Source: Plantactinospora endophytica
GTDB lineage: Bacteria > Actinomycetota > Actinomycetes > Mycobacteriales > Micromonosporaceae
Reading direction: 5' to 3'
Length of the DNA stretch: 64,000 bases
NCBI RefSeq assembly: GCF_016862915.1
Contig: NZ_BONW01000013.1
Coordinates: 248,001-312,000 of the forward strand
Shown: piece by piece, positions 1-64,000 of the stretch
Layout: the number at the start of each line of letters is the position of its first letter
Position numbering within the stretch: position 1 is the first letter of the stretch
The notes under the pieces: model-generated
What the model was told of the DNA's origin: nothing
Databases searched by the model: none
The model's input: only the letters and a program-made list of their open reading frames with translations
Translations under genes and position numbers: made by a program

Positions 1-848
1 CCGAGCGGCCCGATGTCGCCGGTGCCGCTGACCCTGATGACGCCCTCCTTCTCCACGGCTCCCGACGCGTTGTGGTACTTCTCCCAGTCGGTGTGGTTCA
101 TTTCGCCGACGGAGTCGCTGGCCCACGCGCCGGTGGTGCCGCCCTCGACGGTGACGTTGTCGAAGACGCCGACGGCCTGGGTGAACCGGACCTCCTCGGT
201 CGCGCCGCCGAGGCCGACCTTCCGGAGGGTGAGGTCGCCGGGGGAGGCGGCGAAGAGGCCGACCTGGACCTTGTCCGGCAGGCCGTCGAGCGTCGCCGCC
301 CCGACGGTGCGCCACTGCTCGCCGTCCGCGGACTCGAAGCCGGTGACGGTGTCGCCCGAGCGGCTCAGCCGCAGCCAGCGCGGGGACCGTTCCGATACGC
401 CGCCCGGACCTCCGGCGACGTCGTGTCCGTAGTCGTGCTGGAAGCGCACCCCGTGCTGGCCGGTCATCATGACGGCCGCGTACTGCGAGCCCGGCCGCAC
501 GCCGTCCTTGACGATGATCCCGGCCTTGGCCCACGGCACCAGCCCGGACACTATCTGATCATGGTCCGGTGGCGGGTAGGTGATCGTCCCGGTCATCGAG
601 GTCATCCGGACCGTGATGCTGCCCTCGCGGCCCAGATCGCGGTGCAGGAACCAGAACCTGTCGCTGACGGTGGCGCCGTCGCCGGTGACGGGAGCGGTCG
701 GGCACGGCCCGGGGCAGGACGCCTGGTTGCCGAAGGCGTACAGCAGGCCCAGCGCGATGACGGCGAGGGCTGCGGCGGCCAGTGCGGTCAGGCGGCCCGG
801 GCGGCGGAACGCGGACCATTCCCGCCGGAGGAGTTCGGTGGTCGACAT
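1..848 (-). CDS. ABC-2-type transporter permease with large external domain, 3' part outside window
   Basis: The frame starts at the ATG at 848 and stays open to the window edge, so only the first 282 or so codons are seen. The protein opens with MSTTELLRREWSAFRRPGR, a typical cytoplasmic start of actinobacterial ABC-2 permeases. One hydrophobic helix follows (about residues 20-40), then a long soluble region containing TYPPPDHDQIVSG, PWAKAGIIVKDG and SPRWLRLSRSGDTVTGFES. This is the look of a beta-sandwich, laminin-G/DUF1349-like external domain found inserted after the first membrane helix of some permeases. Further helices would lie outside the window. It is divergent from the adjacent two-component system, which may respond to it or control it (inference). 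No clear ribosome binding site precedes the chosen ATG. Confidence 0.6.
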   Translation of the reverse strand, partial: MSTTELLRREWSAFRRPGRLTALAAAALAVIALGLLYAFGNQASCPGPCPTAPVTGDGATVSDRFWFLHRDLGREGSITVRMTSMTGTITYPPPDHDQIVSGLVPWAKAGIIVKDGVRPGSQYAAVMMTGQHGVRFQHDYGHDVAGGPGGVSERSPRWLRLSRSGDTVTGFESADGEQWRTVGAATLDGLPDKVQVGLFAASPGDLTLRKVGLGGATEEVRFTQAVGVFDNVTVEGGTTGAWASDSVGEMNHTDWEKYHNASGAVEKEGVIRVSGTGDIGPL

Positions 849-934
849 GCCGTCGGTTCTAGGCGTCGGCACCTAACGCGGCCCGAACCGGCGCCGTCAT
901 GCTGTTGTTAGATCGCGCGCGGCATGCTGGAGGC

Positions 935-2086
935 ATGTTCAGGCTGATCGGCGGGACCGTGCGGGTGAGGTTCACGATTCTCTATGCCGTTGTGTTCCTC
1001 GTGTCCGGTATCGGGCTGCTGGGTCTGACCTTCCTGCTTTCCGGCGGCGGCAGCATCACCAGCGTCGCCCCCGCCGGAGACCCCCGCACCGAGGGCAGCC
1101 CCGGCGGGGCGCAGCAGCATATCCGGCAGTTGGAGCACCAGTTGGCCACGGCGCACGTGCAGCAGTCCCGCCAACTGCTGGCCGGCTCGCTGCTGGCGCT
1201 GGTCGTGATGGCGGTGGTGTCACTGCTGCTCGGCCGGGTACTGGCCAGGCGCGTGCTGCGGCCACTGCGCCTGATCACCAACGCCACCCGGCGGATCTCC
1301 GCCGACAGCCTGGATCGGCGGCTGGCGGTCACCGGCCCGGCCGACGAGGTGAAGGACCTCGCCGACACCATCGACGGGCTGCTCGCACGGCTTGAGGCGT
1401 CGTTCGTCGCGCAGCGCCGCTTCGTCGCCAACGCCTCCCACGAACTGCGTACGCCGCTGGCGACGATGCGGGCGTCGCTGGACGTCGCGGTTGCCAAGCC
1501 CGACCCGGCCCCGTCGACGGTGCTGCTCGCGGACCGGCTGCGTCGGCAGCTCGACCGCGTCGATCACCTGCTCGACGGGTTCCTCGTACTGGCCCGGGCA
1601 CAGCACGGCACGCTGGCCGACGCCGGCCCGGTCGACCTCGGCGACCTCGTCAGCACGACCCTGCGGGAAAGGACCGCCGACGTGACGTCGAAGCGGCTGG
1701 GCGTGACGGTGGACGTACCCCCGGGAACGAGCGCCCAGGGCAGCCCCGCGCTGCTGGCGCGGTTGGTCGGCAACGTCGTCGACAACGCCGTGACACACAA
1801 CGAGCACGGCGGATGGATCGGAATCACCGCTTCCGGGAGCGGCACAGAGCTGGTGCTGGTGGTCGAGACCGGTGGTCGAGTTCTCGACCAACGGGAGGTC
1901 GACCGGCTGACGCAGCCGTTCGAGCGGCTCGGCGGCGAACGCGGCGGTTCCTCCGGGCTCGGGCTGTCGATCGTGGCCGCCGTCGCCGCCGCCCACGGTG
2001 GGCAGCTCGCCCTGCTCGCCCGACCCGGGGGCGGCCTGCGCGTCTCGATCACGCTTCCGGCCGCGAGAGTACCGGTGGCGGCATGA
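935..2086 (+). CDS. sensor histidine kinase of an OmpR-type two-component system
   Basis: Membrane-bound sensor kinase that phosphorylates the response regulator encoded immediately downstream. Helix 1 is at about residues 10-33, followed by an external loop of about 50 residues, then helix 2 at about 85-107. A HAMP linker follows (GRVLARRVLRPLRLITNAT), then a HisKA domain with the phospho-acceptor motif NASHELRTPLATMR, and a HATPase domain with N-box NVVDNAVTHN and G-box SSGLGLSIVAAVAAAHGG. The usual DxG turn is replaced by ETGG, a mild oddity. A GGAGG lies right before the ATG at 935; an in-frame ATG at 899 and a GTG at 959 are alternatives. It overlaps the regulator gene in an ATGA arrangement, so the two are translationally coupled. 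Confidence 0.9.
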   Translation: MFRLIGGTVRVRFTILYAVVFLVSGIGLLGLTFLLSGGGSITSVAPAGDPRTEGSPGGAQQHIRQLEHQLATAHVQQSRQLLAGSLLALVVMAVVSLLLGRVLARRVLRPLRLITNATRRISADSLDRRLAVTGPADEVKDLADTIDGLLARLEASFVAQRRFVANASHELRTPLATMRASLDVAVAKPDPAPSTVLLADRLRRQLDRVDHLLDGFLVLARAQHGTLADAGPVDLGDLVSTTLRERTADVTSKRLGVTVDVPPGTSAQGSPALLARLVGNVVDNAVTHNEHGGWIGITASGSGTELVLVVETGGRVLDQREVDRLTQPFERLGGERGGSSGLGLSIVAAVAAAHGGQLALLARPGGGLRVSITLPAARVPVAA

Positions 2087-2739
2087 GGATCCTCGTCGTC
2101 GAGGACGATCACGCCCTCGCCGAGGTCCTCGCCGAAGGTCTACGCGACCAGGGCATGGCAGTCGACCTCGCGCACGACGGGCTGACCGCCAGCGCCAAAC
2201 TCGACCTCACCGCGCACGACGTGGTCGTCCTGGACCGGGACCTGCCCGGCCTGCACGGCGACACGCTGTGCCAGATGATCACCGAGCGGGTGGCCCGGCC
2301 GATGGTGCTGATGCTGACCGCGGCGAGCGCGCCCGGCGACCGGGTCAGTGGGCTGACCCTGGGCGCGGACGACTATCTCGCCAAGCCCTTCCACTTTCCC
2401 GAGCTGATCCTGCGGATCCAGGCACTCGCCCGCCGCAAGCCGGACGCGCGGCCCCGGACGCTGCACGTCGCCGGGATCGGACTGGACCCGGTACGCCGGA
2501 CCGTCGTTCGCGACGGCCGGCAACTCAACCTCTCGGTGAAGGAGTTCGCCGTGTTGCAGGCGCTGCTGTGGGCCAGCCCGGGCTTCGTGAGCGCCGAGGC
2601 CCTGCTCGAACAGGTCTGGGACGAGAACGCCGACCCGTTCACCAACACCGTCGCCGTGACCGTGGGCCGGTTACGGCGCAAACTCGGCGACCCACCGATC
2701 ATCGCCACGACGCCGGGAGTCGGCTACCGGATCGCATGA
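2083..2739 (+). CDS. OmpR/PhoB-family response regulator
   Basis: Cytoplasmic transcription factor of 218 residues. The receiver domain (1-115) has the acidic pair in VVEDDHALAEVL, the phospho-acceptor aspartate in VVLDRDLPGLHGD, and the conserved lysine in DDYLAKPFHFPEL. The C-terminal winged helix (about 125-217) has the recognition region FTNTVAVTVGRLRRKLGD and ends in the family hallmark TPGVGYRI. The start ATG overlaps the stop of the kinase gene, so this pair is one operon. Its targets cannot be read from sequence; the divergent ABC permease at the left edge is the natural candidate. Confidence 0.95.
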   Translation: MRILVVEDDHALAEVLAEGLRDQGMAVDLAHDGLTASAKLDLTAHDVVVLDRDLPGLHGDTLCQMITERVARPMVLMLTAASAPGDRVSGLTLGADDYLAKPFHFPELILRIQALARRKPDARPRTLHVAGIGLDPVRRTVVRDGRQLNLSVKEFAVLQALLWASPGFVSAEALLEQVWDENADPFTNTVAVTVGRLRRKLGDPPIIATTPGVGYRIA

Positions 2740-2875
2740 TCAGATCTATGCCGCATGGGGGCACACCGTCGGACCGTGCCAGGCTTTCCCTCCGGACTCC
2801 ACTGTGCCCGGCAACCCTCCGATCTGGCACTTCCAGTGGTGGATCTGACCTGACGACAGAAGAGAAGGAACGGAA

Positions 2876-2900
2876 CGCCGGCCGCACACCTCGGCCGGCG
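2876..2900. terminator. bidirectional hairpin between convergent genes
   Basis: A perfect 9-bp inverted repeat, CGCCGGCCG and CGGCCGGCG, is separated by a 7-nt loop. It lies between the ends of the response regulator and the phosphotransferase gene. There is no U-tract, as is common in actinomycetes. Confidence 0.6.
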
Positions 2901-2915
2901 CTCCGCCGTTCTCGC

Positions 2916-3986
2916 TCAGTGACATCTGCTGCGGCAACCGTGTGGGTTGGAGTCGGCGGGTGGTGGATTCTGCTCCAATGTGGCCTCGCCGGCCAGCCAG
3001 GGTGTGGGATCCGATTCCGCTTTGCGGACGTCCGCCAGCAGCCTGGCGATCACCGCCTCGGTCACCCAGGCATCGCCGTTGCGGTTGGCGGCACCCAGCC
3101 AATCACCGATGTCCCACAACGCCCGGCAGGCAGCCAGTACGGGGAAGCCGGCCACCTCGCTCCGGCTCAGCGGACGGACCTGCTGGTAGCCGGCGAGGAC
3201 CGCTGCCCAGCCTTCGCGTTCCTCCTCCGGTGAGTCGGGCCCGCGATAGAGACTGACCAGGTCGTACGCGCGTAACCCGAACCCGCAGTGGTCAAAGTCG
3301 AACGTGACGAACCGTCCGTCGCCGTCGATGTTGGTGTTCCCCCGGTGCAGGTCTGCGTGGATGATCCCGTATGCGCCGCCGATCGCTCGGAGCCGCTGGA
3401 TCTCGCCGGTCAGTCGCTCGCCGAGCTTGCCGAGTTCGGCGAGGTCCGCTGCGGCCCGACCCGAGCCGGCATACGGTGCCAGGCTGGCCAGCGGCCGTTC
3501 GAGGAGGATGCGTTCGTCGAGGTGGTAGCGGTCGTGGCTGGTGAGGAAGGCGTCCATCTCCAGGTGCATCCGGGCGATGCCGGAGCCGAACTCGCGCCAC
3601 TGCTCGGCGGTCAGCGTGCCTTCGTACAAGGGCGTGCCGGGCGCGTGGGTGAACAGGGCGAAGCATCGATCGCCTTCGGGCGCCGTCAGCCGGCCGAGCC
3701 GGTCGCCGGAGGTCCGCTGGTACGGGCGGATGACGCCCAGCCCGGCCGCGGCCAGGTGCTCGAGCAGGTCGAGCTCGAAGCGGAGGTCGGATTCCGAACG
3801 GATCCAGTACTTTTCCCGGTTGTAGACCCGCAGCACGCGGCGACCGCCCTCGACGTCGGTGACGAGGTAGGTGTCGTTGAAGCCGCGATTCAGCAAGCTC
3901 ACCTTGATGGGTGCCGCAATGGCGTACTCCCGTTCCACGAGTTGGGCGAGGTCCTCGGCGTGCAGGAGCGAGTGGGTCACGCGCAT
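2916..3986 (-). CDS. phosphotransferase enzyme family protein (APH/choline-kinase fold)
   Basis: Protein-kinase-like phosphotransferase of 356 residues that should move phosphate from ATP to a small hydroxylated or amino-sugar substrate. The N-lobe includes NRGFNDTYLV (nucleotide loop) and RRVLRVYNREKYW (candidate ATP-binding lysine/arginine strand). The catalytic loop GIIHADLHRGNTNID carries the Brenner-type HxDxxxxN, followed by FDFDHCGFGLRAYDLVSL, the metal-binding aspartate segment. This pattern is shared by aminoglycoside phosphotransferases, homoserine kinase-like proteins and fructosamine kinases, so the substrate is unknown. It is transcribed alone, convergent with the two-component system. 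Confidence 0.9.
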   Translation of the reverse strand: MRVTHSLLHAEDLAQLVEREYAIAAPIKVSLLNRGFNDTYLVTDVEGGRRVLRVYNREKYWIRSESDLRFELDLLEHLAAAGLGVIRPYQRTSGDRLGRLTAPEGDRCFALFTHAPGTPLYEGTLTAEQWREFGSGIARMHLEMDAFLTSHDRYHLDERILLERPLASLAPYAGSGRAAADLAELGKLGERLTGEIQRLRAIGGAYGIIHADLHRGNTNIDGDGRFVTFDFDHCGFGLRAYDLVSLYRGPDSPEEEREGWAAVLAGYQQVRPLSRSEVAGFPVLAACRALWDIGDWLGAANRNGDAWVTEAVIARLLADVRKAESDPTPWLAGEATLEQNPPPADSNPHGCRSRCH

Positions 3987-4080
3987 GTCGAGTGAGCCTA
4001 TAAGGGGACCGGATGTCCCGCCGGAACGTGCCGCGAACTCCGCGAGCCCCTCAAGGGAGGGCAGAGGCTAACGTGCTCCT

Positions 4081-4593
4081 ATGGAAGCACTTCAATGCAG
4101 CGAGAATGTACGTCTGTCCAAGATCAAACGCCCCGGAGGCGTCTTCTGGTTCGATTTTCAGTCGATCCTTCAAGACGGCGACGGGTTGTGGTTGTGGGGC
4201 CCAGTTGGTTCACCGTGGGGTGCTCCGCATGACAGTGGCCGTTTTTCGGTGTCCGTCGTGGTGTTGCTCGCGCCGGGCCGTCCGTGGGTGGCGTGGTGGG
4301 TTGACGACCCTGCTGACCGACGACTGGAGATCGACGTGTGCCTTCCGCCGGAGGCTACCGAAGCAGGTTGGCGATATGTCGATCTCGAACTCGACCCGGT
4401 GTTGCACATGCGGGATTCGCGTGTCGAGATCGAAGACTGGGACGAGTACGAGCAGGCGTGCCGCGATGGCTGGATGAGCCCGGATGAAGCCAAGATCGCG
4501 CAGGTGACGGCCGAAGACCGTGCCGGAGCACTCCGGCGCCGGGACGAGCCGTGGCAGGAGCGCGGGTGGCAGATGCTCTCCCAACAGGTGTGA
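4081..4593 (+). CDS. DUF402 domain protein
   Basis: A 170-residue soluble protein whose C-terminal half matches the actinobacterial DUF402 pattern: WRYVDLELDPVLHM, then an acidic VEIEDWDEYEQAC, then GWMSPDEAKIAQVTAED and a closing basic/acidic helix. The DUF402 fold includes FomD and nucleoside diphosphate/triphosphate phosphatases, where the conserved acidic residues bind metal. Hydrolysis of a nucleotide is therefore possible but not shown. A W-rich N-terminal half (FWFDF, DGLWLWGPVG) precedes it. It lies 39 bp upstream of a P-loop kinase-like gene and could share its transcript. Confidence 0.8.
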   Translation: MEALQCSENVRLSKIKRPGGVFWFDFQSILQDGDGLWLWGPVGSPWGAPHDSGRFSVSVVVLLAPGRPWVAWWVDDPADRRLEIDVCLPPEATEAGWRYVDLELDPVLHMRDSRVEIEDWDEYEQACRDGWMSPDEAKIAQVTAEDRAGALRRRDEPWQERGWQMLSQQV

Positions 4594-4632
4594 GGACTCG
4601 GGTCCATCAACCGCAGGTGGCGCGGGACAGGA

Positions 4633-5175
4633 GTGTCTGTGCATCAGGCGATGTTTCTGACCGGAGTCGCCGGGGTCGGGAAGTCCAGGGTGGCGGAGGC
4701 GGTCGGCAAGCTGCTCACCACGGCGGGCCACGTCGTCGCCGTGGTCGACACCGACATGCTGGCGCAGTTCGGGCCTCCGCCCGACGGAGGCCGGCTGAGT
4801 GGTCGGTTCTATGACGAGCTCAAGTGCCGCAACCTGGCGGCGGTGTGGGCCAACTACACGGCCGTCGGCGCCCGGTATCTCGTCGTCGCCGCCGTCATCG
4901 ACAGCCTGACCCAGCGGGAACAATATGCCGCGAGCCTCGCAGGCTGTGAGGTCCGCGTCGTCAGGTTGATCGCGGACAGGGAAACCGTCGTCAGCCGCCT
5001 GCGGCAACGAGACAGCGGATCGAAGCTGGAACGACACCTCAGGGCACTCGACGAGCGTGGGATCGTGCCGAACACGACGGGTGTCGAGGACTTCACAGTC
5101 AGGAACGACCGCCCGACTGCTGACGTCGCCGCAGAAATCCTCGTTCGAGCGGGGTGGGTGAACCGGGTCACGTAG
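4633..5175 (+). CDS. P-loop NTPase, small-molecule kinase-like (AAA_33 type)
   Basis: A 180-residue soluble protein beginning at GTG 4633 with the Walker A motif GVAGVGKSRVAEAV at residues 9-22. DTDMLAQFG follows, equivalent to the acceptor-binding acidic pair of shikimate- and gluconate-kinase-like proteins, then RYLVVAAVIDS as the Walker B strand. RLRQRDSGSKLERHLRALDE has the lid-type arginines. The fold fits a phosphotransferase for a small molecule or a 5'-hydroxyl end; the substrate is not identifiable. It is preceded by the DUF402 gene in the same direction. Confidence 0.75.
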   Translation: MSVHQAMFLTGVAGVGKSRVAEAVGKLLTTAGHVVAVVDTDMLAQFGPPPDGGRLSGRFYDELKCRNLAAVWANYTAVGARYLVVAAVIDSLTQREQYAASLAGCEVRVVRLIADRETVVSRLRQRDSGSKLERHLRALDERGIVPNTTGVEDFTVRNDRPTADVAAEILVRAGWVNRVT

Positions 5176-5329
5176 CGCTTCGCCGCAGACGCGCAACGCC
5201 AGGCATCGAAGGGTACGACGGCCGCTCAGGGATGTCCGTAGCCGAGGCGGAGTTCGTGGCCCAGGCTCGCCGACAGGGTGCCAGATCCTTGCTGGCCGGA
5301 GTCGGCGAGCCGCCGGCCGTCACCGGCTC

Positions 5330-5359
5330 GGTGGCCCCACCTGGGGTGGTGGGGCCACC
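5330..5359. terminator. bidirectional hairpin between convergent genes
   Basis: A perfect 12-bp stem, GGTGGCCCCACC and GGTGGGGCCACC, with a 6-nt loop. It lies between the P-loop gene and the cutinase gene, which face each other. Confidence 0.7.
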
Positions 5360-5414
5360 TCGACGTACCGCCGGTGGTTGATCCGGACCGCGACCACCAG
5401 CCGGGTCAACCGCC

Positions 5415-6134
5415 TTAGTCGTCGCCTGCCCGGTCGACGGCGAACTCGGTGGCCTGGCCCAGGTAGCTCCGATAGTCCAGGTGCGCGGCGAGGCTGCTGG
5501 ACCCGTTCTGGCAGAACTGGTCGTTGGCGTTGCAGTAGGACTGGATCCGGTCGGCGAACGCGTTGAGCTGGCCTGCTCTGCGGGGGAGGATGCCGGAGGC
5601 CCGGCCATCGGTGACGTTGAACGACTCGCCAGCGGTGAACGTCGGGTCGCCGAAGAGCAGCACGGAGGAGATCCGGGCGGCGAGGTCGGCGGTGAGTGCC
5701 GAGCTTCCACCGAGACCGCCACCGACCAGGGCATCGCCTATCACGTTGGCGCCCTGCGAGTACCCCGTCAGGACGAAGCGGGTGTCGGCGCACTTCGCGG
5801 CGGTGGCTGCCATGACCCGCTGGAGTTCGGTGACGCCCTGCCGGACGCTGCCGGCGTAGTTGAACAGTGTTGCCGGGTAGTTCAGTGCGGTGGTGCGGAC
5901 GGTCTGCGGCGACTGCTGCGTGATCTGCTGGGCCAGCGGTGTGAGGTTGATGCCGAGGCCGGGCGGTTGGAGACTGCCCCGGGCGCCGATGATCTCGACT
6001 TGCGGGCAGGTGTTGGTGGGTGCCTGGGCGGCGTAGGTCGGCGACGCGACGGCCAGCCCGGCTACCGTGGCCGCGCCGGCGACCACGAAGGCCAGCAGCC
6101 GCGGTCGGCGTGTTCGTGTCTTGCTTCCGTTCAT
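5415..6134 (-). CDS. secreted cutinase-family serine hydrolase
   Basis: Secreted alpha/beta hydrolase of 239 residues. A Sec signal peptide (positive RTRRPRLLAF, hydrophobic core, cleavage after about SPTYA-AQA near residue 36) is followed by the cutinase core: CPQVEIIGARGS (oxyanion region), the nucleophile elbow LTGYSQGANVIGDAL, FGDPTFTAGESF, and a cysteine pair near SYCNANDQFCQNG before the catalytic histidine in SLAAHLDY. Cutinases cleave esters of cutin, lipids or synthetic polyesters. AAAAGGAGCT lies about 11 nt upstream of the ATG. Transcribed alone with a hairpin terminator behind it. Confidence 0.92.
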   Translation of the reverse strand: MNGSKTRTRRPRLLAFVVAGAATVAGLAVASPTYAAQAPTNTCPQVEIIGARGSLQPPGLGINLTPLAQQITQQSPQTVRTTALNYPATLFNYAGSVRQGVTELQRVMAATAAKCADTRFVLTGYSQGANVIGDALVGGGLGGSSALTADLAARISSVLLFGDPTFTAGESFNVTDGRASGILPRRAGQLNAFADRIQSYCNANDQFCQNGSSSLAAHLDYRSYLGQATEFAVDRAGDD

Positions 6135-6154
6135 GCTCTCTCAGCTCCTTTTCC

Positions 6155-6621
6155 CAGGTCAACGAGGGTAAGGGCCCGGGAGCAGGAAGGATAGAGGGCG
6201 GCTGGAGGTTGGCTGTTTTCGATTGGCCTTCTCACAATCCGCACTGGTCGTGTGTCATTCGGCGGGCGTTTTGTGTGGCTTGCGGCTGGCCGGAGTCGCG
6301 CCGATCGGTCGGCCTCGACCACCGGCGACTCCCGGATCGGGTGCACCGCAACTCCACCCCGGTAGGGGCGCGCGACGGTGGTCGCCAGTCACCGTCCCCG
6401 CAGAATCGTCGCGGCGGCAACACGCTCTGTCACCAACGTCGGACTGATCGGCGGAACGACGAAGAATGCAGTCGTCCACCGCATGGACCAGCCAAGCCTT
6501 CGGCCCGCCACTCGGCGCCGAGCCCGTTCCGCACGGAGGTCTGCACCGTCACGCCGTCACGTTGGTGCCCGGTCCGTCCTCGCGCACCGGCTTCAATCGG
6601 CGCTTCGGCCGGACTGGGAAA
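6155..6621. other. non-coding gap with no recognised gene
   Basis: About 470 bp between the cutinase start and the terminator of the next small secreted gene. Frames here lack recognisable motifs or ribosome binding sites. The side next to the cutinase gene should hold its promoter, but I could not assign convincing -35 and -10 elements. Confidence 0.5.
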
Positions 6622-6658
6622 AGGTCGGGCCCGGGGTCATCCGACCCCGGCCCGACCT
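6622..6658 (-). terminator. hairpin downstream of small secreted protein gene
   Basis: A 16-bp stem (AGGTCGGG...CCCGACCT) with a single bulged C and the 4-nt loop ATCC. It is about 40 bp past the stop codon of the gene at 6700-7020, read leftward. Confidence 0.65.
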
Positions 6659-6699
6659 CTGGTACCACGACTGGAAACGGCCCTGATCAGGCCGGATCG

Positions 6700-7020
6700 T
6701 CAGTTGTAGTAGTAGAAATAGTATGCTCCCCCGGGGCACCCGCCAGGGAGAGTGCAGTCCCAGGGCCACTGGTAGATGGGCGAGACTGCGTAGTACCGCC
6801 TGAAGTTGGACCGGGTGTGAACGCAGTCCTGGTAGGAGTAGCCGCACTGGACGTAGTTCTCACCCGCGATGCTGACATCGCCGTTCGTGGCCATCACGGC
6901 ACTCGCAGGTGCTTCCGGCGCCTGGTACGCGGCGCTCGCGGGTACTGCTGCGGCGGTGGCTATTCCCAACGTCGCCATGGCCGTAATGGCCACTCCCAGC
7001 GCCACTTTCTTCAGGTGCAT
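6700..7020 (-). CDS. small secreted aromatic-rich four-cysteine protein, unknown function
   Basis: A 106-residue protein with a clear signal peptide (MHLKKVALGVAITAMATLG, cleavage near AVPASAA). The mature part is about 75 residues and carries exactly four cysteines in two short loops, VQCGYSYQDCVH and WDCTLPGGCPGG, which could form two disulfides. It ends in the striking tail AYYFYYYN. An AGAGGAC ribosome binding site precedes the ATG by about 6 nt, and a hairpin terminator follows, so it is a real single-gene transcript. I do not recognise the family; a small secreted structural, surface or inhibitory protein are all possible. Confidence 0.8.
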   Translation of the reverse strand: MHLKKVALGVAITAMATLGIATAAAVPASAAYQAPEAPASAVMATNGDVSIAGENYVQCGYSYQDCVHTRSNFRRYYAVSPIYQWPWDCTLPGGCPGGAYYFYYYN

Positions 7021-7241
7021 GAACGTCCTCTCGATTCACAGATAGGTCGTCCGGTTTCCCGATCCGTGCCCTTAGGGCGGCGGAATACCGGCCGGTCTGT
7101 CCCTGACGGGATAGCTCGTGGGAACACGATAGAAGGCGGCGCCGTCGCCGAACTGACGTAATCCTTTCGCCCGTCTGTCTCCGCCTTCACCCGACGAACT
7201 CCTCGGACGGCGTTCAGGGTCGGTGAACCCGGCGGTGCGGG

Positions 7242-7832
7242 TCAGATGCCGTCAGGTGTCCAGCGCGGGTTGCGGCCGAGGTAACGCAGCAGGGCGGCGA
7301 CCGGGTCGTCGTCGGCCCGTACGGGTAGGGCGGGGGCGTAGGCGAAACCGCGCAGCGGTTCTGCCGTCGCGTGTGCGGCCGGCATGAGCTGTTCGGCCAG
7401 TGCGACGGTCAGCGGTGCCGGCTGGCCGGTCGCCACGGCGACGTCCCAGGCGTGGACGGCGGCGTCGAGGGCGCATGCGGCGGCGGCGAGTGCCGGCGCC
7501 ATCTCCGGCACGGGCGGCAGCGGCGTACGCACCGACGACGCCGTCGGGTCGACACCGGCCCAGGCACCCGCAGCCGCCTCGATCGCCTTGGTGACCGTGT
7601 CCTGGACGCCGCCGTCGAGCCGACGGGGCGGATTGAACGGGTCATAGGACGGCAACGAGCCGGCTCCGACCGTGGACGCCCAGGCGTGCTGGTCGCCGGC
7701 GGCGTGGAACAGCACCTGCGCCACTGTCCATTCCGAGCACGGGGTCGGGTCGTCGAGCCGGCCGGTGTCGACGGCCACGGTGGTGACCTGACGCAATGCG
7801 TCAAGAGCGCTGGTGAGTACGGTGAAGGTCAC
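7242..7832 (-). CDS. TIGR03086-type DinB-like metal-binding protein
   Basis: A 196-residue member of the mycothiol-dependent maleylpyruvate isomerase-like, DinB four-helix family (TIGR03086). Hallmarks are the N-terminal PTPCSEWTVAQVLFHAAGD, with the conserved CxxW and first metal-ligand histidine, and DAAVHAWDVAVATGQP, with the second histidine and W. The C-terminal FAYAPALPVRADDDPVAALLRYLGR is also typical. Proteins of this family bind a divalent metal and may use mycothiol, the actinobacterial thiol; the substrate is unknown. Transcribed alone. Confidence 0.85.
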   Translation of the reverse strand: MTFTVLTSALDALRQVTTVAVDTGRLDDPTPCSEWTVAQVLFHAAGDQHAWASTVGAGSLPSYDPFNPPRRLDGGVQDTVTKAIEAAAGAWAGVDPTASSVRTPLPPVPEMAPALAAAACALDAAVHAWDVAVATGQPAPLTVALAEQLMPAAHATAEPLRGFAYAPALPVRADDDPVAALLRYLGRNPRWTPDGI

Positions 7833-7964
7833 TGATGGTCCCTTTCGGTCGGTTTTTCCGGGCTTTCGGGGGTGCGTGGTCGGGGGAGTGCGGTGCAGAA
7901 CGGGCGGATCTACGTTGGTCAGGACGCCTCGGGGCTGAGCGCGGTGCCGAGCGTCGACGACCTT

Positions 7965-8059
7965 CTACTCGGGCATGTCGTCGGCCCGGCGGGTGCGGGC
8001 CAGTTGGTCGGCCAGGTCGTCGAGGCTCGCTTGCGGTACGCGATGCGGAAGGGCGATAT
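7965..8059 (-). pseudogene. frameshifted remnant of an epoxide hydrolase N-terminal domain
   Basis: On the minus strand one frame reads ISPFRIA and the next frame continues VPQASLDDLADQLARTRR, then stops after DDMPE. Restoring one lost base joins them into the pattern of the epoxide hydrolase N-terminal domain (PFRIAVPxxxLDDLxxRLAxTRWPDE). Nothing beyond matches the rest of that enzyme, so this is a short decayed fragment rather than a gene. Confidence 0.45.
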
Positions 8060-8368
8060 CCTTGGCGAGGCGCGGCACACCGACCAGCGCAACTCGCCGC
8101 ATGCGTACATCCTCGGCATGCGGCACGCGGATCACGCCGGCTCCCATTCCGGACGCCTCTCGTCCACCGGCGCCGCCCCCAATTGATCATGCTGGAACGC
8201 GGGATGCGGAGATGCCCGCCCGCACTACCGACGCGGAGCATACGTGCGCCCGCTTGCGCCCCGGTGACGGCGCGCTTTCATGCATTTCGATGAAATATTC
8301 CCCGTGTAGCGGACATGTAGGTGTTGCCGGGCAGGTCCGGCCGGTACGACCCAGCTGAAGGAGCTGCC

Positions 8369-8479
8369 TTGGTCAGCGCATCCGACGCCGCCCTCCCCGC
8401 ACGTCTCAACCGGGCCTGTTACGACGACAACCGCTCCGGCTACCCGGGCCGGACTGACGCACTCCGCGTAGCCCGGTGA
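8369..8479 (+). CDS. possible 36-residue leader ORF coupled to the SARP gene
   Basis: A TTG-started frame of 36 codons with a strong ribosome binding site GAAGGAG at 8357-8363, 5 nt before the start. Its TGA at 8477-8479 overlaps the GTG start of the downstream regulator (GTGA), the layout of a translationally coupled leader. The peptide starts MVSASDAALPARLNRA and has no recognised motif. The good ribosome binding site and the exact overlap argue for translation; the short length leaves doubt. Confidence 0.45.
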   Translation: MVSASDAALPARLNRACYDDNRSGYPGRTDALRVAR

Positions 8480-11460
8480 CACCGCAACGAGTGACGGAGC
8501 CGGCCGTGCCTACGACGAACCGCTCGACCGTGGCCGCTGCATCTTCCGGAGGGCCGGTGGCGGGTGCCGTCCAGTTCCGCATCCTGGGGGACCTGGAGGT
8601 TCGGCGGGACGGCGCGCTCGTCGTCATCTCGGCGATGAAGGTCCGGATCATCCTGGCGTCGCTGTTGCTGCGCGCCGGCCGTGTCGTACCGGTAGGCGTC
8701 CTCGTCGACCGGCTGTGGGAGCACGACCCACCCGCCGACACGCGAGCGGCCCTCCAGACGTACGTCACGCGGCTGCGTCGGCTGCTCGGTGCTGACGCCG
8801 CGATCCACCTGCGCAGCGGTGGGTACGTCATCGAACTGCCGGCGCGCTCCTGCGACCTGCAGGAGTTCGACGAGCTTCTGGAGGGCGTGCGGATTTCCCT
8901 GGAGCGCGGCGACCGGTCGGCTGCACTGGAGTCGTTGCGGGCGGCGACGGCGCTGTGGCGCGGTCCGATCCTGTTCGACGTGGACTCGGCGGCATTGCAT
9001 CGCGAGGAGGTGCCGCAGGTTCAGGAGCGGTGCCTTGAGGCGGCCGTACGCCGATTCGCCTTGGAGTTGGCGCTCGGGCACCACCAGGCGGTGGTCGAGG
9101 AGCTGCGGGCACTCGCCGCGGCGTACCCGTTCCAGGAGGAGCTGCGGACACACCTGATGCGGGCGCTCTACCGGTCGGGACGGCAGGCCGAGGCGCTGAA
9201 GGTCTACCGTGACGTCGCGGCGCTGCTGCGCACCGAGCTGGGCCTGGACCCTGGGCCCGAGTTGCGCGCCGTGCACCAGGCGATCCTGCTCGGTGAGTCG
9301 ATGGACGACGACGCCCGCGACGACGTGTCAGCAAGCTCGACGACGCAGTGCCAGTTGCCGCCGGCGATCGGCGACTTCGTCGGCCGGGCGGACCAGGTGG
9401 CGGGGATTGTCAACTCGCTGGCCACCGGGGGCGAGCCGGCCACGGTACCCATCGTCGTGCTGAGTGGGGTGGCCGGCGTCGGCAAGTCCGCGCTCGCCGT
9501 GCACGTCGCGCACCAGGTACGGGACCGGTTTCCGGACGGTCAGCTCTATGTCAACCTGGGCGGCGGCGGCCCTGCTCCCCGGGACGCTCCCGAGGTTCTC
9601 AGCGAGTTGCTGTATGCGCTGGGGCTGCTACCGGACGCCCAACCGCACTCGGTGCAGGCGCGGGCGGCGGCGTTCCGCGCGCGGGTGGCCGACCGCCGGA
9701 TCCTGATCGTGCTCGACGACGCCGCCGACGCCAAGCAGGTCGCACCGCTGCTGCCGGGCACGGCAGGTTCGGCCGTCCTCATCACCAGCAGGTGGTCGCT
9801 GGACGAGCTTCCCGCGGCCGCTCGCCACCGCCTGCAGCCGTTCTCGGTCGCGGAGGGGATTTCGCTGCTCAGTCGGATCCTCGATCCGAGCCGGGTCGCC
9901 GGCGAGCGGCCGGCCGCAGAGGAACTCGTGGATCTGTGCGGCCGCCTCCCGCTCGCCTTGCGCATCATCGGTGCACGGCTCCAGCCCCGGCCCACCCTGC
10001 AACTGCGCGTACTGGCGAAGCGGCTACAGGACGAGCACCGACGCCTCGACGAGTTGGCCGTGGGCGACCTGGCGGTCCGCTCGGAGCTGGCGGTCGGCTA
10101 TGCCGGGCTGGCCGGCCCCGTCCAACTGGCGCTGCGCCGGATGGGCCTGCTGCCCGCCGAGTCCTTCGCCGCCTGGACGCTCGGCGCCATCACCGATGGC
10201 GGTGACGGCGAACGCGACGTCGAACAGCTCATGGCCGCCGGGCTGCTGGAGCCGGTCGGCCTGGACCTGACCGGTCAGCTACGGTACCGGCCGCACGACC
10301 TGGTCGCGTTGTTCGCCCGCGAGCTGGCCGGCCGCGAGGACGAAGAGGTGACCCGGGCTGCGTACCAGCGGCTGCTGGACAGGTTCCTCGTCCTGGCGCA
10401 CGGTGTGCACCTGCGGGTGGACCGGAAGGACGGGTTGCCGCCCGACACGCTGCCGGACGATATCGAGGCAGGACCGGTGGACATCGCCGGCCTTGCCGCC
10501 GACCCGGGCGCGTGGCTGCGGACCGAGCGGAGCCAACTGCTGTTCGCCATTACGCAGGCGTGCCGACTGGGCAGCTACGACAAGGCGGCGCTGCTGGCGG
10601 ACATGATCATCCCGCCGCTGTCCATTCGTGGCGGCTACGAGCAGATCGTCCGGGTGCGCGGGATCGTCCGGGACGCCGCCCGCGCGGCCGGGGACGAGCG
10701 GGTCGCCAGCCGGCAGGCGAGCAGCCGCGCCGATGTCCTGCTCTCCCTCTGTCTCGACGAGGCCGCGTCGGAGTTCGAGGAGTCGGTGGCCGTGTTCCGT
10801 CGCCTGGCTCTGCACCACGAGCTGGTGCACAGCCTCACCGGTCTCGCGTTCGCCCGGATGTTCCAGGGACGGCCGGCACTCGTGCACGCGGAGGAGGCGA
10901 CCACGATCGCGTACGCGACCGGCGATCGGGACGACATCGTGTTGGCGCTGCGTACCCACGCCGAGACCCTGGTTCTCCAGGACCGACCGGCCGAGGCACT
11001 GCCGCTGTTGGATCGGGCGCTGGCGCACGCGCACACGATCTGGAACACCGACAGCCACCGTGCCCTGCTGGTCCGGAAGTTGGACTGCGCGATCTCGCTC
11101 GGGAAGCTGGACCTGGCCGACTCGACGTACGCGCAGGCGCGCGAGGTGACCGACGCGGTCGACAATGCCCATGGCCTCGGTTGGCTGCTCGTCCACCACA
11201 GCCGGTTGCGACGCGCACGCGGCGACCTACCTGCTGCCATGCGCGACGCACGCGAGGCGTTACGGCGGATGGTCGAGGCAGGCGACCCCCGGGGGGTGTT
11301 CATCGCGAACCTACGCCTTGCCGAAGCGCTGCTGACCGGCGGCGACTCCCGAGGCGCCACCGCCGTGCTGCACACTCTGCTGTCCACATCGGACGCGGCG
11401 TCCGTACCGCTGCTGAAGGCGAAGGCCGAGTCCCTCCTCAGTCAGGCCACCTACCCATGA
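8476..11460 (+). CDS. AfsR/SARP-family regulator with NB-ARC and TPR domains
   Basis: Large cytoplasmic transcription regulator of 994 residues. In order: a winged-helix OmpR-like DNA-binding domain (about 35-105; FRILGDLEVRRDGALV, QTYVTRLRRLLG), the bacterial transcriptional activation domain BTAD (about 115-265; DLQEFDELLEGVRISLERGD, FQEELRTHLMRALYRSGRQAEAL), an NB-ARC ATPase (about 295-560; Walker A LSGVAGVGKSALAVHVAHQV near 330, Walker B RRILIVLDDAADAKQ), and a C-terminal helical TPR-like region to the end. This is the AfsR layout known from streptomycetes, where such proteins switch on secondary metabolism. No biosynthetic cluster lies beside it here, so its targets are unknown. The GTG start overlaps a possible 36-codon leader ORF. 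Confidence 0.92.
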   Translation: MTPQRVTEPAVPTTNRSTVAAASSGGPVAGAVQFRILGDLEVRRDGALVVISAMKVRIILASLLLRAGRVVPVGVLVDRLWEHDPPADTRAALQTYVTRLRRLLGADAAIHLRSGGYVIELPARSCDLQEFDELLEGVRISLERGDRSAALESLRAATALWRGPILFDVDSAALHREEVPQVQERCLEAAVRRFALELALGHHQAVVEELRALAAAYPFQEELRTHLMRALYRSGRQAEALKVYRDVAALLRTELGLDPGPELRAVHQAILLGESMDDDARDDVSASSTTQCQLPPAIGDFVGRADQVAGIVNSLATGGEPATVPIVVLSGVAGVGKSALAVHVAHQVRDRFPDGQLYVNLGGGGPAPRDAPEVLSELLYALGLLPDAQPHSVQARAAAFRARVADRRILIVLDDAADAKQVAPLLPGTAGSAVLITSRWSLDELPAAARHRLQPFSVAEGISLLSRILDPSRVAGERPAAEELVDLCGRLPLALRIIGARLQPRPTLQLRVLAKRLQDEHRRLDELAVGDLAVRSELAVGYAGLAGPVQLALRRMGLLPAESFAAWTLGAITDGGDGERDVEQLMAAGLLEPVGLDLTGQLRYRPHDLVALFARELAGREDEEVTRAAYQRLLDRFLVLAHGVHLRVDRKDGLPPDTLPDDIEAGPVDIAGLAADPGAWLRTERSQLLFAITQACRLGSYDKAALLADMIIPPLSIRGGYEQIVRVRGIVRDAARAAGDERVASRQASSRADVLLSLCLDEAASEFEESVAVFRRLALHHELVHSLTGLAFARMFQGRPALVHAEEATTIAYATGDRDDIVLALRTHAETLVLQDRPAEALPLLDRALAHAHTIWNTDSHRALLVRKLDCAISLGKLDLADSTYAQAREVTDAVDNAHGLGWLLVHHSRLRRARGDLPAAMRDAREALRRMVEAGDPRGVFIANLRLAEALLTGGDSRGATAVLHTLLSTSDAASVPLLKAKAESLLSQATYP

Positions 11461-11628
11461 GCCAGACATCGGTCCAGGGTCGGCGCCGGAGGTACCCGGC
11501 CAGATCCGCGAAGACACCGCGTTGCGCCTCGGCGGCCGTCCCGCTGCGGTCGGGGCCACCGCATCGTGCCGACCGCGTGGGTGATGTTCCCTCGCGCCCG
11601 CCGTCCGCCGCGTGTCGTCCGCCGTGCC

Positions 11629-12249
11629 CTACCGTTCCCGGACGGCGTAGGTCAGGTGCGTCACCCTCAGGGAGGACTCCGAACGGACCGGCTCCAGCGC
11701 GACCCTGGACGCGTCCACGCCCTCGAACAGGCGGATTCCGGAGCCGAACAGCACGGGCGACAGCGCGATCGAGAACTCGTCGAGGAGGCCGGCGTTCACG
11801 TACTCCAGGATCGTCGCGCCGCCGCCCGCGATGCGGACGTCCCGGTCGCCGGCGGCCTTGCGGGCCTGGTCGAGCGCGGACTCGATGCCGTCGTCGACGA
11901 AGTGGAAGGTGGTCCCGCCCGGCCGCTCCCAGGGGTCACGCTTCTCGTGCGTCACGACGAAGACCGAGGTGTGGAACGGCGCCTCCTCCGGCCACGCCTG
12001 CTCGCCGGCGTCGAACATGCGCTTGCCCATCACGCTCGCGCCGGTGCGCTCGAACGTCTCCCGCACGATGTCGTTGTCGCGCCCTTCCTCGCCGCCCGCG
12101 CCGAGCTTCAGGTTCTCCCGGGTGAACCGCAGCGGGAACACCCACCGCTGCAGTTCCACCCACTGCCGACCCATCAGGTCGCCGAGCGACTCGGGTGCGA
12201 TGAACCCGTCCAGCGACATCGACACGCTGAAGAACACCTTCCCCGCCAT
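11629..12249 (-). CDS. dihydrofolate reductase-like (RibD C-terminal) family protein
   Basis: A 206-residue NADPH-binding reductase-fold protein. MAGKVFFSVSMSLDGFIA is the family's first strand and loop, and ASVMGKRMFDAGEQAWPEE and IAGGGATILEYVNAGLLDE are the cofactor and helix motifs, the last containing the GGG nucleotide turn. ALSPVLFGSGIRLFEG closes the domain. These stand-alone RibD_C proteins are common in actinobacteria and are not the folate enzyme itself; the substrate is unknown. Its ATG overlaps the stop of the SRPBCC gene (TGATG), making it the third gene of an ArsR-controlled operon. Confidence 0.9.
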   Translation of the reverse strand: MAGKVFFSVSMSLDGFIAPESLGDLMGRQWVELQRWVFPLRFTRENLKLGAGGEEGRDNDIVRETFERTGASVMGKRMFDAGEQAWPEEAPFHTSVFVVTHEKRDPWERPGGTTFHFVDDGIESALDQARKAAGDRDVRIAGGGATILEYVNAGLLDEFSIALSPVLFGSGIRLFEGVDASRVALEPVRSESSLRVTHLTYAVRER

Positions 12250-12755
12250 CAGCCCTCCGCGTCCTTCCGAACGATCTCGGTGACGTAGGCGGCCAGGTTG
12301 CTCAGGGTCTGCCGGCCGCCCTCGATCGCGTGGTACTTCTCGACCGCCTCGTTTCGCAGCTCCTTCGTGGGAAACAGCGTGTGCATCACGATCCGGGTCG
12401 CCGCACCGTCGGGCGCGAACGTCAGGACCGACTCGAAGGCGTTCGGATCGTCGCGGGACTCACCGTGCAGCATCGCGATCCGCTCCGGCCGGGTGATCTC
12501 GGTCCAGGTGATCCACTCGGCGTAGTCCGTCCCGTCCGGTCCGTGCATCACGAAGTCCCACTCCCCGCCGACGCGGAACTCGAACGCCCGTGTGGTGGTG
12601 CTGAACCCCTCCGGTCCCCACCACCGTGACAGGTATCGGACCTCGGTGAACGCCTCGAACACCACCTCCCGTGGGGCGTCGATGACCCGGGAGATCACGA
12701 CCTCCCGGTCGGCCGTCGCGGACTGCGCCGACGCGCCTCGTCCCGTCTCACTCAT
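12249..12755 (-). CDS. SRPBCC/AHSA1-family ligand-binding protein
   Basis: A 168-residue START-like fold protein. DREVVISRVIDAPREVVFEA and RYLSRWWGPEGFSTTT are the hallmark of the Aha1/SRPBCC branch, followed by GGEWDFVMHGPDGTDY and MHTLFPTKELRN. These proteins have a deep hydrophobic pocket and are often paired with an ArsR regulator, exactly as here: the regulator stop is 3 nt upstream. The reaction, if any, is unknown; binding or conversion of a hydrophobic ligand sensed by the operon is inference. Confidence 0.92.
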   Translation of the reverse strand: MSETGRGASAQSATADREVVISRVIDAPREVVFEAFTEVRYLSRWWGPEGFSTTTRAFEFRVGGEWDFVMHGPDGTDYAEWITWTEITRPERIAMLHGESRDDPNAFESVLTFAPDGAATRIVMHTLFPTKELRNEAVEKYHAIEGGRQTLSNLAAYVTEIVRKDAEG

Positions 12756-12758
12756 CAG

Positions 12759-13100
12759 CTACTCCTCCTGCCTTGCCTGCTTCAGGTCCTGCACGTACGC
12801 GTCCAGCCGGTCGAAGCTCTCGTTCCAGAACCGCTCGAACCCGCCGGCCCACTCGTGGACCGGTCGCAGCCCGCGGGCGTCAAGCCCGTACAGGCGCTGC
12901 TTGCCTGCCTTGCGGTCCCGCACCAGCCCGACCTCCCGGAGCACCCGCAGGTGTTTGGAGGCCCCCGGCTGGGTCATCCCCAACTCCTGGGCCAACTCGG
13001 TCACCGGCCGTTCACCCGCCCGCAGCAGCATCAGGATCTCCCTCCGCTGCGGCTCGGCGATCGCGTTGAAGACGTCCGACGTCGTCGCTGCTCGTGCCAT
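12759..13100 (-). CDS. ArsR-family winged-helix repressor
   Basis: A 113-residue DNA-binding protein, first gene of the operon arsR-SRPBCC-DHFR-like. The winged helix spans about residues 10-90: DVFNAIAEPQRREILMLLR, recognition helix MTQPGASKHLRVLREVGLV and wing DRKAGKQRLYGLD. No cysteine metal site is visible, so it belongs to the non-metal AHSA1-linked group. I chose the ATG at 13100 because a promoter with its -10 at 13108-13113 would begin the transcript at or next to this ATG, giving a leaderless mRNA. An upstream in-frame ATG at 13166 would lie beyond the promoter. Confidence 0.92.
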   Translation of the reverse strand: MARAATTSDVFNAIAEPQRREILMLLRAGERPVTELAQELGMTQPGASKHLRVLREVGLVRDRKAGKQRLYGLDARGLRPVHEWAGGFERFWNESFDRLDAYVQDLKQARQEE

Positions 13101-13135
13101 GGTAGCGATCATATACCCATAACGGAATGCGTCAA
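13098..13135 (-). promoter_or_regulatory. promoter and candidate operator of the arsR operon
   Basis: Read leftward: -35 TTGACG (13135-13130), a 16-nt spacer, -10 TATGAT (13113-13108), then 7 nt to the ATG of arsR, which points to a leaderless transcript. An imperfect inverted repeat, ATGGGTA...TACCAT, covers the -10 and the start codon and is a plausible binding site for the ArsR protein itself. Confidence 0.6.
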
Positions 13136-13345
13136 CCGGCGGTCGCCGGGGTGAGCCGGCCGACATGCCACGTCGTCAGGACTGGACCTTGGCGGTGAGG
13201 CCGACGGTGACGACGATGACCGGATGTTCCTTGTGAGCGGCGTGTCCGTGGCCGCCGACCGGCATCTCGCGGGACGGGTCCGCGCCAAGCCGCCGGCGTC
13301 GTACCGCCAGACCGTCCCCGCCCGCCGCCGCTGTCCGGACCGCGC

Positions 13346-14068
13346 GTGACCGCGCCGCCTCGCGTCGGCCAGGCCGGGGTCGTCTTCGACCTGGACGGCA
13401 CCCTGGTCGACACGATGACGATCACCCCCACCGTGTACGTCGACACGATCCGCGCCCTCGGTGGGCCGATGGTCTCGCCGGCAACCGTGGTCGCCAGTTG
13501 GCACGTCGGGCCCACACCGGTCGTACTCGCCCACTTCCTGGGCCGCCCGGCCTCGGCTGCGGACGTCGAGTGCTTCCACGGGCTCTTCGCGGCGGCGGTC
13601 TCAGACGTCCGACCGTTTCCCGGCGTACTCGACCTGGCCGACGACCTCGGCCGGGCCGGCTACCGGCTCGGCATCTTCACCGCCGCCACCCGGCGGACCA
13701 CGGATCTCGTACTTGCCACCACCGGGCTCGACCGATCGTTCGCGGTCGTCGTCTGCGGTGACGAGGTCGCCGACCCGAAGCCCGCACCGGAAGGTCTGAT
13801 GCTGGCCTGTCAGCGCCTGGGCGTCGACGTTGCCGAAGCCGCGTACGTCGGCGACGCGGAGGTGGACCTGGAGTGTGCCGAGGCGGCCGGGTCGCTGGCC
13901 ATTCACGCCCGCTGGGGCATCACAGCCCCCGCACCGGCCGGGGTGACGATGGCCCACCGGCCGGCGGACGTCCTCGAACTGCTCGGCGGACCGGGATCCG
14001 GGTCGCCGCTCCGCCGCGCGGCCGTAGGGCGGACGCACCCTACGAAACGCCGAAAGGACAACCCTTGA
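13346..14068 (+). CDS. HAD-superfamily phosphatase/phosphoglycolate phosphatase-like
   Basis: A 240-residue HAD hydrolase. Motif I is VVFDLDGTLVDTMT (nucleophile and acid aspartates), motif II is GIFTAATRRTTD, motif III is the lysine in ADPKPAPEG, and motif IV is YVGDAEVDLECAEAAG. The helical cap between motifs I and II (residues about 30-95) makes it subclass I, the group of phosphoglycolate phosphatase and beta-phosphoglucomutase. The substrate is a small phosphate ester, not identified. GTG start; its stop overlaps the start of the following GNAT gene. Confidence 0.9.
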   Translation: MTAPPRVGQAGVVFDLDGTLVDTMTITPTVYVDTIRALGGPMVSPATVVASWHVGPTPVVLAHFLGRPASAADVECFHGLFAAAVSDVRPFPGVLDLADDLGRAGYRLGIFTAATRRTTDLVLATTGLDRSFAVVVCGDEVADPKPAPEGLMLACQRLGVDVAEAAYVGDAEVDLECAEAAGSLAIHARWGITAPAPAGVTMAHRPADVLELLGGPGSGSPLRRAAVGRTHPTKRRKDNP

Positions 14069-14499
14069 TCAGCATCACCCGACTCGAATCCGACGACCGG
14101 CCCACCTGGGAGGAGCTGTTCTCCGGCTACAACGCCTTCTACGGGCGTACCTGGCCGGCGGAGAACTACGACCGTGCCTGGCGGGAGTTCCAGCGGGACG
14201 AGCGGATTCACGCGCTCGGCGCCCGGCTCGACGGCCGGCTGGTCGGCATCGCCCACTTCCTCGTCCACGCCAGCACGACCTCGCCTGACGTCTGCTACCT
14301 CCAGGACCTGTTCACCGCCCCGGACGCGCGAGGCAGGGGTGTCGCCCGAGCCTTGATCCGGGCTGTCGAGGAGTGGGCCCGCGAGCAGGAATGTGCCCGG
14401 CTCTACTGGCACACGCAGCAGCACAACCACACCGCCCGCCGGCTGTACGACCAGGTGGCAGACTTCCGCGACTTCATCGTGTACGCGATGCCGCTGTAG
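14065..14499 (+). CDS. GNAT-family N-acetyltransferase
   Basis: A 144-residue acetyltransferase. Motif A is LQDLFTAPDARGRGVARALI, with the R/Q-x-x-G-x-G/A pyrophosphate loop as RGRGVA, and motif B is LYWHTQQHNHTARRLYDQVA. I start it at TTG 14065, which overlaps the HAD stop (TTGA) and has AAAGGA 7 nt upstream; no better in-frame start exists after the HAD gene. The protein acetylates a small amine or amino group of unknown identity. Coupling with the HAD gene suggests one operon, with no evident pathway link. Confidence 0.87.
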   Translation: MISITRLESDDRPTWEELFSGYNAFYGRTWPAENYDRAWREFQRDERIHALGARLDGRLVGIAHFLVHASTTSPDVCYLQDLFTAPDARGRGVARALIRAVEEWAREQECARLYWHTQQHNHTARRLYDQVADFRDFIVYAMPL

Positions 14500-14682
14500 C
14501 CGACGCCGAACCTGGTCGACCTGCTCGTCGTCGGTGTCACCCGCGCAACACGCCTCCTCACCCGCGACGCGGTCCGCCGCGTGAGACAACCAACGGGGAC
14601 CGGTACGCACTTGCAGCCGCGACCGACGTCCGCCCGGAAGAAGGTCGCGTACGGAGAATCGGACCCGGAAGAATGATCTGCT

Positions 14683-15243
14683 GTGAACGATGCAGTGGCA
14701 GTGGGGCTACTCACCTCAGCGTCCACCCTGGTCGCGGTCGGATTGACCGGAGGCGTCTCGGCGTGGGTGAGTCGTGCCCAGCTACGTCACCAAGCCGCGC
14801 TCTCGACAGCGGAGCGCGATGAGCAGCGAGCGTCCCGCCAGCGCGACGTTCGGCGCGATGCTTACGTGCACTTCCTCGGGCGCGTGGACGAGGCATACCG
14901 GCGTCTGGACGACCGCTGGACCGCGCCGCCCCCGGAGCCACCCGAGCCACACCTGGTCGACCCGGTCTATCCGGCACTGCGGGCGCTCGACGAGGCACAC
15001 AGCGTCGTCCTGCTGGAGGGCCCGTACGACGTTGCCGAGCACGCCGACCTGGTCGTTGCCAGCGTCGGCGACGAATACCGCAGCCAACGACAGGTCCTGG
15101 GTACGCACCAAGGTGCTCTCGACAGCGCGGCCGTGCTCGACTCCGCCGCACACCGCGCAGCAATTTCCGCACGGACCCTGCACCGGGCCAATTTCATCGA
15201 GGCCGCCCGGAAGGCGATTGGAGGTCACCTTACTTCTCGATGA
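14683..15243 (+). CDS. hypothetical protein with N-terminal membrane anchor and coiled coil
   Basis: A 186-residue protein with one N-terminal hydrophobic helix (about residues 5-28, VGLLTSASTLVAVGLTGG), followed by a basic/acidic helix rich in R, E and Q (QAALSTAERDEQRASRQRD) likely to form a coiled coil, then a helical cytoplasmic body. A PPPEPPEPHLVDP linker sits near residue 80. This layout is common among actinobacterial hypothetical proteins of no known role. GTG start, convergent with the SMI1/LRR gene 27 bp away. Confidence 0.7.
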   Translation: MNDAVAVGLLTSASTLVAVGLTGGVSAWVSRAQLRHQAALSTAERDEQRASRQRDVRRDAYVHFLGRVDEAYRRLDDRWTAPPPEPPEPHLVDPVYPALRALDEAHSVVLLEGPYDVAEHADLVVASVGDEYRSQRQVLGTHQGALDSAAVLDSAAHRAAISARTLHRANFIEAARKAIGGHLTSR

Positions 15244-15270
15244 ACGGGGCCGAGGCTCGCCGCGCTGCGG

Positions 15271-16776
15271 TTACAGGCGGCCGCGGGCGGACCTGGTGCG
15301 GCGGGCCGTTTCCGCTGGGCCGGCGTCGAAGAGGGATCGCCATTCGATGGCCTGCCGGTGGGTCGGGTTGCCGCCGAGGGTGGCCGCGTGCAGCCTGGTG
15401 AGGTCCAACAGCGGTGGTAGCTGTCGCCACTGCTCGAACGACAGCTCCAGGTACACCAGCGACGGCAGGTCGGCCAGTACGGCCAGGTCGGCCACGTGCG
15501 CGTCGGCGAGGGACAGGCCGTGCAGGTTCGCGACGGTCCGCAGTGGCGTCAGGTCACTCGGCGCGGCGCCTCGGAGCAGGCCCAGCGAGCGCAGGGTCGG
15601 ATGGCCGGCCAGTGGGGCAAGATCCGACGCCCCGTTCACCTGGAGATGTTCCACCGGAAGCTCCCGCAGCGGTTCCAGGTCCGCCCCGGCGGTCATCGAC
15701 AGCGAACGCAGCCGCCGCAGCCCGGCGAGTTCTGCGGTGTCCACGGTGCCGTAGTACAGCCGCAGTTCCTGTACGTCCGGCAGCCGCCGCAGCGGTTCGA
15801 GGTCGATCTCGCCGCCGCGCATCTCCAGCCGGAGGTCGGGTCGCGTGACGACCGGACGAGGCCGGCCGGCCAGCACTGCGGTGACCGAGTCGGCGACGTA
15901 CCCCGGCCGGGTGCCCCAGTCGACGCCTACGTTGATGACCTGGCCCGGCCGGCCGTGCCGGGCCGGCGCGAGGTCGACCACGAGGAAGTTGCCGCCGGAG
16001 TCGTCGGCGATCGGGATCCAGCCGGGGTGGCCGCTCGCCCGGCGGATCGTGTCGGCCGGGTCGGCGTCGAGGATGACCCGGTTCCACACGCCTGGCCAGG
16101 AGTCCTCGGCCGGGGCCGAGGTGATCTCGTACATGCCGGTGAGTTCGGCGAGCGGGTACCGGTTCCAGCCGTCGACGGTGCCGCCCCCGTCGGCGAGCGC
16201 GTACAGAGCCCGCAGGTCCGGTGGCAACCGGTGGCCCAGCTTCGCCTCCACGGCCGCGATCTCATCCTCGGCCGCGCCGGGCGGCAGGTCCCCTTGGGCC
16301 TGGTCCAGCAGCAGCGCGACCGCACGGTCGGGATCACCGGCGTACGTGGGGTCCAGGACGACGGGTTCGGGATCGAGCGTTTCCGGCGGCAGGTCCTTGC
16401 GGAGCACGACGGTGTACGAGTTGCCGACACTCGACCCGCGCAGACCGAACCGGGCGACCGCGTCGAACTCGCCGTCGGCGTCGACCGTCAGGTGCACCGC
16501 GACCTGCCGGAACCTGGTCCCCTCGGCGAGCCGGCCGAACAGCTCGCTCATCGGGTCCGCGATCGCGGAATGACTCATCTCGGGGACGTAGACGCCGCTG
16601 CCGTCGGCGGTGCGGTACCGCGCGCCCTCGCCGCCGTGGCCGCGGGCGACCAGATCGACCGACAACGTGGCCGTGTGCCAGCCGGCCGGACCGTGGTCGA
16701 ACAGGAGGCGGGCGGCGTCGCGCAGGGCGTCCGAGCCGGCCGCGCCTGACGTGGTGTCATCCGCGGAAGCAACCAT
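15271..16776 (-). CDS. SMI1/KNR4-domain protein with leucine-rich C-terminal part
   Basis: A 501-residue cytoplasmic protein. The N-terminal third (1-120) is uncharacterised. A SMI1/KNR4 domain follows at about 130-290: AEDEIAAVEAKLGHRLPPDL, RALYALADGGG, and SGGNFLVVDLAPARHGRPGQ. The C-terminal part (about 310-490) has irregular leucine-rich repeats such as LRRLPDVQELRLYYG, LRRLRSLSMTAG and HPTLRSLGLLRG. SMI1/KNR4 proteins often act as immunity proteins against polymorphic toxins, but many are stand-alone; no toxin lies nearby. I start at the ATG at 16776; an upstream in-frame ATG at 16866 would add a basic, unlikely N-terminus. Confidence 0.75.
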   Translation of the reverse strand: MVASADDTTSGAAGSDALRDAARLLFDHGPAGWHTATLSVDLVARGHGGEGARYRTADGSGVYVPEMSHSAIADPMSELFGRLAEGTRFRQVAVHLTVDADGEFDAVARFGLRGSSVGNSYTVVLRKDLPPETLDPEPVVLDPTYAGDPDRAVALLLDQAQGDLPPGAAEDEIAAVEAKLGHRLPPDLRALYALADGGGTVDGWNRYPLAELTGMYEITSAPAEDSWPGVWNRVILDADPADTIRRASGHPGWIPIADDSGGNFLVVDLAPARHGRPGQVINVGVDWGTRPGYVADSVTAVLAGRPRPVVTRPDLRLEMRGGEIDLEPLRRLPDVQELRLYYGTVDTAELAGLRRLRSLSMTAGADLEPLRELPVEHLQVNGASDLAPLAGHPTLRSLGLLRGAAPSDLTPLRTVANLHGLSLADAHVADLAVLADLPSLVYLELSFEQWRQLPPLLDLTRLHAATLGGNPTHRQAIEWRSLFDAGPAETARRTRSARGRL

Positions 16777-16968
16777 GACCGACACCGTATCCTCGGCCTC
16801 CGTCTTCGCCGGCCGGTGGGGGAGGGCCCCGACCCGATCTCGGTCTCGCCGGCACCGACGACGCATCCGAACAGGTCGGCTGCTCGTCGCTGGGCGCCCT
16901 CTCGTCCGATGAATCTTCCAAAATCCTCGAAGTTTGCTTCTTTCATCCCGCCGGCCACGACCAACCCA

Positions 16969-16998
16969 TTGACAGACGTCGGATGTTTCGGGAATATT
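16969..16998 (+). promoter_or_regulatory. candidate promoter of the fucosidase gene
   Basis: Consensus -35 TTGACA (16969-16974), an 18-nt spacer and -10 AATATT (16993-16998), inside an unusually AT-rich 300-bp divergent region. The start codon is 83 nt downstream of the -10. Confidence 0.5.
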
Positions 16999-17080
16999 AT
17001 CGAGTCATTTCCATCTCTGAACATCTACCGCCCGCCGTCCGGGCCGGCGTGTGGATGGCGCGTGCGCAGGGGAGGACGCC

Positions 17081-19201
17081 ATGCGGTCAACATTCCGGAT
17101 AGGACTGTCGTTGCTGGTGGCGATGGCGGCGATGGTCGTCATCCCACCGGCACCGGTCGCCGCCGCGCCGGGCGACAACTACGTCGTCGACGACGCGTTG
17201 AGTGGAACCCGCACCCGCTGGTTCGACGAGGCACGCTTCGGCATGTTCATCCATTTCGGCCCGTACGCCGTCTACCAGGGCCAGTACGGGACGTGCCGCG
17301 AGGTCGAGTGGATCAAGCGGCAGTGCAACATCCCGTGGAGCGACTACGAGGCCAAGGCCGCCACCTTCAACCCCTCGTCGTTCAACGCGAACGCGATCGT
17401 GCAGATGGCCAAGCAGGCGGGCCAGAAGTACATCGTCATCACCTCCAAGCACCACGACGGGTTCGCCATGTGGCCCACCCGGGTCAACCGGTGGAACCTC
17501 CGGGACCACTCCGGCTTCTCCCGCGACCTGCTGCGCGAGCTGAAGGACGCCGCGACCGCCAACGGCATCAAGCTCGGGTTCTACTACTCGATCTGGGACT
17601 GGCACGACCCGGATTTCGTCGCGAACTTCCCGGCGTACGTCACCAAGATGAAGGCGCAGCTGCAGGAACTCGTGACCAACTACGATCCCGCGCTGCTCTG
17701 GTTCGACGGCGAGTGGGCCGAGACCAACCCCACCAACCCGTGGTCGGAACAGAACGGCGAGGATCTGGAGCGGTTCGTCCGCGCCATCTCACCCCAGGTC
17801 GTCACCAACAACCGGATCGGCAAGCGTCGCCTCGTCGACGGTGACTACGGCACCCCTGAGCAGGCTCTCGCCGGCTCCCCGCCCTCGGCGCAACTGCAGG
17901 AAACCTGCATGACCATCAACAACACCTGGGGGTACGCGGCCTGGGACACCAACTTCAAGTCACCGACCCAACTCGTGCGCGACCTGGCCCACCTCGCGAG
18001 CAACGGCGCCAACCTCCTGCTCAACATCGGCCCGATGCCCACCGGGGCGGTCTCGGCCGGACAGTCCGCCGCCCTCAACGGCGTCGGCACCTGGATGGCC
18101 ACCAACGGCGCGGCCATCACCGGCACCGGCTACACCGGCCTGGTCGGCCAGCCCACCTGGGGCAAGGTCACCCGCAAGGGCAACAAGCTCTACCTCGTGG
18201 TCAACAACTGGGCCACCACTCTGCACCTCAGCCAACGGTCGCCGTTCACGGTCACGGGCGCCCGGGTGCTCGGCAGCGCGTCACCGGTGAGTGTGCGCCG
18301 CGCCGGCGACGGCTACGACTTCCTGCCGAGCGGCGGCGCCACCAACGCCATCGCCACCGTCATCGAGGCCGACATCACCACCCCCGCACCGGCGGCGGTC
18401 GGCACCGGCTCCGGCCTCAAGGCGGAATACTGGAACAACACCACCTTCGCCGGTACGCCGACAGTCACCCGAACGGATCCGACCGTCAACTACGCCTGGC
18501 GTTTCAGCGGCTCTCCCGCCCCCTCGATCGGCACCGACAACTTCGCCAGCCGCTGGACCGGCTCGATCGAGCCCCGGTACTCCGAGAGGTACACCTTCAC
18601 GGCCGTATCGGACGACACGGTCCGGCTGTGGATCGACGGGCAACTCGTCATCGACAACGCCGTACCCCACGCACCGAGCGTCGACCAGGGCAGCGTCACA
18701 CTCACCGCCGGTCGTCACGACATCCGCCTGGAACAGACCGACCAGGGCGGCTCGGCATACATGAAGCTCATCTGGAGCAGCCCCAACACGCCCGCCCAGA
18801 TCGTGCCGCAGTCGCAGCTCTATCCGGCGGCCAGCACGGTACAGCGGTTCAACGACAACGTGGCGACGTACAGCACCGGCTGGGCGGTCAGCAGCAACCG
18901 GGGTTTCGGTGACTACAACGACGACGTGCACTACACGACCAGCAACGGCGCGTCGTTCACCTACACGTTCAACGGCACCGGCATCGACTACCTGTCGGAG
19001 CGCAACTCCGACCAGGGCGTGGTGGACATCTACCTGGACGGGGTCCTGCGAGCCACGGTGGACACCAGCAGCAGCACCCGCCTGACCCAACAGGTGATCT
19101 ACAGCGTCCGGGGACTACCGCAGGGCTCACACACCCTGCGCGGTGTCAAACGATCGGGCACGTACATGCTCGTAGACCGCTTCGACGTGGTCGCCCAGTA
19201 A
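17081..19201 (+). CDS. secreted GH29 alpha-L-fucosidase with PA14 and C-terminal accessory domain
   Basis: Secreted glycoside hydrolase of 706 residues releasing alpha-L-fucose from glycans. Signal peptide residues 1-33 (MRSTFRIGLSLLVAMAAM...PVAAA). The GH29 barrel (about 40-390) shows RFGMFIHFGPYAVYQG, YIVITSKHHDGFAMW, FYYSIWDWHDPDF and the nucleophile aspartate (D209) in LLWFDGEWAE. A PA14 domain follows at about 443-583 (GLKAEYWNNTTFAG, WTGSIEPRYSERYTF, DDTVRLWIDGQLVIDN), then a 120-residue beta-rich domain (GWAVSSNRGFGDYNDDVHYT, DIYLDGVLRATVD) probably binding carbohydrate. Start at 17081 with GGGGAGG upstream; an in-frame ATG at 17051 is less likely because the signal peptide begins at 17081. 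The downstream RpiR and aldo/keto reductase genes may be functionally linked. Confidence 0.93.
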   Translation: MRSTFRIGLSLLVAMAAMVVIPPAPVAAAPGDNYVVDDALSGTRTRWFDEARFGMFIHFGPYAVYQGQYGTCREVEWIKRQCNIPWSDYEAKAATFNPSSFNANAIVQMAKQAGQKYIVITSKHHDGFAMWPTRVNRWNLRDHSGFSRDLLRELKDAATANGIKLGFYYSIWDWHDPDFVANFPAYVTKMKAQLQELVTNYDPALLWFDGEWAETNPTNPWSEQNGEDLERFVRAISPQVVTNNRIGKRRLVDGDYGTPEQALAGSPPSAQLQETCMTINNTWGYAAWDTNFKSPTQLVRDLAHLASNGANLLLNIGPMPTGAVSAGQSAALNGVGTWMATNGAAITGTGYTGLVGQPTWGKVTRKGNKLYLVVNNWATTLHLSQRSPFTVTGARVLGSASPVSVRRAGDGYDFLPSGGATNAIATVIEADITTPAPAAVGTGSGLKAEYWNNTTFAGTPTVTRTDPTVNYAWRFSGSPAPSIGTDNFASRWTGSIEPRYSERYTFTAVSDDTVRLWIDGQLVIDNAVPHAPSVDQGSVTLTAGRHDIRLEQTDQGGSAYMKLIWSSPNTPAQIVPQSQLYPAASTVQRFNDNVATYSTGWAVSSNRGFGDYNDDVHYTTSNGASFTYTFNGTGIDYLSERNSDQGVVDIYLDGVLRATVDTSSSTRLTQQVIYSVRGLPQGSHTLRGVKRSGTYMLVDRFDVVAQ

Positions 19202-19449
19202 CGGAGGCAGTGCGGCGGGGTGCGAGCCCCGCCGCGATCTGCGCGGGTACCGCGACGCCGCCACGGGCGTACGTCCCGAGGTCAGGTCGATTGTTCCGGT
19301 CGCACCGCCGCAGGGCGCACGTCCCCGGCTCTGTGGTGGCGCGCCCAGCGGCGGCAGATACGGACGCTGCGGTCGGCCGATGTCCGGGAACGAGAAGAGG
19401 CGGCCGGACCCCAAGGTCCGGGCAGCCGTACCCGGACACCAACCCGCGT

Positions 19450-19493
19450 GGAATGAACTTCCCTGTTATGATCGTCTCGTGGAACAAACTTCC
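19450..19493 (+). promoter_or_regulatory. twin RpiR-type operator boxes flanking a leaderless promoter
   Basis: Two near-identical 13-bp boxes, GGAATGAACTTCC (19450-19462) and GGAACAAACTTCC (19481-19493), are 31 bp apart, about three helical turns. Between them lies TATGAT (19467-19472), a good -10, followed 6 nt later by the GTG start. Both boxes are GGAA-N5-TTCC inverted repeats, the type of site bound by MurR/RpiR regulators. Confidence 0.65.
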
Positions 19494-20330
19494 CCGGGGC
19501 GGCTTGCGGCGCGGATCAGGGCCCGGTTGCCGCAACTGCGCGAGGCCGAGGCGCGGGTCGCCCAAGTGCTGCTCGACCAGGGCGTCGAACTCGTGCACCT
19601 GAGCGTCAACGACGTCGCGGCACTTGCTGGCACTGCCCAGTCGACCGTGGTGCGCGCGTGCCAGCGGCTCGGCTTCCATGGCTATCAAGAGGTCAAGATC
19701 GATGCAGCCCGGGATCGTCCGAGCGGGCTTGAGCCGGTATCCGACCCCGGCGACGGTGTGGTCGGTGACGCCCTTACCCAGACCATCCGCGCCGCCATGG
19801 AGGCGTTGGCGGGATTGCCCGCGACCCTGGCCGTGGATGAGCTGCGCACTGCGGCGGAGCGCATCGACGCCGCATCCCGGATCCTCATCGCCGGCACCGG
19901 CCTGTCGGGGGCCACGGCGGTTGACGCGGCGTACCGGCTGCGGGCGCTCGGCCTGCCGGTCGACCTGCCGCCCGACCCGCTCACCGCCCAGCTCGCCGCC
20001 GATCTACTGCCCGAGCATGCCGTGTGCCTGGCCATCAGCCACAGCGGAGCGACCCGTTCCACCGTGGACACGGCCCGACGGGCCCGCGACCGGGGCGCGA
20101 CCGTCGTCGCCGTCACCAGCTATGCCCGGTCACCGCTGACCGAGGTAAGCGCCTGCGCCCTCGTTGCCGGAGGACAGGACCTCGTCTTCGGCCTCGAGGC
20201 CGTGGCGAGCCGGCTCGCCCACTTCACCGCCATCGACGCGCTCACCCTCGCCCTACGCGCGCTGCGCGGCCCGACGGCCGACCATGCGCTGTCCGTCTCC
20301 GCGGAAGTCACCGCCGCCCACAGCTACTGA
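19479..20330 (+). CDS. MurR/RpiR-family regulator with SIS domain
   Basis: A 283-residue cytoplasmic regulator. The N-terminal RpiR helix-turn-helix (1-80) includes LPQLREAEARVAQVLLDQG and VNDVAALAGTAQSTVVRACQ. The C-terminal SIS domain (about 115-265) has RILIAGTGLSGATAVDAAYR and CLAISHSGATRSTVDTARRA, which should bind a phosphorylated sugar as inducer. GTG 19479 was chosen because the -10 lies 6 nt upstream, giving a leaderless mRNA; the second operator box overlaps this start codon, so the protein probably represses itself. The adjoining fucosidase and aldo/keto reductase suggest a role in sugar or sugar-derivative use. Confidence 0.9.
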   Translation: MEQTSPGRLAARIRARLPQLREAEARVAQVLLDQGVELVHLSVNDVAALAGTAQSTVVRACQRLGFHGYQEVKIDAARDRPSGLEPVSDPGDGVVGDALTQTIRAAMEALAGLPATLAVDELRTAAERIDAASRILIAGTGLSGATAVDAAYRLRALGLPVDLPPDPLTAQLAADLLPEHAVCLAISHSGATRSTVDTARRARDRGATVVAVTSYARSPLTEVSACALVAGGQDLVFGLEAVASRLAHFTAIDALTLALRALRGPTADHALSVSAEVTAAHSY

Positions 20331-20356
20331 CCCGGTCACCAGAGGAGCACGAGAAG

Positions 20357-21229
20357 ATGTCCGACGAAACCTTCCAGCTCGGCGGAAACCTCCCGGTGCG
20401 CCGTCTCGGCTTCGGCTCCGGCCAGCTCGCTGGCCCCGGCTACTGGCAGGCCCGCCTCGACGCCGCACGCAGCACCGCCATCCTGCGCCGGGCCGTGGAG
20501 CGCGGGGTCACGCTCATCGACACCGCCGACAACTACGGACCCGACGTCGTCGAGGAACTGATCGCCGCGGCACTGCATCCATATCCCACCGGACTGGTCG
20601 TCGCCACCAAGGGCGGGGTGGTGCGTACGGGGCCGGACGTCTGGCATCACGCAGGACGTCCGGAACAGTTGCGGGCGCAGTGCGAGGCGAGCCTCCGCCG
20701 GCTCCAGGTCGACACGATCGACCTGTACCAGCTGCACCGCATCGATCCCGAGGTGCCATTGGCCGAGCAACTCGGTACGCTCGTCGAGCTTCAGCGAGCA
20801 GGCAAGATTCGGCACATCGGGGTCGACACGGTGACCGCCGACGAGCTCGAGTGTTGCCTCGCCGAGGCCACGATCGCGTCGGTGCAGAACCGGTACAACC
20901 TCGTCCACCGTGACTCTGAACGGGTACTGGCCATGTGCGAGGCGCGGAACATCGCGTTCCTGCCGTGGTTCCCGCTCGGCAAGGGAGTCCTGACAACCGG
21001 TGGCGAAGGCAGCCACTCGCGCACGATCGCCGAGATCGCACAGCGGTACGCCGCCACCATCAGCCAGATCGCCCTCGCTTGGCTGCTGCACCGCGCACCG
21101 GTTGTCCTCCCGACGCCGGGCACCGCGTCCCTCGCCCACCTGGACGAGAACCTCGACGCCGCCGACATCTCGCTCGATGCCGAAGACCTACGCCAACTCG
21201 ACGCGCTCGCCGCACCGGCGAGCGCATGA
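20357..21229 (+). CDS. aldo/keto reductase
   Basis: A 290-residue NADPH-dependent (beta/alpha)8 reductase. The catalytic tetrad is visible: D and Y in LIDTADNYGPDVVEE, K in VVATKGGVVR and H in DLYQLHRIDPEVPL. Cofactor-binding parts are FLPWFPLGKG and VVLPTPGTASLAHLDENLDA. AGAGGAG lies about 9 nt before the ATG. It starts 26 bp after the RpiR gene and is probably co-transcribed, so its expression may answer to the sugar-phosphate sensed by RpiR. Reduction of a sugar or aldehyde is the family role; the exact substrate is unknown. Confidence 0.92.
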   Translation: MSDETFQLGGNLPVRRLGFGSGQLAGPGYWQARLDAARSTAILRRAVERGVTLIDTADNYGPDVVEELIAAALHPYPTGLVVATKGGVVRTGPDVWHHAGRPEQLRAQCEASLRRLQVDTIDLYQLHRIDPEVPLAEQLGTLVELQRAGKIRHIGVDTVTADELECCLAEATIASVQNRYNLVHRDSERVLAMCEARNIAFLPWFPLGKGVLTTGGEGSHSRTIAEIAQRYAATISQIALAWLLHRAPVVLPTPGTASLAHLDENLDAADISLDAEDLRQLDALAAPASA

Positions 21230-21690
21230 GCCACCTGCTACCGCGACCGGTCCACGAGTCGCAAACGCAACCTGCGGTGGCACAACAACGCTTCCTGTCC
21301 CGCCGGTCGCGGCGTGGCAGCCTCGCAGGCGCACCCGAGCAGTATGCCGATGCCCGGGGACGGGCCGACCCGGGCACCGCCCCTCGATGTCGATGACACG
21401 CAGCCTGGCCGGCTCGGTCCGGGCGCCAACGCCGACGATCGCTCGCACGAACTGGTGGGTCTGGCGCAGTTGCTCGGCGAGTCGGGGACCCGGCGCAAGT
21501 TCCGTCGATCCGTCAGGCGCCCTATCGCCACAACTGGGTTAGCTCAGTGCGGTTGCAGGGGAGAATCTCCAGCCCGCCGCCTGCCGTGCCACGCCGGGGC
21601 GCAGCCGTCGTCGCGTGGCGGTGGCCGGCACGATCTGCCGACGGATGTGCGGCAGTTCGCCGCCTCGTTCGTGGTGGGGATCGGGGCTCG
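21230..21690. other. 460-bp region without a supported gene
   Basis: Short frames exist on both strands but none has a ribosome binding site, family motif or sensible neighbour spacing. It lies next to a decayed hydrolase gene and is probably degenerate sequence. Confidence 0.5.
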
Positions 21691-22340
21691 TCAGGGAGTC
21701 GCCCGCTCGCCGGTGGCCTGGGCTCTGATGAAGGCGGCGATCCGGTCGTTCAGTTCGTCGATCCGGTTGAAGCCGCCGTGGCTGCCGGGCACGATGGCGA
21801 CCTCCGCGTGTGGCATGAGGCTTCCCCGGGCGTGGGCCTCGGCCGGGGTGAGCATGGCACTACGCGCGCCGGCGACCAGTAGGACGGGCACGTCGATGGC
21901 GCGGGGTTGCTCGTCGGTGAGGACGCCGGGGAACTTCGGCTCCGCCCGGTAGCCGCGGGTACCGGCCCACATGAGCGTCATCAGGTCCGGTTCGAGCATG
22001 GCGGAGCTGTCCAGCCACCGGGCTAGGCGGCGGCGCAGCGGCATCGGGGCCAGGGTCGCCAGGCCGCTGATCGAGAGCCACCACCAGAAGCGGGCGTCGG
22101 CTTGGTGAGCCCGGCGGGGTCGAGCAGCGTGATGGAGGCGACCCGTTCAGATGCCCGGGTGGCCTGGTTCATGGCTATCCAGCCGCCGTACGAGAAGCCG
22201 ACGAGGTGCGCCGGGTGGTCGGTGAGCTGGGCGAGCACTTCGTCAAGCCAGGCGGCGCAGGCCGCCGGCGGGGTCATCAGGGCGCGCGGGACGCTGGGGT
22301 CGGCGTCGCCGGGCAGGTCGATTCCGACGGCCGGAGATGG
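21691..22340 (-). pseudogene. 5'-truncated and frameshifted alpha/beta hydrolase
   Basis: Two adjoining minus-strand frames together make most of an alpha/beta hydrolase. The upstream frame carries GIDLPGDADPSVPR, AAWLDEVLAQL, the nucleophile elbow HLVGFSYGGWIAMNQ and ITLLDPAGLTKP. The downstream frame continues with FWWWLSISGLATLAPMPLRR, IDVPVLLVAGARSAMLTPAE (acid region) and the catalytic histidine in VPGSHGGFNRIDELND. The shift falls near 22100, where one extra base would join the frames. The usual first 60 residues, with the oxyanion HG motif, are missing, and the beta-helix gene begins there in the other direction. It is almost certainly inactive unless the frameshift is a sequencing error. 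Confidence 0.7.
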
Positions 22341-22426
22341 GCGAACGGCGGGCTCGAACGGTTCCGTACAAAGTCGAACGTCGCCGTACGACGGGAAGTC
22401 GGAGCGGCGGAAGTAGGGTCCGGACC

Positions 22427-23524
22427 ATGACGTGGCTCAAGAAGCTGGTTCCTGCACTCTCGGTGATCTGCGTGGTATCGGTGGTATTGATGCTGGCTCC
22501 GTTCGGAGTGATGGCCCCGGCCCACGCCGAGCAGGTCACGATCGCCTGCGCCAACACCGTCTCGGACGACGAGAACCTGAACAGTGCGATCGCGGCGAGT
22601 TCACCCGGTGACGAGATCGTCATCGACGGGCCGTGTCTGATCGACGGCCGGATCAAACTGCTCGGCGAACGCAGCTACCGTGGTCTGTCCCGGGCCGGGA
22701 CGGTCATCCGGCAGGCGGACGGCGCGAACCTGCCGGCCATGCTCGCCTCGGATTCCTATCTGGACAACGATCCGTACACCGGGGCGCCCATCGCCGTCCG
22801 ATCCGTGTCCCTGGACGGCAACCGGGCCGGCAATCCGCGCGCCGGCGACGTACTCGTGGTCCGGTCCTGGCAGTCGGTGATCGAGGACGTGGAGATCCTG
22901 GGCGCGGCTCGACACGGGATCCGGTTGACCAATCTGTCCGCGGACGGCACCGCGCTGGTCAACACGCAGGTCAACGGCCGGATTGTCGGCAACCACATCG
23001 GCGAGTCGGGCGGCCGGGGCATTTTCGTCGAGGACACCGGCAATTCCGTGACCGACTGGCAACTGCTCGACAACTGGATCGCGGACTCTGGTGCGGACGG
23101 GATCGCCCTGGACAACACGGCCGGCTGGATGGTCCAGCGCAACCACGTCTACGGTACGAGTGGCGCGGCGATCGCCGCCCAGCGGCTGTTCGGCAGCACC
23201 GTGTCGGACAACTACATCGAAGACTTCGTGACCGTCGGGTTGCAGGTGTCCGTGCAGGGGGAGGCGGCGTCGACGATCGCGGGAAACCGGATCTTCCGGT
23301 TCAACGGCGGTGGTGGCACCTTCCTGGCACTGCGGGTCAACTACGGCACCGGCAACGCGACCGTGGTCGGCAACACGATCCGGGGCAACGGATCCGGTGT
23401 GGGTCTCGACTACCAACTCGCGTCGGGTACGACGCTGTCGGTCGCGTCCACCGGCAACCTGGTAACCGGGGTCACGACTCCACGACGGGCGGCAACCGGC
23501 GTCACCGTCACGGCGGGACTCTGA
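22427..23524 (+). CDS. secreted right-handed parallel beta-helix protein
   Basis: A 365-residue exported protein. The signal peptide runs MTWLKKLVPALSVICVVSVV to about APAHAEQ. The mature part has the short repeating strands of a parallel beta-helix: NTQVNGRIVGNHIGESGGRG, DWQLLDNWIADSGADGIALD, MVQRNHVYGTSGAAI, TVSDNYIEDFVTVGL and ATVVGNTIRGNGSGVG. Such folds occur in pectate lyases, epimerases and phage tailspikes; no obvious catalytic calcium-site cluster is recognisable, so a polysaccharide-active or surface role is only a guess. The ribosome binding site before the ATG at 22427 is weak. Confidence 0.85.
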   Translation: MTWLKKLVPALSVICVVSVVLMLAPFGVMAPAHAEQVTIACANTVSDDENLNSAIAASSPGDEIVIDGPCLIDGRIKLLGERSYRGLSRAGTVIRQADGANLPAMLASDSYLDNDPYTGAPIAVRSVSLDGNRAGNPRAGDVLVVRSWQSVIEDVEILGAARHGIRLTNLSADGTALVNTQVNGRIVGNHIGESGGRGIFVEDTGNSVTDWQLLDNWIADSGADGIALDNTAGWMVQRNHVYGTSGAAIAAQRLFGSTVSDNYIEDFVTVGLQVSVQGEAASTIAGNRIFRFNGGGGTFLALRVNYGTGNATVVGNTIRGNGSGVGLDYQLASGTTLSVASTGNLVTGVTTPRRAATGVTVTAGL

Positions 23525-23568
23525 CACCGTGGCACCAACCACCTGGGCAGGTACGCCAGCGGGGCCGC

Positions 23569-24675
23569 TCAGGCAGGTGGTAACAGGTCGACGAGGAACT
23601 CCTGGTCCGGCCCCGTGGTGCAGCGCCCCTGAAGCACGCCCGTACCCGGCTTGGCGGCCTGGTCCCGCAGGCCCATGCATCCGTCGGTGTACGCCGGCCT
23701 CAGCCGGAAGCGGTTGGTCGCCCCGACCGGTTCGAACCGGAACAACTGCTGCGAGCGGGACTCGTCGCAGTCGTTCCACGGCTCTAGCGAGTCTCTGGCA
23801 ACCCCGTCGGTCAGCAACGTCAGACAGCCGATGCCCTCGGTCGGGTGATGCCACTCGATGAAGACGTGCCTGTCGTCGACCGGCTCGAGGAAGGTCCGGG
23901 GCGGCGCCTGCACGGTGCAGGCACGTAGCGTGGCGAGCGGTTCTGCGTAGTCGACCCGCTCGTCGCGTCCCGCGCTGACGCACAGCTCCGGTGCGTGTGC
24001 CGGACGGATCTGCGCGAAACTGCCGGCGTCGCCGAGGAGCAGACCCGCGTCGCTGGCCGTACCGTCCGGCGACGGACTGGCCGCCCGCCCGCCGCCACCG
24101 ATCCTCTCCCACAGCAGGTATCCGCCGACGGCCAGCAGCAGCGCGACGACGGCGCCGGCCAGCAACGGGAACGGCTGCCAGAGCCGCCGGATCACGTTCG
24201 GCGGCGGGAAAGACCGGCCCGGTCGCTGGTCCGGGGCGCCCGATTCCAACGGCGGTTGCGCCCTGCCGGGCGGCGAACCGACATCTGCGGGCACCGACGG
24301 CCCGCCAGACGTCTCCGCCGCCACGGATGTCTCCGCCAACTCCCCGATACGCAGGTTCGTGGTGTGCATCGCGATCTTCCTGCGGGCGGTGACCCAGCGC
24401 TGTACATCGGCCTCACCGAGACCACATGCCTTGGTCAGCGCCGCGACGAGTTCCTCGCGGGGGAGCGTGGACCGGCCCAGGGCGGTGGCGATGGTGCTGC
24501 TGGGCAACACGTCGCCGGCTGCCGCCGCCTTGGCCTCCAACTGGCGGTACGTCAGCCCGGACCACAACCGCAGCCGGCGCAGCGCGTCGAGAAGCTCGGC
24601 GGCTACCTGGGCCTCCTCGGGGCGAGGAGGATCTCCCGCAGGATCGGGTCGGGTCCCGGGCGCTGATGCATCCAC
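23569..24675 (-). CDS. membrane-spanning HTH protein with external ricin-like domain
   Basis: A 368-residue protein with an unusual topology. An N-terminal XRE-like helix-turn-helix (about 10-105; AELLDALRRLRLWSGLTYRQ, STIATALGRSTLPREELVAA) is followed by a proline-rich linker, one membrane helix (PFPLLAGAVVALLLAVGGYL, about residues 185-205), and an extracytoplasmic C-terminal part resembling a ricin-B lectin (CVSAG, WNDCDESRSQQLFRFEPV, CMGLRDQAAKPGTGVLQGRC). GTG at 24675 is the likely start, with the first recognisable family residues VDASAPGTRPDP. Proteins of this design are frequent in Micromonosporaceae; their ligands and targets are unknown. It may couple outside carbohydrate sensing to DNA or protein contacts inside (inference). 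Confidence 0.75.
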   Translation of the reverse strand: MDASAPGTRPDPAGDPPRPEEAQVAAELLDALRRLRLWSGLTYRQLEAKAAAAGDVLPSSTIATALGRSTLPREELVAALTKACGLGEADVQRWVTARRKIAMHTTNLRIGELAETSVAAETSGGPSVPADVGSPPGRAQPPLESGAPDQRPGRSFPPPNVIRRLWQPFPLLAGAVVALLLAVGGYLLWERIGGGGRAASPSPDGTASDAGLLLGDAGSFAQIRPAHAPELCVSAGRDERVDYAEPLATLRACTVQAPPRTFLEPVDDRHVFIEWHHPTEGIGCLTLLTDGVARDSLEPWNDCDESRSQQLFRFEPVGATNRFRLRPAYTDGCMGLRDQAAKPGTGVLQGRCTTGPDQEFLVDLLPPA

Positions 24676-24983
24676 GGCACAAGCATGCCCGTGCCGCGCC
24701 AACGTCGCGAAATTGGTCGTGCACGCCGACGACCGACGGTGTGTCAGCACGCGGCACGGCCGCCGCGAGCAGCCCTGCCCGATCCGGCGCCCCACCCGTC
24801 GACCGGCATCTGGCATGTGTATGCCGAACAATCCGGACTTCGGTGCGGGTCGACTCCATGGCCCCGCCCGCAGCGGTGTTCGGATCGGTTCGGCATTGTT
24901 CGGTGTGGCAGGTACGGGGCCTGCGAACGCCGTGGACGGACTAGTCTCTGCGGCGCACGTCGGTCCTGCCGGAGGAGGGTCGG

Positions 24984-25784
24984 ATGGGGTACGTGACGTC
25001 GAGGGACGGCACAGCGATCGCGTACGAGCGGACGGGTAGTGGACCGGCGGTGGTGCTGGTCGGTGGTGGCCTTGACGACGGTGCGGAGAACGCGCCGCTG
25101 GCTTCGGAGTTGGCCGGACGGTTCACGGTCTACAACTACGCCCGCCGTGGACGGGGCGGCAGCGGCGACACCGCGCCCTACGCCGTGGAACGCGAGATCG
25201 AGGACCTGGCCGCGCTGATCGCCGAGGCAGGCGGATCGGCGCACGTGTTCGGTGCCTCGTCGGGTGGTGCGCTCGTGTTCGAGGCTGCCCCGGCGGGGCT
25301 GCCGATCGACCGCATCGCGGTGTACGAGGTGCCGTACATGACGGACGAGGGGATGGCCTGGCATTACGCGCGGTACGTGCAGGAGCTTGGGCGGGTGCTG
25401 GCCGCCGGCCGGCGGGGTGACGCGGTGGAACTGTTCATGCGGCTTGCCGGCGCATCCGAGGAGGACATCGCGGGAGCGCGGAGATCGCCGGTGTGGGCCG
25501 GTCTGGAGGCCCTCGCACCCACCCTCGCCTACGACGCGGCCTGCCTCGGTGACGGGCGGCCACCGACAGCCCGGCTGGCCGGGATCACCCAACCGACGCT
25601 TGTGGCCACCGGCGGATCGTCGGACCCGCATACCGGTGGACTTCAGCCGGGCTTCTTCGACGATGCCGCGGACGCGATAGCCGCGAGCATCCCGAAGGCG
25701 GAACGGCGGCTCCTCGACGGCCAGACCCACGTCGCCGACCCGGCGGTACTCGCCTCGGTGCTCGGGCGGTTCTTCGCCCGATGA
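24984..25784 (+). CDS. alpha/beta-fold hydrolase
   Basis: A 266-residue soluble alpha/beta hydrolase. The oxyanion-hole loop VVLVGGGLDDGAEN is unusual (GGG instead of HGG). The nucleophile elbow is HVFGASSGGALVFEAA, the acid lies in LVATGGSSDPH and the catalytic histidine in LLDGQTHVADPAVL. GGAGGAGGG lies about 5 nt upstream of the ATG. Family members hydrolyse esters, lactones or other small substrates. Convergent with the SDR gene, with a strong terminator between. Confidence 0.9.
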   Translation: MGYVTSRDGTAIAYERTGSGPAVVLVGGGLDDGAENAPLASELAGRFTVYNYARRGRGGSGDTAPYAVEREIEDLAALIAEAGGSAHVFGASSGGALVFEAAPAGLPIDRIAVYEVPYMTDEGMAWHYARYVQELGRVLAAGRRGDAVELFMRLAGASEEDIAGARRSPVWAGLEALAPTLAYDAACLGDGRPPTARLAGITQPTLVATGGSSDPHTGGLQPGFFDDAADAIAASIPKAERRLLDGQTHVADPAVLASVLGRFFAR

Positions 25785-25786
25785 CT

Positions 25787-25812
25787 GCCGGGCCCACCGT
25801 CCCGGGCCCGGC
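25787..25812. terminator. bidirectional hairpin between hydrolase and SDR genes
   Basis: Perfect 9-bp arms GCCGGGCCC and GGGCCCGGC with an 8-nt loop, exactly between two facing stop codons. Confidence 0.7.
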
Positions 25813-25825
25813 GCGCTCCGATGCT

Positions 25826-26515
25826 TCACCCGACGCGGTGCGCGCCGTACGAGGCTTCACTGGCGATGGACACGCGAGTGCGGTGGTGGCGAGGCGACTC
25901 GATTTCGTCGATCGTCGCGACGGCCAGGTCGGCGTACGAGAGGTGTGCGACCTCTCGGTCCGGTACGCGTTCCCCGCCGATCTGGTAGCGGCCGGTGCGG
26001 GGAGCGTCTGTCCGCAATGCGGCCGGTGGCGTGAGCATGAGCCAGTCGACCACGGTGTCTGCTGTCGCGAGCCTGTCCAGACCGGCCGTGTGGGCAAGGG
26101 CGAAGGGTCGCAGTTCAACGGGCAGTACGGCGGGATCGTCGAGCAGAAGGCGGCCTTCCGCGTCCTTGAGGTTGGCGAACAGGCCGATGACGACCAGTCG
26201 GGGTACGCCGGCCCGGGAGAGGCCGTAGAGAAGCGCGTCGACGGCTTTGACGAAGAAGCCCGGATCGAGGTCGAGGGCGGCGAGTGCCTCCGGACCGGAT
26301 GCGGGACTGACCGCGTGGACCACGGCGTCGTGACCCCGTACGAGGCTGGCGACCGACTCCGGTTCGGTCACGTCGCCGCTTACCGCAGTGGTGATGTCGG
26401 GATACTTGTCGGGATTGCGAACGACCGAGGTCACGTGGTGTCCACGATGGTGTGCCTCGATGGCCACGGCGCGCCCGGCCCGGCCGCCGGCCCCGAAAAT
26501 CGCGATGCTGGTCAT
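25826..26515 (-). CDS. NAD(P)-binding atypical SDR (NmrA/YwnB-like)
   Basis: A 229-residue Rossmann protein. The dinucleotide-binding turn is IAIFGAGGRAGRAVAIEAHH, and VTSVVRNPDKYPD is the cofactor-specificity strand. HDAVVHAVSPASG and LVVIGLFANLKDAEGR follow. There is no YxxxK active site, so it belongs to the atypical NAD(P)H-binding group that includes NmrA-type redox sensors and small reductases. It is divergent from an HxlR regulator and shares with it a 60-bp region containing a perfect palindrome, so it is the likely target of that regulator, as seen for many HxlR/reductase pairs responding to quinones or aldehydes. Confidence 0.9.
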   Translation of the reverse strand: MTSIAIFGAGGRAGRAVAIEAHHRGHHVTSVVRNPDKYPDITTAVSGDVTEPESVASLVRGHDAVVHAVSPASGPEALAALDLDPGFFVKAVDALLYGLSRAGVPRLVVIGLFANLKDAEGRLLLDDPAVLPVELRPFALAHTAGLDRLATADTVVDWLMLTPPAALRTDAPRTGRYQIGGERVPDREVAHLSYADLAVATIDEIESPRHHRTRVSIASEASYGAHRVG

Positions 26516-26544
26516 GGCGCGACGCTAGTCGGCGGGGGGCAGGT

Positions 26545-26557
26545 TACCGCAACGGTA
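26545..26557. promoter_or_regulatory. candidate HxlR operator in divergent SDR/hxlR region
   Basis: Perfect 13-bp palindrome TACCG-CAA-CGGTA, about 30 bp from one start codon and 19 bp from the other. A TAGGTT element at 26564-26569, 6 nt before the GTG of the regulator, would be its -10. Confidence 0.6.
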
Positions 26558-26575
26558 CTGGGTTAGGTTTGAGCG

Positions 26576-27004
26576 GTGACGTCCCAGCTTGACGCGGACA
26601 TGTTCGATCCGGCGTGCCCGTCGAGTGTGATGCCGTTTCGGATCGGCGACAAATGGACCGCAATGGTGGTGCTCTGCCTGGAGCATGGGCCGCGTCGGTT
26701 CAGCGAACTCCGAGTGCCGTTGCGGACGATCACGCCGAAGGTTCTGACCGAGACATTGCGCGCGATGGAACGGGACGGCCTCGTCACCCGTACGTCGTAC
26801 GACGAGAATCCGCCGCGCGTCGAGTACGCACTCACGCCGCTCGGTCGGAGCCTGCTGACTCTTGTCGAGGCCGCCCGGGCCTGGTGCAGGGAAAACATGT
26901 CGGAACTGCTGGCCGCTCGCAGGTCGTCCGACTTGAGCTCCCGTGATCCCTCGCCGGCACCGACGCCGGCCCGCCCGGGGAGCGACGAACAGCGAGCGCG
27001 TTAG
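26576..27004 (+). CDS. HxlR-family transcriptional regulator
   Basis: A 142-residue winged-helix protein. CPSSVMPFRIGDKWTAMVVL is the family signature, with a cysteine before the helix that is redox-active in some members. RRFSELRVPLRTITPKVLTE is the recognition region and VTRTSYDENPPRVEYALTPL the wing. The C-terminal tail (RSSDLSSRDPSPAPTPARPG) is disordered. GTG start, probably leaderless. It likely represses or activates the divergent SDR gene through the palindrome between them. Confidence 0.92.
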   Translation: MTSQLDADMFDPACPSSVMPFRIGDKWTAMVVLCLEHGPRRFSELRVPLRTITPKVLTETLRAMERDGLVTRTSYDENPPRVEYALTPLGRSLLTLVEAARAWCRENMSELLAARRSSDLSSRDPSPAPTPARPGSDEQRAR

Positions 27005-27183
27005 TCGTCATGGTTGCCCCGACCCCACGGGCCTGCTCGATCTGGTCGGCGACCCCAGCGTTCCTCGGCCGTCCGCGACGCGACCTCCCACTGCCCTGGT
27101 CCGTGCCCGCGCATCAGCCGAAGTCGTCACGCTCCGTGGTCGGCCTGTGCGGCCGGTAACCGTGCCGGCCGGCGCGGTCGGGC

Positions 27184-27242
27184 CGGACCGGATGCTGGTC
27201 TCCAGCCACATCCTCGCCGAGATCCAGCAGATGATGATCTAG
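27184..27242 (+). pseudogene. fragment of an ABC transporter ATPase (switch/H-loop region)
   Basis: The short stretch DRMLVSSHILAEIQQM, then a stop, matches the H-loop of drug-exporter ATPases (VLVSSHLLAEVQQMCD). No Walker A, signature motif or continuation is present nearby, so it is a relic of a lost transporter gene between hxlR and the acetyltransferase. Confidence 0.45.
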
Positions 27243-27304
27243 CCCGGGAGCCTTCCTTGGTATGGTCTGCGCTGGTCAGGTCCCTGGAACGATGGAGTCA
27301 CGAC

Positions 27305-27820
27305 ATGCCGGTCACCCGCGTCGCCACGGTCGACGATGCCTCCGCCGTGACCGCGCTGCTGCGCGCGAACTGGGAAGCCTTCGCACCGTGGGAACCAGTG
27401 CGTGACGACCCGTGGTTCACGCTGGACAACCAGCGCACGATCCTCGAAACAGCGCTGGAGGCTCATGTCCAGGGCACCATGGTCCCGCTCGTCATCGTCG
27501 ACGGGGACGAGGTGATCGGCCGGCTGAACATCAACGGGATCACCCGGGGCGCACTGCAGTCCGCGGTGCTCGGCTACTGGGTCAGTCCGTCGCACCAGGG
27601 CCGGGGGTTCGCCACGGCGGCGGTTGCCGATGCCATCGCTCTCGCTTTCGGCGAACTCGACCTGCACCGGCTCCAGGCGGAGACGTTGCTGCACAACACG
27701 GCATCGCAGCAGGTGCTGCTGCGTAACGGGTTCCGGCCTTACGGGGTGGCTCCTTCCTATCTGAAGATTGCGGGCAGCTGGCAGGACCACGTGTTGTTCC
27801 ACCTGCTCACGACGGAGTGA
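27305..27820 (+). CDS. RimJ/RimL-type GNAT acetyltransferase
   Basis: A 171-residue acetyltransferase. Motif A is LGYWVSPSHQGRGFATAAVA, with the QGRGFAT acetyl-CoA loop. The RimJ/RimL hallmarks follow: LDLHRLQAETLLHNTASQQV and LLRNGFRPYGVAPSYLKIAG. Typical substrates are ribosomal protein N-termini or small amines such as antibiotics. The ATG at 27305 was chosen because the family's first strand begins there. It is convergent with the LuxR-type regulator gene. Confidence 0.9.
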   Translation: MPVTRVATVDDASAVTALLRANWEAFAPWEPVRDDPWFTLDNQRTILETALEAHVQGTMVPLVIVDGDEVIGRLNINGITRGALQSAVLGYWVSPSHQGRGFATAAVADAIALAFGELDLHRLQAETLLHNTASQQVLLRNGFRPYGVAPSYLKIAGSWQDHVLFHLLTTE

Positions 27821-27849
27821 AGGCGGGCTGTGGCAATCCTGCTCCGCGC

Positions 27850-28506
27850 TCACCTGGGCTCGGCGAGCCCGGCGCGGTGGGCGATGACGGCGAGTTGGGT
27901 ACGGTCGCGGGCCTGTAACTTGGCGAGCAGCCGGCTCACGTAGGTCCGGGCCGTGGCGGGGCTGATGAACAGCACCTTGCCGATCTCGTGGTTGCTCTCG
28001 CCGAGTCCGACTCGCGCGAGGATCTCCAGTTCGCGGTCGGTCAGGCTGTCCAGCCGCGGATCCCGGGCGTACGTCTGGCCGTGCTGGGCCACCCGCTCCA
28101 TCAGGTGCTTCGTCACGGAGGGGGAGAGCATGTTGCCGCCGGCCGCCACGGTCCGGACCGCCTGCCGGAGATCTTCGGAACTGGTGTCCTTGAGCAGGTA
28201 GCCGGCGGCGCCCGCCCGGATCGCCTGGTCGATCTCGTCCGGCTCGTCGAAGGTGGTCAGCATCAGCACCCGTACCCTGCTCAGCGACTTGTCGGCGGTG
28301 ATCCGGGCGGTGGCGTCGATCCCGTCGCCGTGTGGCATCCGGATGTCCATCAGGACGACGTCCGGCAGGTGCCGGCGGACCTCGGCCAATCCTCGTACCC
28401 CGTTGCCGGCCTCGGCGACGACCTCGATGCCGGGGTCGTTCTCCAACAGGCTGCGCAGTCCGGCCCGGACGAGTTCCTGGTCGTCCACGACAACCACCTT
28501 GATCAC
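27850..28506 (-). CDS. NarL/LuxR-family response regulator
   Basis: A 218-residue response regulator. The receiver has the acidic pair in VVVVDDQELVRAGLRSLLEN, the phospho-acceptor aspartate in VVLMDIRMPHGDGIDATARI, and the lysine in GYLLKDTSSEDL. The C-terminal LuxR-type helix-turn-helix (about 148-212) is LTDRELEILARVGLGESNHE, then KVLFISPATARTYVSRLLAK. Its start overlaps the stop of the sensor kinase gene by 4 bp, so the two are one operon (kinase first). Confidence 0.95.
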   Translation of the reverse strand: MIKVVVVDDQELVRAGLRSLLENDPGIEVVAEAGNGVRGLAEVRRHLPDVVLMDIRMPHGDGIDATARITADKSLSRVRVLMLTTFDEPDEIDQAIRAGAAGYLLKDTSSEDLRQAVRTVAAGGNMLSPSVTKHLMERVAQHGQTYARDPRLDSLTDRELEILARVGLGESNHEIGKVLFISPATARTYVSRLLAKLQARDRTQLAVIAHRAGLAEPR

Positions 28507-29648
28507 GCGTCCTCCCCGAGCGGCAGGTCGGCCTCGACGACGAACCCGCCAGGCTCGTGTCGGGTGCGTAGTGAACCGCCGAGCGCGCTCGCCCGTTCGG
28601 TCATCCCGGCGATCCCGTGCCCGCCGCGCCGGGGCCGGTCAGGTGGCGGTCCGTCGTCGGTGACGGTCAGCCGCAGCGTCGTCCCGTCCGCGGCGGCGAC
28701 CACGCTCACCCGGCTCGCGGATGAGTGCCGGACGACGTTGGTCACCGCCTCCTGAACGATCCGGTACGCCGCGACGTCGATGGTCCGGGGCAGCGTCTCG
28801 GACTTCACCTCGACGCGCTCGTCCACGTCGAACCCGGCGGAGCGGGCCGCGTCGAGCACGGGAGAGAGGTCGCTGAGCGAGATCGACTCTCGGCCGGCCG
28901 GTTTGGCCGAGCGGAGGAGGCCGACGGTGGTCCGCAGTTCCCGCATGGTGGCCGAGGATGCCTCCTTGATCCGTTGCAGTGCGGTGTCCAGGACCGGGTA
29001 CCCCTGCGGCGCGGCCTCCCGGGCCACCTCGGCGTGCAGTGAGATCACCGAGACCGTGTGGCCGATCGAGTCGTGCAGCTCGCGGGCGATGGCCAGGCGT
29101 TCCTCGCGGACGCGGCTCTCCGACTCCTGGACGTACTGTCGAGCCAGCAGCTCCGCCATGTCCCGCTGGTGCCTGCGTTGGGCGCGGCGGCTGCGGATGC
29201 CGTCGCCGAGCGCGATCGCCATCGCCATCGAGGTCACCTGCGTGGCCAGATCGTAGCCCAGCACGTAGGCGGCGTCCTGTCCGGCGAGCAGCCGGTACGC
29301 CAACGAGACGACGAGCACCGCCGAGGCGGTCGCGGTCGCCGCGGCGAGCCGGCCGCCCTCCGCGGCGGAGAACAGGGCGGCCGCCAGCGGAACGCCGACG
29401 CCGACGGCGGGGTAACCGCCCACGTAGTAGACGATCAGCCCGAAGGCGCTCAACAGGAGCACCGCGCGGGGATGCTGCCGGCGTGCGAGCATCAGCGCGC
29501 CGAGTCCGATGGCCCACAGGTACGCCAGCGCGTCCGGTTCCTTGCCGCCCTGCCGGGCCGAGATCACGGCGGTGAGCGTGGCGATCACGGTGAGCCCGAG
29601 CAGGGCGTCCACAATCCAGGGCACGAGCCGGCCCGTGCGTCCGTCCAT
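28503..29648 (-). CDS. NarL-type sensor histidine kinase (HisKA_3)
   Basis: A 381-residue membrane sensor kinase. About five or six hydrophobic helices occupy residues 8-155 with hardly any external domain, so it may sense a membrane or intramembrane signal. The dimerisation/phospho-acceptor domain has the HisKA_3 motif RLAIARELHDSIGHTVSVIS, and the ATPase domain has IVQEAVTNVVRHSSASRV (N-box) and RRGGHGIAGMTERASALGGS (G-box). It phosphorylates the coupled LuxR-type regulator. The divergent four-helix membrane protein may belong to the same response. Confidence 0.93.
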   Translation of the reverse strand: MDGRTGRLVPWIVDALLGLTVIATLTAVISARQGGKEPDALAYLWAIGLGALMLARRQHPRAVLLLSAFGLIVYYVGGYPAVGVGVPLAAALFSAAEGGRLAAATATASAVLVVSLAYRLLAGQDAAYVLGYDLATQVTSMAMAIALGDGIRSRRAQRRHQRDMAELLARQYVQESESRVREERLAIARELHDSIGHTVSVISLHAEVAREAAPQGYPVLDTALQRIKEASSATMRELRTTVGLLRSAKPAGRESISLSDLSPVLDAARSAGFDVDERVEVKSETLPRTIDVAAYRIVQEAVTNVVRHSSASRVSVVAAADGTTLRLTVTDDGPPPDRPRRGGHGIAGMTERASALGGSLRTRHEPGGFVVEADLPLGEDA

Positions 29649-29788
29649 GCGTCCAGCCTAGGATCTGCCAACCGCAGCAGGGGCCGGCGAACTGTAGTCG
29701 CGGGGCGACGGCGACGTCGCTTCTCGACGTACACACTCCCGCTCCGGGACGGATGGCAGCAGCCGCCCGCCCGCATAGCTTCCTACTC

Positions 29789-30241
29789 ATGCAGAAGCAA
29801 GTCCGTACCCTCGGCCTGCCGTGGATCGCCCTGATCGGGCTGGCGTTGCTCGCCGTGCCCCGCGTCGTCCTGCACGACCTCGACGTCATCCAGGAGGGCG
29901 ACTTCGTCAACCTCCTGCTGGTCTTCGTCCCTCCGGTGATCTGGATCATGGTCGCGCTCGCGGCCCGGGTGCCGAAGCCGTTCCTCACCCTGCTCGTGGT
30001 CGGCGGCCTCTACGGCGTATTCCTCGCCCTGGTGCACCAACTCCTGTGGGATCGGAGCGGGGCTGCCGACGCGACCCTCGGCGGCAACCTGGAAAACGAA
30101 CTGTCGCCCGGAACCGAAGAACTCGTGATCCGGGTCTTCGCGACGTTCAGCGGCCTTCTCACCGGGCTACTCGTCGGCGCGGTCGCCGGACTGGTCGCCT
30201 GGGGTGCCAGCCGACTGGTGCGCGGTGGTACCAGGGGGTGA
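29789..30241 (+). CDS. four-helix membrane protein, unknown function
   Basis: A 150-residue integral membrane protein with four predicted helices: LPWIALIGLALLAVPRVV, FVNLLLVFVPPVIWIMVALA, FLTLLVVGGLYGVFLALVHQ and LLTGLLVGAVAGLVAWGAS. An acidic loop (NLENELSPGTEEL) lies before the last helix. A TAGCTT element about 7 nt upstream suggests a leaderless start at ATG 29789, favouring it over an upstream in-frame ATG at 29753. It is divergent from the sensor kinase gene. No family recognised. Confidence 0.75.
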   Translation: MQKQVRTLGLPWIALIGLALLAVPRVVLHDLDVIQEGDFVNLLLVFVPPVIWIMVALAARVPKPFLTLLVVGGLYGVFLALVHQLLWDRSGAADATLGGNLENELSPGTEELVIRVFATFSGLLTGLLVGAVAGLVAWGASRLVRGGTRG

Positions 30242-30410
30242 TCCCGCGCCGTCATGGCCGACTCTTTCTCCGCCCTCACACCGTCGACGAGGCGAACTCT
30301 TTCCGGATTCCGGATCAGGGTGTGCCGGGCATTCGGAAGTGGCGCAGGGCCTGGGGTCAGGGACTGTCCTGACCTGACCGTTGGAAATTGTTCGATCGAA
30401 AGGAGAAATG

Positions 30411-30932
30411 ATGAGTGTGCAGCGAAGGTACCGGCGTCTGGTCTTCGCCATGGTGGTCGGCGCGGCGGTTGTCGGCGGCATGACCCCGGCGGTCGCCGCG
30501 ACCCCGCCTGCCGGCAGGGATGCGGCAGCGTCGCGGCAGCACGATCTGGCGGCGCTCGACCGTCTCCAGGAACGGCAGGAGGACGCCTGGGCCCGGGGTG
30601 ACGGCGCCGCCTACGCGGCGATCCACACGCCGGACGCGGACGTGGTCACCTTCAACGGAGACCATCTGCGGACCAGGGCCGGCATCGAGGCCGGAATGCA
30701 GAGCTACTTCGACATGTACCTGCGGGGCACCCGGCTCAGCACGCTCACCGAGCAGGTGCGTTTTCCCGAGCCGGACCTGGCGGTCATCGTCCGCACCGGC
30801 TGTGTCCTCTGGCCGGGCGAGACCACCTGCTCCGAGGAGGCTCTGTCTGTCAACACCAACATCGCCGTCAAGCGGCACGGGACCTGGTGGTACACGTCCT
30901 TCCAGAACACCCGGATCCGTCCGTTCGGGTAA
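30411..30932 (+). CDS. secreted SnoaL/SgcJ-like (NTF2-fold) protein
   Basis: A 173-residue exported protein. Signal peptide: RRYRRLVFAMVVGAAVVGG to about AVAATPPA. The mature domain has the SgcJ/EcaC NTF2-like pattern: LDRLQERQEDAWARGDGAAY, HTPDADVVTFNGDHL, GIEAGMQSYFDMYLRGTRL, and a closing KRHGTWWYTSFQNTRIRP. These cone-shaped folds bind or turn over small hydrophobic ligands; export is less usual. An AGGAG lies 5 nt upstream of the second of two adjacent ATGs (30408 and 30411), which I take as the start. Confidence 0.85.
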   Translation: MSVQRRYRRLVFAMVVGAAVVGGMTPAVAATPPAGRDAAASRQHDLAALDRLQERQEDAWARGDGAAYAAIHTPDADVVTFNGDHLRTRAGIEAGMQSYFDMYLRGTRLSTLTEQVRFPEPDLAVIVRTGCVLWPGETTCSEEALSVNTNIAVKRHGTWWYTSFQNTRIRPFG

Positions 30933-31208
30933 CCGGCCCACCGCACCCGGGCGGCGATGCGGGTAATGCGTCGACGACGCCGCATCGCCGAGCGGACGAC
31001 CAGCGGGTCGGGCCGGTCCTCCCCGGTCGGCGCGCCGGAAGCCGTGTCGCCTGCCCGGGTCCACCTACCTGGGACCCGGGCAGGGCTGCCGGAAACATCG
31101 CAGACAGGCGTGGTCGACGTCGGCCGCGACGATGATCCACCCCGGCGCCCGGTAACACCCGAGGTCGCATACGATGGGCGCGGTTCCGGTGTAGGTCTGG
31201 AGGTGTCG

Positions 31209-32054
31209 GTGCCCGACCCGAGTTCCCCATCACCGTCGGTCGAGGGCATCGCCTCCCGGATCGACACCACGGTGCCGCACCCGGCCCGTCGCTACGACTA
31301 CCTGCTCGGCGGCAAGGACAACTTCGCCGCCGACCGCGAGTCCGCCGAGGCGATGCTGAAGGTCTACCCGAGCGCCCGGATGGCGGTGCAGGAGAACCGC
31401 CGGTTCCTCCGCCGGGCGGTGAGTTACCTGGCACAGGAAGCCGGGATACGGCAGTTCCTCGACATCGGCACCGGCATCCCCTCGGTGGACAACACCCACC
31501 AGGTGGCGCAGTCGATCGCCGCCGAGTCGCGGATCGTCTACGTGGACAACGACCCGATCGTACTGACGCACGCGCGGGCGCTGCTGACCAGCACCGCGCA
31601 GGGGCGTACCGCCTATCTGGACGCCGACCTGCGGCGACCACGGGAGATCCTCAGCCACCCGGACCTGCTCGCCACGCTCGACCTGAAGCAGCCGGTGGCG
31701 GTGCTGCTGGTGGCGATCATGCACTTCATCGTCGACGAGGACGACCCGTACGCCCTGGTCGAGGAACTGCTCGCGCCGCTGCCCGCCGGCAGTGCGCTGG
31801 TGATGACCCACTTCACCAACGACTTCCTGCCACCGGAGCTGGCCGCCAAGATCGAGGCGGCCTGGCGGGAGAACCCGGCCAACGGCCAGGGCCGGGCCCG
31901 CAACGCCGAGGAGATCGGCCGGTTCTACACCGACCTGGAGCTGGTGTCGCCGGGGATCGTGCCACTCGCCGAGTGGCGGGCCGAGTCGGAGCCGCAACCC
32001 CGGCCCGCCGCACGCGACGTCACCGCCTACGGCGTGGTCGGCCGCAAACCCTGA
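31209..32054 (+). CDS. DUF574-family SAM-dependent methyltransferase
   Basis: A 281-residue Rossmann methyltransferase of the DUF574 group typical of filamentous actinomycetes. RRYDYLLGGKDNFAADRESA is the family hallmark, GIRQFLDIGTGIPSVDNTHQ the SAM loop and RIVYVDNDPIVLTHARALL the acidic SAM-ribose strand. PVAVLLVAIMHFIVDEDDPY and LVMTHFTNDF follow, and it ends VVGRKP. GGAGG at 31199-31203 gives 5-nt spacing to GTG 31209; an in-frame GTG at 31203 sits inside that site and is less likely. It faces a second DUF574 gene. Substrates are unknown. Confidence 0.92.
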   Translation: MPDPSSPSPSVEGIASRIDTTVPHPARRYDYLLGGKDNFAADRESAEAMLKVYPSARMAVQENRRFLRRAVSYLAQEAGIRQFLDIGTGIPSVDNTHQVAQSIAAESRIVYVDNDPIVLTHARALLTSTAQGRTAYLDADLRRPREILSHPDLLATLDLKQPVAVLLVAIMHFIVDEDDPYALVEELLAPLPAGSALVMTHFTNDFLPPELAAKIEAAWRENPANGQGRARNAEEIGRFYTDLELVSPGIVPLAEWRAESEPQPRPAARDVTAYGVVGRKP

Positions 32055-32290
32055 CCCCACCGGTCGACGCCGGCCAGCCCGATGCCCGGAGACCGGGTAT
32101 GGGCGGCGGCTCGTCGTGGTGCCGCCGAGGCGCTGAGGGTCTGAAGCACGTCCCGCGGCAGAACCCGCACCGTGCGCGGTGACCAGGCTCGACAGGTCGG
32201 TCCGGCCCGCGTACGCCGCTGAAGAGAGTTCCGGAGCCGACGGGCCTTCGGACGCCGAGGGGACGACGAATCGAGGCGGCTCGCGGGTGG

Positions 32291-33112
32291 TCAGGGTTTT
32301 CGTCCGACGGCGCAGACGCGCCACGGCGCCACGTCACGGTCGGCGTCGGCCTCGTGGGGCCGAGGCCGCCAGCGGGGACATGGGACCACACCCGGCTCGA
32401 GCACCTCGAGACCGTCGAAGAACATGGCGATCTGCTCGGGTGTCCGGAGCGCCTGCGGTGCGGAACCGCTCTCGTTCCAGAGCCGCACGGCCTCCTCCAG
32501 CTCCGCGCTCACCCCGACGATCGGATGGGCGATCGCCAGGTAGCTGCCGGACGGCACGGCGGCCACGAGCCGTCGTACGACCGCCCGTGCCTCGGCGTCG
32601 TCGACGACGAACTGAACGACGCCCAACAGCATGATCCCCACCGGCTGGCGGAAGTCCAGTGTCCGTTCGGTGGCCCGCAGGATCGCGTCGGGGTCGCGTA
32701 CGTCCGCGTCGATGTAGTCGGTCGCGCCCTGCGCGGCCCCGGCCAGCAGGGCACGGGCGTGCGCCAGCACGATCGGATCGTTGTCGACGTAGACGACGCG
32801 GCTCTCCGGTGCCACCCACTGGGCCACGTGGTGCGTGTTGTCGGCGGTGGGAAGACCGGTGCCGATATCGAGGAACTGGCGGATCCCCGCCGTGCCGGCG
32901 AGATATCGGACCGCCCGGATCAAGAAGGCCCGATCGACGCGAGCAGCCTCCGCGACATCCGGCAGTACGGCGCGGATCTGATCACCGGCCGCCCGGTCGG
33001 CGGCGAAGTTGTCTTCGCCGCCGAGCCAGTAGTCCCAGACCCGGGCCGGGTGCGGGACACCCGAATCGAGCGCGACCGCTTCGTCAGCCACACCGGAGGG
33101 GTTGTCGGTCAC
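32291..33112 (-). CDS. second DUF574-family SAM-dependent methyltransferase
   Basis: A 273-residue paralogue of the facing gene. Hallmarks are VWDYWLGGEDNFAADRAAGD, GIRQFLDIGTGLPTADNTHH, RVVYVDNDPIVLAHARALLA and PVGIMLLGVVQFVVDDAE, ending VCAVGRKP. Both genes keep every SAM-binding motif, so both should be active. DUF574 families are greatly expanded in actinomycetes and their substrates are not established; the close convergent pairing could come from an inverted duplication. Confidence 0.92.
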   Translation of the reverse strand: MTDNPSGVADEAVALDSGVPHPARVWDYWLGGEDNFAADRAAGDQIRAVLPDVAEAARVDRAFLIRAVRYLAGTAGIRQFLDIGTGLPTADNTHHVAQWVAPESRVVYVDNDPIVLAHARALLAGAAQGATDYIDADVRDPDAILRATERTLDFRQPVGIMLLGVVQFVVDDAEARAVVRRLVAAVPSGSYLAIAHPIVGVSAELEEAVRLWNESGSAPQALRTPEQIAMFFDGLEVLEPGVVPCPRWRPRPHEADADRDVAPWRVCAVGRKP

Positions 33113-33351
33113 CGGGAATCCTTCCGCAGTACGGAAGACACCGAACGCCGATCAGCGTAGTCCGCTCCGCTCGTCCACCGCCACCTGCTCCGAGTCGGCC
33201 AGGACCATGGCGCGGGTGCGATCGGGCGGGCGCCGAGAACCGGGGCCGGCAAGCGCCGCTCCGCGTGGCGCGCGGGCACGACCTGTCCCGGAACTGCCGC
33301 CGACTTCGCTCGCGACAACCCGGTTGAGCAGGTCGGACAGGACCTGCGACC

Positions 33352-34842
33352 ATGATCGGCGTGACCTGGGACCGGCCGCTGGAGGGCATCACCGAGGTGC
33401 CGTGGGACGCCATGCTCGGCCCCGCTGCGCCAGCGCTGATTGCCGCATTGCGGAAGCTTGCCGAACACACCGGGACGGGACCGGCACCGTATGCCGCCGA
33501 CCCGATCGACGACGTGATCGCCGATGACGTCGACTACAGCTACATGAGGTACGCGATCGATCACGGATACTGGCCGGCCGGCGTGCCGGTGATCCGGTTC
33601 CTGGCCCGGATCGCGGCCGCGCATCCGTCGGACGGCGCCACCGTGTCGGCGATTGAGTTGATCAACCAGATCGTCAACGCGCCGATGGACCGTCCCGGCG
33701 CCCCCGACGCCGAACTCGACGCCTGGGTGGACGGGCTACGCGGCGAACTGCACGCCGCCCGGCCGGCCTTCGACGAAGCCGCCCGGCTCGTGCCGGCGGT
33801 CAGGTCGACGATCGTGCGCCTGGCCGAGCGGAGCACGGGTGGCACGCTCGCGTACGCCGGCTCGTACGAGCCTCGGTGGCGTAGGCTCGCCCGCGAGGTT
33901 GCCCGGCTGCCCGGCCGGTCCATCAAGGTGGTGGCCGGGGACGGCCGCGACCTGCTGGTGGTCGGCGACCGCCACTTTCTGGCTCCGGAATCGGGCGATG
34001 TCGTTGCCATGTTCGCTCCGCCGCGGCCCGGCGGCGCGGTGGCGTTCACCGATGCCGACGGTCCGGGTGTCCTGACGGTCGAGGGTCCTCGGCGGGAGGG
34101 CGGCCACCGCGGCCCGCTGCGGCTCTGGCGGCGCGGCGAGCAGGGATGGGAGGCGACGCGGTTCGGGCCGCGGTTGCGGCCCTGGCCGTTGCTGCCGGGA
34201 GTGGTGGCGGTGACGGCCGGCGACGGCGACCTCTATGTCGGATATTCCGACGGCCGCGTGACCCGGCGTGACAGTCGCGCCGGGTACCGGCTCGGCCCGA
34301 CGCTGCGGGTTTCCGGACCGGGCTGGAGTCAACGTCTGTACCCCTACCGCGACGGCAGCGAGCGCCGCCTGCTCGCGGTGGGCCGCGACAGCATGTACGA
34401 CCTCGACTTCGCCCACGGACAGGCCACCGAGATGCCGATGGCGCCCTTCACGAACCCCTTCACCTGCTTCCGCCTCGGCGTGCGACGTTGCTTCGCAGTC
34501 ATTAGTGGCCGTTACCCTCCCGGGCCGGTGTGGTGCCTCGACGCCGTGTCCGGCAGCGCGATCGGGCCGCCGATCCGGCTCCCGCAGCCGGCCGCCCTCT
34601 GCGCTTACGAACTCGGTGGCCGCCCGATGCTCGCGATCGGCAGTGGCCAGCAACTCCACCGCTTCGACGCCGAAACCGGCGAACCGGCCGGTCCGCCGCT
34701 GAGTGGCCACCGCCGCGACGTCACGGGTATCGCGGCGGTCAGGATCGCCGGCCGAGCGACCCTGTTCAGCGTGGACGGCGCCACCGTCCGGCGTTGGGAC
34801 GCCGCTTCCGGTACTCCGTGGCCGGCCCCCTTCGCTGACTGA
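33352..34842 (+). CDS. beta-propeller-like protein with helical N-terminal domain
   Basis: A 496-residue soluble protein. The N-terminal half (about 1-180) is helical, with no known motif (WDAMLGPAAPALIAALRK, AIELINQIVNAPMD). The rest consists of about six irregular blade-like repeats such as VVAVTAGDGDLYVGYSDGRV, RRLLAVGRDSMYDLDFAHG, RPMLAIGSGQQLHRFDAETG and LSGHRRDVTGIAAV, resembling WD40/PQQ propellers. Similar proteins occur in families near actinobacterial polymorphic toxins and in many unlinked copies. No signal peptide. Function not recognised. Confidence 0.7.
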   Translation: MIGVTWDRPLEGITEVPWDAMLGPAAPALIAALRKLAEHTGTGPAPYAADPIDDVIADDVDYSYMRYAIDHGYWPAGVPVIRFLARIAAAHPSDGATVSAIELINQIVNAPMDRPGAPDAELDAWVDGLRGELHAARPAFDEAARLVPAVRSTIVRLAERSTGGTLAYAGSYEPRWRRLAREVARLPGRSIKVVAGDGRDLLVVGDRHFLAPESGDVVAMFAPPRPGGAVAFTDADGPGVLTVEGPRREGGHRGPLRLWRRGEQGWEATRFGPRLRPWPLLPGVVAVTAGDGDLYVGYSDGRVTRRDSRAGYRLGPTLRVSGPGWSQRLYPYRDGSERRLLAVGRDSMYDLDFAHGQATEMPMAPFTNPFTCFRLGVRRCFAVISGRYPPGPVWCLDAVSGSAIGPPIRLPQPAALCAYELGGRPMLAIGSGQQLHRFDAETGEPAGPPLSGHRRDVTGIAAVRIAGRATLFSVDGATVRRWDAASGTPWPAPFAD

Positions 34843-34901
34843 AGCCGCCCGTTCTCGCCACACGGCACGGGCGCCACCCTGCGGTGACCTGCGGCAGCAC
34901 G

Positions 34902-34968
34902 GCCCGGATCGTCGGCGGGACGGTCCGCCCGACGTCGCCGGCCATGGATTCCCGTCGACGATCCGGGC
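34902..34968. terminator. large inverted repeat between convergent genes
   Basis: Perfect 13-bp arms GCCCGGATCGTCG (34902-34914) and CGACGATCCGGGC (34956-34968), with a 41-nt interior that can fold into a second small stem (GGCGGG/CCGCC). Placed between the propeller gene and the phosphatase gene, so probably a bidirectional terminator; a cruciform or protein site is also possible. Confidence 0.5.
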
Positions 34969-35004
34969 GCCGCCCGCCGGCAGCGCGGGACGTGGTGGCG
35001 GTGC

Positions 35005-35598
35005 TCAGATGTGCTGCTTGGCGGGGAAGCCGGTCCACCGTAGGTCGGGGGACAGGTGCCCCATGTCGTTGAAGAGCACCACCGCCGGTGGCCGGTCGGG
35101 GCGGTACAGGATCGTGGTCAGGGCACAGTTGCCCTGGTTGAGGCCCAGCCAGCGCCAGGCGGGAGCGTCGAGGGCATGCCGGACGAACCAGCCGATCAGG
35201 AAGTTGTGGGTGACGATCAGCTCGTGGGTGTCGATCTCGGCGGGCACCGCATGTCGTTCGATCGCGGCGGTGGCCAACTCGGCGCCGACGGCGTACTCCT
35301 GTGCCGTCATACCGTCGAGGAACCTGGTGTAGACCTCGGGCAGCACGGTCGGGTCGGGCACCGGCGGGAGGTAGTCGCCCACCAGTTCCGAGGCGTGTAC
35401 GGGTACGCCGGGTAGGAACTCGCTGACCAGTTGGGTGGTCTGGACCGCGCGGACGAGCGGGCTGTGGTGGATCGCCGTGATGGGCAGGCCGGCCAGCCGG
35501 CGGCCCGCCAGCCTGGCCTGTCGTTGACCCCGCTCGCTGAGGACGCCGTCGTCGACGGCCTCGCCGTGCCGTAGCAGGTGCAGGAACCGGTTCGCCAC
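35005..35598 (-). CDS. histidine phosphatase family protein
   Basis: A 197-residue phosphoglycerate mutase-like phosphatase. The catalytic RHG is in FLHLLRHGEAVDDGVLSERG, the second arginine in HHSPLVRAVQTTQLV, and the second histidine in ELIVTHNFLIGWFVRHAL. The substrate is a small phosphate ester, unknown. It lies 42 bp upstream of... in transcription terms, downstream of the ABC permease gene in the same direction, so it may be the last gene of the exporter operon. Confidence 0.9.
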   Translation of the reverse strand: MANRFLHLLRHGEAVDDGVLSERGQRQARLAGRRLAGLPITAIHHSPLVRAVQTTQLVSEFLPGVPVHASELVGDYLPPVPDPTVLPEVYTRFLDGMTAQEYAVGAELATAAIERHAVPAEIDTHELIVTHNFLIGWFVRHALDAPAWRWLGLNQGNCALTTILYRPDRPPAVVLFNDMGHLSPDLRWTGFPAKQHI

Positions 35599-35640
35599 GC
35601 TGCCTCCCCGCCCATCCGTCGATCGTGTGCTGTGCCCGGG

Positions 35641-36447
35641 TCATTGTCGGCGGCTGTAGGTGCCGACGGCGAGCGGGCAGAACACGACGAAGAGCACCGC
35701 GCACCAGACGAGCGCGGTGGTGAGGGTGCCGCCGACCGGGGTGCCGTTCAGCAGGGCACGACAGGCGTCGATGACATGGGTGACGGGATTGATCTCGGCC
35801 CAGGCCCGTAGCCAGCCGGGCAGGGTGTCGGTGGGGCCGGCGAGGCTGGTGCCGAGCTGCAACGGCAGGAAGGTGATGAAGCTGAAGGCCAGCACGGCGT
35901 TCGGGTCCTTGGCCAGGACGGCGAGGAACACGGTGAGCCAGCTCAGGCAGAAGCCGAAGAGGATGGCCAGGCCGGCGGCGGCGAAGGCGGCGGCGAGACT
36001 GCCGTGGAGGCGGAAGCCGAGGGCCGTACCGATCCCGAAGAGGATGGCCACGGCCAGCAGATAGCGGACGATGTCGGCCAGCACGGAGCCGAGCAGGGGT
36101 GCGAGCCGGCTGATCGGCAGGCTGCGGAACCGGTCGGTGACCCCGTTCTTGAGGTCGAGGTTGATGTTCGTCCCGGTCGACACCATTCCGGCCAGGCCGG
36201 CGCCGACGACGAGGATGCCGGGGAACAGGTACTGCAGGTAGTCGGTGGTGGAGCCGGCGACCGAGCCACCGAACAGGTAGAGGAAGAGCACCATGAACAG
36301 CGCCGGTGTGACGACTCCGTTGACGATGGGGCCGGGGTTGCGGGTGGTCTTGACGAGGCTGCGTCGGGCGAGCACGAGGCTGTGCCGGAGCCAGGCGGGC
36401 GGCCGGAGTTGCGGTTGTCCATGGGTACGCGCGGTGGTGGTCATCAT
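35641..36447 (-). CDS. ABC-2 family permease (DrrB-type)
   Basis: A 268-residue membrane permease with six helices, starting with a cytoplasmic stretch LRPPAWLRHSLVLARRSLVK and then NPGPIVNGVVTPALFMVLFL, GGSVAGSTTDYLQYLFPGIL and VSTGTNINLDLKNGVTDRFR. This is the DrrB/daunorubicin-resistance permease pattern, the conserved NDLKxGxxDRFRSLP element after helix 2 being diagnostic. Together with the overlapping ATPase gene it forms an exporter, probably for a drug or lipid-like molecule. Its start overlaps the ATPase stop by 4 bp. Confidence 0.93.
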   Translation of the reverse strand: MMTTTARTHGQPQLRPPAWLRHSLVLARRSLVKTTRNPGPIVNGVVTPALFMVLFLYLFGGSVAGSTTDYLQYLFPGILVVGAGLAGMVSTGTNINLDLKNGVTDRFRSLPISRLAPLLGSVLADIVRYLLAVAILFGIGTALGFRLHGSLAAAFAAAGLAILFGFCLSWLTVFLAVLAKDPNAVLAFSFITFLPLQLGTSLAGPTDTLPGWLRAWAEINPVTHVIDACRALLNGTPVGGTLTTALVWCAVLFVVFCPLAVGTYSRRQ

Positions 36448-37412
36448 GCGGCTTTCGTCGAGGTGTCGTCGGCGGGGGTGCGGGGAGCTCCGGTCAGGGC
36501 GTGGAAGACCTCGTCGAGGCTGGGCAGGCGCAGCGACAGTTCACTGATGCCGATGGCGTCTCGGCGCAGCCGGTCGACGATTTCGAAGAACTCGCCGTCG
36601 CCGGCGACCGACACGACGAGTTCGTGGTGGGTGGAGCGTTCCGGGACCTGGTCGGTGACGGCGGTGAGGATCGCGGCGGCCGTGTCGGTGTCGGCCGGAT
36701 CGGTCAGCCTCGCGGTGACGGTGTGCCCGCCCACCTGTCGCTTCAGCTCGGCGGGTGTGCCGGAAGCGATCACCCGTCCGTGGTCGATGACGGCGATGGT
36801 GTCGGCGAGGGCGTCGGCCTCCTCGAGGTACTGGGTCGTCAGCAGGACGGTGACGCCGTCGGCACGCAGGCCGCGGATCATCTGCCACAGCTCTTCCCGC
36901 TTGCCGGGGTCGAGGCCGGCGGAGGGCTCGTCGAGGAAGACCACCTCGGGGCGGCCGACCAGACTCGCCGCCAGGTCGAGGCGGCGACGCATGCCTCCGG
37001 AGTAGCCGGCCACCGGTCTCCTGGCCGCCTCCTCCAGCCCGAACCGGGACAGCAGTGTCGCCGCCCGCTGGGTGGCGTGCCGCCGGGGCAGGTCGAGGAG
37101 CTGGCCGATCATGACCAGGTTCGCCAGTCCGGTCAGTTCCTCGTCGACGCTGGTGTGCTGGCCCGACAGCGCGATCCGCTGACGCACCCTGGCCGGCTGC
37201 CGTACGACGTCGAACCCCGCGACGGCGGCACGTCCGCCGTCGGGCCGTAACAGGGTCGCCAGGATGCGGATCATGGTGGTCTTGCCCGCACCGTTGGGGC
37301 CCAGCAGTCCCAGCACCTGACCGCGAGGGGCGGCCAGGGTGACGCCGTCGAGCGCGTCGGTCTTGTCGAACCGCTTGGCCAACCCCTCGGCGTCGAACCC
37401 GTACTCGTCCAT
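36444..37412 (-). CDS. ABC transporter ATPase (DrrA-type)
   Basis: A 322-residue ATPase. Walker A is LLGPNGAGKTTMIRILATLL, the Q-loop SGQHTSVDEELTG, the signature YSGGMRRRLDLAASL, Walker B VVFLDEPSAGLDP and the H-loop replacement TTQYLEEADALAD: the switch histidine is a glutamine, as in DrrA proteins. A C-terminal extension (about 230-322) ends in LSLRLPSLDEVFHALTGAP, the DrrA_C motif. Start at ATG 37412 with GGGAGGTG about 5 nt upstream. It is divergent from the TetR-fusion gene, and a palindrome in between probably controls both. Confidence 0.95.
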   Translation of the reverse strand: MDEYGFDAEGLAKRFDKTDALDGVTLAAPRGQVLGLLGPNGAGKTTMIRILATLLRPDGGRAAVAGFDVVRQPARVRQRIALSGQHTSVDEELTGLANLVMIGQLLDLPRRHATQRAATLLSRFGLEEAARRPVAGYSGGMRRRLDLAASLVGRPEVVFLDEPSAGLDPGKREELWQMIRGLRADGVTVLLTTQYLEEADALADTIAVIDHGRVIASGTPAELKRQVGGHTVTARLTDPADTDTAAAILTAVTDQVPERSTHHELVVSVAGDGEFFEIVDRLRRDAIGISELSLRLPSLDEVFHALTGAPRTPADDTSTKAA

Positions 37413-37439
37413 CGACACCTCCCGTGTTCGAATCATTGG

Positions 37440-37473
37440 GATGTTGAGAACATCTGGATGGGGAGGGTATCGT
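37440..37473 (+). promoter_or_regulatory. TetR-type operator overlapping the promoter of the TetR-fusion operon
   Basis: A perfect 15-bp palindrome GATGTT-GAG-AACATC (37440-37454) overlaps a -35 TTGAGA (37444-37449). An 18-nt spacer and -10 TATCGT (37468-37473) follow. It lies between the exporter operon and the TetR gene, so bound regulator could block both. Confidence 0.65.
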
Positions 37474-37502
37474 AACGCCATGGGTGGACGGAAGGAGCGG
37501 GC

Positions 37503-38606
37503 ATGGTCCGATTGAGTCGCGTGCAGCAGCAGGAGCGCACCCGCGCGGCGGTGCTGGCCGCAGCGAGACAGGAGTTCACCGAGCGCGGCTACGTCGAGGC
37601 GAAGATCGACCGGATCGCCGAGCGTGCCGAGATGACCCGTGGTGCGGTGTACTCGAACTTCCCGAGCAAGCGTGCGCTGTACCTGGCGGTGTTGATCGAC
37701 ATGGTGGAACGCACCGCCGTCGAGGAGGTCCCGGAGTCGTCGCCGACGTCGGTGGCGCGGGCGCTGGGGTCGTTCGCCCGGGCCTGGCTCGAACGGCTGC
37801 CGCTGGTCGGCGACGCACCGCCGGGCGGTCACCTGCAACTGCGCTCGCTGTCCGGGGTGCTCGACGACGAACCGGCCCGGACCGCGCTGGCCCAGGTCAT
37901 CCGGCTGGAAGCGCTGTTGCTCGCCCGCACGCTCGAAGCACACCTGCCGCCGAACAGCCGGAGAGTGCGGCTCGCCCAGTTGGTGCTGACGGTGTTGAAC
38001 GGTTCGGCGGGCCTGGCCGAGACGGCGCCCGGATTCGGTGACCCGTTCGACGTGGCGGCTGCGTGCGAGCACCTGGCCGGCATCGACCTCGCCGATGTCT
38101 GGAACCCGCCGCACCTGCCGTACGTGCCCTCGGCGCAGCCCTGCGACGACACCTGGGCGGTGCCGACCGAGTCGTCCGACCAGGTCACCGGGAATCGGGT
38201 CAACCTCGACGCCGACGGCGTGATCGTGGTCCTGGGGGTCAGCCGGCTGGCTGCGGCCGAGGAGGCCGTCCGCGCCGCCCGGCCGAACGAACAGGTCACC
38301 GTGATCGTCGTGACGAGCGATCCGGCCGAGACCGGCCGGCTCGTCCGGCTCAGGATCGGCGACCTCACCGCCTGCCTGCGGCGCGTGTTCGCCGCCGACG
38401 CATGGCCGCCGCTGCGCCTGGTGCTCGACGATCGCGCCTCGATCGCCACGGCCGTCGGTCTGCCGGACGTCGACGACGAGACCGAGGCCGCCGTACGCGT
38501 CGAGAACGGCAGGATCGTCGCCCGGGCCGAGGGCCGGGGGGCAGGCCATGCCGCGGCGACCGCCGGCGCCTCGAACACCACACGATCCAGCGGGTCCGGG
38601 GCGTGA
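37503..38606 (+). CDS. TetR regulator fused to a C-terminal thioredoxin-like domain
   Basis: A 367-residue protein, far longer than a normal TetR (about 200). The TetR helix-turn-helix is at 8-58 (QQERTRAAVLAAARQEFTER, RIAERAEMTRGAVYSNFPSK). A helical ligand/dimer domain follows to about residue 200. From about 235 to 350 there is a second alpha/beta domain (DGVIVVLGVSRLAAAEEAVR, EQVTVIVVTSDPAETGRLVR, EAAVRVENGRIVARAEGRGA) that looks like an AhpC/thioredoxin-like fold without a CxxC pair. GAAGGAG lies 6 nt before the ATG. It likely represses the divergent exporter. Its stop overlaps the next gene (GTGA), starting a three-gene coupled operon. Confidence 0.85.
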   Translation: MVRLSRVQQQERTRAAVLAAARQEFTERGYVEAKIDRIAERAEMTRGAVYSNFPSKRALYLAVLIDMVERTAVEEVPESSPTSVARALGSFARAWLERLPLVGDAPPGGHLQLRSLSGVLDDEPARTALAQVIRLEALLLARTLEAHLPPNSRRVRLAQLVLTVLNGSAGLAETAPGFGDPFDVAAACEHLAGIDLADVWNPPHLPYVPSAQPCDDTWAVPTESSDQVTGNRVNLDADGVIVVLGVSRLAAAEEAVRAARPNEQVTVIVVTSDPAETGRLVRLRIGDLTACLRRVFAADAWPPLRLVLDDRASIATAVGLPDVDDETEAAVRVENGRIVARAEGRGAGHAAATAGASNTTRSSGSGA

Positions 38607-39232
38607 CCCACCCCGGGTCGACCTCCTCGACCGGCGCGGACTTCCTGGTACTCCACGCCCTCCGCTGCGTCGGATTCACCGGCCTCGCGCGGGTGGCCGC
38701 GGCGACCGGACTCAGCGAGCCCGACGTCGAGTCGGAGCTGATCGACCTTGCGGTCGCCGGCCACGTCAGCCATACGGCCGGTGACTTCGGCGGATGGGGT
38801 CTCACCGAGGCCGGCCGGGCGGCCGACGCCAGGCGGGTCGCCGACGAACTGGATTCGGCCGGTACCCGAGCCTCGGTGGTCGACGCCTTCGAGCGCTTTC
38901 TCGTCCTCAACCCGGAACTGCTCGACCTCTGCACGGCCTGGCAACTGCGACCCGTCGACGGCATGTTGACGGCGAACGACCACACCAGCCCCGGCTACGA
39001 CGCCCGGGTACTGGACAGATTCGTGGACTTCGACCGACGCGCGGAGGTCGTCTGCGCGGATCTGTCGAGGGCACTGCCCCGATTCGGCCGGTACCGCGTC
39101 CGCCTCGCCAACGCCCTCGCCCGGGCCAGGGCCGGGGAACTGGATTACCTGACGGACAGTATGGAGTCGTACCACATCGTGTGGTTCCAGTTGCACGAAG
39201 ACCTGCTCGCCACCCTGGACATTCCCCGATGA
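38603..39232 (+). CDS. winged-helix protein coupled to the PPDK-like enzyme
   Basis: A 209-residue soluble protein. The N-terminal 75 residues look like a MarR-type winged helix (ADFLVLHALRCVGFTGLARV, LSEPDVESELIDLAVAGHVS, GGWGLTEAGRAADARRVADE). The C-terminal 130 residues are helical with conserved-looking segments ELLDLCTAWQLRPVDG, ARALPRFGRYRVRL-like strands and the ending YHIVWFQLHEDLLATLDIPR. The GTG start overlaps the TetR stop, and its own stop overlaps the PPDK-like start (ATGA). Tight coupling on both sides suggests a structural or regulatory partner of the PPDK-like enzyme; its role is unknown. Confidence 0.8.
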   Translation: MTHPGSTSSTGADFLVLHALRCVGFTGLARVAAATGLSEPDVESELIDLAVAGHVSHTAGDFGGWGLTEAGRAADARRVADELDSAGTRASVVDAFERFLVLNPELLDLCTAWQLRPVDGMLTANDHTSPGYDARVLDRFVDFDRRAEVVCADLSRALPRFGRYRVRLANALARARAGELDYLTDSMESYHIVWFQLHEDLLATLDIPR

Positions 39233-40851
39233 GCTGGATTCGTCCACTCTCGCCGGAGGTCGAGGAGCCGGTCGACGTTCTCGGCGGCAAGGCGTACGGC
39301 CTCGCCGTGCTGCAACGGCTCGGACTGCCCGTGCCGGCGGGATTCGTCATCGGCACCGAGGCATGCCGCGCCTTCCTCCGCCAGGGCCGTCTGCCCGACG
39401 GCCTCGACGACGAACTCGCGGCCGCCGTCGCCCAACTCGAGGACGCGACGTGCCGCAAGCTCGGTGGGTCGCCGCGACCCCTGGCAGTCTCCGTGCGCTC
39501 CGGTGCGAGGGAGTCGATGCCCGGCATGATGACCACCGTTCTCAACCTCGGCCTCGGCACCACGGCCACGAGCGCACTGGCGGCGGAGACCGGCGACATC
39601 CGGTTCGCGCTCGAATCGCGACTCGAATTCGTGTCCAGCTTCGCCGCCGCGACCACGGACCTGGACGCGCAGACCATCGAAGCCGTCGTGCGCCAGGCGA
39701 CCGGGACCGAGGTGGCCGACGCCCGGACCCGGCTGTCCGTCGCGATCCGGGCCGTCGAAGACGCCTTCGCGCAACGAACCGGCCGGCCGGTCCCGGACGA
39801 CGCGACCGAACAACTCGGGATGGCGCTGGCAGCGGTGTTCTCCTCGTGGGACACGCCGCGCGCGAAGACGTACCGCGAACTCCATGCCATCCCAGCCGAC
39901 CTCGGCACGGCCGTGATCGTGCAGGCGATGGTGTTCGGGAATCGCGACGACCACAGCGGCAGCGGCGTCGCGTTCACCCGCAACCCCGACACCGGCGAGC
40001 CCACCCCGTTCGGCGAAGTCCTGTTCCGTCGCCAGGGCGACGACGTCGTCTCGGGCAGATCGTCGACCCGGCCGCTATCCAAGCTGGCCGACCGGGAACC
40101 GGACGTGTGGGCCAGCCTCCTCGATGCCTTCGACCGCGTCGAGAAGTACCACCGGGACGCCTGCTACCTGGAGTTCACCTTCGAGGCCGGGCAACTGTGG
40201 CTGTTGCAGGTACGCCCCGGCCGGTTCGTCGGTACCGCCGCCGTCCGCCTCGCGACCGACCTGGTCGACGAGGGCGTCATCGCGCGCCAAGAGGCGCTGC
40301 TCCGGGTCTCGCCCCTGCACCTCCAACGTGTCCACACCCGCCGACTCGCCGTCGACGGGGCCGACCTCCTCACCCGTGGCCTCGGCGCGTGCCCGGGGGT
40401 CGCGATCGGCCGGGTGGCGACCACCTCGGACAGAGCGGCCCGGATGGCCGCCGACGGTCCCGTCATCCTGGTACGTCCGGAAACCTCACCGCTCGACATG
40501 CACGGCATCGCTGCCGCCGCCGGGATCGTCACCGCCCGTGGCGGCCCGGCCAGCCACGCCGCGGTCGTGGCACGAGCGATGGGTAAACCAGCCGTCGTGG
40601 GCGCGGCGAACCTCACCGTCACCGACGACCTGGTGCGAGCCGGCGGACGTACGATCCCGGCGGGAACGGTCATCGCCGTCGACGGGACCAGCGGCGACGT
40701 CGTCATGGGCAGCCCCCGCACCACGACCACCGCGACCGACCCTCACCTGCACCGACTACTCGGATGGGCCGACGAGGTGTCCGGCGACACCTCCGTACGC
40801 CCCGAGCCGCAACGCCTCGCGGCGGCCCACGCCGCCCTCCTGGGTCGATAG
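39229..40851 (+). CDS. short pyruvate phosphate dikinase-like protein lacking the PEP barrel
   Basis: A 540-residue protein with the ATP-grasp N-domain (EPVDVLGGKAYGLAVLQRLG, LAVSVRSGARESMPGMMTTV, GSGVAFTRNPDTGEPTPFGE, LEFTFEAGQLWLLQVRPGR) and the swivelling phosphohistidine domain (VTARGGPASHAAVVARAMGK, catalytic His443). Full PPDK is about 870 residues and ends with a PEP/pyruvate TIM barrel, which is absent here. The gene stops cleanly after the His domain, so this looks like an architecture rather than a truncation; short PPDK-like proteins are known in other actinobacteria. Without the barrel, the acceptor of the phosphohistidine must be another protein or an unknown small molecule. Confidence 0.9.
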   Translation: MSWIRPLSPEVEEPVDVLGGKAYGLAVLQRLGLPVPAGFVIGTEACRAFLRQGRLPDGLDDELAAAVAQLEDATCRKLGGSPRPLAVSVRSGARESMPGMMTTVLNLGLGTTATSALAAETGDIRFALESRLEFVSSFAAATTDLDAQTIEAVVRQATGTEVADARTRLSVAIRAVEDAFAQRTGRPVPDDATEQLGMALAAVFSSWDTPRAKTYRELHAIPADLGTAVIVQAMVFGNRDDHSGSGVAFTRNPDTGEPTPFGEVLFRRQGDDVVSGRSSTRPLSKLADREPDVWASLLDAFDRVEKYHRDACYLEFTFEAGQLWLLQVRPGRFVGTAAVRLATDLVDEGVIARQEALLRVSPLHLQRVHTRRLAVDGADLLTRGLGACPGVAIGRVATTSDRAARMAADGPVILVRPETSPLDMHGIAAAAGIVTARGGPASHAAVVARAMGKPAVVGAANLTVTDDLVRAGGRTIPAGTVIAVDGTSGDVVMGSPRTTTTATDPHLHRLLGWADEVSGDTSVRPEPQRLAAAHAALLGR

Positions 40852-40960
40852 GGACCGCCGCCGGACCGGCACCGGTGGGGACGCCGGGTCGGGCCCGGTC
40901 CCGGCCGGGTCCTGGGCGGTTCTCACCCCCGGGCCTGGCGTTCGTTGGCACAGTAGGTGC

Positions 40961-43402
40961 GTGGTCGGTGACGGTGAGGAGGGGACCTCGCAGGGTGCGT
41001 TCGGAGCGGGCGGAGGGATCAAGCCCGCGACGCATGGCGGAGTGACACGTCCCGAGCTCTTCCTGGACCTGGTCTTCGTCTACGCCTTCATCAACATCAC
41101 CCATCTCATGACGGCACGGTCGGCTCCGAACGGGCTCCTCCAGGGAGCACTGGTGCTGGCCCTGATGTGGCGCAGTTGGATCGGGTACGCCTGGCTGGGA
41201 AACCTGGTCCGGCTCGACTGCGGCGCCCGGCCCGTCGCGGTGTTCGCGGCGGCCATCGCGATCCTGCTCGCCGCCGTCGCGATTCCGGAGGTCTTCGTCG
41301 ACCAGACCTCCGGGCTTGTCGGGCCCCTCGTCTTCGTCGTCGGATTCCTGGCGGCCAGGATCGGATCGATCCTGATCATCATCCGAGCCCGCCGGAGGAC
41401 GGAAGGATCGTCCCTACCCACCGTACGAGCCTGGCTGCCGCTGACCGGCAGTCTTCCGCTGCTGCTGTGCGCCGCTCTGCTGCCCCACCACCTTCCGTCC
41501 GGACGGATCGCCCTCACCGTGCAGCTTCTGCTCTTCGCGATCGCGATCGTCATCGACTACCTGGGGCTGCGGGCGCCGGGCAGCGGCACCTGGCGGCTGG
41601 TATCGGTCCGGCACTGGGCGGAGCGGCACAACCTGATCATGCTCATCGCACTTGGCGAGACGATCATCTCGCTCGGGACGAGTCGTGGTTTCGGCGACGA
41701 TCATCCGATCACCTGGTCCGTCCTCGGCGGCTCCGCCCTCGGGTTCGTCGTCGTGGCGTTCCTGTGGTGGGCGTACTTCGACATCGCGTCGCCCGCCGGC
41801 GAACAGGCGTTGGAACACACCCCGATACCCCAGCGGTCACGCCGGGCCCGCGACGCCTACAGCCTGCTGCACCTGCCGATGATCGCCGGGCTCATCCTGG
41901 TGGCGTTCGGGCTGAAGAAGGCCGTCGGCGCGGCACCGGGCGGTCCGCCCGAGCGGTGGATCGGGTCGGACGTGGCGGCCCTCTACGGCGGCGTGGTCCT
42001 GTATCTGCTCGGGTTGATGGCGTTCGAGTGGCGGACCGTCCGGCGGGTCGGGCGTGGTCCGGTGCTCGGCGTCGTCCTGGTGGCGGGGCTGGCCGTGCCG
42101 GCCCGCACCCTGAGCGCGCTGGGCTCGCTCACGCTCCTCGCCGGCGTGCTGGTCGGGTTGATCGTCGCCCACGTCACCGTGCTGCGCCGCCGCCACCGCC
42201 AGCTACATCGGGGCGTGGCGGTGACGGCCGGCCGAGAGGTGGACGCCACCCCCGAGGAGATCTTCCTCGACCTGGCCTTCGTGTACGCGTTCATCCAGGT
42301 CACCGTGTTGATGACGCAGCACCTCTCAGCGGTGGGGCTACTGAAGGGGCTGGCCGTCCTGGCGCTGCTGTGGTGGTCGTGGGTCAACTACACCTGGTTC
42401 ACCACCACGATCCGCAGCGCGGACAACGCGCGGCGACTCGTGATCTTCGCTGCGGTGGCGTTGACCCTGATGCTCGGCGTGGCGCTACCCCAGACGTTCC
42501 AGTACGTCGCGGGAGGGCTGCCCGGTCCGATGGTCGTCGTGACCTCCTACGCGGCGGCGCGGCTGCTGCACCTGGTGGCGTTCTGGCGGGTGCTCCGGCA
42601 CGACCCGGGCCCGCGCGCCGTCGTCGCCCGCGCGGCGGTACCGACCGGTGTGGGGGTGAGCCTGCTGCTGTGCGCGGTGCTGACCGCCCCGACCACCGGC
42701 GACCCGCTCACCCCGTTCACCACGGCATGCTGGATCGCCGCCATCGCCATCGACGTCGGCGGTGGATACCTCATCGGCTCGCGTAACTGGCGGCTGCACT
42801 CCGTCAGCCGATGGATGGGTCGGTTCAACCTGATCATCCTTATCGCGCTCGGCCAAGCGGTGATCTCCACCGGCTTCGCCGCCAGCGACCCGCCCATCGT
42901 GTTGGCCACCTTCGTCGCCGTCGCCCTCAGCGCCGCCCTGATCTCGGCACTCTGGTGGATCTACGTCGGCAGCGACGTCGTCGTCGCCGAACGGTTCGTC
43001 GAACTCCGTACCAACCGTCGGCGCGGCGCCCTGGCCCGGGACGCGTACGCCTACCTACACCTGTTCCTCGTCGTCGGACTCGTCCTGGTCGCCTTCGGGC
43101 TGCGTACGACCCTGCCCCGGCCCGGGCACGACCTCGACGCGACGGCGACGATCGGGCAGGTCACCCTGGCCGGCGGAATCGTGGCCTACCTCCTCGCCGA
43201 CCAGCTCATCTGGCAACGCGCCCGTCGACCGGTGCGCCGCCGGGGCACGGCCAACCTGGTCGTCGCCGCCCTGGCACCGTTGACGATCCTGCTGCCGATC
43301 CTGTGGGCGCTGGCCGTACTCACGGTACTGCTGACCGTCGCGCACCTGCTCGGACGCGCCGAGACCCCGGCGGTGGAGTCGGTGCTCGGCGAGCGGACGT
43401 GA
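40961..43402 (+). CDS. duplicated low temperature requirement protein A (LtrA-LtrA)
   Basis: An 813-residue integral membrane protein made of two LtrA units in tandem (about 25-405 and 415-805). Each unit begins with the same signature: RPELFLDLVFVYAFINITHL in the first and TPEEIFLDLAFVYAFIQVTV in the second. Each also carries the later pair WAERHNLIMLIALGETIISL / MGRFNLIILIALGQAVISTG. About 20 membrane helices in all. LtrA was named from a Listeria growth defect in the cold; its molecular role is not settled. GTG 40961 is the likely start; the exact start is uncertain as no strong ribosome binding site is seen. Confidence 0.88.
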   Translation: MVGDGEEGTSQGAFGAGGGIKPATHGGVTRPELFLDLVFVYAFINITHLMTARSAPNGLLQGALVLALMWRSWIGYAWLGNLVRLDCGARPVAVFAAAIAILLAAVAIPEVFVDQTSGLVGPLVFVVGFLAARIGSILIIIRARRRTEGSSLPTVRAWLPLTGSLPLLLCAALLPHHLPSGRIALTVQLLLFAIAIVIDYLGLRAPGSGTWRLVSVRHWAERHNLIMLIALGETIISLGTSRGFGDDHPITWSVLGGSALGFVVVAFLWWAYFDIASPAGEQALEHTPIPQRSRRARDAYSLLHLPMIAGLILVAFGLKKAVGAAPGGPPERWIGSDVAALYGGVVLYLLGLMAFEWRTVRRVGRGPVLGVVLVAGLAVPARTLSALGSLTLLAGVLVGLIVAHVTVLRRRHRQLHRGVAVTAGREVDATPEEIFLDLAFVYAFIQVTVLMTQHLSAVGLLKGLAVLALLWWSWVNYTWFTTTIRSADNARRLVIFAAVALTLMLGVALPQTFQYVAGGLPGPMVVVTSYAAARLLHLVAFWRVLRHDPGPRAVVARAAVPTGVGVSLLLCAVLTAPTTGDPLTPFTTACWIAAIAIDVGGGYLIGSRNWRLHSVSRWMGRFNLIILIALGQAVISTGFAASDPPIVLATFVAVALSAALISALWWIYVGSDVVVAERFVELRTNRRRGALARDAYAYLHLFLVVGLVLVAFGLRTTLPRPGHDLDATATIGQVTLAGGIVAYLLADQLIWQRARRPVRRRGTANLVVAALAPLTILLPILWALAVLTVLLTVAHLLGRAETPAVESVLGERT

Positions 43403-43476
43403 GCCGGTCAGCGCCGGTCGCCGGGCGGCGTCCGGCCAGGCGCCCGCCCGGCGATGTCCGGAAGACCCAGGAAAAC

Positions 43477-43499
43477 CTGACGCAGGGTGTCAGATTTTT
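43477..43499 (+). terminator. Rho-independent terminator after ltrA-like gene
   Basis: Stem CTGACGC/GTGTCAG (one G-T pair), loop AGG, followed by ATTTTT. It is the only terminator in the window with a clear U-tract. Confidence 0.75.
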
Positions 43500-43580
43500 C
43501 GTCGAGCATGGTTCCGCCGCTCGGCGTCGATGGTGGGCGTCGACCGGGCACAGGTAGACACGGAAAAGACAAGGACTGTC

Positions 43581-44111
43581 ATGCGCGAAACCCCAGAAGA
43601 TCTCGAAGAGTTGCAGGCCCTGCTCGACGCCTCCCTCTCCGGCTCCGCCTCGCACCTCCGCTCGATCATCAACACCGAGCGCACACTGACCGCGGAGCAG
43701 CTCACCCAGGTACTCACCGGCATGTGCACCCTCGCCCTGTCCACGGTCACGGCCAAGGGCGAGCCACGGATCAGCGGGGTGGACGGGCACTTCCTGCACG
43801 GCAAGTGGTACTTCGGCACGGCGCGCGACGCCGTCAAGGCGCGCCACCTCGCGGCCCGGCCCGCCGTCAGCGCCGCACACATGCGCGGCGAGGACCTGGG
43901 CGTGTTCACACACGGCAAGGTGGAGATCCTCAACCCCCGGGACGGCGAGCCGGCCACGGGCTGGCCGGACGTGCTCGCGTACCTGAAGGACTTCTACGGC
44001 GACGACCTCTTCGACTGGGACAACGAGGTGGTCTACTACCGGCTGCATCCGCACTGGATGACCGTCTACGCCCCCGACCTCGGCAAGCTCACCGGGGCCT
44101 CCCGGTCCTGA
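43581..44111 (+). CDS. pyridoxamine 5'-phosphate oxidase-fold protein
   Basis: A 176-residue split-barrel flavin-binding-fold protein. The core is LTGMCTLALSTVTAKGEPRI, GHFLHGKWYFGTARDAVKAR and HLAARPAVSAAHMRGEDLGV, with FDWDNEVVYYRLHPHWMTVY at the C-terminus. This matches actinobacterial PNPOx-like proteins, several of which use F420, FMN or heme rather than making PLP, so vitamin B6 synthesis should not be assumed. AAGGA lies 6 nt before ATG 43581. It is 16 bp upstream of the UvrA-like gene and probably in one transcript. Confidence 0.87.
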   Translation: MRETPEDLEELQALLDASLSGSASHLRSIINTERTLTAEQLTQVLTGMCTLALSTVTAKGEPRISGVDGHFLHGKWYFGTARDAVKARHLAARPAVSAAHMRGEDLGVFTHGKVEILNPRDGEPATGWPDVLAYLKDFYGDDLFDWDNEVVYYRLHPHWMTVYAPDLGKLTGASRS

Positions 44112-44127
44112 TCCGCGACCCGGCATC

Positions 44128-46692
44128 GTGAGAGGTGAACGAAGGTTGACTGCATTCGTAGGGGACGTCGGAGGTGCCGGGAGCGGCACCATCGACGTGC
44201 TGGGGGCCCGTACCAACAACCTGCGGGACGTGTCCGTGAGCATTCCCAAGGGGCGGCTCGTCGCCTTCACCGGAGTGAGCGGCAGCGGCAAGACCTCGCT
44301 GGCCATCGACACCCTGCACAACGAAGCCCAGCTTCGGTACCTGGAGGGGCTTTCGCCGTTCGTCCGGCAGTACATCACGCAGCGCAACCGGCCCAAGGTC
44401 GACCGCATCCTGGGTCTCGGCGCGACGCTCGCGGTCGACCAGCGCCGTCTGAACCGCAACCCCCGCTCCACGGTCGCGACGATCACCGGCATCGACGGGC
44501 ACCTGGGACTGCTGTACTCCCGCCTTCCGGGAATCGGCGCGGACCCGGCGGCGGGCAGTGCGGACGGGTACCTGACGACCGGCCACTTCGACCGGAACTC
44601 GCCGGAGGGGAGCTGCGCGGACTGCCACGGGGTGGGCGGGCGCTGGCAGGCCCAGGAGGACCTGGTCATCACCAACCCGGAGCTTCCGCTCTTCGCGGGA
44701 GCGTCGCCCTGGTACGCGAAATGGCGGTCCGGGGAGCACGCGTTCGTACCGGCGCTCGCCGAGAAGCGCGGCGTGGACCTCGACCGGCCGTGGCAGTCGC
44801 TGCCCGAGGAGTTCCGGCACGGTGTGCTGTACGGCACGGGTGACGAGAAGATCGAGGCGACCGTCGACATACCGAACAAGAACGAGACGGCGTTGCTGAC
44901 CTACACCTCCAGCCAGCCGCTGCGGGGCGCGCTCGCCGAGGTGGAACGGGTGTTCGTGAACGCCCAGACGTCCAGCGCCAAGCAGCGGTACCTGCCGTAC
45001 ATGCGCAAGCGGCCCTGCGGCACCTGCGGCGGCAGCGGGTACGACGAGGTGGCCCGGTCCGTGCGGCTCGGCGGGCTGACCTACCCCGACCTGCTCGAAG
45101 TGGAGGTACGGGAGGTGCGCGCCTGGGCGCGGCGCGTGGCGGACGACCTGGGCACCCGGCAGCGCGAGGTGGGTGAGCCGCTGCTCCAGGATCTGGGCCG
45201 CAGGCTCGGAATCCTGGACCGGCTCGGCCTGGCCCACCTCCAACTGTCCCGGAGCGCGGCGACGCTGTCCGGGGGCGAGTTGCAGCGGACCCGGCTCGCC
45301 GCCCAGCTCAGCACGGAGCTGAGCGGCATCGTCTTCGTGCTGGACGAGCCTGGGACGGGGTTGCACCCGGCGGACAAGGCGCACCTGCTCGACGTCGCCC
45401 TGGAACTGCGCGAGGCCGGCAACACGGTGCTCCTCGTCGAGCACGACCCCGAGCTGATCGCCATGGCCGACTGGGTGATCGACATGGGGCCCGGCGCGGG
45501 CCGTCTTGGCGGCGAGGTACTGGTGTCGGGGCCGCCCGCCGACGTGGCCGCCGACCCGAGGTCGCTGACCGGGCGCTACCTGGCGGGTGCGGCGCCGCAG
45601 CTACGCCGGACCCGCCGTCCGGTCGCCCACGGCCGGCATCAGCACGTCGAGCCCGGCGACGACACCGGCTGGGTGGAGCTGCACGGACTGCGTGCCCACA
45701 ACGTGACCGCAGAGCTGGTGCGATTTCCCGCCGGTCGGCTCACCTGCCTGACCGGGGTGAGTGGGAGCGGCAAGAGCAGCCTGCTCGGTGCGCTCGGGGC
45801 AGGCGTGGCGGCTGCGCTGAACGGGACGGCGACCGACACGGTGCGGGAGGTGATCGGTATTGACGGGTTCAGTTGGGTCGCCGTCGTCGACCAGGAACCG
45901 CTCGGCCGGACGCCGCGGTCCAACCCGGCCACGTACAGCAAGGCGTTCGACATCGTCCGTAAGCTGTTCGCCGAGACCGAGGCGGCGTACCGGCGTGGCA
46001 TCACCGCCTCCTGGTTCAGCTTCAACACCGCCGGTGGCGGGCGCTGCGAGACCTGCACCGGTTACGGCCGCAAGCTTGTCGACATGCACTTCCTGCCGGA
46101 CGTGTGGGTGGTCTGCGACGCGTGTGAGGGCCGGCGCTACCAGCCGGAGGCTCTGGAGATCAGATATCAGGGGTTGGCCATCGACCAGGTGCTGGAGCTG
46201 ACCGTCGCCGAGGCCGTGGAGCGGTTCGCCGCGCCCCGGCAACTCGCGGAGACCCTCGGAGCCCTGCACCAGGTCGGGCTCGGCTATCTCCAACTCGGCC
46301 AGAGCGCCACGGAGTTGTCCGGCGGCGAGGCGCAGCGACTGAAGCTGGCCTCGGCGATCCAGCGCGGTGCGGCGAGCCGCAAGGCCGGCCTCGTCGTTCT
46401 CGACGAGCCCGTCTCGGGTCTGCACCCGTCCGACGTCCAGCGTGTGGTGGACGCGCTCGACGTGCTGCTCGACTCGGGCAACACCGTCGTCGTGGCCGAA
46501 CACCACATCCCCGTCGCCGCGTCGGCGGACTGGGTGATCGACCTGGGGCCGGGAGCTGGTCCGGACGGGGGTGCGGTGGTCGCGGAGGGCACCCCGGACG
46601 CGGTCGCGACGGCGGACACCCCGACCGCCGGTTTCTTCCGGCGGTACGCGGCGGGCCTGCCGCTCCTGGAGGTGCGGCAGGGTGTGCGGTGA
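44128..46692 (+). CDS. UvrA-like ABC ATPase (UvrA2/DrrC type)
   Basis: An 854-residue twin-cassette ATPase. The first Walker A is FTGVSGSGKTSLAIDTLHNE near residue 49 and the second LTGVSGSGKSSLLGALGAGV near 544. Signatures are LSGGELQRTRLAAQLSTEL and LSGGEAQRLKLASAIQRG. Zinc-finger cysteine pairs are CADCHGVGG, CGTCGGSGY, CETCTGYGRK and CDACEGRRY. It is about 100 residues shorter than UvrA and belongs to the UvrA2/DrrC group, which in antibiotic producers protects DNA or removes bound drugs. A GTG at 44128 is used; a TTG at 44146 is possible. No UvrB/C genes are nearby. Confidence 0.92.
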   Translation: MRGERRLTAFVGDVGGAGSGTIDVLGARTNNLRDVSVSIPKGRLVAFTGVSGSGKTSLAIDTLHNEAQLRYLEGLSPFVRQYITQRNRPKVDRILGLGATLAVDQRRLNRNPRSTVATITGIDGHLGLLYSRLPGIGADPAAGSADGYLTTGHFDRNSPEGSCADCHGVGGRWQAQEDLVITNPELPLFAGASPWYAKWRSGEHAFVPALAEKRGVDLDRPWQSLPEEFRHGVLYGTGDEKIEATVDIPNKNETALLTYTSSQPLRGALAEVERVFVNAQTSSAKQRYLPYMRKRPCGTCGGSGYDEVARSVRLGGLTYPDLLEVEVREVRAWARRVADDLGTRQREVGEPLLQDLGRRLGILDRLGLAHLQLSRSAATLSGGELQRTRLAAQLSTELSGIVFVLDEPGTGLHPADKAHLLDVALELREAGNTVLLVEHDPELIAMADWVIDMGPGAGRLGGEVLVSGPPADVAADPRSLTGRYLAGAAPQLRRTRRPVAHGRHQHVEPGDDTGWVELHGLRAHNVTAELVRFPAGRLTCLTGVSGSGKSSLLGALGAGVAAALNGTATDTVREVIGIDGFSWVAVVDQEPLGRTPRSNPATYSKAFDIVRKLFAETEAAYRRGITASWFSFNTAGGGRCETCTGYGRKLVDMHFLPDVWVVCDACEGRRYQPEALEIRYQGLAIDQVLELTVAEAVERFAAPRQLAETLGALHQVGLGYLQLGQSATELSGGEAQRLKLASAIQRGAASRKAGLVVLDEPVSGLHPSDVQRVVDALDVLLDSGNTVVVAEHHIPVAASADWVIDLGPGAGPDGGAVVAEGTPDAVATADTPTAGFFRRYAAGLPLLEVRQGVR

Positions 46693-46711
46693 CCGGCCCA
46701 GGTCGCCAAAA

Positions 46712-46753
46712 CACGAGGGACATGACGCGCCGTCCCGCGTCACGTCCCTCGTG
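46712..46753. terminator. bidirectional hairpin between uvrA-like and formate dehydrogenase genes
   Basis: An 18-bp stem with one A-C mismatch (CACGAGGGAC...GTCCCTCGTG) and a 6-nt loop, between two convergent genes. Confidence 0.8.
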
Positions 46754-46844
46754 CTGGCAGTACCGGCATTCCACGACACCGACGGACCAGGTCGACACCG
46801 CCGCTCCCGGGCCGGTGTCCTGATCGGACTTCCGGCCCGCTCGG

Positions 46845-48020
46845 CTACCGTGCCGGCGTGGAGGTGTTGGTCGAGTACGAGTGTGAGCCGGTGCCGGCGA
46901 GTCCGCCCTTGTCGACGATGAGGTACTCGTCGCGGATCGGGGCGCCGTCGAGCCAGGACTCGAGGATCTCCCGGGTACCGGCGGCGTAGCGGGCCTGGGC
47001 GGAGAGCGACGAGCCGGAGATGTGCGGGGTCATTCCCTGGTGCGGCATGGTCCGCCAGGGGTGGTCCGGCGGGGCGGGTTGGGGGTACCAGACGTCTCCG
47101 GCGTACCCGGCGAGTTGGCCGCTGCGCAGGGCGCGGTCGACGGCGTCGCGGTCGCAGATCTTCGCCCGGGCGGTGTTGACCAGGTACGCGCCGCGCTTCA
47201 TGCTGCCGATCAGTTTGTCGTCGAAGAGTCCTTCGGTTTCCGGGTGCAGCGGTGCGTTGACGGTGACGACGTCGCAGTGCGGCACCATCTCCGCCGCGCT
47301 GGCGTGGAAGGTGAGCCCGAGTTCCTCCTCGACCGCCCGGGGCAGCCGGTGCCGGTCGGTGTAGTGCAGTCGTACGTCGAACGGCTTGAGCCGGCGCAGT
47401 ACGGCGAGTCCGATCCGGCCGGCGGCGACGGTGCCGACCTGCATCCCTTCGACGTCGTAGGAGCGGGCGACGCAGTCGGCGATGTTCCAGCCGCCGTCGG
47501 TGGCGATGCGGTGTGCGGGCAGGTAGTTGCGGACCAGTCCGAGGATCATCATGACCACGTGTTCGGCGACGCTGATGCTGTTGCAGTAGGTGACCTCGGC
47601 GACGGTGACGTTGTGCGCGATCGCGGCGTCGAGGTCGACGTGGTCGGAGCCGATGCCGGCGGTTATCGCGAGTTTGAGGTTGCGGGCCTTCGCGATCCGT
47701 TCGGCGGTGAGGTACGCCGGCCAGAACGGCTGGGAGATGACCACGTCGGCGTCGGGAAGTTCCCGGTCGAAGGCCGAGTCGGGACCTTCCTTGTCGGAGG
47801 TGACGACCAGGGTGTGCCCGCGCTGTTCGAGGAAGCGGCGTAGTCCGAGTTCGCCGGAGACGCTGCCGAGCAGGTGGCCGGGGGTGAAGTCGATTCCCTG
47901 CGGGGTCGGGGTGGACTGGCCGCCGGGGTAGTGGTCGATGCGTGGCAGGTCGTCCCGGGCGTAGGAGGTGGGGTAGCCGTCGACGGGGTCGTCGTAGAGC
48001 ACGCAGAGGATTTTCGCCAT
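46845..48020 (-). CDS. fdh: NAD-dependent formate dehydrogenase
   Basis: A 391-residue soluble D-hydroxyacid-dehydrogenase-family enzyme that oxidises formate to CO2 with reduction of NAD+. Diagnostic formate dehydrogenase stretches are DHYPGGQSTPTPQGIDFTPG, VISQPFWPAYLTAERI (the PFWP substrate loop), AITAGIGSDHVDLDAA and VTYCNSISVAEHVVMMIL. The NAD turn is GTVAAGRIGLAVLRRL, the catalytic arginine lies in LVNTARAKICDRDAV and the histidine in MTPHISGSSLSAQ. The start is the ATG at 48020 (GGAG about 8 nt upstream), where the conserved MAKILCVLYDDP begins. Divergent from the hydrogenase operon across a 203-bp region, so both electron-donor systems may be co-regulated. Confidence 0.95.
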   Translation of the reverse strand: MAKILCVLYDDPVDGYPTSYARDDLPRIDHYPGGQSTPTPQGIDFTPGHLLGSVSGELGLRRFLEQRGHTLVVTSDKEGPDSAFDRELPDADVVISQPFWPAYLTAERIAKARNLKLAITAGIGSDHVDLDAAIAHNVTVAEVTYCNSISVAEHVVMMILGLVRNYLPAHRIATDGGWNIADCVARSYDVEGMQVGTVAAGRIGLAVLRRLKPFDVRLHYTDRHRLPRAVEEELGLTFHASAAEMVPHCDVVTVNAPLHPETEGLFDDKLIGSMKRGAYLVNTARAKICDRDAVDRALRSGQLAGYAGDVWYPQPAPPDHPWRTMPHQGMTPHISGSSLSAQARYAAGTREILESWLDGAPIRDEYLIVDKGGLAGTGSHSYSTNTSTPAR

Positions 48021-48046
48021 GGGTTCGGCTCCGATTCGCTGGCGGG

Positions 48047-48062
48047 ATGTTGTATACAGCAT
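48047..48062. promoter_or_regulatory. 16-bp palindrome upstream of formate dehydrogenase
   Basis: ATGTTGTATACAGCAT has the perfect core TGTATACA and nearly matching flanks. It is of the TTGTATACAA type bound by GntR/FCD regulators, and lies 27 bp before the formate dehydrogenase start. No GntR gene is in the window. Confidence 0.5.
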
Positions 48063-48096
48063 TCCGTCGACGCAATCGGGGGTCAAAATGAAACTC

Positions 48097-48162
48097 GCTA
48101 TCACGAGATAGCCGCAGGCTATCTCCGGCCACCTGAGGGAATCAGGGCATTCGCCCGCTATC
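48097..48162. promoter_or_regulatory. cluster of four GCTATC elements in the fdh/hydrogenase intergenic region
   Basis: GCTATC occurs at 48097-48102, 48118-48123 and 48157-48162, and its complement GATAGC at 48107-48112. Two overlapping dyads result: GCTATC-ACGA-GATAGC and the longer perfect GAGATAGCC-GCA-GGCTATCTC (48105-48125). In a divergent promoter region this is best explained as an operator array. Confidence 0.55.
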
Positions 48163-48223
48163 CCGGGACGACGCTGATAGGAAGGAACCGGTAGCCGAAA
48201 CCGACATAGCGGGCGGAACTGAC

Positions 48224-49270
48224 GTGACCGGAACTGCGCAGGGCACAGGCATCGACGAGATCCACATCCTGTGGACCTCGGAGGGCATGAGCTGTGACGG
48301 TGACTCGGTCTCCGTCACGGCGGCGACGTTGCCGAGCGTGGAGGACGTGGTCCTCGGCCTGGTACCCGGCCTGCCCAAGGTGCATCTGCACAACAAGTTG
48401 CTGGCGGTGGAGACCGGCGCCGGGTTCATGGCGGCCTTCCACCAGGCCGCCCGGGGCGAGCTGGGGCCGTTCATCCTGGTGATGGAGGGGTCGATCCCCA
48501 ACGAGAAGATCAACGGGGACGGCTACTGGACCGCGATGGGCAACGATCCGGTGACCGGCGAGCCGATCACCGTGAACGAGTGGCTCGACCGGCTGGCCCC
48601 GAAGGCGTGGGCGGTGCTGGCCATCGGCACCTGCGCGACGTACGGCGGCATCCACGCGATGGCCGGCAACCCCACCGGCTGCATGGGTCTGGCCGACTAC
48701 CTCGGACCGGACTTCCGGTCGGCGGGCGGGCTGCCGATCGTCAACGTACCGGGCTGCCCGGTACAGCCGGACAACTTCATGGAGACCCTGACCTGGCTGC
48801 TGTACCAGGCCGCCGGGCTGGCCCCGACGATCCCGCTCGACCAGCAGCTCCGGCCGACCTGGCTGTTCGGCAAGACGGTGCACGAGAGCTGCGACCGGGC
48901 CGGCTACTACGAGCAGGGCGACTTCGCCCGGGACTACAACTCGCCCAAGTGCCAGGTACGGATCGGCTGCTGGGGGCCGGTGGTCAACTGCAACGTACCG
49001 AAACGCGGCTGGATGGACGGGATCGGCGGCTGTCCCAACGTCGGCGGGATCTGCATCGGCTGCACCATGCCGGGATTCCCGGACAAGTTCATGCCGTTCA
49101 TGGACGAACCACCGGGCGCGACCCTCTCCTCGGTCGCGTCCGCCACCTACGGGTCGCTGATCCGTCGGCTGCGCGGCATCACCAACCACGCGGTCAACAA
49201 GGAACCGAAATGGCACCACAACCGCCCCGAGCTGACCAGCGGGTACCAGCCGCGCTGGCCGAGGACGTAG
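48224..49270 (+). CDS. hhyS: group 1h [NiFe]-hydrogenase small subunit
   Basis: A 348-residue electron-transfer subunit carrying the iron-sulfur chain that takes electrons from the NiFe site. The proximal-cluster motif reads TSEGMSCDGDSVSVT, with C24-x-x-D27: aspartate replaces the usual second cysteine, as known for actinobacterial-type hydrogenases with a 3Cys-1Asp cluster. AIGTCATYGGIHAMAGNPTG and VNVPGCPVQPDNFMETL supply further ligands. The C-terminal half has ESCDRAGYYEQGD, IGCWGPVVNC and CPNVGGICIGCTMPGFPDKF for the medial and distal clusters. There is no twin-arginine signal, consistent with a cytoplasmic or cytoplasm-facing enzyme. First gene of the operon; GTG start. Confidence 0.96.
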   Translation: MTGTAQGTGIDEIHILWTSEGMSCDGDSVSVTAATLPSVEDVVLGLVPGLPKVHLHNKLLAVETGAGFMAAFHQAARGELGPFILVMEGSIPNEKINGDGYWTAMGNDPVTGEPITVNEWLDRLAPKAWAVLAIGTCATYGGIHAMAGNPTGCMGLADYLGPDFRSAGGLPIVNVPGCPVQPDNFMETLTWLLYQAAGLAPTIPLDQQLRPTWLFGKTVHESCDRAGYYEQGDFARDYNSPKCQVRIGCWGPVVNCNVPKRGWMDGIGGCPNVGGICIGCTMPGFPDKFMPFMDEPPGATLSSVASATYGSLIRRLRGITNHAVNKEPKWHHNRPELTSGYQPRWPRT

Positions 49271-49301
49271 ACCGCCCGGGATCGGGTCAGGAAGGCACGG
49301 C

Positions 49302-51095
49302 ATGGCTCTGCAACAGGAGACCGAGCAGGAGTCCCGCGAACTCGTCGAGATGTCCTGGGACCCGATCACCCGGATCGTCGGCAACCTCGGCATCTACACC
49401 AAGATCGACTTTCGGAACCGCGAGGTGGTCGAGTGCAAGAGCACCTCGTCGATCTTCCGGGGCTACGGCGTGTTCATGCGCGGCAAGGACCCCCGGGACG
49501 CGCACTTCATCACCAGCCGGATCTGCGGCATCTGCGGGGACAACCACGCCACCTGCTCGATCTACGCGCAGAACATGGCGTACGGGATCAAGACCCCGCC
49601 GCTCGGTGAATGGATCATCAACCTGGGCGAGGCCGCCGAGTTCATGTTCGACCACGTCCTCTACCAGGACAACCTGGTGTTCGTGGACTACTGCGAGCAG
49701 ATCGTCAAGGAGACCAACCCGAGCCTGCTGCGCCGGGCCGAGACCACCGAGGCGCCGCGCGGGAACGTCCACGGGCTGCGGACTATCGCGGACATCATGC
49801 GGGCGTTCAACCCGTTCACCGGCTCCATGTACCGCGAGGCGCTCCAGATGAGCCGGCTGACCCGGGAGATGTTCTGCCTGATGGAGGGGCGGCACGTCCA
49901 CCCGTCGACGCTCTATCCCGGCGGGGTCGGCACGGTCGCCACACCGCAGCTCTTCACCGACTACCTGGTACGGCTGCTGAAGGTCCTCGACTTCGTCAAG
50001 AAGGCCGTCCCGATGAACGACGACCTCTTCGACTTCTTCTACGAGGCGCTGCCCGGCTACGAGGAGGTCGGCCGGCGCCGGATCATGCTCGGCTGCTGGG
50101 GCGCCTTCCAGAACCCGGCGGTGGTGAACTACGACTACCGGCACATGGACGAGTGGGGCAAGGCGATGTTCGTCTCGCCCGGCATCGTGCTGGACGGCGC
50201 GCTGCGCACCACCAACCTGGTCGACATCAACCTCGGCATCCGGATCCTGCTCGGCAGTTCGTACTACGACGACTGGCAGGGCGAGGAGACGTTCGTCGAA
50301 CGCGATCCGCTCGGCAACCCGGTCGACAAGCGCCACCCGTGGAACCAGACCACGCTGCCCAAGCCGCAGAAGCGGGACCTGGAGAACGGCAACTACAGCT
50401 GGGTGATGAGCCCGCGCTGGTTCGACGACCGCTCCCAGCAGCACCTGGCGCTGGACACCGGGGGCGGCCCGCTCGCCCGGCTCTGGTCCACCGCGCTGGC
50501 CGGCACTGTCGACACCGGTACGGTCCGGGCCACCGGGGACAGCGTCGAGATCAACCTGCCGAAGAGCGCGGCGTTCCCCGAGATGCAACTCGAATGGAAG
50601 ATCCCGAAGTGGGCCAACACCATCGAACGCAACCGGGCCCGGATCTACTTCGTCGCCTACTCGGCCGCGATGGCCGTGTACTTCGTCGAACAGGCGCTGG
50701 CCGAGGTCCGGGCCGGCCGGACGAAGGTGTTCACCGACTTCGAGGTACCGGAGGAGGGCATCGGCTGCGGCTTCCACGAGGCGGTACGCGGCCTGCTCTC
50801 GCACCACATGGTGATCCGGGACGGCAAGATCGCCAACTACCACCCGTACCCGCCGACGCCGTGGAACGCCAGCCCTCGCGACAGCTACGGCACCCCGGGT
50901 CCGTACGAGGACGCCGTGCAGGGTACCCAGATCTTCGAGGAGAACGGGCCGGAGAACTTCAAGGGCATCGACATCATGCGTACGGTGCGCAGCTTCGATC
51001 CCTGCCTGCCGTGCGGCGTGCACATGTACCTCGGCGACGGCCAGGTCCTCAAACGGCTGCACTCGCCCACCCTCGGCACCAGCGTCCCCGGCTGA
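49302..51095 (+). CDS. hhyL: group 1h [NiFe]-hydrogenase large (catalytic) subunit
   Basis: A 597-residue catalytic subunit. The L1 motif RICGICGDNHATC (C75, C78) and L2 motif DPCLPCGVH (C568, C571) provide the four cysteines of the Ni-Fe(CN)2CO site. SWDPITRIVGNLGIYTKIDF near the start is conserved in large subunits. After H574 of L2 there are 23 more residues (MYLGDGQVLK... to the end), the C-terminal peptide that the maturation protease should remove once nickel is in place. Group 1h enzymes oxidise atmospheric H2 and feed the aerobic respiratory chain during starvation in actinobacteria. It lies 31 bp after hhyS. Confidence 0.97.
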   Translation: MALQQETEQESRELVEMSWDPITRIVGNLGIYTKIDFRNREVVECKSTSSIFRGYGVFMRGKDPRDAHFITSRICGICGDNHATCSIYAQNMAYGIKTPPLGEWIINLGEAAEFMFDHVLYQDNLVFVDYCEQIVKETNPSLLRRAETTEAPRGNVHGLRTIADIMRAFNPFTGSMYREALQMSRLTREMFCLMEGRHVHPSTLYPGGVGTVATPQLFTDYLVRLLKVLDFVKKAVPMNDDLFDFFYEALPGYEEVGRRRIMLGCWGAFQNPAVVNYDYRHMDEWGKAMFVSPGIVLDGALRTTNLVDINLGIRILLGSSYYDDWQGEETFVERDPLGNPVDKRHPWNQTTLPKPQKRDLENGNYSWVMSPRWFDDRSQQHLALDTGGGPLARLWSTALAGTVDTGTVRATGDSVEINLPKSAAFPEMQLEWKIPKWANTIERNRARIYFVAYSAAMAVYFVEQALAEVRAGRTKVFTDFEVPEEGIGCGFHEAVRGLLSHHMVIRDGKIANYHPYPPTPWNASPRDSYGTPGPYEDAVQGTQIFEENGPENFKGIDIMRTVRSFDPCLPCGVHMYLGDGQVLKRLHSPTLGTSVPG

Positions 51096-51103
51096 GTACG
51101 ACG

Positions 51104-51661
51104 ATGACACTGACCGACCGGGCCGCGACAGAGCTGGTCGACCGGGCCGAGGGACTGCTGGAACGGGTCGCGTCCGGAGCCGACCCGGCGCTGCGGGCGG
51201 ACGCGGTCGAACTGGTCCGGGCGCTGCTGGAACTCTACGGCGAGGGACTGGCCCGGATCATCGCGACGGCGGTCCGGGCCGGCGGCGACGACCTCGTCAC
51301 GGAACTCGCCGCCGACGGCCTGGTCGCACATCTTCTGCTGCTGCACGGGCTGCACCCGGTGGAGACCGCCACCCGGGTCGCCGACGCGGTCCGGACCTGG
51401 TCCCGCGCCAGCGGGGTACCGGCCGAACTGCTCGACGTGGCCGGCGACACCGTCCGGTTGCGGCTGCCGGCCGCCGGCACCGGCTGCGGGTCCTCCACCG
51501 CCGCCGGCCTGGCGGAGGCGGTCCGGGCGGCGGCTCCGGAGATCGCCCACGTCGACGTCGAGCAGTCCCGGCCGGCACCGGCGCTGATCCCGGTCGGCAG
51601 CCTTCGGCGGCATCGGCACGGCGACGACCAGCCGGCGGCACCGGTCGGGACGGACCGATGA
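51104..51661 (+). CDS. NifU-like hydrogenase-associated protein
   Basis: A 185-residue protein. The helical N-terminal part ends in VAHLLLLHGLHPVETATRVA, a segment typical of the NifU-like proteins found next to group 1h hydrogenases. A NifU C-terminal-like domain follows (DVAGDTVRLRLPAAGTGCGS, APEIAHVDVEQ). In NifU this loop is CxxC and holds an iron-sulfur cluster; here it reads GTGCGSS and the protein has only this one cysteine. It therefore cannot bind a cluster as a NifU monomer normally does, but could bridge one in a dimer. Starts 8 bp after hhyL; overlaps the next gene by 4 bp. Confidence 0.85.
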   Translation: MTLTDRAATELVDRAEGLLERVASGADPALRADAVELVRALLELYGEGLARIIATAVRAGGDDLVTELAADGLVAHLLLLHGLHPVETATRVADAVRTWSRASGVPAELLDVAGDTVRLRLPAAGTGCGSSTAAGLAEAVRAAAPEIAHVDVEQSRPAPALIPVGSLRRHRHGDDQPAAPVGTDR

Positions 51662-52557
51662 CGTCCCGTCCGCCATCCCGCGACACCGTCCGGTATCCGG
51701 TCCGGCCCGCCGGGCTGCGCCGGCTCGTGACCCGGTCGAACACCAGCCAGCCGAACCGAGCAGACCAGGTGGAGCCGGCGGGGCCGGCGGGCCAGGCGGG
51801 GCCGGTGGAGCAGGTGGGAGCGGTGGCACGGGCGGGCGACGGCGCGCAGCGGTGCGACCTGTGCGCGGCGGAGGTCCCGGCGGAACACCGGCACCTGGTC
51901 GACACCGCCGACCGGGTGCTGCGCTGTGCCTGCCGGGCCTGCGCCCTGCTGTTCGACCGGCCGCCCGGCGATCCGGCCCGCTATCGGCTGGTCCCCGACC
52001 GGCGGTGGCGGCTGACCGGGTTCGCGCTCGACGACGCGGCCTGGGCAGGTCTGCGGATCCCGGTCGACACGGCGTTCTTCTTCGTGGATTCCGGGGCGGG
52101 CCGGACGGTGGCCTTCTACCCGAGCCCGGCCGGTGCGGTGGAGTCCCTGCTCGACCTCGCGGACTGGGCCCGGCTGGTGACGGCGAACCCGGTGCTCGAC
52201 CGGCTCGTCCCGGACGTCGAGGCGCTGCTGGTGCACCGGACGCCGGACGTCCGGGAGCACTGGCTGGTACCCATCGACGACTGCTACGACCTGGTCGGGC
52301 TGATCCGCAGCCGGTGGACCGGACTCGCCGGTGGACCGGACGTGTGGCGCGAGATCGCGGCCTTCTTCACCCGGCTGCGCGACCGGGCCCGACCACTGCC
52401 CGCCACCCCCGCCACCCCCGCCGGCACCGCCGGGAAGCTGACCGATCCGACCAGCGCGACCGGTGGCACCGCCGGGAAGCTGACCGATCCGAACAGCGCG
52501 ACCGGTGGCACCGTCGGGACGCTGACCGATCCGACGAGTTCGAGGAGGCACGGATGA
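51658..52557 (+). CDS. DUF5947 hydrogenase-associated protein
   Basis: A 299-residue protein of the DUF5947 type found in actinobacterial hydrogenase loci. After a proline/alanine-rich lead (1-60) there is a zinc-ribbon-like pair: RCDLCAAEVPAEHRHL and RCACRACALLFDRPPG. A mixed domain follows (YRLVPDRRWRLTGFALDDAA, IPVDTAFFFVDSGAGRTVAF) and then VPDVEALLVHRTPD and EHWLVPIDDCYDLVGLIRSR. The C-terminal 45 residues are three tandem copies of a TGGTAGKLTDPTSA-like unit, encoded by a 42-bp DNA repeat. The metal site suggests an electron-carrier or assembly role (inference). Confidence 0.85.
   Translation: MTSRPPSRDTVRYPVRPAGLRRLVTRSNTSQPNRADQVEPAGPAGQAGPVEQVGAVARAGDGAQRCDLCAAEVPAEHRHLVDTADRVLRCACRACALLFDRPPGDPARYRLVPDRRWRLTGFALDDAAWAGLRIPVDTAFFFVDSGAGRTVAFYPSPAGAVESLLDLADWARLVTANPVLDRLVPDVEALLVHRTPDVREHWLVPIDDCYDLVGLIRSRWTGLAGGPDVWREIAAFFTRLRDRARPLPATPATPAGTAGKLTDPTSATGGTAGKLTDPNSATGGTVGTLTDPTSSRRHG
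52423..52548 (+). repeat. three tandem 42-bp repeats at the 3' end of the DUF5947 gene
   Basis: Units at 52423-52464, 52465-52506 (one base different) and 52507-52548 (diverged). They are in frame and end just before the overlapping start of the 70-aa gene at 52554. Confidence 0.85.
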
Positions 52558-52766
52558 CCGACGGGATCAGGACGGGGCGGCCCGACGTACGCCCCGACAC
52601 GCCCTCGCACACCAAGGGCACCCACCAGGGCAACGCCTGCGGACACTACGAGCGGGCCAAGGGCCACCTGCCCGACGGGCGGTCCACCGCCGCGCGCTCC
52701 ACCGGGATCAACCCGAAGTCCCGGGACCCGATCGACCCCGGCATGCCCAACCTGTCGCCGGCCTGA
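52554..52766 (+). CDS. 70-residue conserved hydrogenase-locus protein
   Basis: A small soluble protein rich in D, P, G and R: THQGNACGHYERAKGHLPDG in the middle and INPKSRDPIDPGMPNLSPA at the end. One cysteine and several histidines could bind metal. It has no membrane helix. Its ATG overlaps the DUF5947 stop (ATGA) and has GAGGAGG about 7 nt upstream, so it is translated. Small proteins with the closing NPKSRDPIDxxMPNL pattern accompany group 1h hydrogenases; the role is unknown, perhaps assembly. Confidence 0.8.
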   Translation: MTDGIRTGRPDVRPDTPSHTKGTHQGNACGHYERAKGHLPDGRSTAARSTGINPKSRDPIDPGMPNLSPA

Positions 52767-52780
52767 CCGTGGAGCATCCG

Positions 52781-53463
52781 ATGACCGCCGTCGGCTCCGT
52801 GGGGCCGGTCCAGGAGGCCGCGCCGACGCTGACCGTCGCCGTCGAACGGGCCGAGGCGGTCGACTTCGCGGCCGTGCCGACGCTGCGGTTCCGGGCCCGC
52901 GTCGGCGCGCCCGCCGGCCTGCCGGTCCGGGCGATCACGCTGGCCACCCAGATCCACCTCGCGGCGGACCGCCGCCGGTACGACGCCGACGAGACGGATC
53001 GGCTGCGCGACCTCTTCGGCCCGCCCGAGGGGTGGGACCGGGCGCTGCGCGGACTGCTCTGGACCCACGCCACCACGCAGGTGCCGCCGTTCACCGGGGA
53101 GACCGTCGTCTACATCCTGGTGCCCTGCACGTACGACTTCGAGGTGGCGGCGGCGAAGTACCTGCACGCGCTGGCCGACGGTCAGGTACCGCTGGAGTTC
53201 CTCTTCTCCGGCACCGTCTTCTACACCGTCGACGGACGGTTGCGGGCGGCGCACATCCCGTGGGACACCCGGGCCACCCACGGGATGCCGGTGCGGGTGT
53301 GGCGGGAGTTGATGGAGCGGCACTTTCCCGGCAGCGCCTGGCTGCGGCTGGACCGGGACACCGTCGACCGGTTGCGGGCCTACCAGGCACGCCATGCCCT
53401 GGCCACCTGGAGCGAGACCGTCGAACGGCTGCTCGGCGACACCGGACCGACCAGGAGCGGCGG

Positions 53464-53467
<4 letters not shown>
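52781..53467 (+). CDS. DUF6084 hydrogenase-associated protein
   Basis: A 228-residue beta-rich protein matching DUF6084: PTLTVAVERAEAVDFAAVPT, LATQIHLAADRRRYDADETD, LRDLFGPPEGWDRALRGLLW, THATTQVPPFTGETVVYILV, CTYDFEVAAAKYLHALADGQ and VPLEFLFSGTVFYTVDG. No catalytic or metal motif is recognised. It is found only beside hydrogenase and related genes as far as I know. The ATG at 52781 has GGAG 7 nt upstream; a GTG at 52769 is possible. Its stop overlaps the next start (ATGA). Confidence 0.85.
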
Positions 53468-54677
<1,210 letters not shown>

Positions 54678-54681
<4 letters not shown>

Positions 54682-55550
54682 GCGGGACGGACTTCTGGAC
54701 CCGGATGGAGAGCCGGGGCCCGGACAGCGTCGTGGTGGCCGGCAGCACTGTCCGGGCGGGCAGCCGGGTACGGCTGCGTCCGCGCGGTTCCGCCGACATC
54801 TTCGACCTGGCGCTCGGCGGCCGGGTCGCGGTGGTGCGCAGCGTGGAGCAGGACGAGGCGGGTGAGCTGCACCTCGCGGTGACCCTGGAGGACGATCCGG
54901 GCAGCGACCTCGGCGACGCCCGGCTGCCCGGTCACCGGTTCTTCTACGGGCTGGCCGACGTGGAGCCACTCGGTCCGGCGAGTACCGACGCCGCTCCGGT
55001 GCGGGTACTCGTCGCCGGGATCGGCAACGTCTTCCTCGGCGACGACGGTTTCGGCGTGGCGGTGGTACGTCGGCTCGCCGAGCGGCCGTGTCCACCCGAG
55101 GTGGACGTGGTGGAGTTCGGCATCCGGGGCATGGACCTGGTCTACGCGCTGCAACGCGACTACGCGGCGGTGGTCTTCGTGGACGCGGCGCCCCGGGGCG
55201 AGCCGGCCGGCACCCTCACGCTGCTCGACGCGGCGCAGGGCTGGGCCGGGCGCTCCACGGTGGAGCCGCACGGGATGGATCCGGTCAGGGTGCTGCGGTT
55301 GGCCGCCGAACTCGGCCGGGTGCCGGAACGCAGGCTGGTGCTCTGCTGCGAGCCGGCGACACTGCCGACCGAGGTGCTCGGCGAGGACGTGCTGGTCGGG
55401 CTGAGCGCGCCGGTCGAAGCAGCGGTGGAGCAGGCGGTCCGGCTGGTCGAGCAGACCCTGTCGGAACTGATCGCCGCTGGGTCCGACCGGGCCCGGCGGT
55501 CCGCACCGGTGGACGACCCGCCGGACGGCGACCCGGGAGACCCGAGATGA
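54678..55550 (+). CDS. hydrogenase maturation endopeptidase with extra N-terminal domain
   Basis: A 290-residue protein. Residues 1-105 form an unrelated beta-rich domain (VVVAGSTVRAGSRVRLRPRG, PGHRFFYGLADVEPLG). Residues 110-265 are the M52 hydrogenase protease: RVLVAGIGNVFLGDDGFGVA (first nickel-sensing acid), VDVVEFGIRGMDLVYAL (second acid) and VEPHGMDPVRVLRLA (histidine). This enzyme removes the C-terminal peptide of the large subunit after nickel insertion, here presumably the 23 residues after H574 of HhyL. GTG start overlapping the previous stop; its stop overlaps the DUF6893 start. Confidence 0.93.
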
Positions 55551-55657
55551 AGACCAAGTTGTACGCGGTGGCGGTTCTGGCAGCCGCCGGCATTTCTGCC
55601 CTTTTAGTGCTTGAATGGTCTGGATTGAAGCGCTATGTGAAGATGGAGCGGATGTAG
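55547..55657 (+). CDS. 36-residue single-helix protein (DUF6893-like)
   Basis: A tiny protein: MKTKLYAVAVLAAAGIS opens a single membrane helix (about residues 6-23), followed by an amphipathic, basic tail LKRYVKMERM. Its ATG overlaps the protease stop (ATGA) and it ends 5 bp before hypA, so it is firmly inside the operon. Small proteins of this shape (DUF6893) recur in actinobacterial hydrogenase operons. A membrane tether for the otherwise soluble complex is a reasonable guess. Confidence 0.8.
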   Translation: MKTKLYAVAVLAAAGISALLVLEWSGLKRYVKMERM

Positions 55658-55662
55658 CGAAT

Positions 55663-56232
55663 ATGCACGAGATCGGGATGTGTGCAGGGCTGGTCGACCT
55701 GATCGGGGAACGGGCGGCCGGCCGACCGGTGCGCGACGTGCGGATCCGGGTCGGCGTCCGGCACGCCGTACTCGACGACGCCTTCGACCAGGCGTTCGCC
55801 ATGGTCGCCGCCGGCAGCGCGGCCGAGGGCGCCACCGTCGACCTGGTGGTCACCCCGACCAGCGTTACCTGCCGCTCGTGCGGGCACCGCGCCGACTCGC
55901 TGGACACCCTCGCCGTCTGCCCGAACTGCGGCGGAGCCGACGTGGAACTGTCCGGTGGCGACGAACTGGTGCTGGAGTCGATCCGGTTCGGCCCGGCCGA
56001 CCAGCCGGCGGACTCGCCGATGAATTCGGTGCCGGTGGACCCGGTGCCGGTGGGCTCGTTGCCGGTGGATCCGGTGCCGGCGGACCGCTCGCCGGTGGAC
56101 CCGTTGCCGATGAATTCGGTGCCGGTGGATCCGGTGCCGGCGGGCCCCTCGCCGGTGGACCCGGTGCCGGCACCGGGCCGGTTCCGCGCCGCACGGGAGG
56201 AGCCGGCGGATGTGTCTGGGTATCCCGGGTGA
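55663..56232 (+). CDS. hypA: hydrogenase nickel insertion protein HypA, extended
   Basis: Nickel chaperone of the maturation pathway. The N-terminal MHEIGMCAGLVDLI holds the nickel-binding His2. The zinc site CRSCGHRADSLDTLAVCPNC has the two CxxC pairs. Normal HypA ends near residue 115; this one continues to 189 with a repetitive tail of PVDPVP/PVDPLP units (residues about 118-171) and a final RFRAAREEPADVSGYPG that runs over the hypC start. Overlap with hypC is 23 bp. The tail has no known role. Confidence 0.93.
   Translation: MHEIGMCAGLVDLIGERAAGRPVRDVRIRVGVRHAVLDDAFDQAFAMVAAGSAAEGATVDLVVTPTSVTCRSCGHRADSLDTLAVCPNCGGADVELSGGDELVLESIRFGPADQPADSPMNSVPVDPVPVGSLPVDPVPADRSPVDPLPMNSVPVDPVPAGPSPVDPVPAPGRFRAAREEPADVSGYPG
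56014..56175 (+). repeat. in-frame imperfect repeats encoding the HypA tail
   Basis: Imperfect copies of a 24-42-bp unit containing GCCGGTGGAYCCGGTGCCG; the segment with ATGAATTCGGTGCCGGTGGA appears twice. Five PVDPVP-like motifs result. The tract ends about 35 bp before the hypC start. Confidence 0.8.
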
Positions 56233-56482
56233 GCTGGTCCGGTTCGTCGCCGACCAACCCGACCTGGCCCTGGTCGAGGTGAGTGGCGTCGGTCGCCGGA
56301 TCAACGTCGCGCTGCTCGCCGACGAGCAGTTGCAGCCCGGCGACTGGGTACTGGTGCACGTCGGTTTCGCCCTGTCGAAGATCTCCGAGACCGAGGCCCA
56401 GGCCGTACTGGCCTACCTGGAGGAGATGGGCCAGCCGTACGCCGACGAACTCGACGCGCTGCGCACCTCCAACATCGGCTGA
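56210..56482 (+). CDS. hypC: hydrogenase maturation chaperone HypC
   Basis: A 90-residue OB-fold chaperone that carries the Fe(CN)2CO group with HypD and hands it to the large subunit. It starts MCLGIPGELV with the essential Cys2. The C-terminal VLVHVGFALSKISETEAQAV matches the family. Length is normal. It overlaps the hypA 3' end by 23 bp, with no gap to the upstream operon. Confidence 0.96.
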   Translation: MCLGIPGELVRFVADQPDLALVEVSGVGRRINVALLADEQLQPGDWVLVHVGFALSKISETEAQAVLAYLEEMGQPYADELDALRTSNIG

Positions 56483-56498
56483 GAACGGAAGGCATCCC

Positions 56499-57626
56499 AT
56501 GCGGTTCGTCGACGAGTACCGCGACGCGGGCCGGGCCCGCGCGCTGGCCGGGCAGATCGCCGCCCGGTGCCGGCCGGGCCGGGAGTACAAGTTCATGGAG
56601 GTCTGCGGCGGCCACACCCACACCATCTACAAGCACGGCCTGGAGGACTACCTCCCGGAGAACGTGACACTGGTGCACGGGCCCGGTTGCCCGGTCTGCG
56701 TCATCCCGATGGGCCGGGTCGACGACGCGATCCACATCGCGGAGCAGCCGGACGTGATCATGACCTCGTTCGGCGACATGATGCGGGTACCGGGTGGGCA
56801 GAGCTCCTTCCTGGACGCGAAGGCGGCCGGCGCCGACATCCGGATGGTCTACTCACCGCTCGACGCGCTGAAGATCGCCCGACAGAATCCGCACCGCCGG
56901 GTCGTGTTCATGGCGATCGGCTTCGAGACCACCGCGCCGTCCACCGCGATGACCGTACTCCGCGCCGCCGAGCAGGGCGTCGACAACTTCTCCGTGTTCT
57001 GCAACCACGTCACGATCATCCCGGCGATCAAGGCGATCCTCGACTCGCCGGACCTGCGGCTCGACGGCTTCCTCGGCCCGGGGCACGTGTCGACGGTGAT
57101 CGGCTGCCGGCCGTACGACTTCATCGCCCGGGAGCACGGCAAGCCGCTGGTCGTCGCGGGCTTCGAGCCGCTGGACATCCTCCAGTCGGTGCACATGCTG
57201 CTCGGTCAGCTCGCCGACGGCCGCTGCGAGGTGGAGAACCAGTACGCCCGGGTGGTGCCGGAGGACGGCAACCCGATCGCGCTGGCCGCCATCGCCCGGG
57301 TGATGCGGCTGCGCCCGTACTTCGAGTGGCGGGGACTGGGGTTCATCCCGTACTCCGCGCTCGGGATGGCCGACGAGTACGCGGCCTTCGACGCGGAACG
57401 CCTCTTCGAGGTACCCGGAATCCGGGTCGCGGACCCGAAGGCGTGCCAGTGCGGCGAGGTCCTCAAGGGCGTGCTGAAGCCGTGGGAGTGCAAGGTCTTC
57501 GGCACCGCCTGCACCCCGGAGACCCCGATCGGGACCTGCATGGTCTCCGCCGAGGGCGCCTGCGCGGCGTACTACAACTTCGGCCGGTTCAGCCGGGAAC
57601 GGGTCCGGGAGGCGACGCGGGTGTGA
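56499..57626 (+). CDS. hypD: hydrogenase maturation factor HypD
   Basis: A 375-residue iron-sulfur scaffold where the Fe(CN)2CO unit is built. Conserved cysteines are all present: FMEVCGGHTHTIYKHGLEDY, LVHGPGCPVCVIPMGRVDDA, KACQCGEVLKGVLKPWECKV and FGTACTPETPIGTCMVSAEG. The GFETTAPSTAMTVLRA and PGHVSTVIG motifs are also typical. CGGAAGG precedes the ATG by about 6 nt. It overlaps the hypE start (GTGA). Confidence 0.96.
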   Translation: MRFVDEYRDAGRARALAGQIAARCRPGREYKFMEVCGGHTHTIYKHGLEDYLPENVTLVHGPGCPVCVIPMGRVDDAIHIAEQPDVIMTSFGDMMRVPGGQSSFLDAKAAGADIRMVYSPLDALKIARQNPHRRVVFMAIGFETTAPSTAMTVLRAAEQGVDNFSVFCNHVTIIPAIKAILDSPDLRLDGFLGPGHVSTVIGCRPYDFIAREHGKPLVVAGFEPLDILQSVHMLLGQLADGRCEVENQYARVVPEDGNPIALAAIARVMRLRPYFEWRGLGFIPYSALGMADEYAAFDAERLFEVPGIRVADPKACQCGEVLKGVLKPWECKVFGTACTPETPIGTCMVSAEGACAAYYNFGRFSRERVREATRV

Positions 57627-58804
57627 ACGAGGAACGGGTCGTACCGCAGCGCCAGGCGGAGTGGGCCGAACGCGCGGTGCGGGACGCGCTGCGGGAGGCA
57701 TCCGACCCGGTGCCGGCCGGACCCGACCGACCCGGCCGGGAACAGCAGGTGCTGCACCGGATCGAGCGCGCCCGCAGCCGCCGGCCCACCGTCCGGGAGG
57801 AGCGGATCACCCTGGCCCACGGCGCCGGTGGCAAGGCGACGCAGACCCTGGTCGAGGCGATCTTCCTGGACGCGTACGGCAGCCCGGGGCAGGGCCCGCT
57901 GGAGGACGGTGCGGCCCTGCCGCTCGGCCCGGCGCGGGCGGTACTCACCACGGATTCGTTCGTCGTCTCGCCGCTGTTCTTCCCCGGCGGCGACATCGGC
58001 GACCTCGCGGTCAACGGCACCGTCAACGACCTGGCCGTCTGCGGCGCGACGCCGCGCTACCTCTCGGCCGGGTTCATCCTGGAGGAGGGCTTCCCCGTCG
58101 CCGACCTGCGCCGGATCGTCAGCTCGATGGCCAGCGCGGCACGGGCGGCCGGCGTGTCGATCGTCACCGGCGACACGAAGGTGGTGCAGCGCGGGAAGGC
58201 CGACGGCTGCTACATCAACACCGCCGGGGTCGGACTGCTCGAACGGCCGGTCGCGCTCTCGGTCGGCAACGCGCGCCCCGGTGACGCGATACTGCTCTCC
58301 GGGCCGATCGGCGAGCACGGCACGGCGATCATGATCGCCCGGGGCGACCTGGACATCGAGGCCGACCTGCGCTCCGACACCGCCGCCCTGTCCGAGGTCG
58401 TCGCCCGGCTCCTCGACGCGGTTCCCGGCCGGGTCCGGGCACTGCGCGACGCGACCCGGGGCGGCGTGGCCACCGTACTCAACGAGGTGGCCGGTGCGTC
58501 CCGGGCGGCGATCGTGGTCGACGAGTCGGCGATCCCGATCCGTCCCGAGGTCACCGGCGCCAGTGAACTGCTCGGCATCGACCCGCTCTACGTCGCCTGC
58601 GAGGGCCGGTTCGTCGCCGTCGTCGACGGCGGGTACGCCGAACCGGCACTGCGGGCGCTACGCGGTCATCGGCTCGGCGCGGAGGCGGCGATCATCGGCC
58701 AGGTCCGGGCCGACCCGCCGGGCCTGGTGCTGCTACGCACGGGAATCGGCGGTACCCGGATCGTGGACCTGCTCGTCGGCGACCCGCTGCCCCGGATCTG
58801 CTGA
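57623..58804 (+). CDS. hypE: hydrogenase maturation factor HypE
   Basis: A 393-residue ATP-dependent dehydratase that turns the carbamoyl group received from HypF into a thiocyanate, the source of CN ligands. The core begins at ITLAHGAGGKATQTLVEAIF (about residue 62), with GDIGDLAVNGTVNDLAVCGA and IVTGDTKVVQRGKADGCY. The ending DPLPRIC carries the essential C-terminal cysteine (C393). The 60-residue charged N-terminal extension is unusual; the GTG overlap with hypD supports it, but a GTG near 57749 is possible. Its 3' end overlaps hypF on the other strand by 72 bp. Confidence 0.95.
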   Translation: MNEERVVPQRQAEWAERAVRDALREASDPVPAGPDRPGREQQVLHRIERARSRRPTVREERITLAHGAGGKATQTLVEAIFLDAYGSPGQGPLEDGAALPLGPARAVLTTDSFVVSPLFFPGGDIGDLAVNGTVNDLAVCGATPRYLSAGFILEEGFPVADLRRIVSSMASAARAAGVSIVTGDTKVVQRGKADGCYINTAGVGLLERPVALSVGNARPGDAILLSGPIGEHGTAIMIARGDLDIEADLRSDTAALSEVVARLLDAVPGRVRALRDATRGGVATVLNEVAGASRAAIVVDESAIPIRPEVTGASELLGIDPLYVACEGRFVAVVDGGYAEPALRALRGHRLGAEAAIIGQVRADPPGLVLLRTGIGGTRIVDLLVGDPLPRIC

Positions 58805-61150
58805 CCCGGGCTCACCCGCCCCGGACCGCGCGGCGGCCACCCGGTCCAGGGCGGCGGCCACCGCGACTTGGCCGAGACTGATCCCGCCGTCGTTGCACGG
58901 CACCCGGTGGTGCGTCAACACCCGCAGACCGTGCCGGGTCAGCCCGTCGGTCACCGCACCGAGCAGCAGCGGGTTGCCGAAGACCCCGCCGGACAGGGCC
59001 ACCGTGCCCAGGCCGGCGGTCTCGGCGATCCGCCGCACGGCGGTGACCGTCGCCGCCGCGAGCCCGTGATGGAAGCGCGCCGCGATCACCGCGGGCTGCA
59101 CGCCGCGCCGCAGATCCGCCAGCACCCCCCGGACCAGGTCGACGCCGTGCACGCCGACGACGGGCGCGCTGACACCGTGTACGCCGCCGCCGGGCGGGTC
59201 GACGGTGGGCGGGCCGGTGACGGTCACCGGGTAGCCGTCCCGGACGCCCGGGTCGGCCAACTGCTCCAACTCCACCGCCGCCTGTCCCTCGTAGTCGACC
59301 ACGTCCCGCACCCCGAGCAGGGCGGCGACGGCGTCGAAGAGCCGTCCGGCGCTGGAGGTCGGTGGCGAGTTCACCCCGCGCGCCGCGAGCCGCAGCACGT
59401 CGGGCCACCGGTCGGCGTTCCGGCGTACCACGTCGAGTCCGTCCGGCACCTGCCCGTCGTAGGCGGCGGAGAGGTAGGCCGCCGCCATCCGCCACGGCTG
59501 CCGGATCGCCGCCGTACCGCCCGGCATCGGTACCGGCAGCAGGTGGCCGGCGCGCACGAATCCGGTCAGGTCCGCCACCAGCAACTCCCCGCCCCACACG
59601 GTGCCGTCGGTGCCGTACCCGGTGCCGTCGAAGGCGACCCCGACGACCGGCCCCGGTTCGCCGTTCTCGGCCAGACAGGCGGCGACGTGCGCGTGGTGGT
59701 GCTGCACCGCGACCAGCTCGACGTCGGGCAGCGCGCGGGCGTACCGGGTGGACGGGTAGTCCGGGTGCAGGTCGTGCGCGACCACCGCCGGGGTCACCCC
59801 GAACAGTCGGCACAGCCGCGCCACCCCGTCGGCGAAGGCGACCGTACCCGGATAGCTGTCCAGGTCGCCGACGTGCGGGGAGAGGATCGCCCGTCGCCCG
59901 TCCGCCAGGCAGAACGTGTTCTTCGTCTGCCCGCCGCAGCCGAGCACCGGACGCGGCGACGGCCACGGCAGCACGATCGGCTCCGGGGCGTACCCCCGGG
60001 CGCGCCGGACGGAGGTCGGCCGGCCCCGGACGACCCGGACCACGGAGTCGTCGCACGGCGCGTGGATCGGTCGGTCGTGCCGCAGTACCGCGTCGGCGAG
60101 CCCGGGAAGTCGCCGCCCGGCGTCGTCGTCCCGGTGCACGATCGGCTCGTCCGACACGTTCGCACTGGTCAGGACCAGGGGGCGGTCGAGTGCTCCGGCC
60201 AGCAGATGGTGCAGCGGTGTGTACGGCAGCAGCACGCCGAGCAGCCGGTCCCCCGGGGCCACCGACGGCGCGACCGGGGCGCCGGCCCGGCGCGGCAGCA
60301 GTACGACGGGACGGCGGGCACCATCGAGCAGCCGCGCGGACACCTCGTCGAGTACGCCGAGCCGGGCCGCCTCGGTCAGGTCCCGGGCCAGCACCGCGAA
60401 CGCCTTGCCGGGCCGGCGTTTCCGGGCGCGCAGCGTCGCGACGGCCTCCTCGTCGGTGGCGTCCACCGCGAGGTGGTATCCGCCCAACCCCTTGACCGCG
60501 ACCACCGCGCCCTGGTCCAGCCACGCGGCGGCGGTCCGCACCGGGTCGCCGGGTACCGGTGTGCCGTCCGCGCCGACCAGCTCCAGCGTCGGACCGCAGG
60601 CGGGACAGCAGACCGGCTGGGCGTGGAACCGGCGGTCACCCGGATCGTGGTACTCCCTGGCGCAGTCCGGACACATCGCGAAGCCCGCCATCGTGGTACC
60701 GGGACGGTCGTACGGCAGGTCGGTGACGATGGTGTACCGGGGCCCGCAGTTGGTGCAGTTGACGAACGGGTACCGGTGCCGCCGGTCCGCCGGGTCGAAG
60801 AGTTCGGCGAGGCAGTCGGCGCAGGTCGCCGCGTCCGGGGCCACGGTGGTGGATCGGCTGCCGGTGGGCCGGCTCGGGGCGATCTCGAAGGTCCGGCTCC
60901 CGGTGACCGGGATGCGGGTCACGTCGACCCGGTCCACCTCCGCCAGCGCGGGTGCCCGGTCCCGTACCGCGTCGACCAGCGCGGTCACCGCCGGCGCCGC
61001 CCCCTCGACCTCGATGAAGACGCCGCCGGGATCGTTGCCGACCAGCCCGGAGAGGCCGAACTCGGTGGCCAGCGCGTACACGAAGGGCCGGAACCCGACG
61101 CCCTGGACGGTCCCCTCCACCCGGACCCGGCACCGCACCGCGCCGCCCAC
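58733..61150 (-). CDS. hypF: carbamoyltransferase HypF
   Basis: An 805-residue enzyme that activates carbamoyl phosphate and transfers the carbamoyl group to HypE. Domains in order: acylphosphatase (1-95; VRVEGTVQGVGFRPFVYALA), zinc fingers (CADCLAELF, VNCTNCGPRYTIVTDLPYDR, CPDCAREYHD, VCCPACGPTLEL), YrdC-like (WLDQGAVVAVKGLGGYHLAV, KRRPGKAFAVLARDL, PLVLTSANVSDEPIVHRDDD), and Kae1-like (VQHHHAHVAACLAENGEPGP, VGVAFDGTGYGTDGTVWGGE, VALSGGVFGNPLLL). All key parts are present. GTG 61150, 5 bp after the SIS gene stop, or GTG 61138 is the start. Last gene of the SIS/HypC-like/SIS/hypF operon. Confidence 0.95.
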   Translation of the reverse strand: MGGAVRCRVRVEGTVQGVGFRPFVYALATEFGLSGLVGNDPGGVFIEVEGAAPAVTALVDAVRDRAPALAEVDRVDVTRIPVTGSRTFEIAPSRPTGSRSTTVAPDAATCADCLAELFDPADRRHRYPFVNCTNCGPRYTIVTDLPYDRPGTTMAGFAMCPDCAREYHDPGDRRFHAQPVCCPACGPTLELVGADGTPVPGDPVRTAAAWLDQGAVVAVKGLGGYHLAVDATDEEAVATLRARKRRPGKAFAVLARDLTEAARLGVLDEVSARLLDGARRPVVLLPRRAGAPVAPSVAPGDRLLGVLLPYTPLHHLLAGALDRPLVLTSANVSDEPIVHRDDDAGRRLPGLADAVLRHDRPIHAPCDDSVVRVVRGRPTSVRRARGYAPEPIVLPWPSPRPVLGCGGQTKNTFCLADGRRAILSPHVGDLDSYPGTVAFADGVARLCRLFGVTPAVVAHDLHPDYPSTRYARALPDVELVAVQHHHAHVAACLAENGEPGPVVGVAFDGTGYGTDGTVWGGELLVADLTGFVRAGHLLPVPMPGGTAAIRQPWRMAAAYLSAAYDGQVPDGLDVVRRNADRWPDVLRLAARGVNSPPTSSAGRLFDAVAALLGVRDVVDYEGQAAVELEQLADPGVRDGYPVTVTGPPTVDPPGGGVHGVSAPVVGVHGVDLVRGVLADLRRGVQPAVIAARFHHGLAAATVTAVRRIAETAGLGTVALSGGVFGNPLLLGAVTDGLTRHGLRVLTHHRVPCNDGGISLGQVAVAAALDRVAAARSGAGEPGSADPGQRVADEQVHDPGTADSRA

Positions 61151-61155
61151 CGGGG

Positions 61156-61812
61156 TCAGCCCGGTCCCGCCAGCGCCTGTTGGACCAGCTCCCACAGCAC
61201 GTGGTAGACGGTGGTCTGCGCCTCCTGGATCCGGTGCACCGACGACGACGGCACGACGAAGAGGTGGTCGACGGTGCCCGCCTCGGCCATCCGGCCGCCG
61301 CCCGAGCCGGCCAGTCCCACGGTCAGCATGCCGAGCCGGCGCGCTTCGGTGAAACCGTCCAGCACGTTGGTCGAGCCGCCGCTGGTCGACAACCCCACCG
61401 CGATGTCCCCGCGTCGGCCGAAGACGGCGAGTTGGCGGGCGAAGACCACGTCGAATCCGACGTCGTTGCCGAGCGCCGAAAGCAGCGCGACGTCGGCCGT
61501 CAGCGACGTCGCGGGCAGGGCCCGGCCGCCGGGGTCGGGGGCGAGGAAAAGCTGCGCGACCGAGGCGGCGTCGGTGCCGCTGCCGCCGTTGCCGAAGGCG
61601 TACAGCCGGGCGCCGGACCGGAACGCCGCCGCCAGGGCGTACCCGCAGGCGTCGAGTTCCGGGCCGTACCGCTGGCGTACCTGTTCGCGCAGGGTCACGA
61701 TCTGCCGGACCTTTTCCACTGTGGACCGGGTGACGGCGGTGAGCAGGGCGTCGGGGTCGTCGGCACCTGGCCGGAGGAAGGGATACAGGGCCAGGGCGTC
61801 GGGCGCGGTCAC
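61156..61812 (-). CDS. SIS-domain protein, phosphoheptose isomerase (GmhA)-like
   Basis: A 218-residue sugar isomerase-fold protein. RLYAFGNGGSGTDAASVAQL is the phosphate-binding motif of sedoheptulose-7-phosphate isomerase, followed by ATSLTADVALLSALGNDVGF and IAVGLSTSGGSTNVLDGFTE. The terminal IQEAQTTVYHVLWELVQQAL is shared with the other SIS protein of this operon. Its GTG overlaps the HypC-like stop (GTGA), and hypF begins 5 bp after its stop, so it is made together with maturation proteins. There are no heptose or LPS genes around, which argues for a hydrogenase-linked role rather than cell-wall sugar synthesis (inference). Confidence 0.92.
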   Translation of the reverse strand: MTAPDALALYPFLRPGADDPDALLTAVTRSTVEKVRQIVTLREQVRQRYGPELDACGYALAAAFRSGARLYAFGNGGSGTDAASVAQLFLAPDPGGRALPATSLTADVALLSALGNDVGFDVVFARQLAVFGRRGDIAVGLSTSGGSTNVLDGFTEARRLGMLTVGLAGSGGGRMAEAGTVDHLFVVPSSSVHRIQEAQTTVYHVLWELVQQALAGPG

Positions 61813-62066
61813 CGGTCCGTCCTTCCGGGCGGGGCAGGGGCGATTCCGATCGCCTCCTTGGCGTGCACCAGGACGGTGTCGCCGACCCGGGCCGAGACCA
61901 GCGCGACACTTACCTCCTCGTGGCCGGCCGCCGTCTGCACCAGCGCGAGCCGGTCGGGCCGCAGTTCCAGCACCGTGCCGGGTTCGGCGTGGTCGCCGCA
62001 GGTCAGGCAGACCTCGTCGGCGCACGCCGGCCGGGGCGCCGGATCGGTCGCGGAATCCCCGGTCAT
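61809..62066 (-). CDS. HypC/HupF-like second chaperone
   Basis: An 85-residue OB-fold protein. The C-terminal part VGDTVLVHAKEAIGIAP and the central PGTVLELRPDRLALVQTAAG follow the HypC/HupF pattern, but the N-terminus differs from a true HypC. Instead of starting MC, it has a 14-residue lead and then CADEVCLTCGDHAEPG with three cysteines. In actinobacterial hydrogenase loci such proteins are annotated as HypC/HybG/HupF family. It overlaps the SIS genes on both sides by 4 bp. It may serve as a second scaffold or bring a different partner to HypD or the large subunit. Confidence 0.85.
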   Translation of the reverse strand: MTGDSATDPAPRPACADEVCLTCGDHAEPGTVLELRPDRLALVQTAAGHEEVSVALVSARVGDTVLVHAKEAIGIAPAPPGRTDR

Positions 62067-62662
62067 CGCACCGCCTCCCGGGCACTACTGTGCGGCGCCG
62101 GCTGGTCCAGGAAGACCTGCACCAGTTCCCAGAGGATGTGGTAGACGGTCACGTGGATCTCCTTGGCGATCCGTGGGTCGTCGGTCCGGGCCGCGAACCA
62201 GTGCCGCACGCCGGGCAGCACCGGCTCGGTCGTACCGGTCAGCGCGACGGTCAGCAGTCCGCCGCTCACCGCCTCGGCCAGGCCCCGCCGGACGCTCCGG
62301 CAGAGCGGGCTCGGACCGATGCCGACCGCGATGTCGCCCGGGCGCCCCAGCATCCGCAACTGCGCCGCGAACGCCTGGCCGTGGCCGTGGGCCCGGGTCA
62401 CGGCGGTCAGCGCGGCGCCGTCGTTGACCAGCGAGATCGCCGGTAACGCCCGGGCACCGACGACGGCCGGATGGACGAACTCGACCGCCAGGTGTGCCGC
62501 GTCGGCGGCCCCCGCACCGGTACCGAAGGCCAGTAGTCGGCCGCCGGCCCGGAACCGGGCGGCCATCTCGTGGGCGGCACCGGCGATCAGTGGTGCTTCC
62601 TCGGCGACCGCCTCGGCCGGCGGTAGGCGACGGGCGAACGCCAGGTCGGACGGAGCTGTCAC
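62063..62662 (-). CDS. SIS-domain protein, GmhA-like, divergent
   Basis: A 199-residue SIS protein, first gene of the operon. RLLAFGTGAGAADAAHLAVE corresponds to the phosphate loop but reads GTGAGAAD in place of GNGGSGTD, and the second motif IAVGIGPSPLCRSVRRGLAE lacks the STSGxS serines seen in active isomerases. The end IHVTVYHILWELVQVFLDQ matches the neighbouring SIS protein. It therefore looks like a paralogue with a decayed active site, perhaps the non-catalytic half of a heteromer with the other SIS protein. Confidence 0.9.
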   Translation of the reverse strand: MTAPSDLAFARRLPPAEAVAEEAPLIAGAAHEMAARFRAGGRLLAFGTGAGAADAAHLAVEFVHPAVVGARALPAISLVNDGAALTAVTRAHGHGQAFAAQLRMLGRPGDIAVGIGPSPLCRSVRRGLAEAVSGGLLTVALTGTTEPVLPGVRHWFAARTDDPRIAKEIHVTVYHILWELVQVFLDQPAPHSSAREAVR

Positions 62663-62819
62663 GCGATCCCTTCTTCGGCCGAGGACGGCACCGGCCGTCG
62701 ACTGTGGCTGCGGTGACGGTCGGCCCGGATGACGGAACGGTACCGCGACTCGAAGAAGTTTGTCCGGTTTTCACCCGGAGTGGAGCGCGCGCGCCCACTG
62801 TAGGAGGCGCAACGGCGGC

Positions 62820-63710
62820 TCACCGCTGCCCGGCGTCCCTGGGCCGCAGCAGCTCGAACACGCTGGAGAAGCTCTCCTCCCCGTGGCCGTCGGCCGACCG
62901 TCTGTCGAGCAGGGCCCGCAACGGTTCGTGTACGTCGCCGCCCACCCCGTTGGCCCGGCTGATCCGGACGAGGTTGTCCACCGCGACCCGGTTCAGGTCG
63001 ACCGTGGAAACGCCGCCGTCGTAGGCCCTCGCCCCGGCCTCCCGGGCCAGCTCGGGCAGGAACTGTGCCATTCCGGTCAGCCACCTGGAAGCCAGTGGGG
63101 CGAAGTCCGCCGGAGCGGTACCCAGTGCGTCGAGCAGCGCCGCGGCGTGCAGGAATCCGGTGAGGGCCGCGTACCCGGTGCCCAGCAGGGCGAGGTCGTG
63201 GATCTCCGCCAGACCGGGATCCGCGCCGAAGTAGTGGCTGGACGCCATGACGTCCAGTTCGGCGCGGTAGGTGGTGAAGGCCCGCTCGGAACCGCTGTAG
63301 AGGAAGAATCCTTCCGGGGTGGCGACTGTCTGCGGCAGCGCCATCATCGCGCCGTCGAGATAGTCGGCACCGTGGTCGGTCGCCCAGGAGGCCAGCTCCC
63401 GGGCCTGCTCCGGGGCGCCGTTGGCGAGGTTGACCAGGACCCGGCCGGACAGGGCGGAGGCGGCCGGTCCGAGTACCCGCCGTACGGCGTCGTAGTCGAG
63501 CAGTGGGACCACCACCAGCGGACTGGCCGCGACCGCCTCGGCGGGGGTGGCCGCGTGGACGGCGCCCTGCGCGACGAGGCCGTCCGCCTTTCCCGTGGTG
63601 CGGTTCCACACGGTCGTCGGGTACCCGGCGCGGAGGAACGCGGCGGCGATCGGCGTGCCCATCCGGCCCAACCCGAGGACCGTCACGTTCGGCCTGCCCT
63701 GCTCAGACAT
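62820..63710 (-). CDS. NAD(P)-binding reductase, 6PGDH/imine reductase-like
   Basis: A 296-residue beta-hydroxyacid-dehydrogenase-fold protein. VTVLGLGRMGTPIAAAFLRA is the dinucleotide-binding turn and TTVWNRTTGKADGLVAQGA the NADP-type specificity strand. LVNLANGAPEQARELASWA and GADYLDGAMMALPQTVATPE match the imine-reductase branch rather than true 6-phosphogluconate dehydrogenase, since the usual catalytic lysine region is changed. Imine reductases reduce cyclic C=N bonds. The start overlaps the stop of the next reductase gene by 8 bp, so the two are one operon. Confidence 0.9.
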   Translation of the reverse strand: MSEQGRPNVTVLGLGRMGTPIAAAFLRAGYPTTVWNRTTGKADGLVAQGAVHAATPAEAVAASPLVVVPLLDYDAVRRVLGPAASALSGRVLVNLANGAPEQARELASWATDHGADYLDGAMMALPQTVATPEGFFLYSGSERAFTTYRAELDVMASSHYFGADPGLAEIHDLALLGTGYAALTGFLHAAALLDALGTAPADFAPLASRWLTGMAQFLPELAREAGARAYDGGVSTVDLNRVAVDNLVRISRANGVGGDVHEPLRALLDRRSADGHGEESFSSVFELLRPRDAGQR

Positions 63711-64000
63711 TGCTGGCGCCCTTCCGGATCGTCTCGACCACGCTCGCGATGCCGTCGCCGCCGAACCCCGCGCCCGCCGCCCGGTCGAGCAACGCCTTGA
63801 CCAGCTCCGGCACGTCCGTGCCGACGCCCTGGGCGGCGCTGGTGTCGAGAAGGTGCTGCATCGCCGCCGCGTGCACCCGTACGGTTCCGTCGTCGTCCGG
63901 GTAGCGGCCGTCCTCGATCTGGCGGGCGTGGTCGGCCATCAGCGAGGTGACGAACGGCATGTGGCCGGTCGCCACCGTGGCGAAGGCGGTCGGGTCGACG
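63703..64000 (-). CDS. second NAD(P)-binding reductase, C-terminal part only
   Basis: The last 98 codons of a related reductase, cut by the window end. The visible stretch FATVATGHMPFVTSLMADHA and ARQIEDGRYPDDDGTVRVHA, then LVKALLDRAAGAGFGGDGI, matches the C-terminal helical domain of 6PGDH/imine reductase proteins (compare PLRALLDRRSADGHGEES in the neighbour). It would be upstream of the intact reductase in one operon, suggesting a tandem duplication. Confidence 0.8.
   Translation of the reverse strand, partial: VDPTAFATVATGHMPFVTSLMADHARQIEDGRYPDDDGTVRVHAAAMQHLLDTSAAQGVGTDVPELVKALLDRAAGAGFGGDGIASVVETIRKGASNV

Follow-up and report, generated by a model that had tools for sequence, protein, structure and literature searches.

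A hydrogenase-linked pair of GmhA-like proteins with a probable composite active site and a HypC-like partner

The closest described relative of the proteins reported here is GmhA, the phosphoheptose (D-sedoheptulose 7-phosphate) isomerase. According to the available text of PMC5705639, GmhA is a tetramer with active sites that extend across chains and lie at a three-chain interface, its Zn ligands are H64, E68, Q175, and H183, and this homomer shows half-site behavior. The accessible part of PMC11056994 describes the Zn ligands as contributed by two chains, and in a model of the Mycobacterium tuberculosis enzyme the glutamate and the glutamine come from different monomers (PMC7705670, available portion). 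The presence of a gmhA-like gene at group 1h hydrogenase loci is already published: a “putative phosphoheptose isomerase (gmhA)” is marked at group 1h/5 loci in the legend of Fig. 5 of PMC5900883, MSMEG_2706 is tabled as gmhA between hyp genes in PMC5445863, and a cluster of SIS-domain neighbors comprising 68 genes is tabled in PMC12727194. These are the same kind of gene and the same context as those of the SIS genes considered here, but the available portions of these sources give no function, no pair of proteins, no split site, and no relation to HypX. Similarly, no account of a split site or of an alternation between SIS and HypX was found in the literature searched, which included few subscription papers. 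We consider, with a probability of roughly 60%, that these genes encode a hydrogenase-dedicated, heteromeric offshoot of GmhA in which two chains have undergone complementary losses, share a composite site, and have a HypC-like protein (HypC2) as their partner. This would define a three-protein module of group 1h bacteria that occupies hyp clusters from which HypX is absent, and a GmhA relative that has apparently lost half of its sites permanently would be a clean case of complementary degeneration.

The window, i.e., the whole stretch of 64,000 nucleotides that was analyzed, contains an operon of SIS-B, HypC2, SIS-A, and hypF, which adjoins a group 1h hydrogenase cluster on the opposite strand (Table 1). 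SIS-B and HypC2 overlap by 4 bp, as do HypC2 and SIS-A, and a gap of 5 bp separates SIS-A from hypF. This order and spacing had been described in the initial annotation and agree with the coordinates; the motifs quoted there for the two SIS proteins (GNGGSGTD and STSGGS in one, GTGAGAAD and GPSPLCRS in the other) were likewise found in the sequence. Both proteins matched the Pfam SIS_2 model (52.3 bits for SIS-A and 46.3 bits for SIS-B; cut-off, 27), and the hypF product has the full set of HypF domains in Pfam. The reported absence of hypX also held for the 9.7 Mb genome of the window, in which no HypX match was detected (E ≤ 1e-10; 27 of 27 candidates scored). Other features of the window include an imine-reductase-like gene with a RedAm-like C-terminal domain directly upstream of SIS-B (62820–63975, minus strand), which overlaps a second frame at 63703–63975; another SIS gene, encoding an RpiR-type regulator according to Pfam (19380–20330, plus strand); and, fairly near the hydrogenase cluster, a frame with UvrA-type DNA-binding and ABC domains (44128–46692, plus strand).

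Table 1. Genes of the SIS operon and the adjoining hydrogenase cluster (positions within the window).
Feature	Position	Strand	Remarks
SIS-B	62063..62662	minus	GTG start, 199 aa; GmhA-like SIS_2 protein
HypC2 (HypC-like)	61809..62066	minus	85 aa; motif CADEVCLTCGD, without N-terminal MC
SIS-A	61156..61812	minus	GTG start, 218 aa; GmhA-like SIS_2 protein
hypF, carbamoyltransferase	58733..61150	minus	GTG start, 805 aa; TIGR00143, 711.6 bits (cut-off 466.1)
hypE, convergent with hypF	57773..58804 (start approximate)	plus	phmmer with C. necator HypE, 360 bits
hypD	56499..57626 (start approximate)	plus	
Canonical hypC	56210..56482	plus	MCLGIPG motif
hypA	55615..56232	plus	
Frame with HycI-type maturation protease domain	54396..55550	plus	
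DUF6084	52769..53467	plus	Accompanies hhyL in many group 1h loci examined
DUF5947	51658..52557	plus	Accompanies hhyL in many group 1h loci examined
NifU-like (C. necator cluster protein)	51140..51562	plus	Weak match, 45 bits
hhyL, NiFe hydrogenase large subunit	49302..51095	plus	
hhyS, NiFe hydrogenase small subunit	48224..49270	plus	

The residues known from GmhA, numbered here as in the Burkholderia pseudomallei enzyme, are divided between the two proteins. The window's SIS-A keeps GNGGS, STSG, D98, Q175, and H183 and lacks H64 and E68; SIS-B keeps H64, E68, and H183, has an extra H71, and has GTGAG and GPSP in place of the phosphate loops. The same division was found in homologs, for which domains gapped at a scored column were excluded (scored: 34 of 37 separate and 25 of 26 fused SIS-A, 32 of 37 separate and 25 of 26 fused SIS-B), as were L044 and L103, which had no class assigned. 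All 59 scorable SIS-A domains have GNGGS and STS and none has H64 together with E68, E68 alone being kept in three, all from Ktedonobacteria (L113, L118, and L128). Conversely, H64 and E68 occur together in 57/57 scorable SIS-B domains, and both GNGGS and STS in 0/57. Single-copy SIS relatives have GNGGS, STS, and H64 with E68 in all eight cases, and among 23 other GmhA-like domains these are present in 23, 20, and 20, respectively. D98 was found in 63/63 SIS-A and in no SIS-B, and H183 is common to both. Q175 is kept in 62 of 63 SIS-A (the other has a gap), in 25 of 26 fused SIS-B, and in 5 of 37 separate SIS-B, most of which have Lys at this position, and it is thus an imperfect divider of A and B. 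Two further histidines characterize SIS-B and the single-copy proteins: H71 (57/57 SIS-B, 8/8 singles, 8/59 SIS-A, and 0/23 other GmhA-like domains) and H190 (55/57, 8/8, 2/59, and 0/23, respectively). In the fusions, class was set by position (N-terminal half B, C-terminal half A), so that it is independent of similarity labels.

The full residue set is therefore absent from either chain alone and complete in A and B jointly. Because the losses are complementary and the GmhA active site spans chains, SIS-A and SIS-B most likely form one composite active site, as judged from sequence conservation. The pair had been interpreted in the initial annotation as a catalytic chain with a non-catalytic one, and this part did not stand: the loop-less SIS-B retains H64 and E68, both of which the loop-bearing SIS-A has lost. 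An alignment that combined fused SIS chains with single ones was dropped because the two halves were not cleanly resolved in it: invariant columns were confined to the C-terminal half, as though SIS-B sequences had been misplaced.

The forms of the SIS genes differ among lineages. The Pseudomonadota examined have a single SIS gene, upstream of hypD and downstream of hypC or hypF; Actinobacteria and others have two SIS domains, either as separate genes or as fusions. SIS-B is fused to SIS-A in 25 distinct ORFs, with B first in every one, and to HypC2 in seven distinct ORFs. The 25 B–A fusions back the earlier suggestion of a heteromer, and we infer that A and B associate physically and act on a sugar phosphate. 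In a tree of 87 SIS domains, for which up to 28 SIS-A and up to 28 SIS-B rows were drawn at random after removal of rows of ≤ 150 aa, SIS-A formed one group (support 99), SIS-B formed another (100), and the hydrogenase-linked domains were separated from the other GmhA-like domains (99). SIS-A is broken across several frames in L122 and L126 and matches in two pieces inside one frame in L080, L110, and L139, through either sequencing error or decay. In five loci (L045, at 9617–9877; L046; L124; L144; and L199), a glutaredoxin-like protein, annotated as a Uxx-star (seleno)protein in Thermus, is encoded between the SIS-B/SIS-A fusion and hypF, and it is possibly an additional member of the module.

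Predicted structures agree with a GmhA fold. The model of the window's SIS-B (pLDDT 88.4, pTM 0.86) had GmhA (1tk9) as its best structural match, with a TM-score of 0.84 by query length. A natural B–A fusion (L124), modeled with an input of three fusions and seven SIS-A rows (pLDDT 86.1, pTM 0.85), reached a TM-score of 0.93 against 1tk9 by target length. Scores against the gmhA equivalog model TIGR00441 were all below its cut-off of 209.45: 120.2 for SIS-A, 79.0 for SIS-B, and 148.1 for the single SIS protein of C. necator. The SIS_2 domain and the predicted fold place the pair with GmhA, and the loops together with H64, E68, Q175, and H183 in one chain were found in the single-copy relatives and in neither A nor B. 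In summary of this comparison, the pair resembles GmhA (TIGR00441; PDB 1tk9, 2x3y, and 2xbl) in fold and residue sets, but differs from it in the division of duties over two chains, the extra H71 and H190, and the hydrogenase context. A role in heptose synthesis seems disfavored by the genomic context.

Under the composite-site reading, a complete single-chain form with the GmhA fold would have been duplicated, presumably in this direction, and complementary losses in the duplicates would have left a single composite site at the A/B interface. SIS-A would hold the phosphate and the sugar through GNGGS, STSG, D98, and Q175, and SIS-B would provide the metal ligand and the base (H64 and E68). 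The pair and HypC2 would then act within the HypC-D-E-F machinery, in hyp clusters without HypX. The alternative that survives best, which we judge unlikely but worth serious attention, is that the SIS proteins are a non-catalytic scaffold or a sugar-phosphate sensor that holds HypC2 or HypC-D-E-F and links maturation to carbon status. Regulatory roles are common among SIS domains, and E. coli DiaA (4u6n), a GmhA relative with a different function, was among the structural matches of SIS-B; the SIS-B/HypC2 fusions in seven ORFs would also suit such a role. However, the conservation of H64 and E68 in SIS-B (57/57) and of the loops in SIS-A (59/59), which extends over several phyla, counts against a pure scaffold because a scaffold needs neither.

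HypC2 is, by its sequence, a distinct type of HypC that has CxTC instead of the N-terminal MC. It resembles HypC/HybG/HupF in scoring above the cut-off of Pfam HupF_HypC (31.1 bits; cut-off, 28.5), but it falls below that of TIGR00074 (17.8 bits; cut-off, 48). CxTC, followed by any residue and then D, E, or G, was found in 38/38 HypC2 rows, compared with CxTC in 0/101 canonical HypC rows, a count that is biased upward because the HypC2 rows were selected for similarity to the HypC2 of the window (over 24 bits). The N-terminal motif [MV]CL[AG][IV]PG occurred in 0/38 HypC2 rows; 98 of the 101 canonical rows match [MV]CLxx[PR][GA], and the other three start with MC or VC. The N-terminal MC of HypC carries the essential cysteine. 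HypC2 was detected in none of eight single-SIS loci, and the HypC-like gene therefore goes with the SIS pair.

These features also bear on a reading in which the pair is a metal device: SIS-B, through H64, E68, H71, H183, and H190, would hand iron or zinc to HypC2 or HypCD, and sugar-phosphate binding would be a leftover or a switch. H71 and H190, typical of SIS-B and the single-copy proteins and missing from all other GmhA-like domains scored, point in this direction, as do the CxTC motif in every HypC2 row and the open question of the iron source of the cofactor, which the available text of PMC10847431 calls unresolved, its title announcing evidence for Isc in E. coli. Against this, the phosphate- and sugar-binding side is fully retained in SIS-A, including D98 and Q175, and we regard a metal device as rather unlikely.

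The SIS pair is linked specifically to hydrogenase loci. In the class to which the window belongs, SIS-A was present in 27 of 394 genomes, the window's own included (E ≤ 1e-60), and a hydrogenase or hyp gene lay within 1.5 kb on either side in 27/27 cases; in two of these, a weak HycI match was the sole such gene. SIS-B adjoins 26 of the 27 SIS-A genes, and the contig of the 27th is cut. The initial annotation had named wide occurrence of the pair without hydrogenase genes as the observation that would tell against its idea, and no such case was found in the 394 genomes. The absences in this survey are weaker than those of the smaller genome searches because, in the large searches, no more than a subset of the candidates received a score (7 and 3 per genome). 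In a phylum-wide survey, 22 of 149 genomes had SIS-A (E ≤ 1e-38), and HypD was present in 21 of these 22 vs. 58 of the 127 others (Fisher p about 1e-5); in the exception (G042), SIS-A adjoins hhyS. A plasmid search matched 155 records, many of which are ordinary GmhA; context is known for the eight examined, which were among the strongest matches, and all eight lay within hyp clusters (C. necator pHG1, Afipia pHCG3, Mesorhizobium, Sphingopyxis, Methylocystis, a Mycobacterium, Thermus, and Sulfobacillus). Confinement of the pair to group 1h was rejected, as loci with NifU and NHL neighbors, which we take to be Huc or group 2a-like, carry it too. An ordinary sugar-phosphate isomerase that merely travels with hydrogenase genes, e.g., for carbon storage, would account for the GmhA fold and motifs, but it is already disfavored, and very improbable in our estimation, given the hydrogenase or hyp neighbors of every SIS-A gene in the class, the fusions to a HypC relative, and the position of the pseudomonadotal gene by hypC or hypF and hypD.

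HypX (HoxX), the CO-producing maturase, is, like the SIS pair, an extra member of the hyp clusters of aerobic NiFe hydrogenases. The two are otherwise unrelated, HypX matching formyltransferase and enoyl-CoA hydratase models, all below cut-off. Of the two hyp sets of C. necator, the first contains hypX but lacks SIS, and the second contains SIS but lacks hypX; a Bradyrhizobium plasmid shows the same division. To describe loci regardless of SIS, we used the best 80 of at least 577 HhyL relatives, an uneven sample consisting mostly of actinobacteria: within 10 kb, 28 loci had SIS, 16 had HypX, none had both, and 36 had neither. At the genome scale, 15 of these 36 have SIS elsewhere, six have a hyp-clustered HypX at another site, four have HypX without a hyp gene in the stretch examined, and 11 show neither (including L076, which was outside the genome search). 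The best 80 thus comprise 43 SIS genomes and 22 genomes with hyp-linked HypX, and a true SIS-A was found in 0/22 of the latter (best match 149 bits, compared with at least 277 for true SIS-A). Five SIS genomes, all Nonomuraea, also carry a HypX homolog, with no hyp gene around it in the stretches examined, one of which was a contig of only 4.8 kb; one of these genomes is G531, equated by its coinciding contig and coordinates. The class survey gave a similar picture. HypX was found in 31 genomes, 30 of them with a locus, of which 20 were linked to hyp or hydrogenase genes and 10 were unlinked (two of these assessed on stretches of < 7 kb); SIS-A was present in 0/20 of the linked and 5/10 of the unlinked cases. 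In the phylum survey, G086 had SIS and an unlinked HypX.

Among the loci annotated, HypX and SIS share no hyp cluster. The odds of zero overlap by chance were 4e-4 by locus and 3e-10 by genome with kinship ignored, values that overstate the case because the loci are related. In a HypD phylogeny (94 rows), with 13 labels assigned by hand from the genome-level results, the SIS/HypX label needs two changes; HypX appears at two places and the single SIS at two places, and of four independent pairs HypX differs in one or two, without significance in a test that is powerless. Some hyp clusters have neither (L082, L085, L088, L106, L151, and G038). Group 1h genes and hyp clusters without a true SIS-A or HypX match in the genome were seen for L085, L088, L106, and L050 (G038). 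Furthermore, the available text of PMC12976888 gives a Parageobacillus Huc operon with neither gene, and that of PMC4767420 reports that hypX is absent from some high-affinity H2 oxidizers.

The step served by the composite site may be one that provides Fe(CN)2CO with a C1 or CO unit, or with iron, in systems that do without HypX, an idea that we advance tentatively and with the odds against it. More specifically, SIS-A, SIS-B, and HypC2 might supply aerobic NiFe hydrogenases with the CO ligand, or with the C1 precursor of CO, independently of HypX. In this scheme, a sugar phosphate bound by SIS-A would be turned over at the SIS-B metal through an enediol, as we conceive it, and the one-carbon unit released would be passed to HypC2 and HypCD. 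Because the HypD tree shows only about two alternations between SIS and HypX and some clusters have neither, we treat CO supply by the SIS proteins as a doubtful possibility.

Two observations concern HypX itself. At the edge of one locus (L135, 21.1–21.7 kb), HypX was detected only as fragments (128 and 27 bits), and the corresponding genome, G176, gave no HypX match (E ≤ 1e-50); the fragments are perhaps a broken hypX. HypX homologs without a hyp gene in the stretch examined occur in L182–L185, L278, L280–L282, L291, L293, L215, and L218, and no HypD match was obtained in G050, the genome of one of the unlinked homologs. Those that were scored against C. necator HypX reached 350–490 bits. 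The homologs come from Nonomuraea, from other actinomycetes, and from Acaryochloris and Mycetohabitans plasmids, and they perhaps represent a HypX-like family with a different use.
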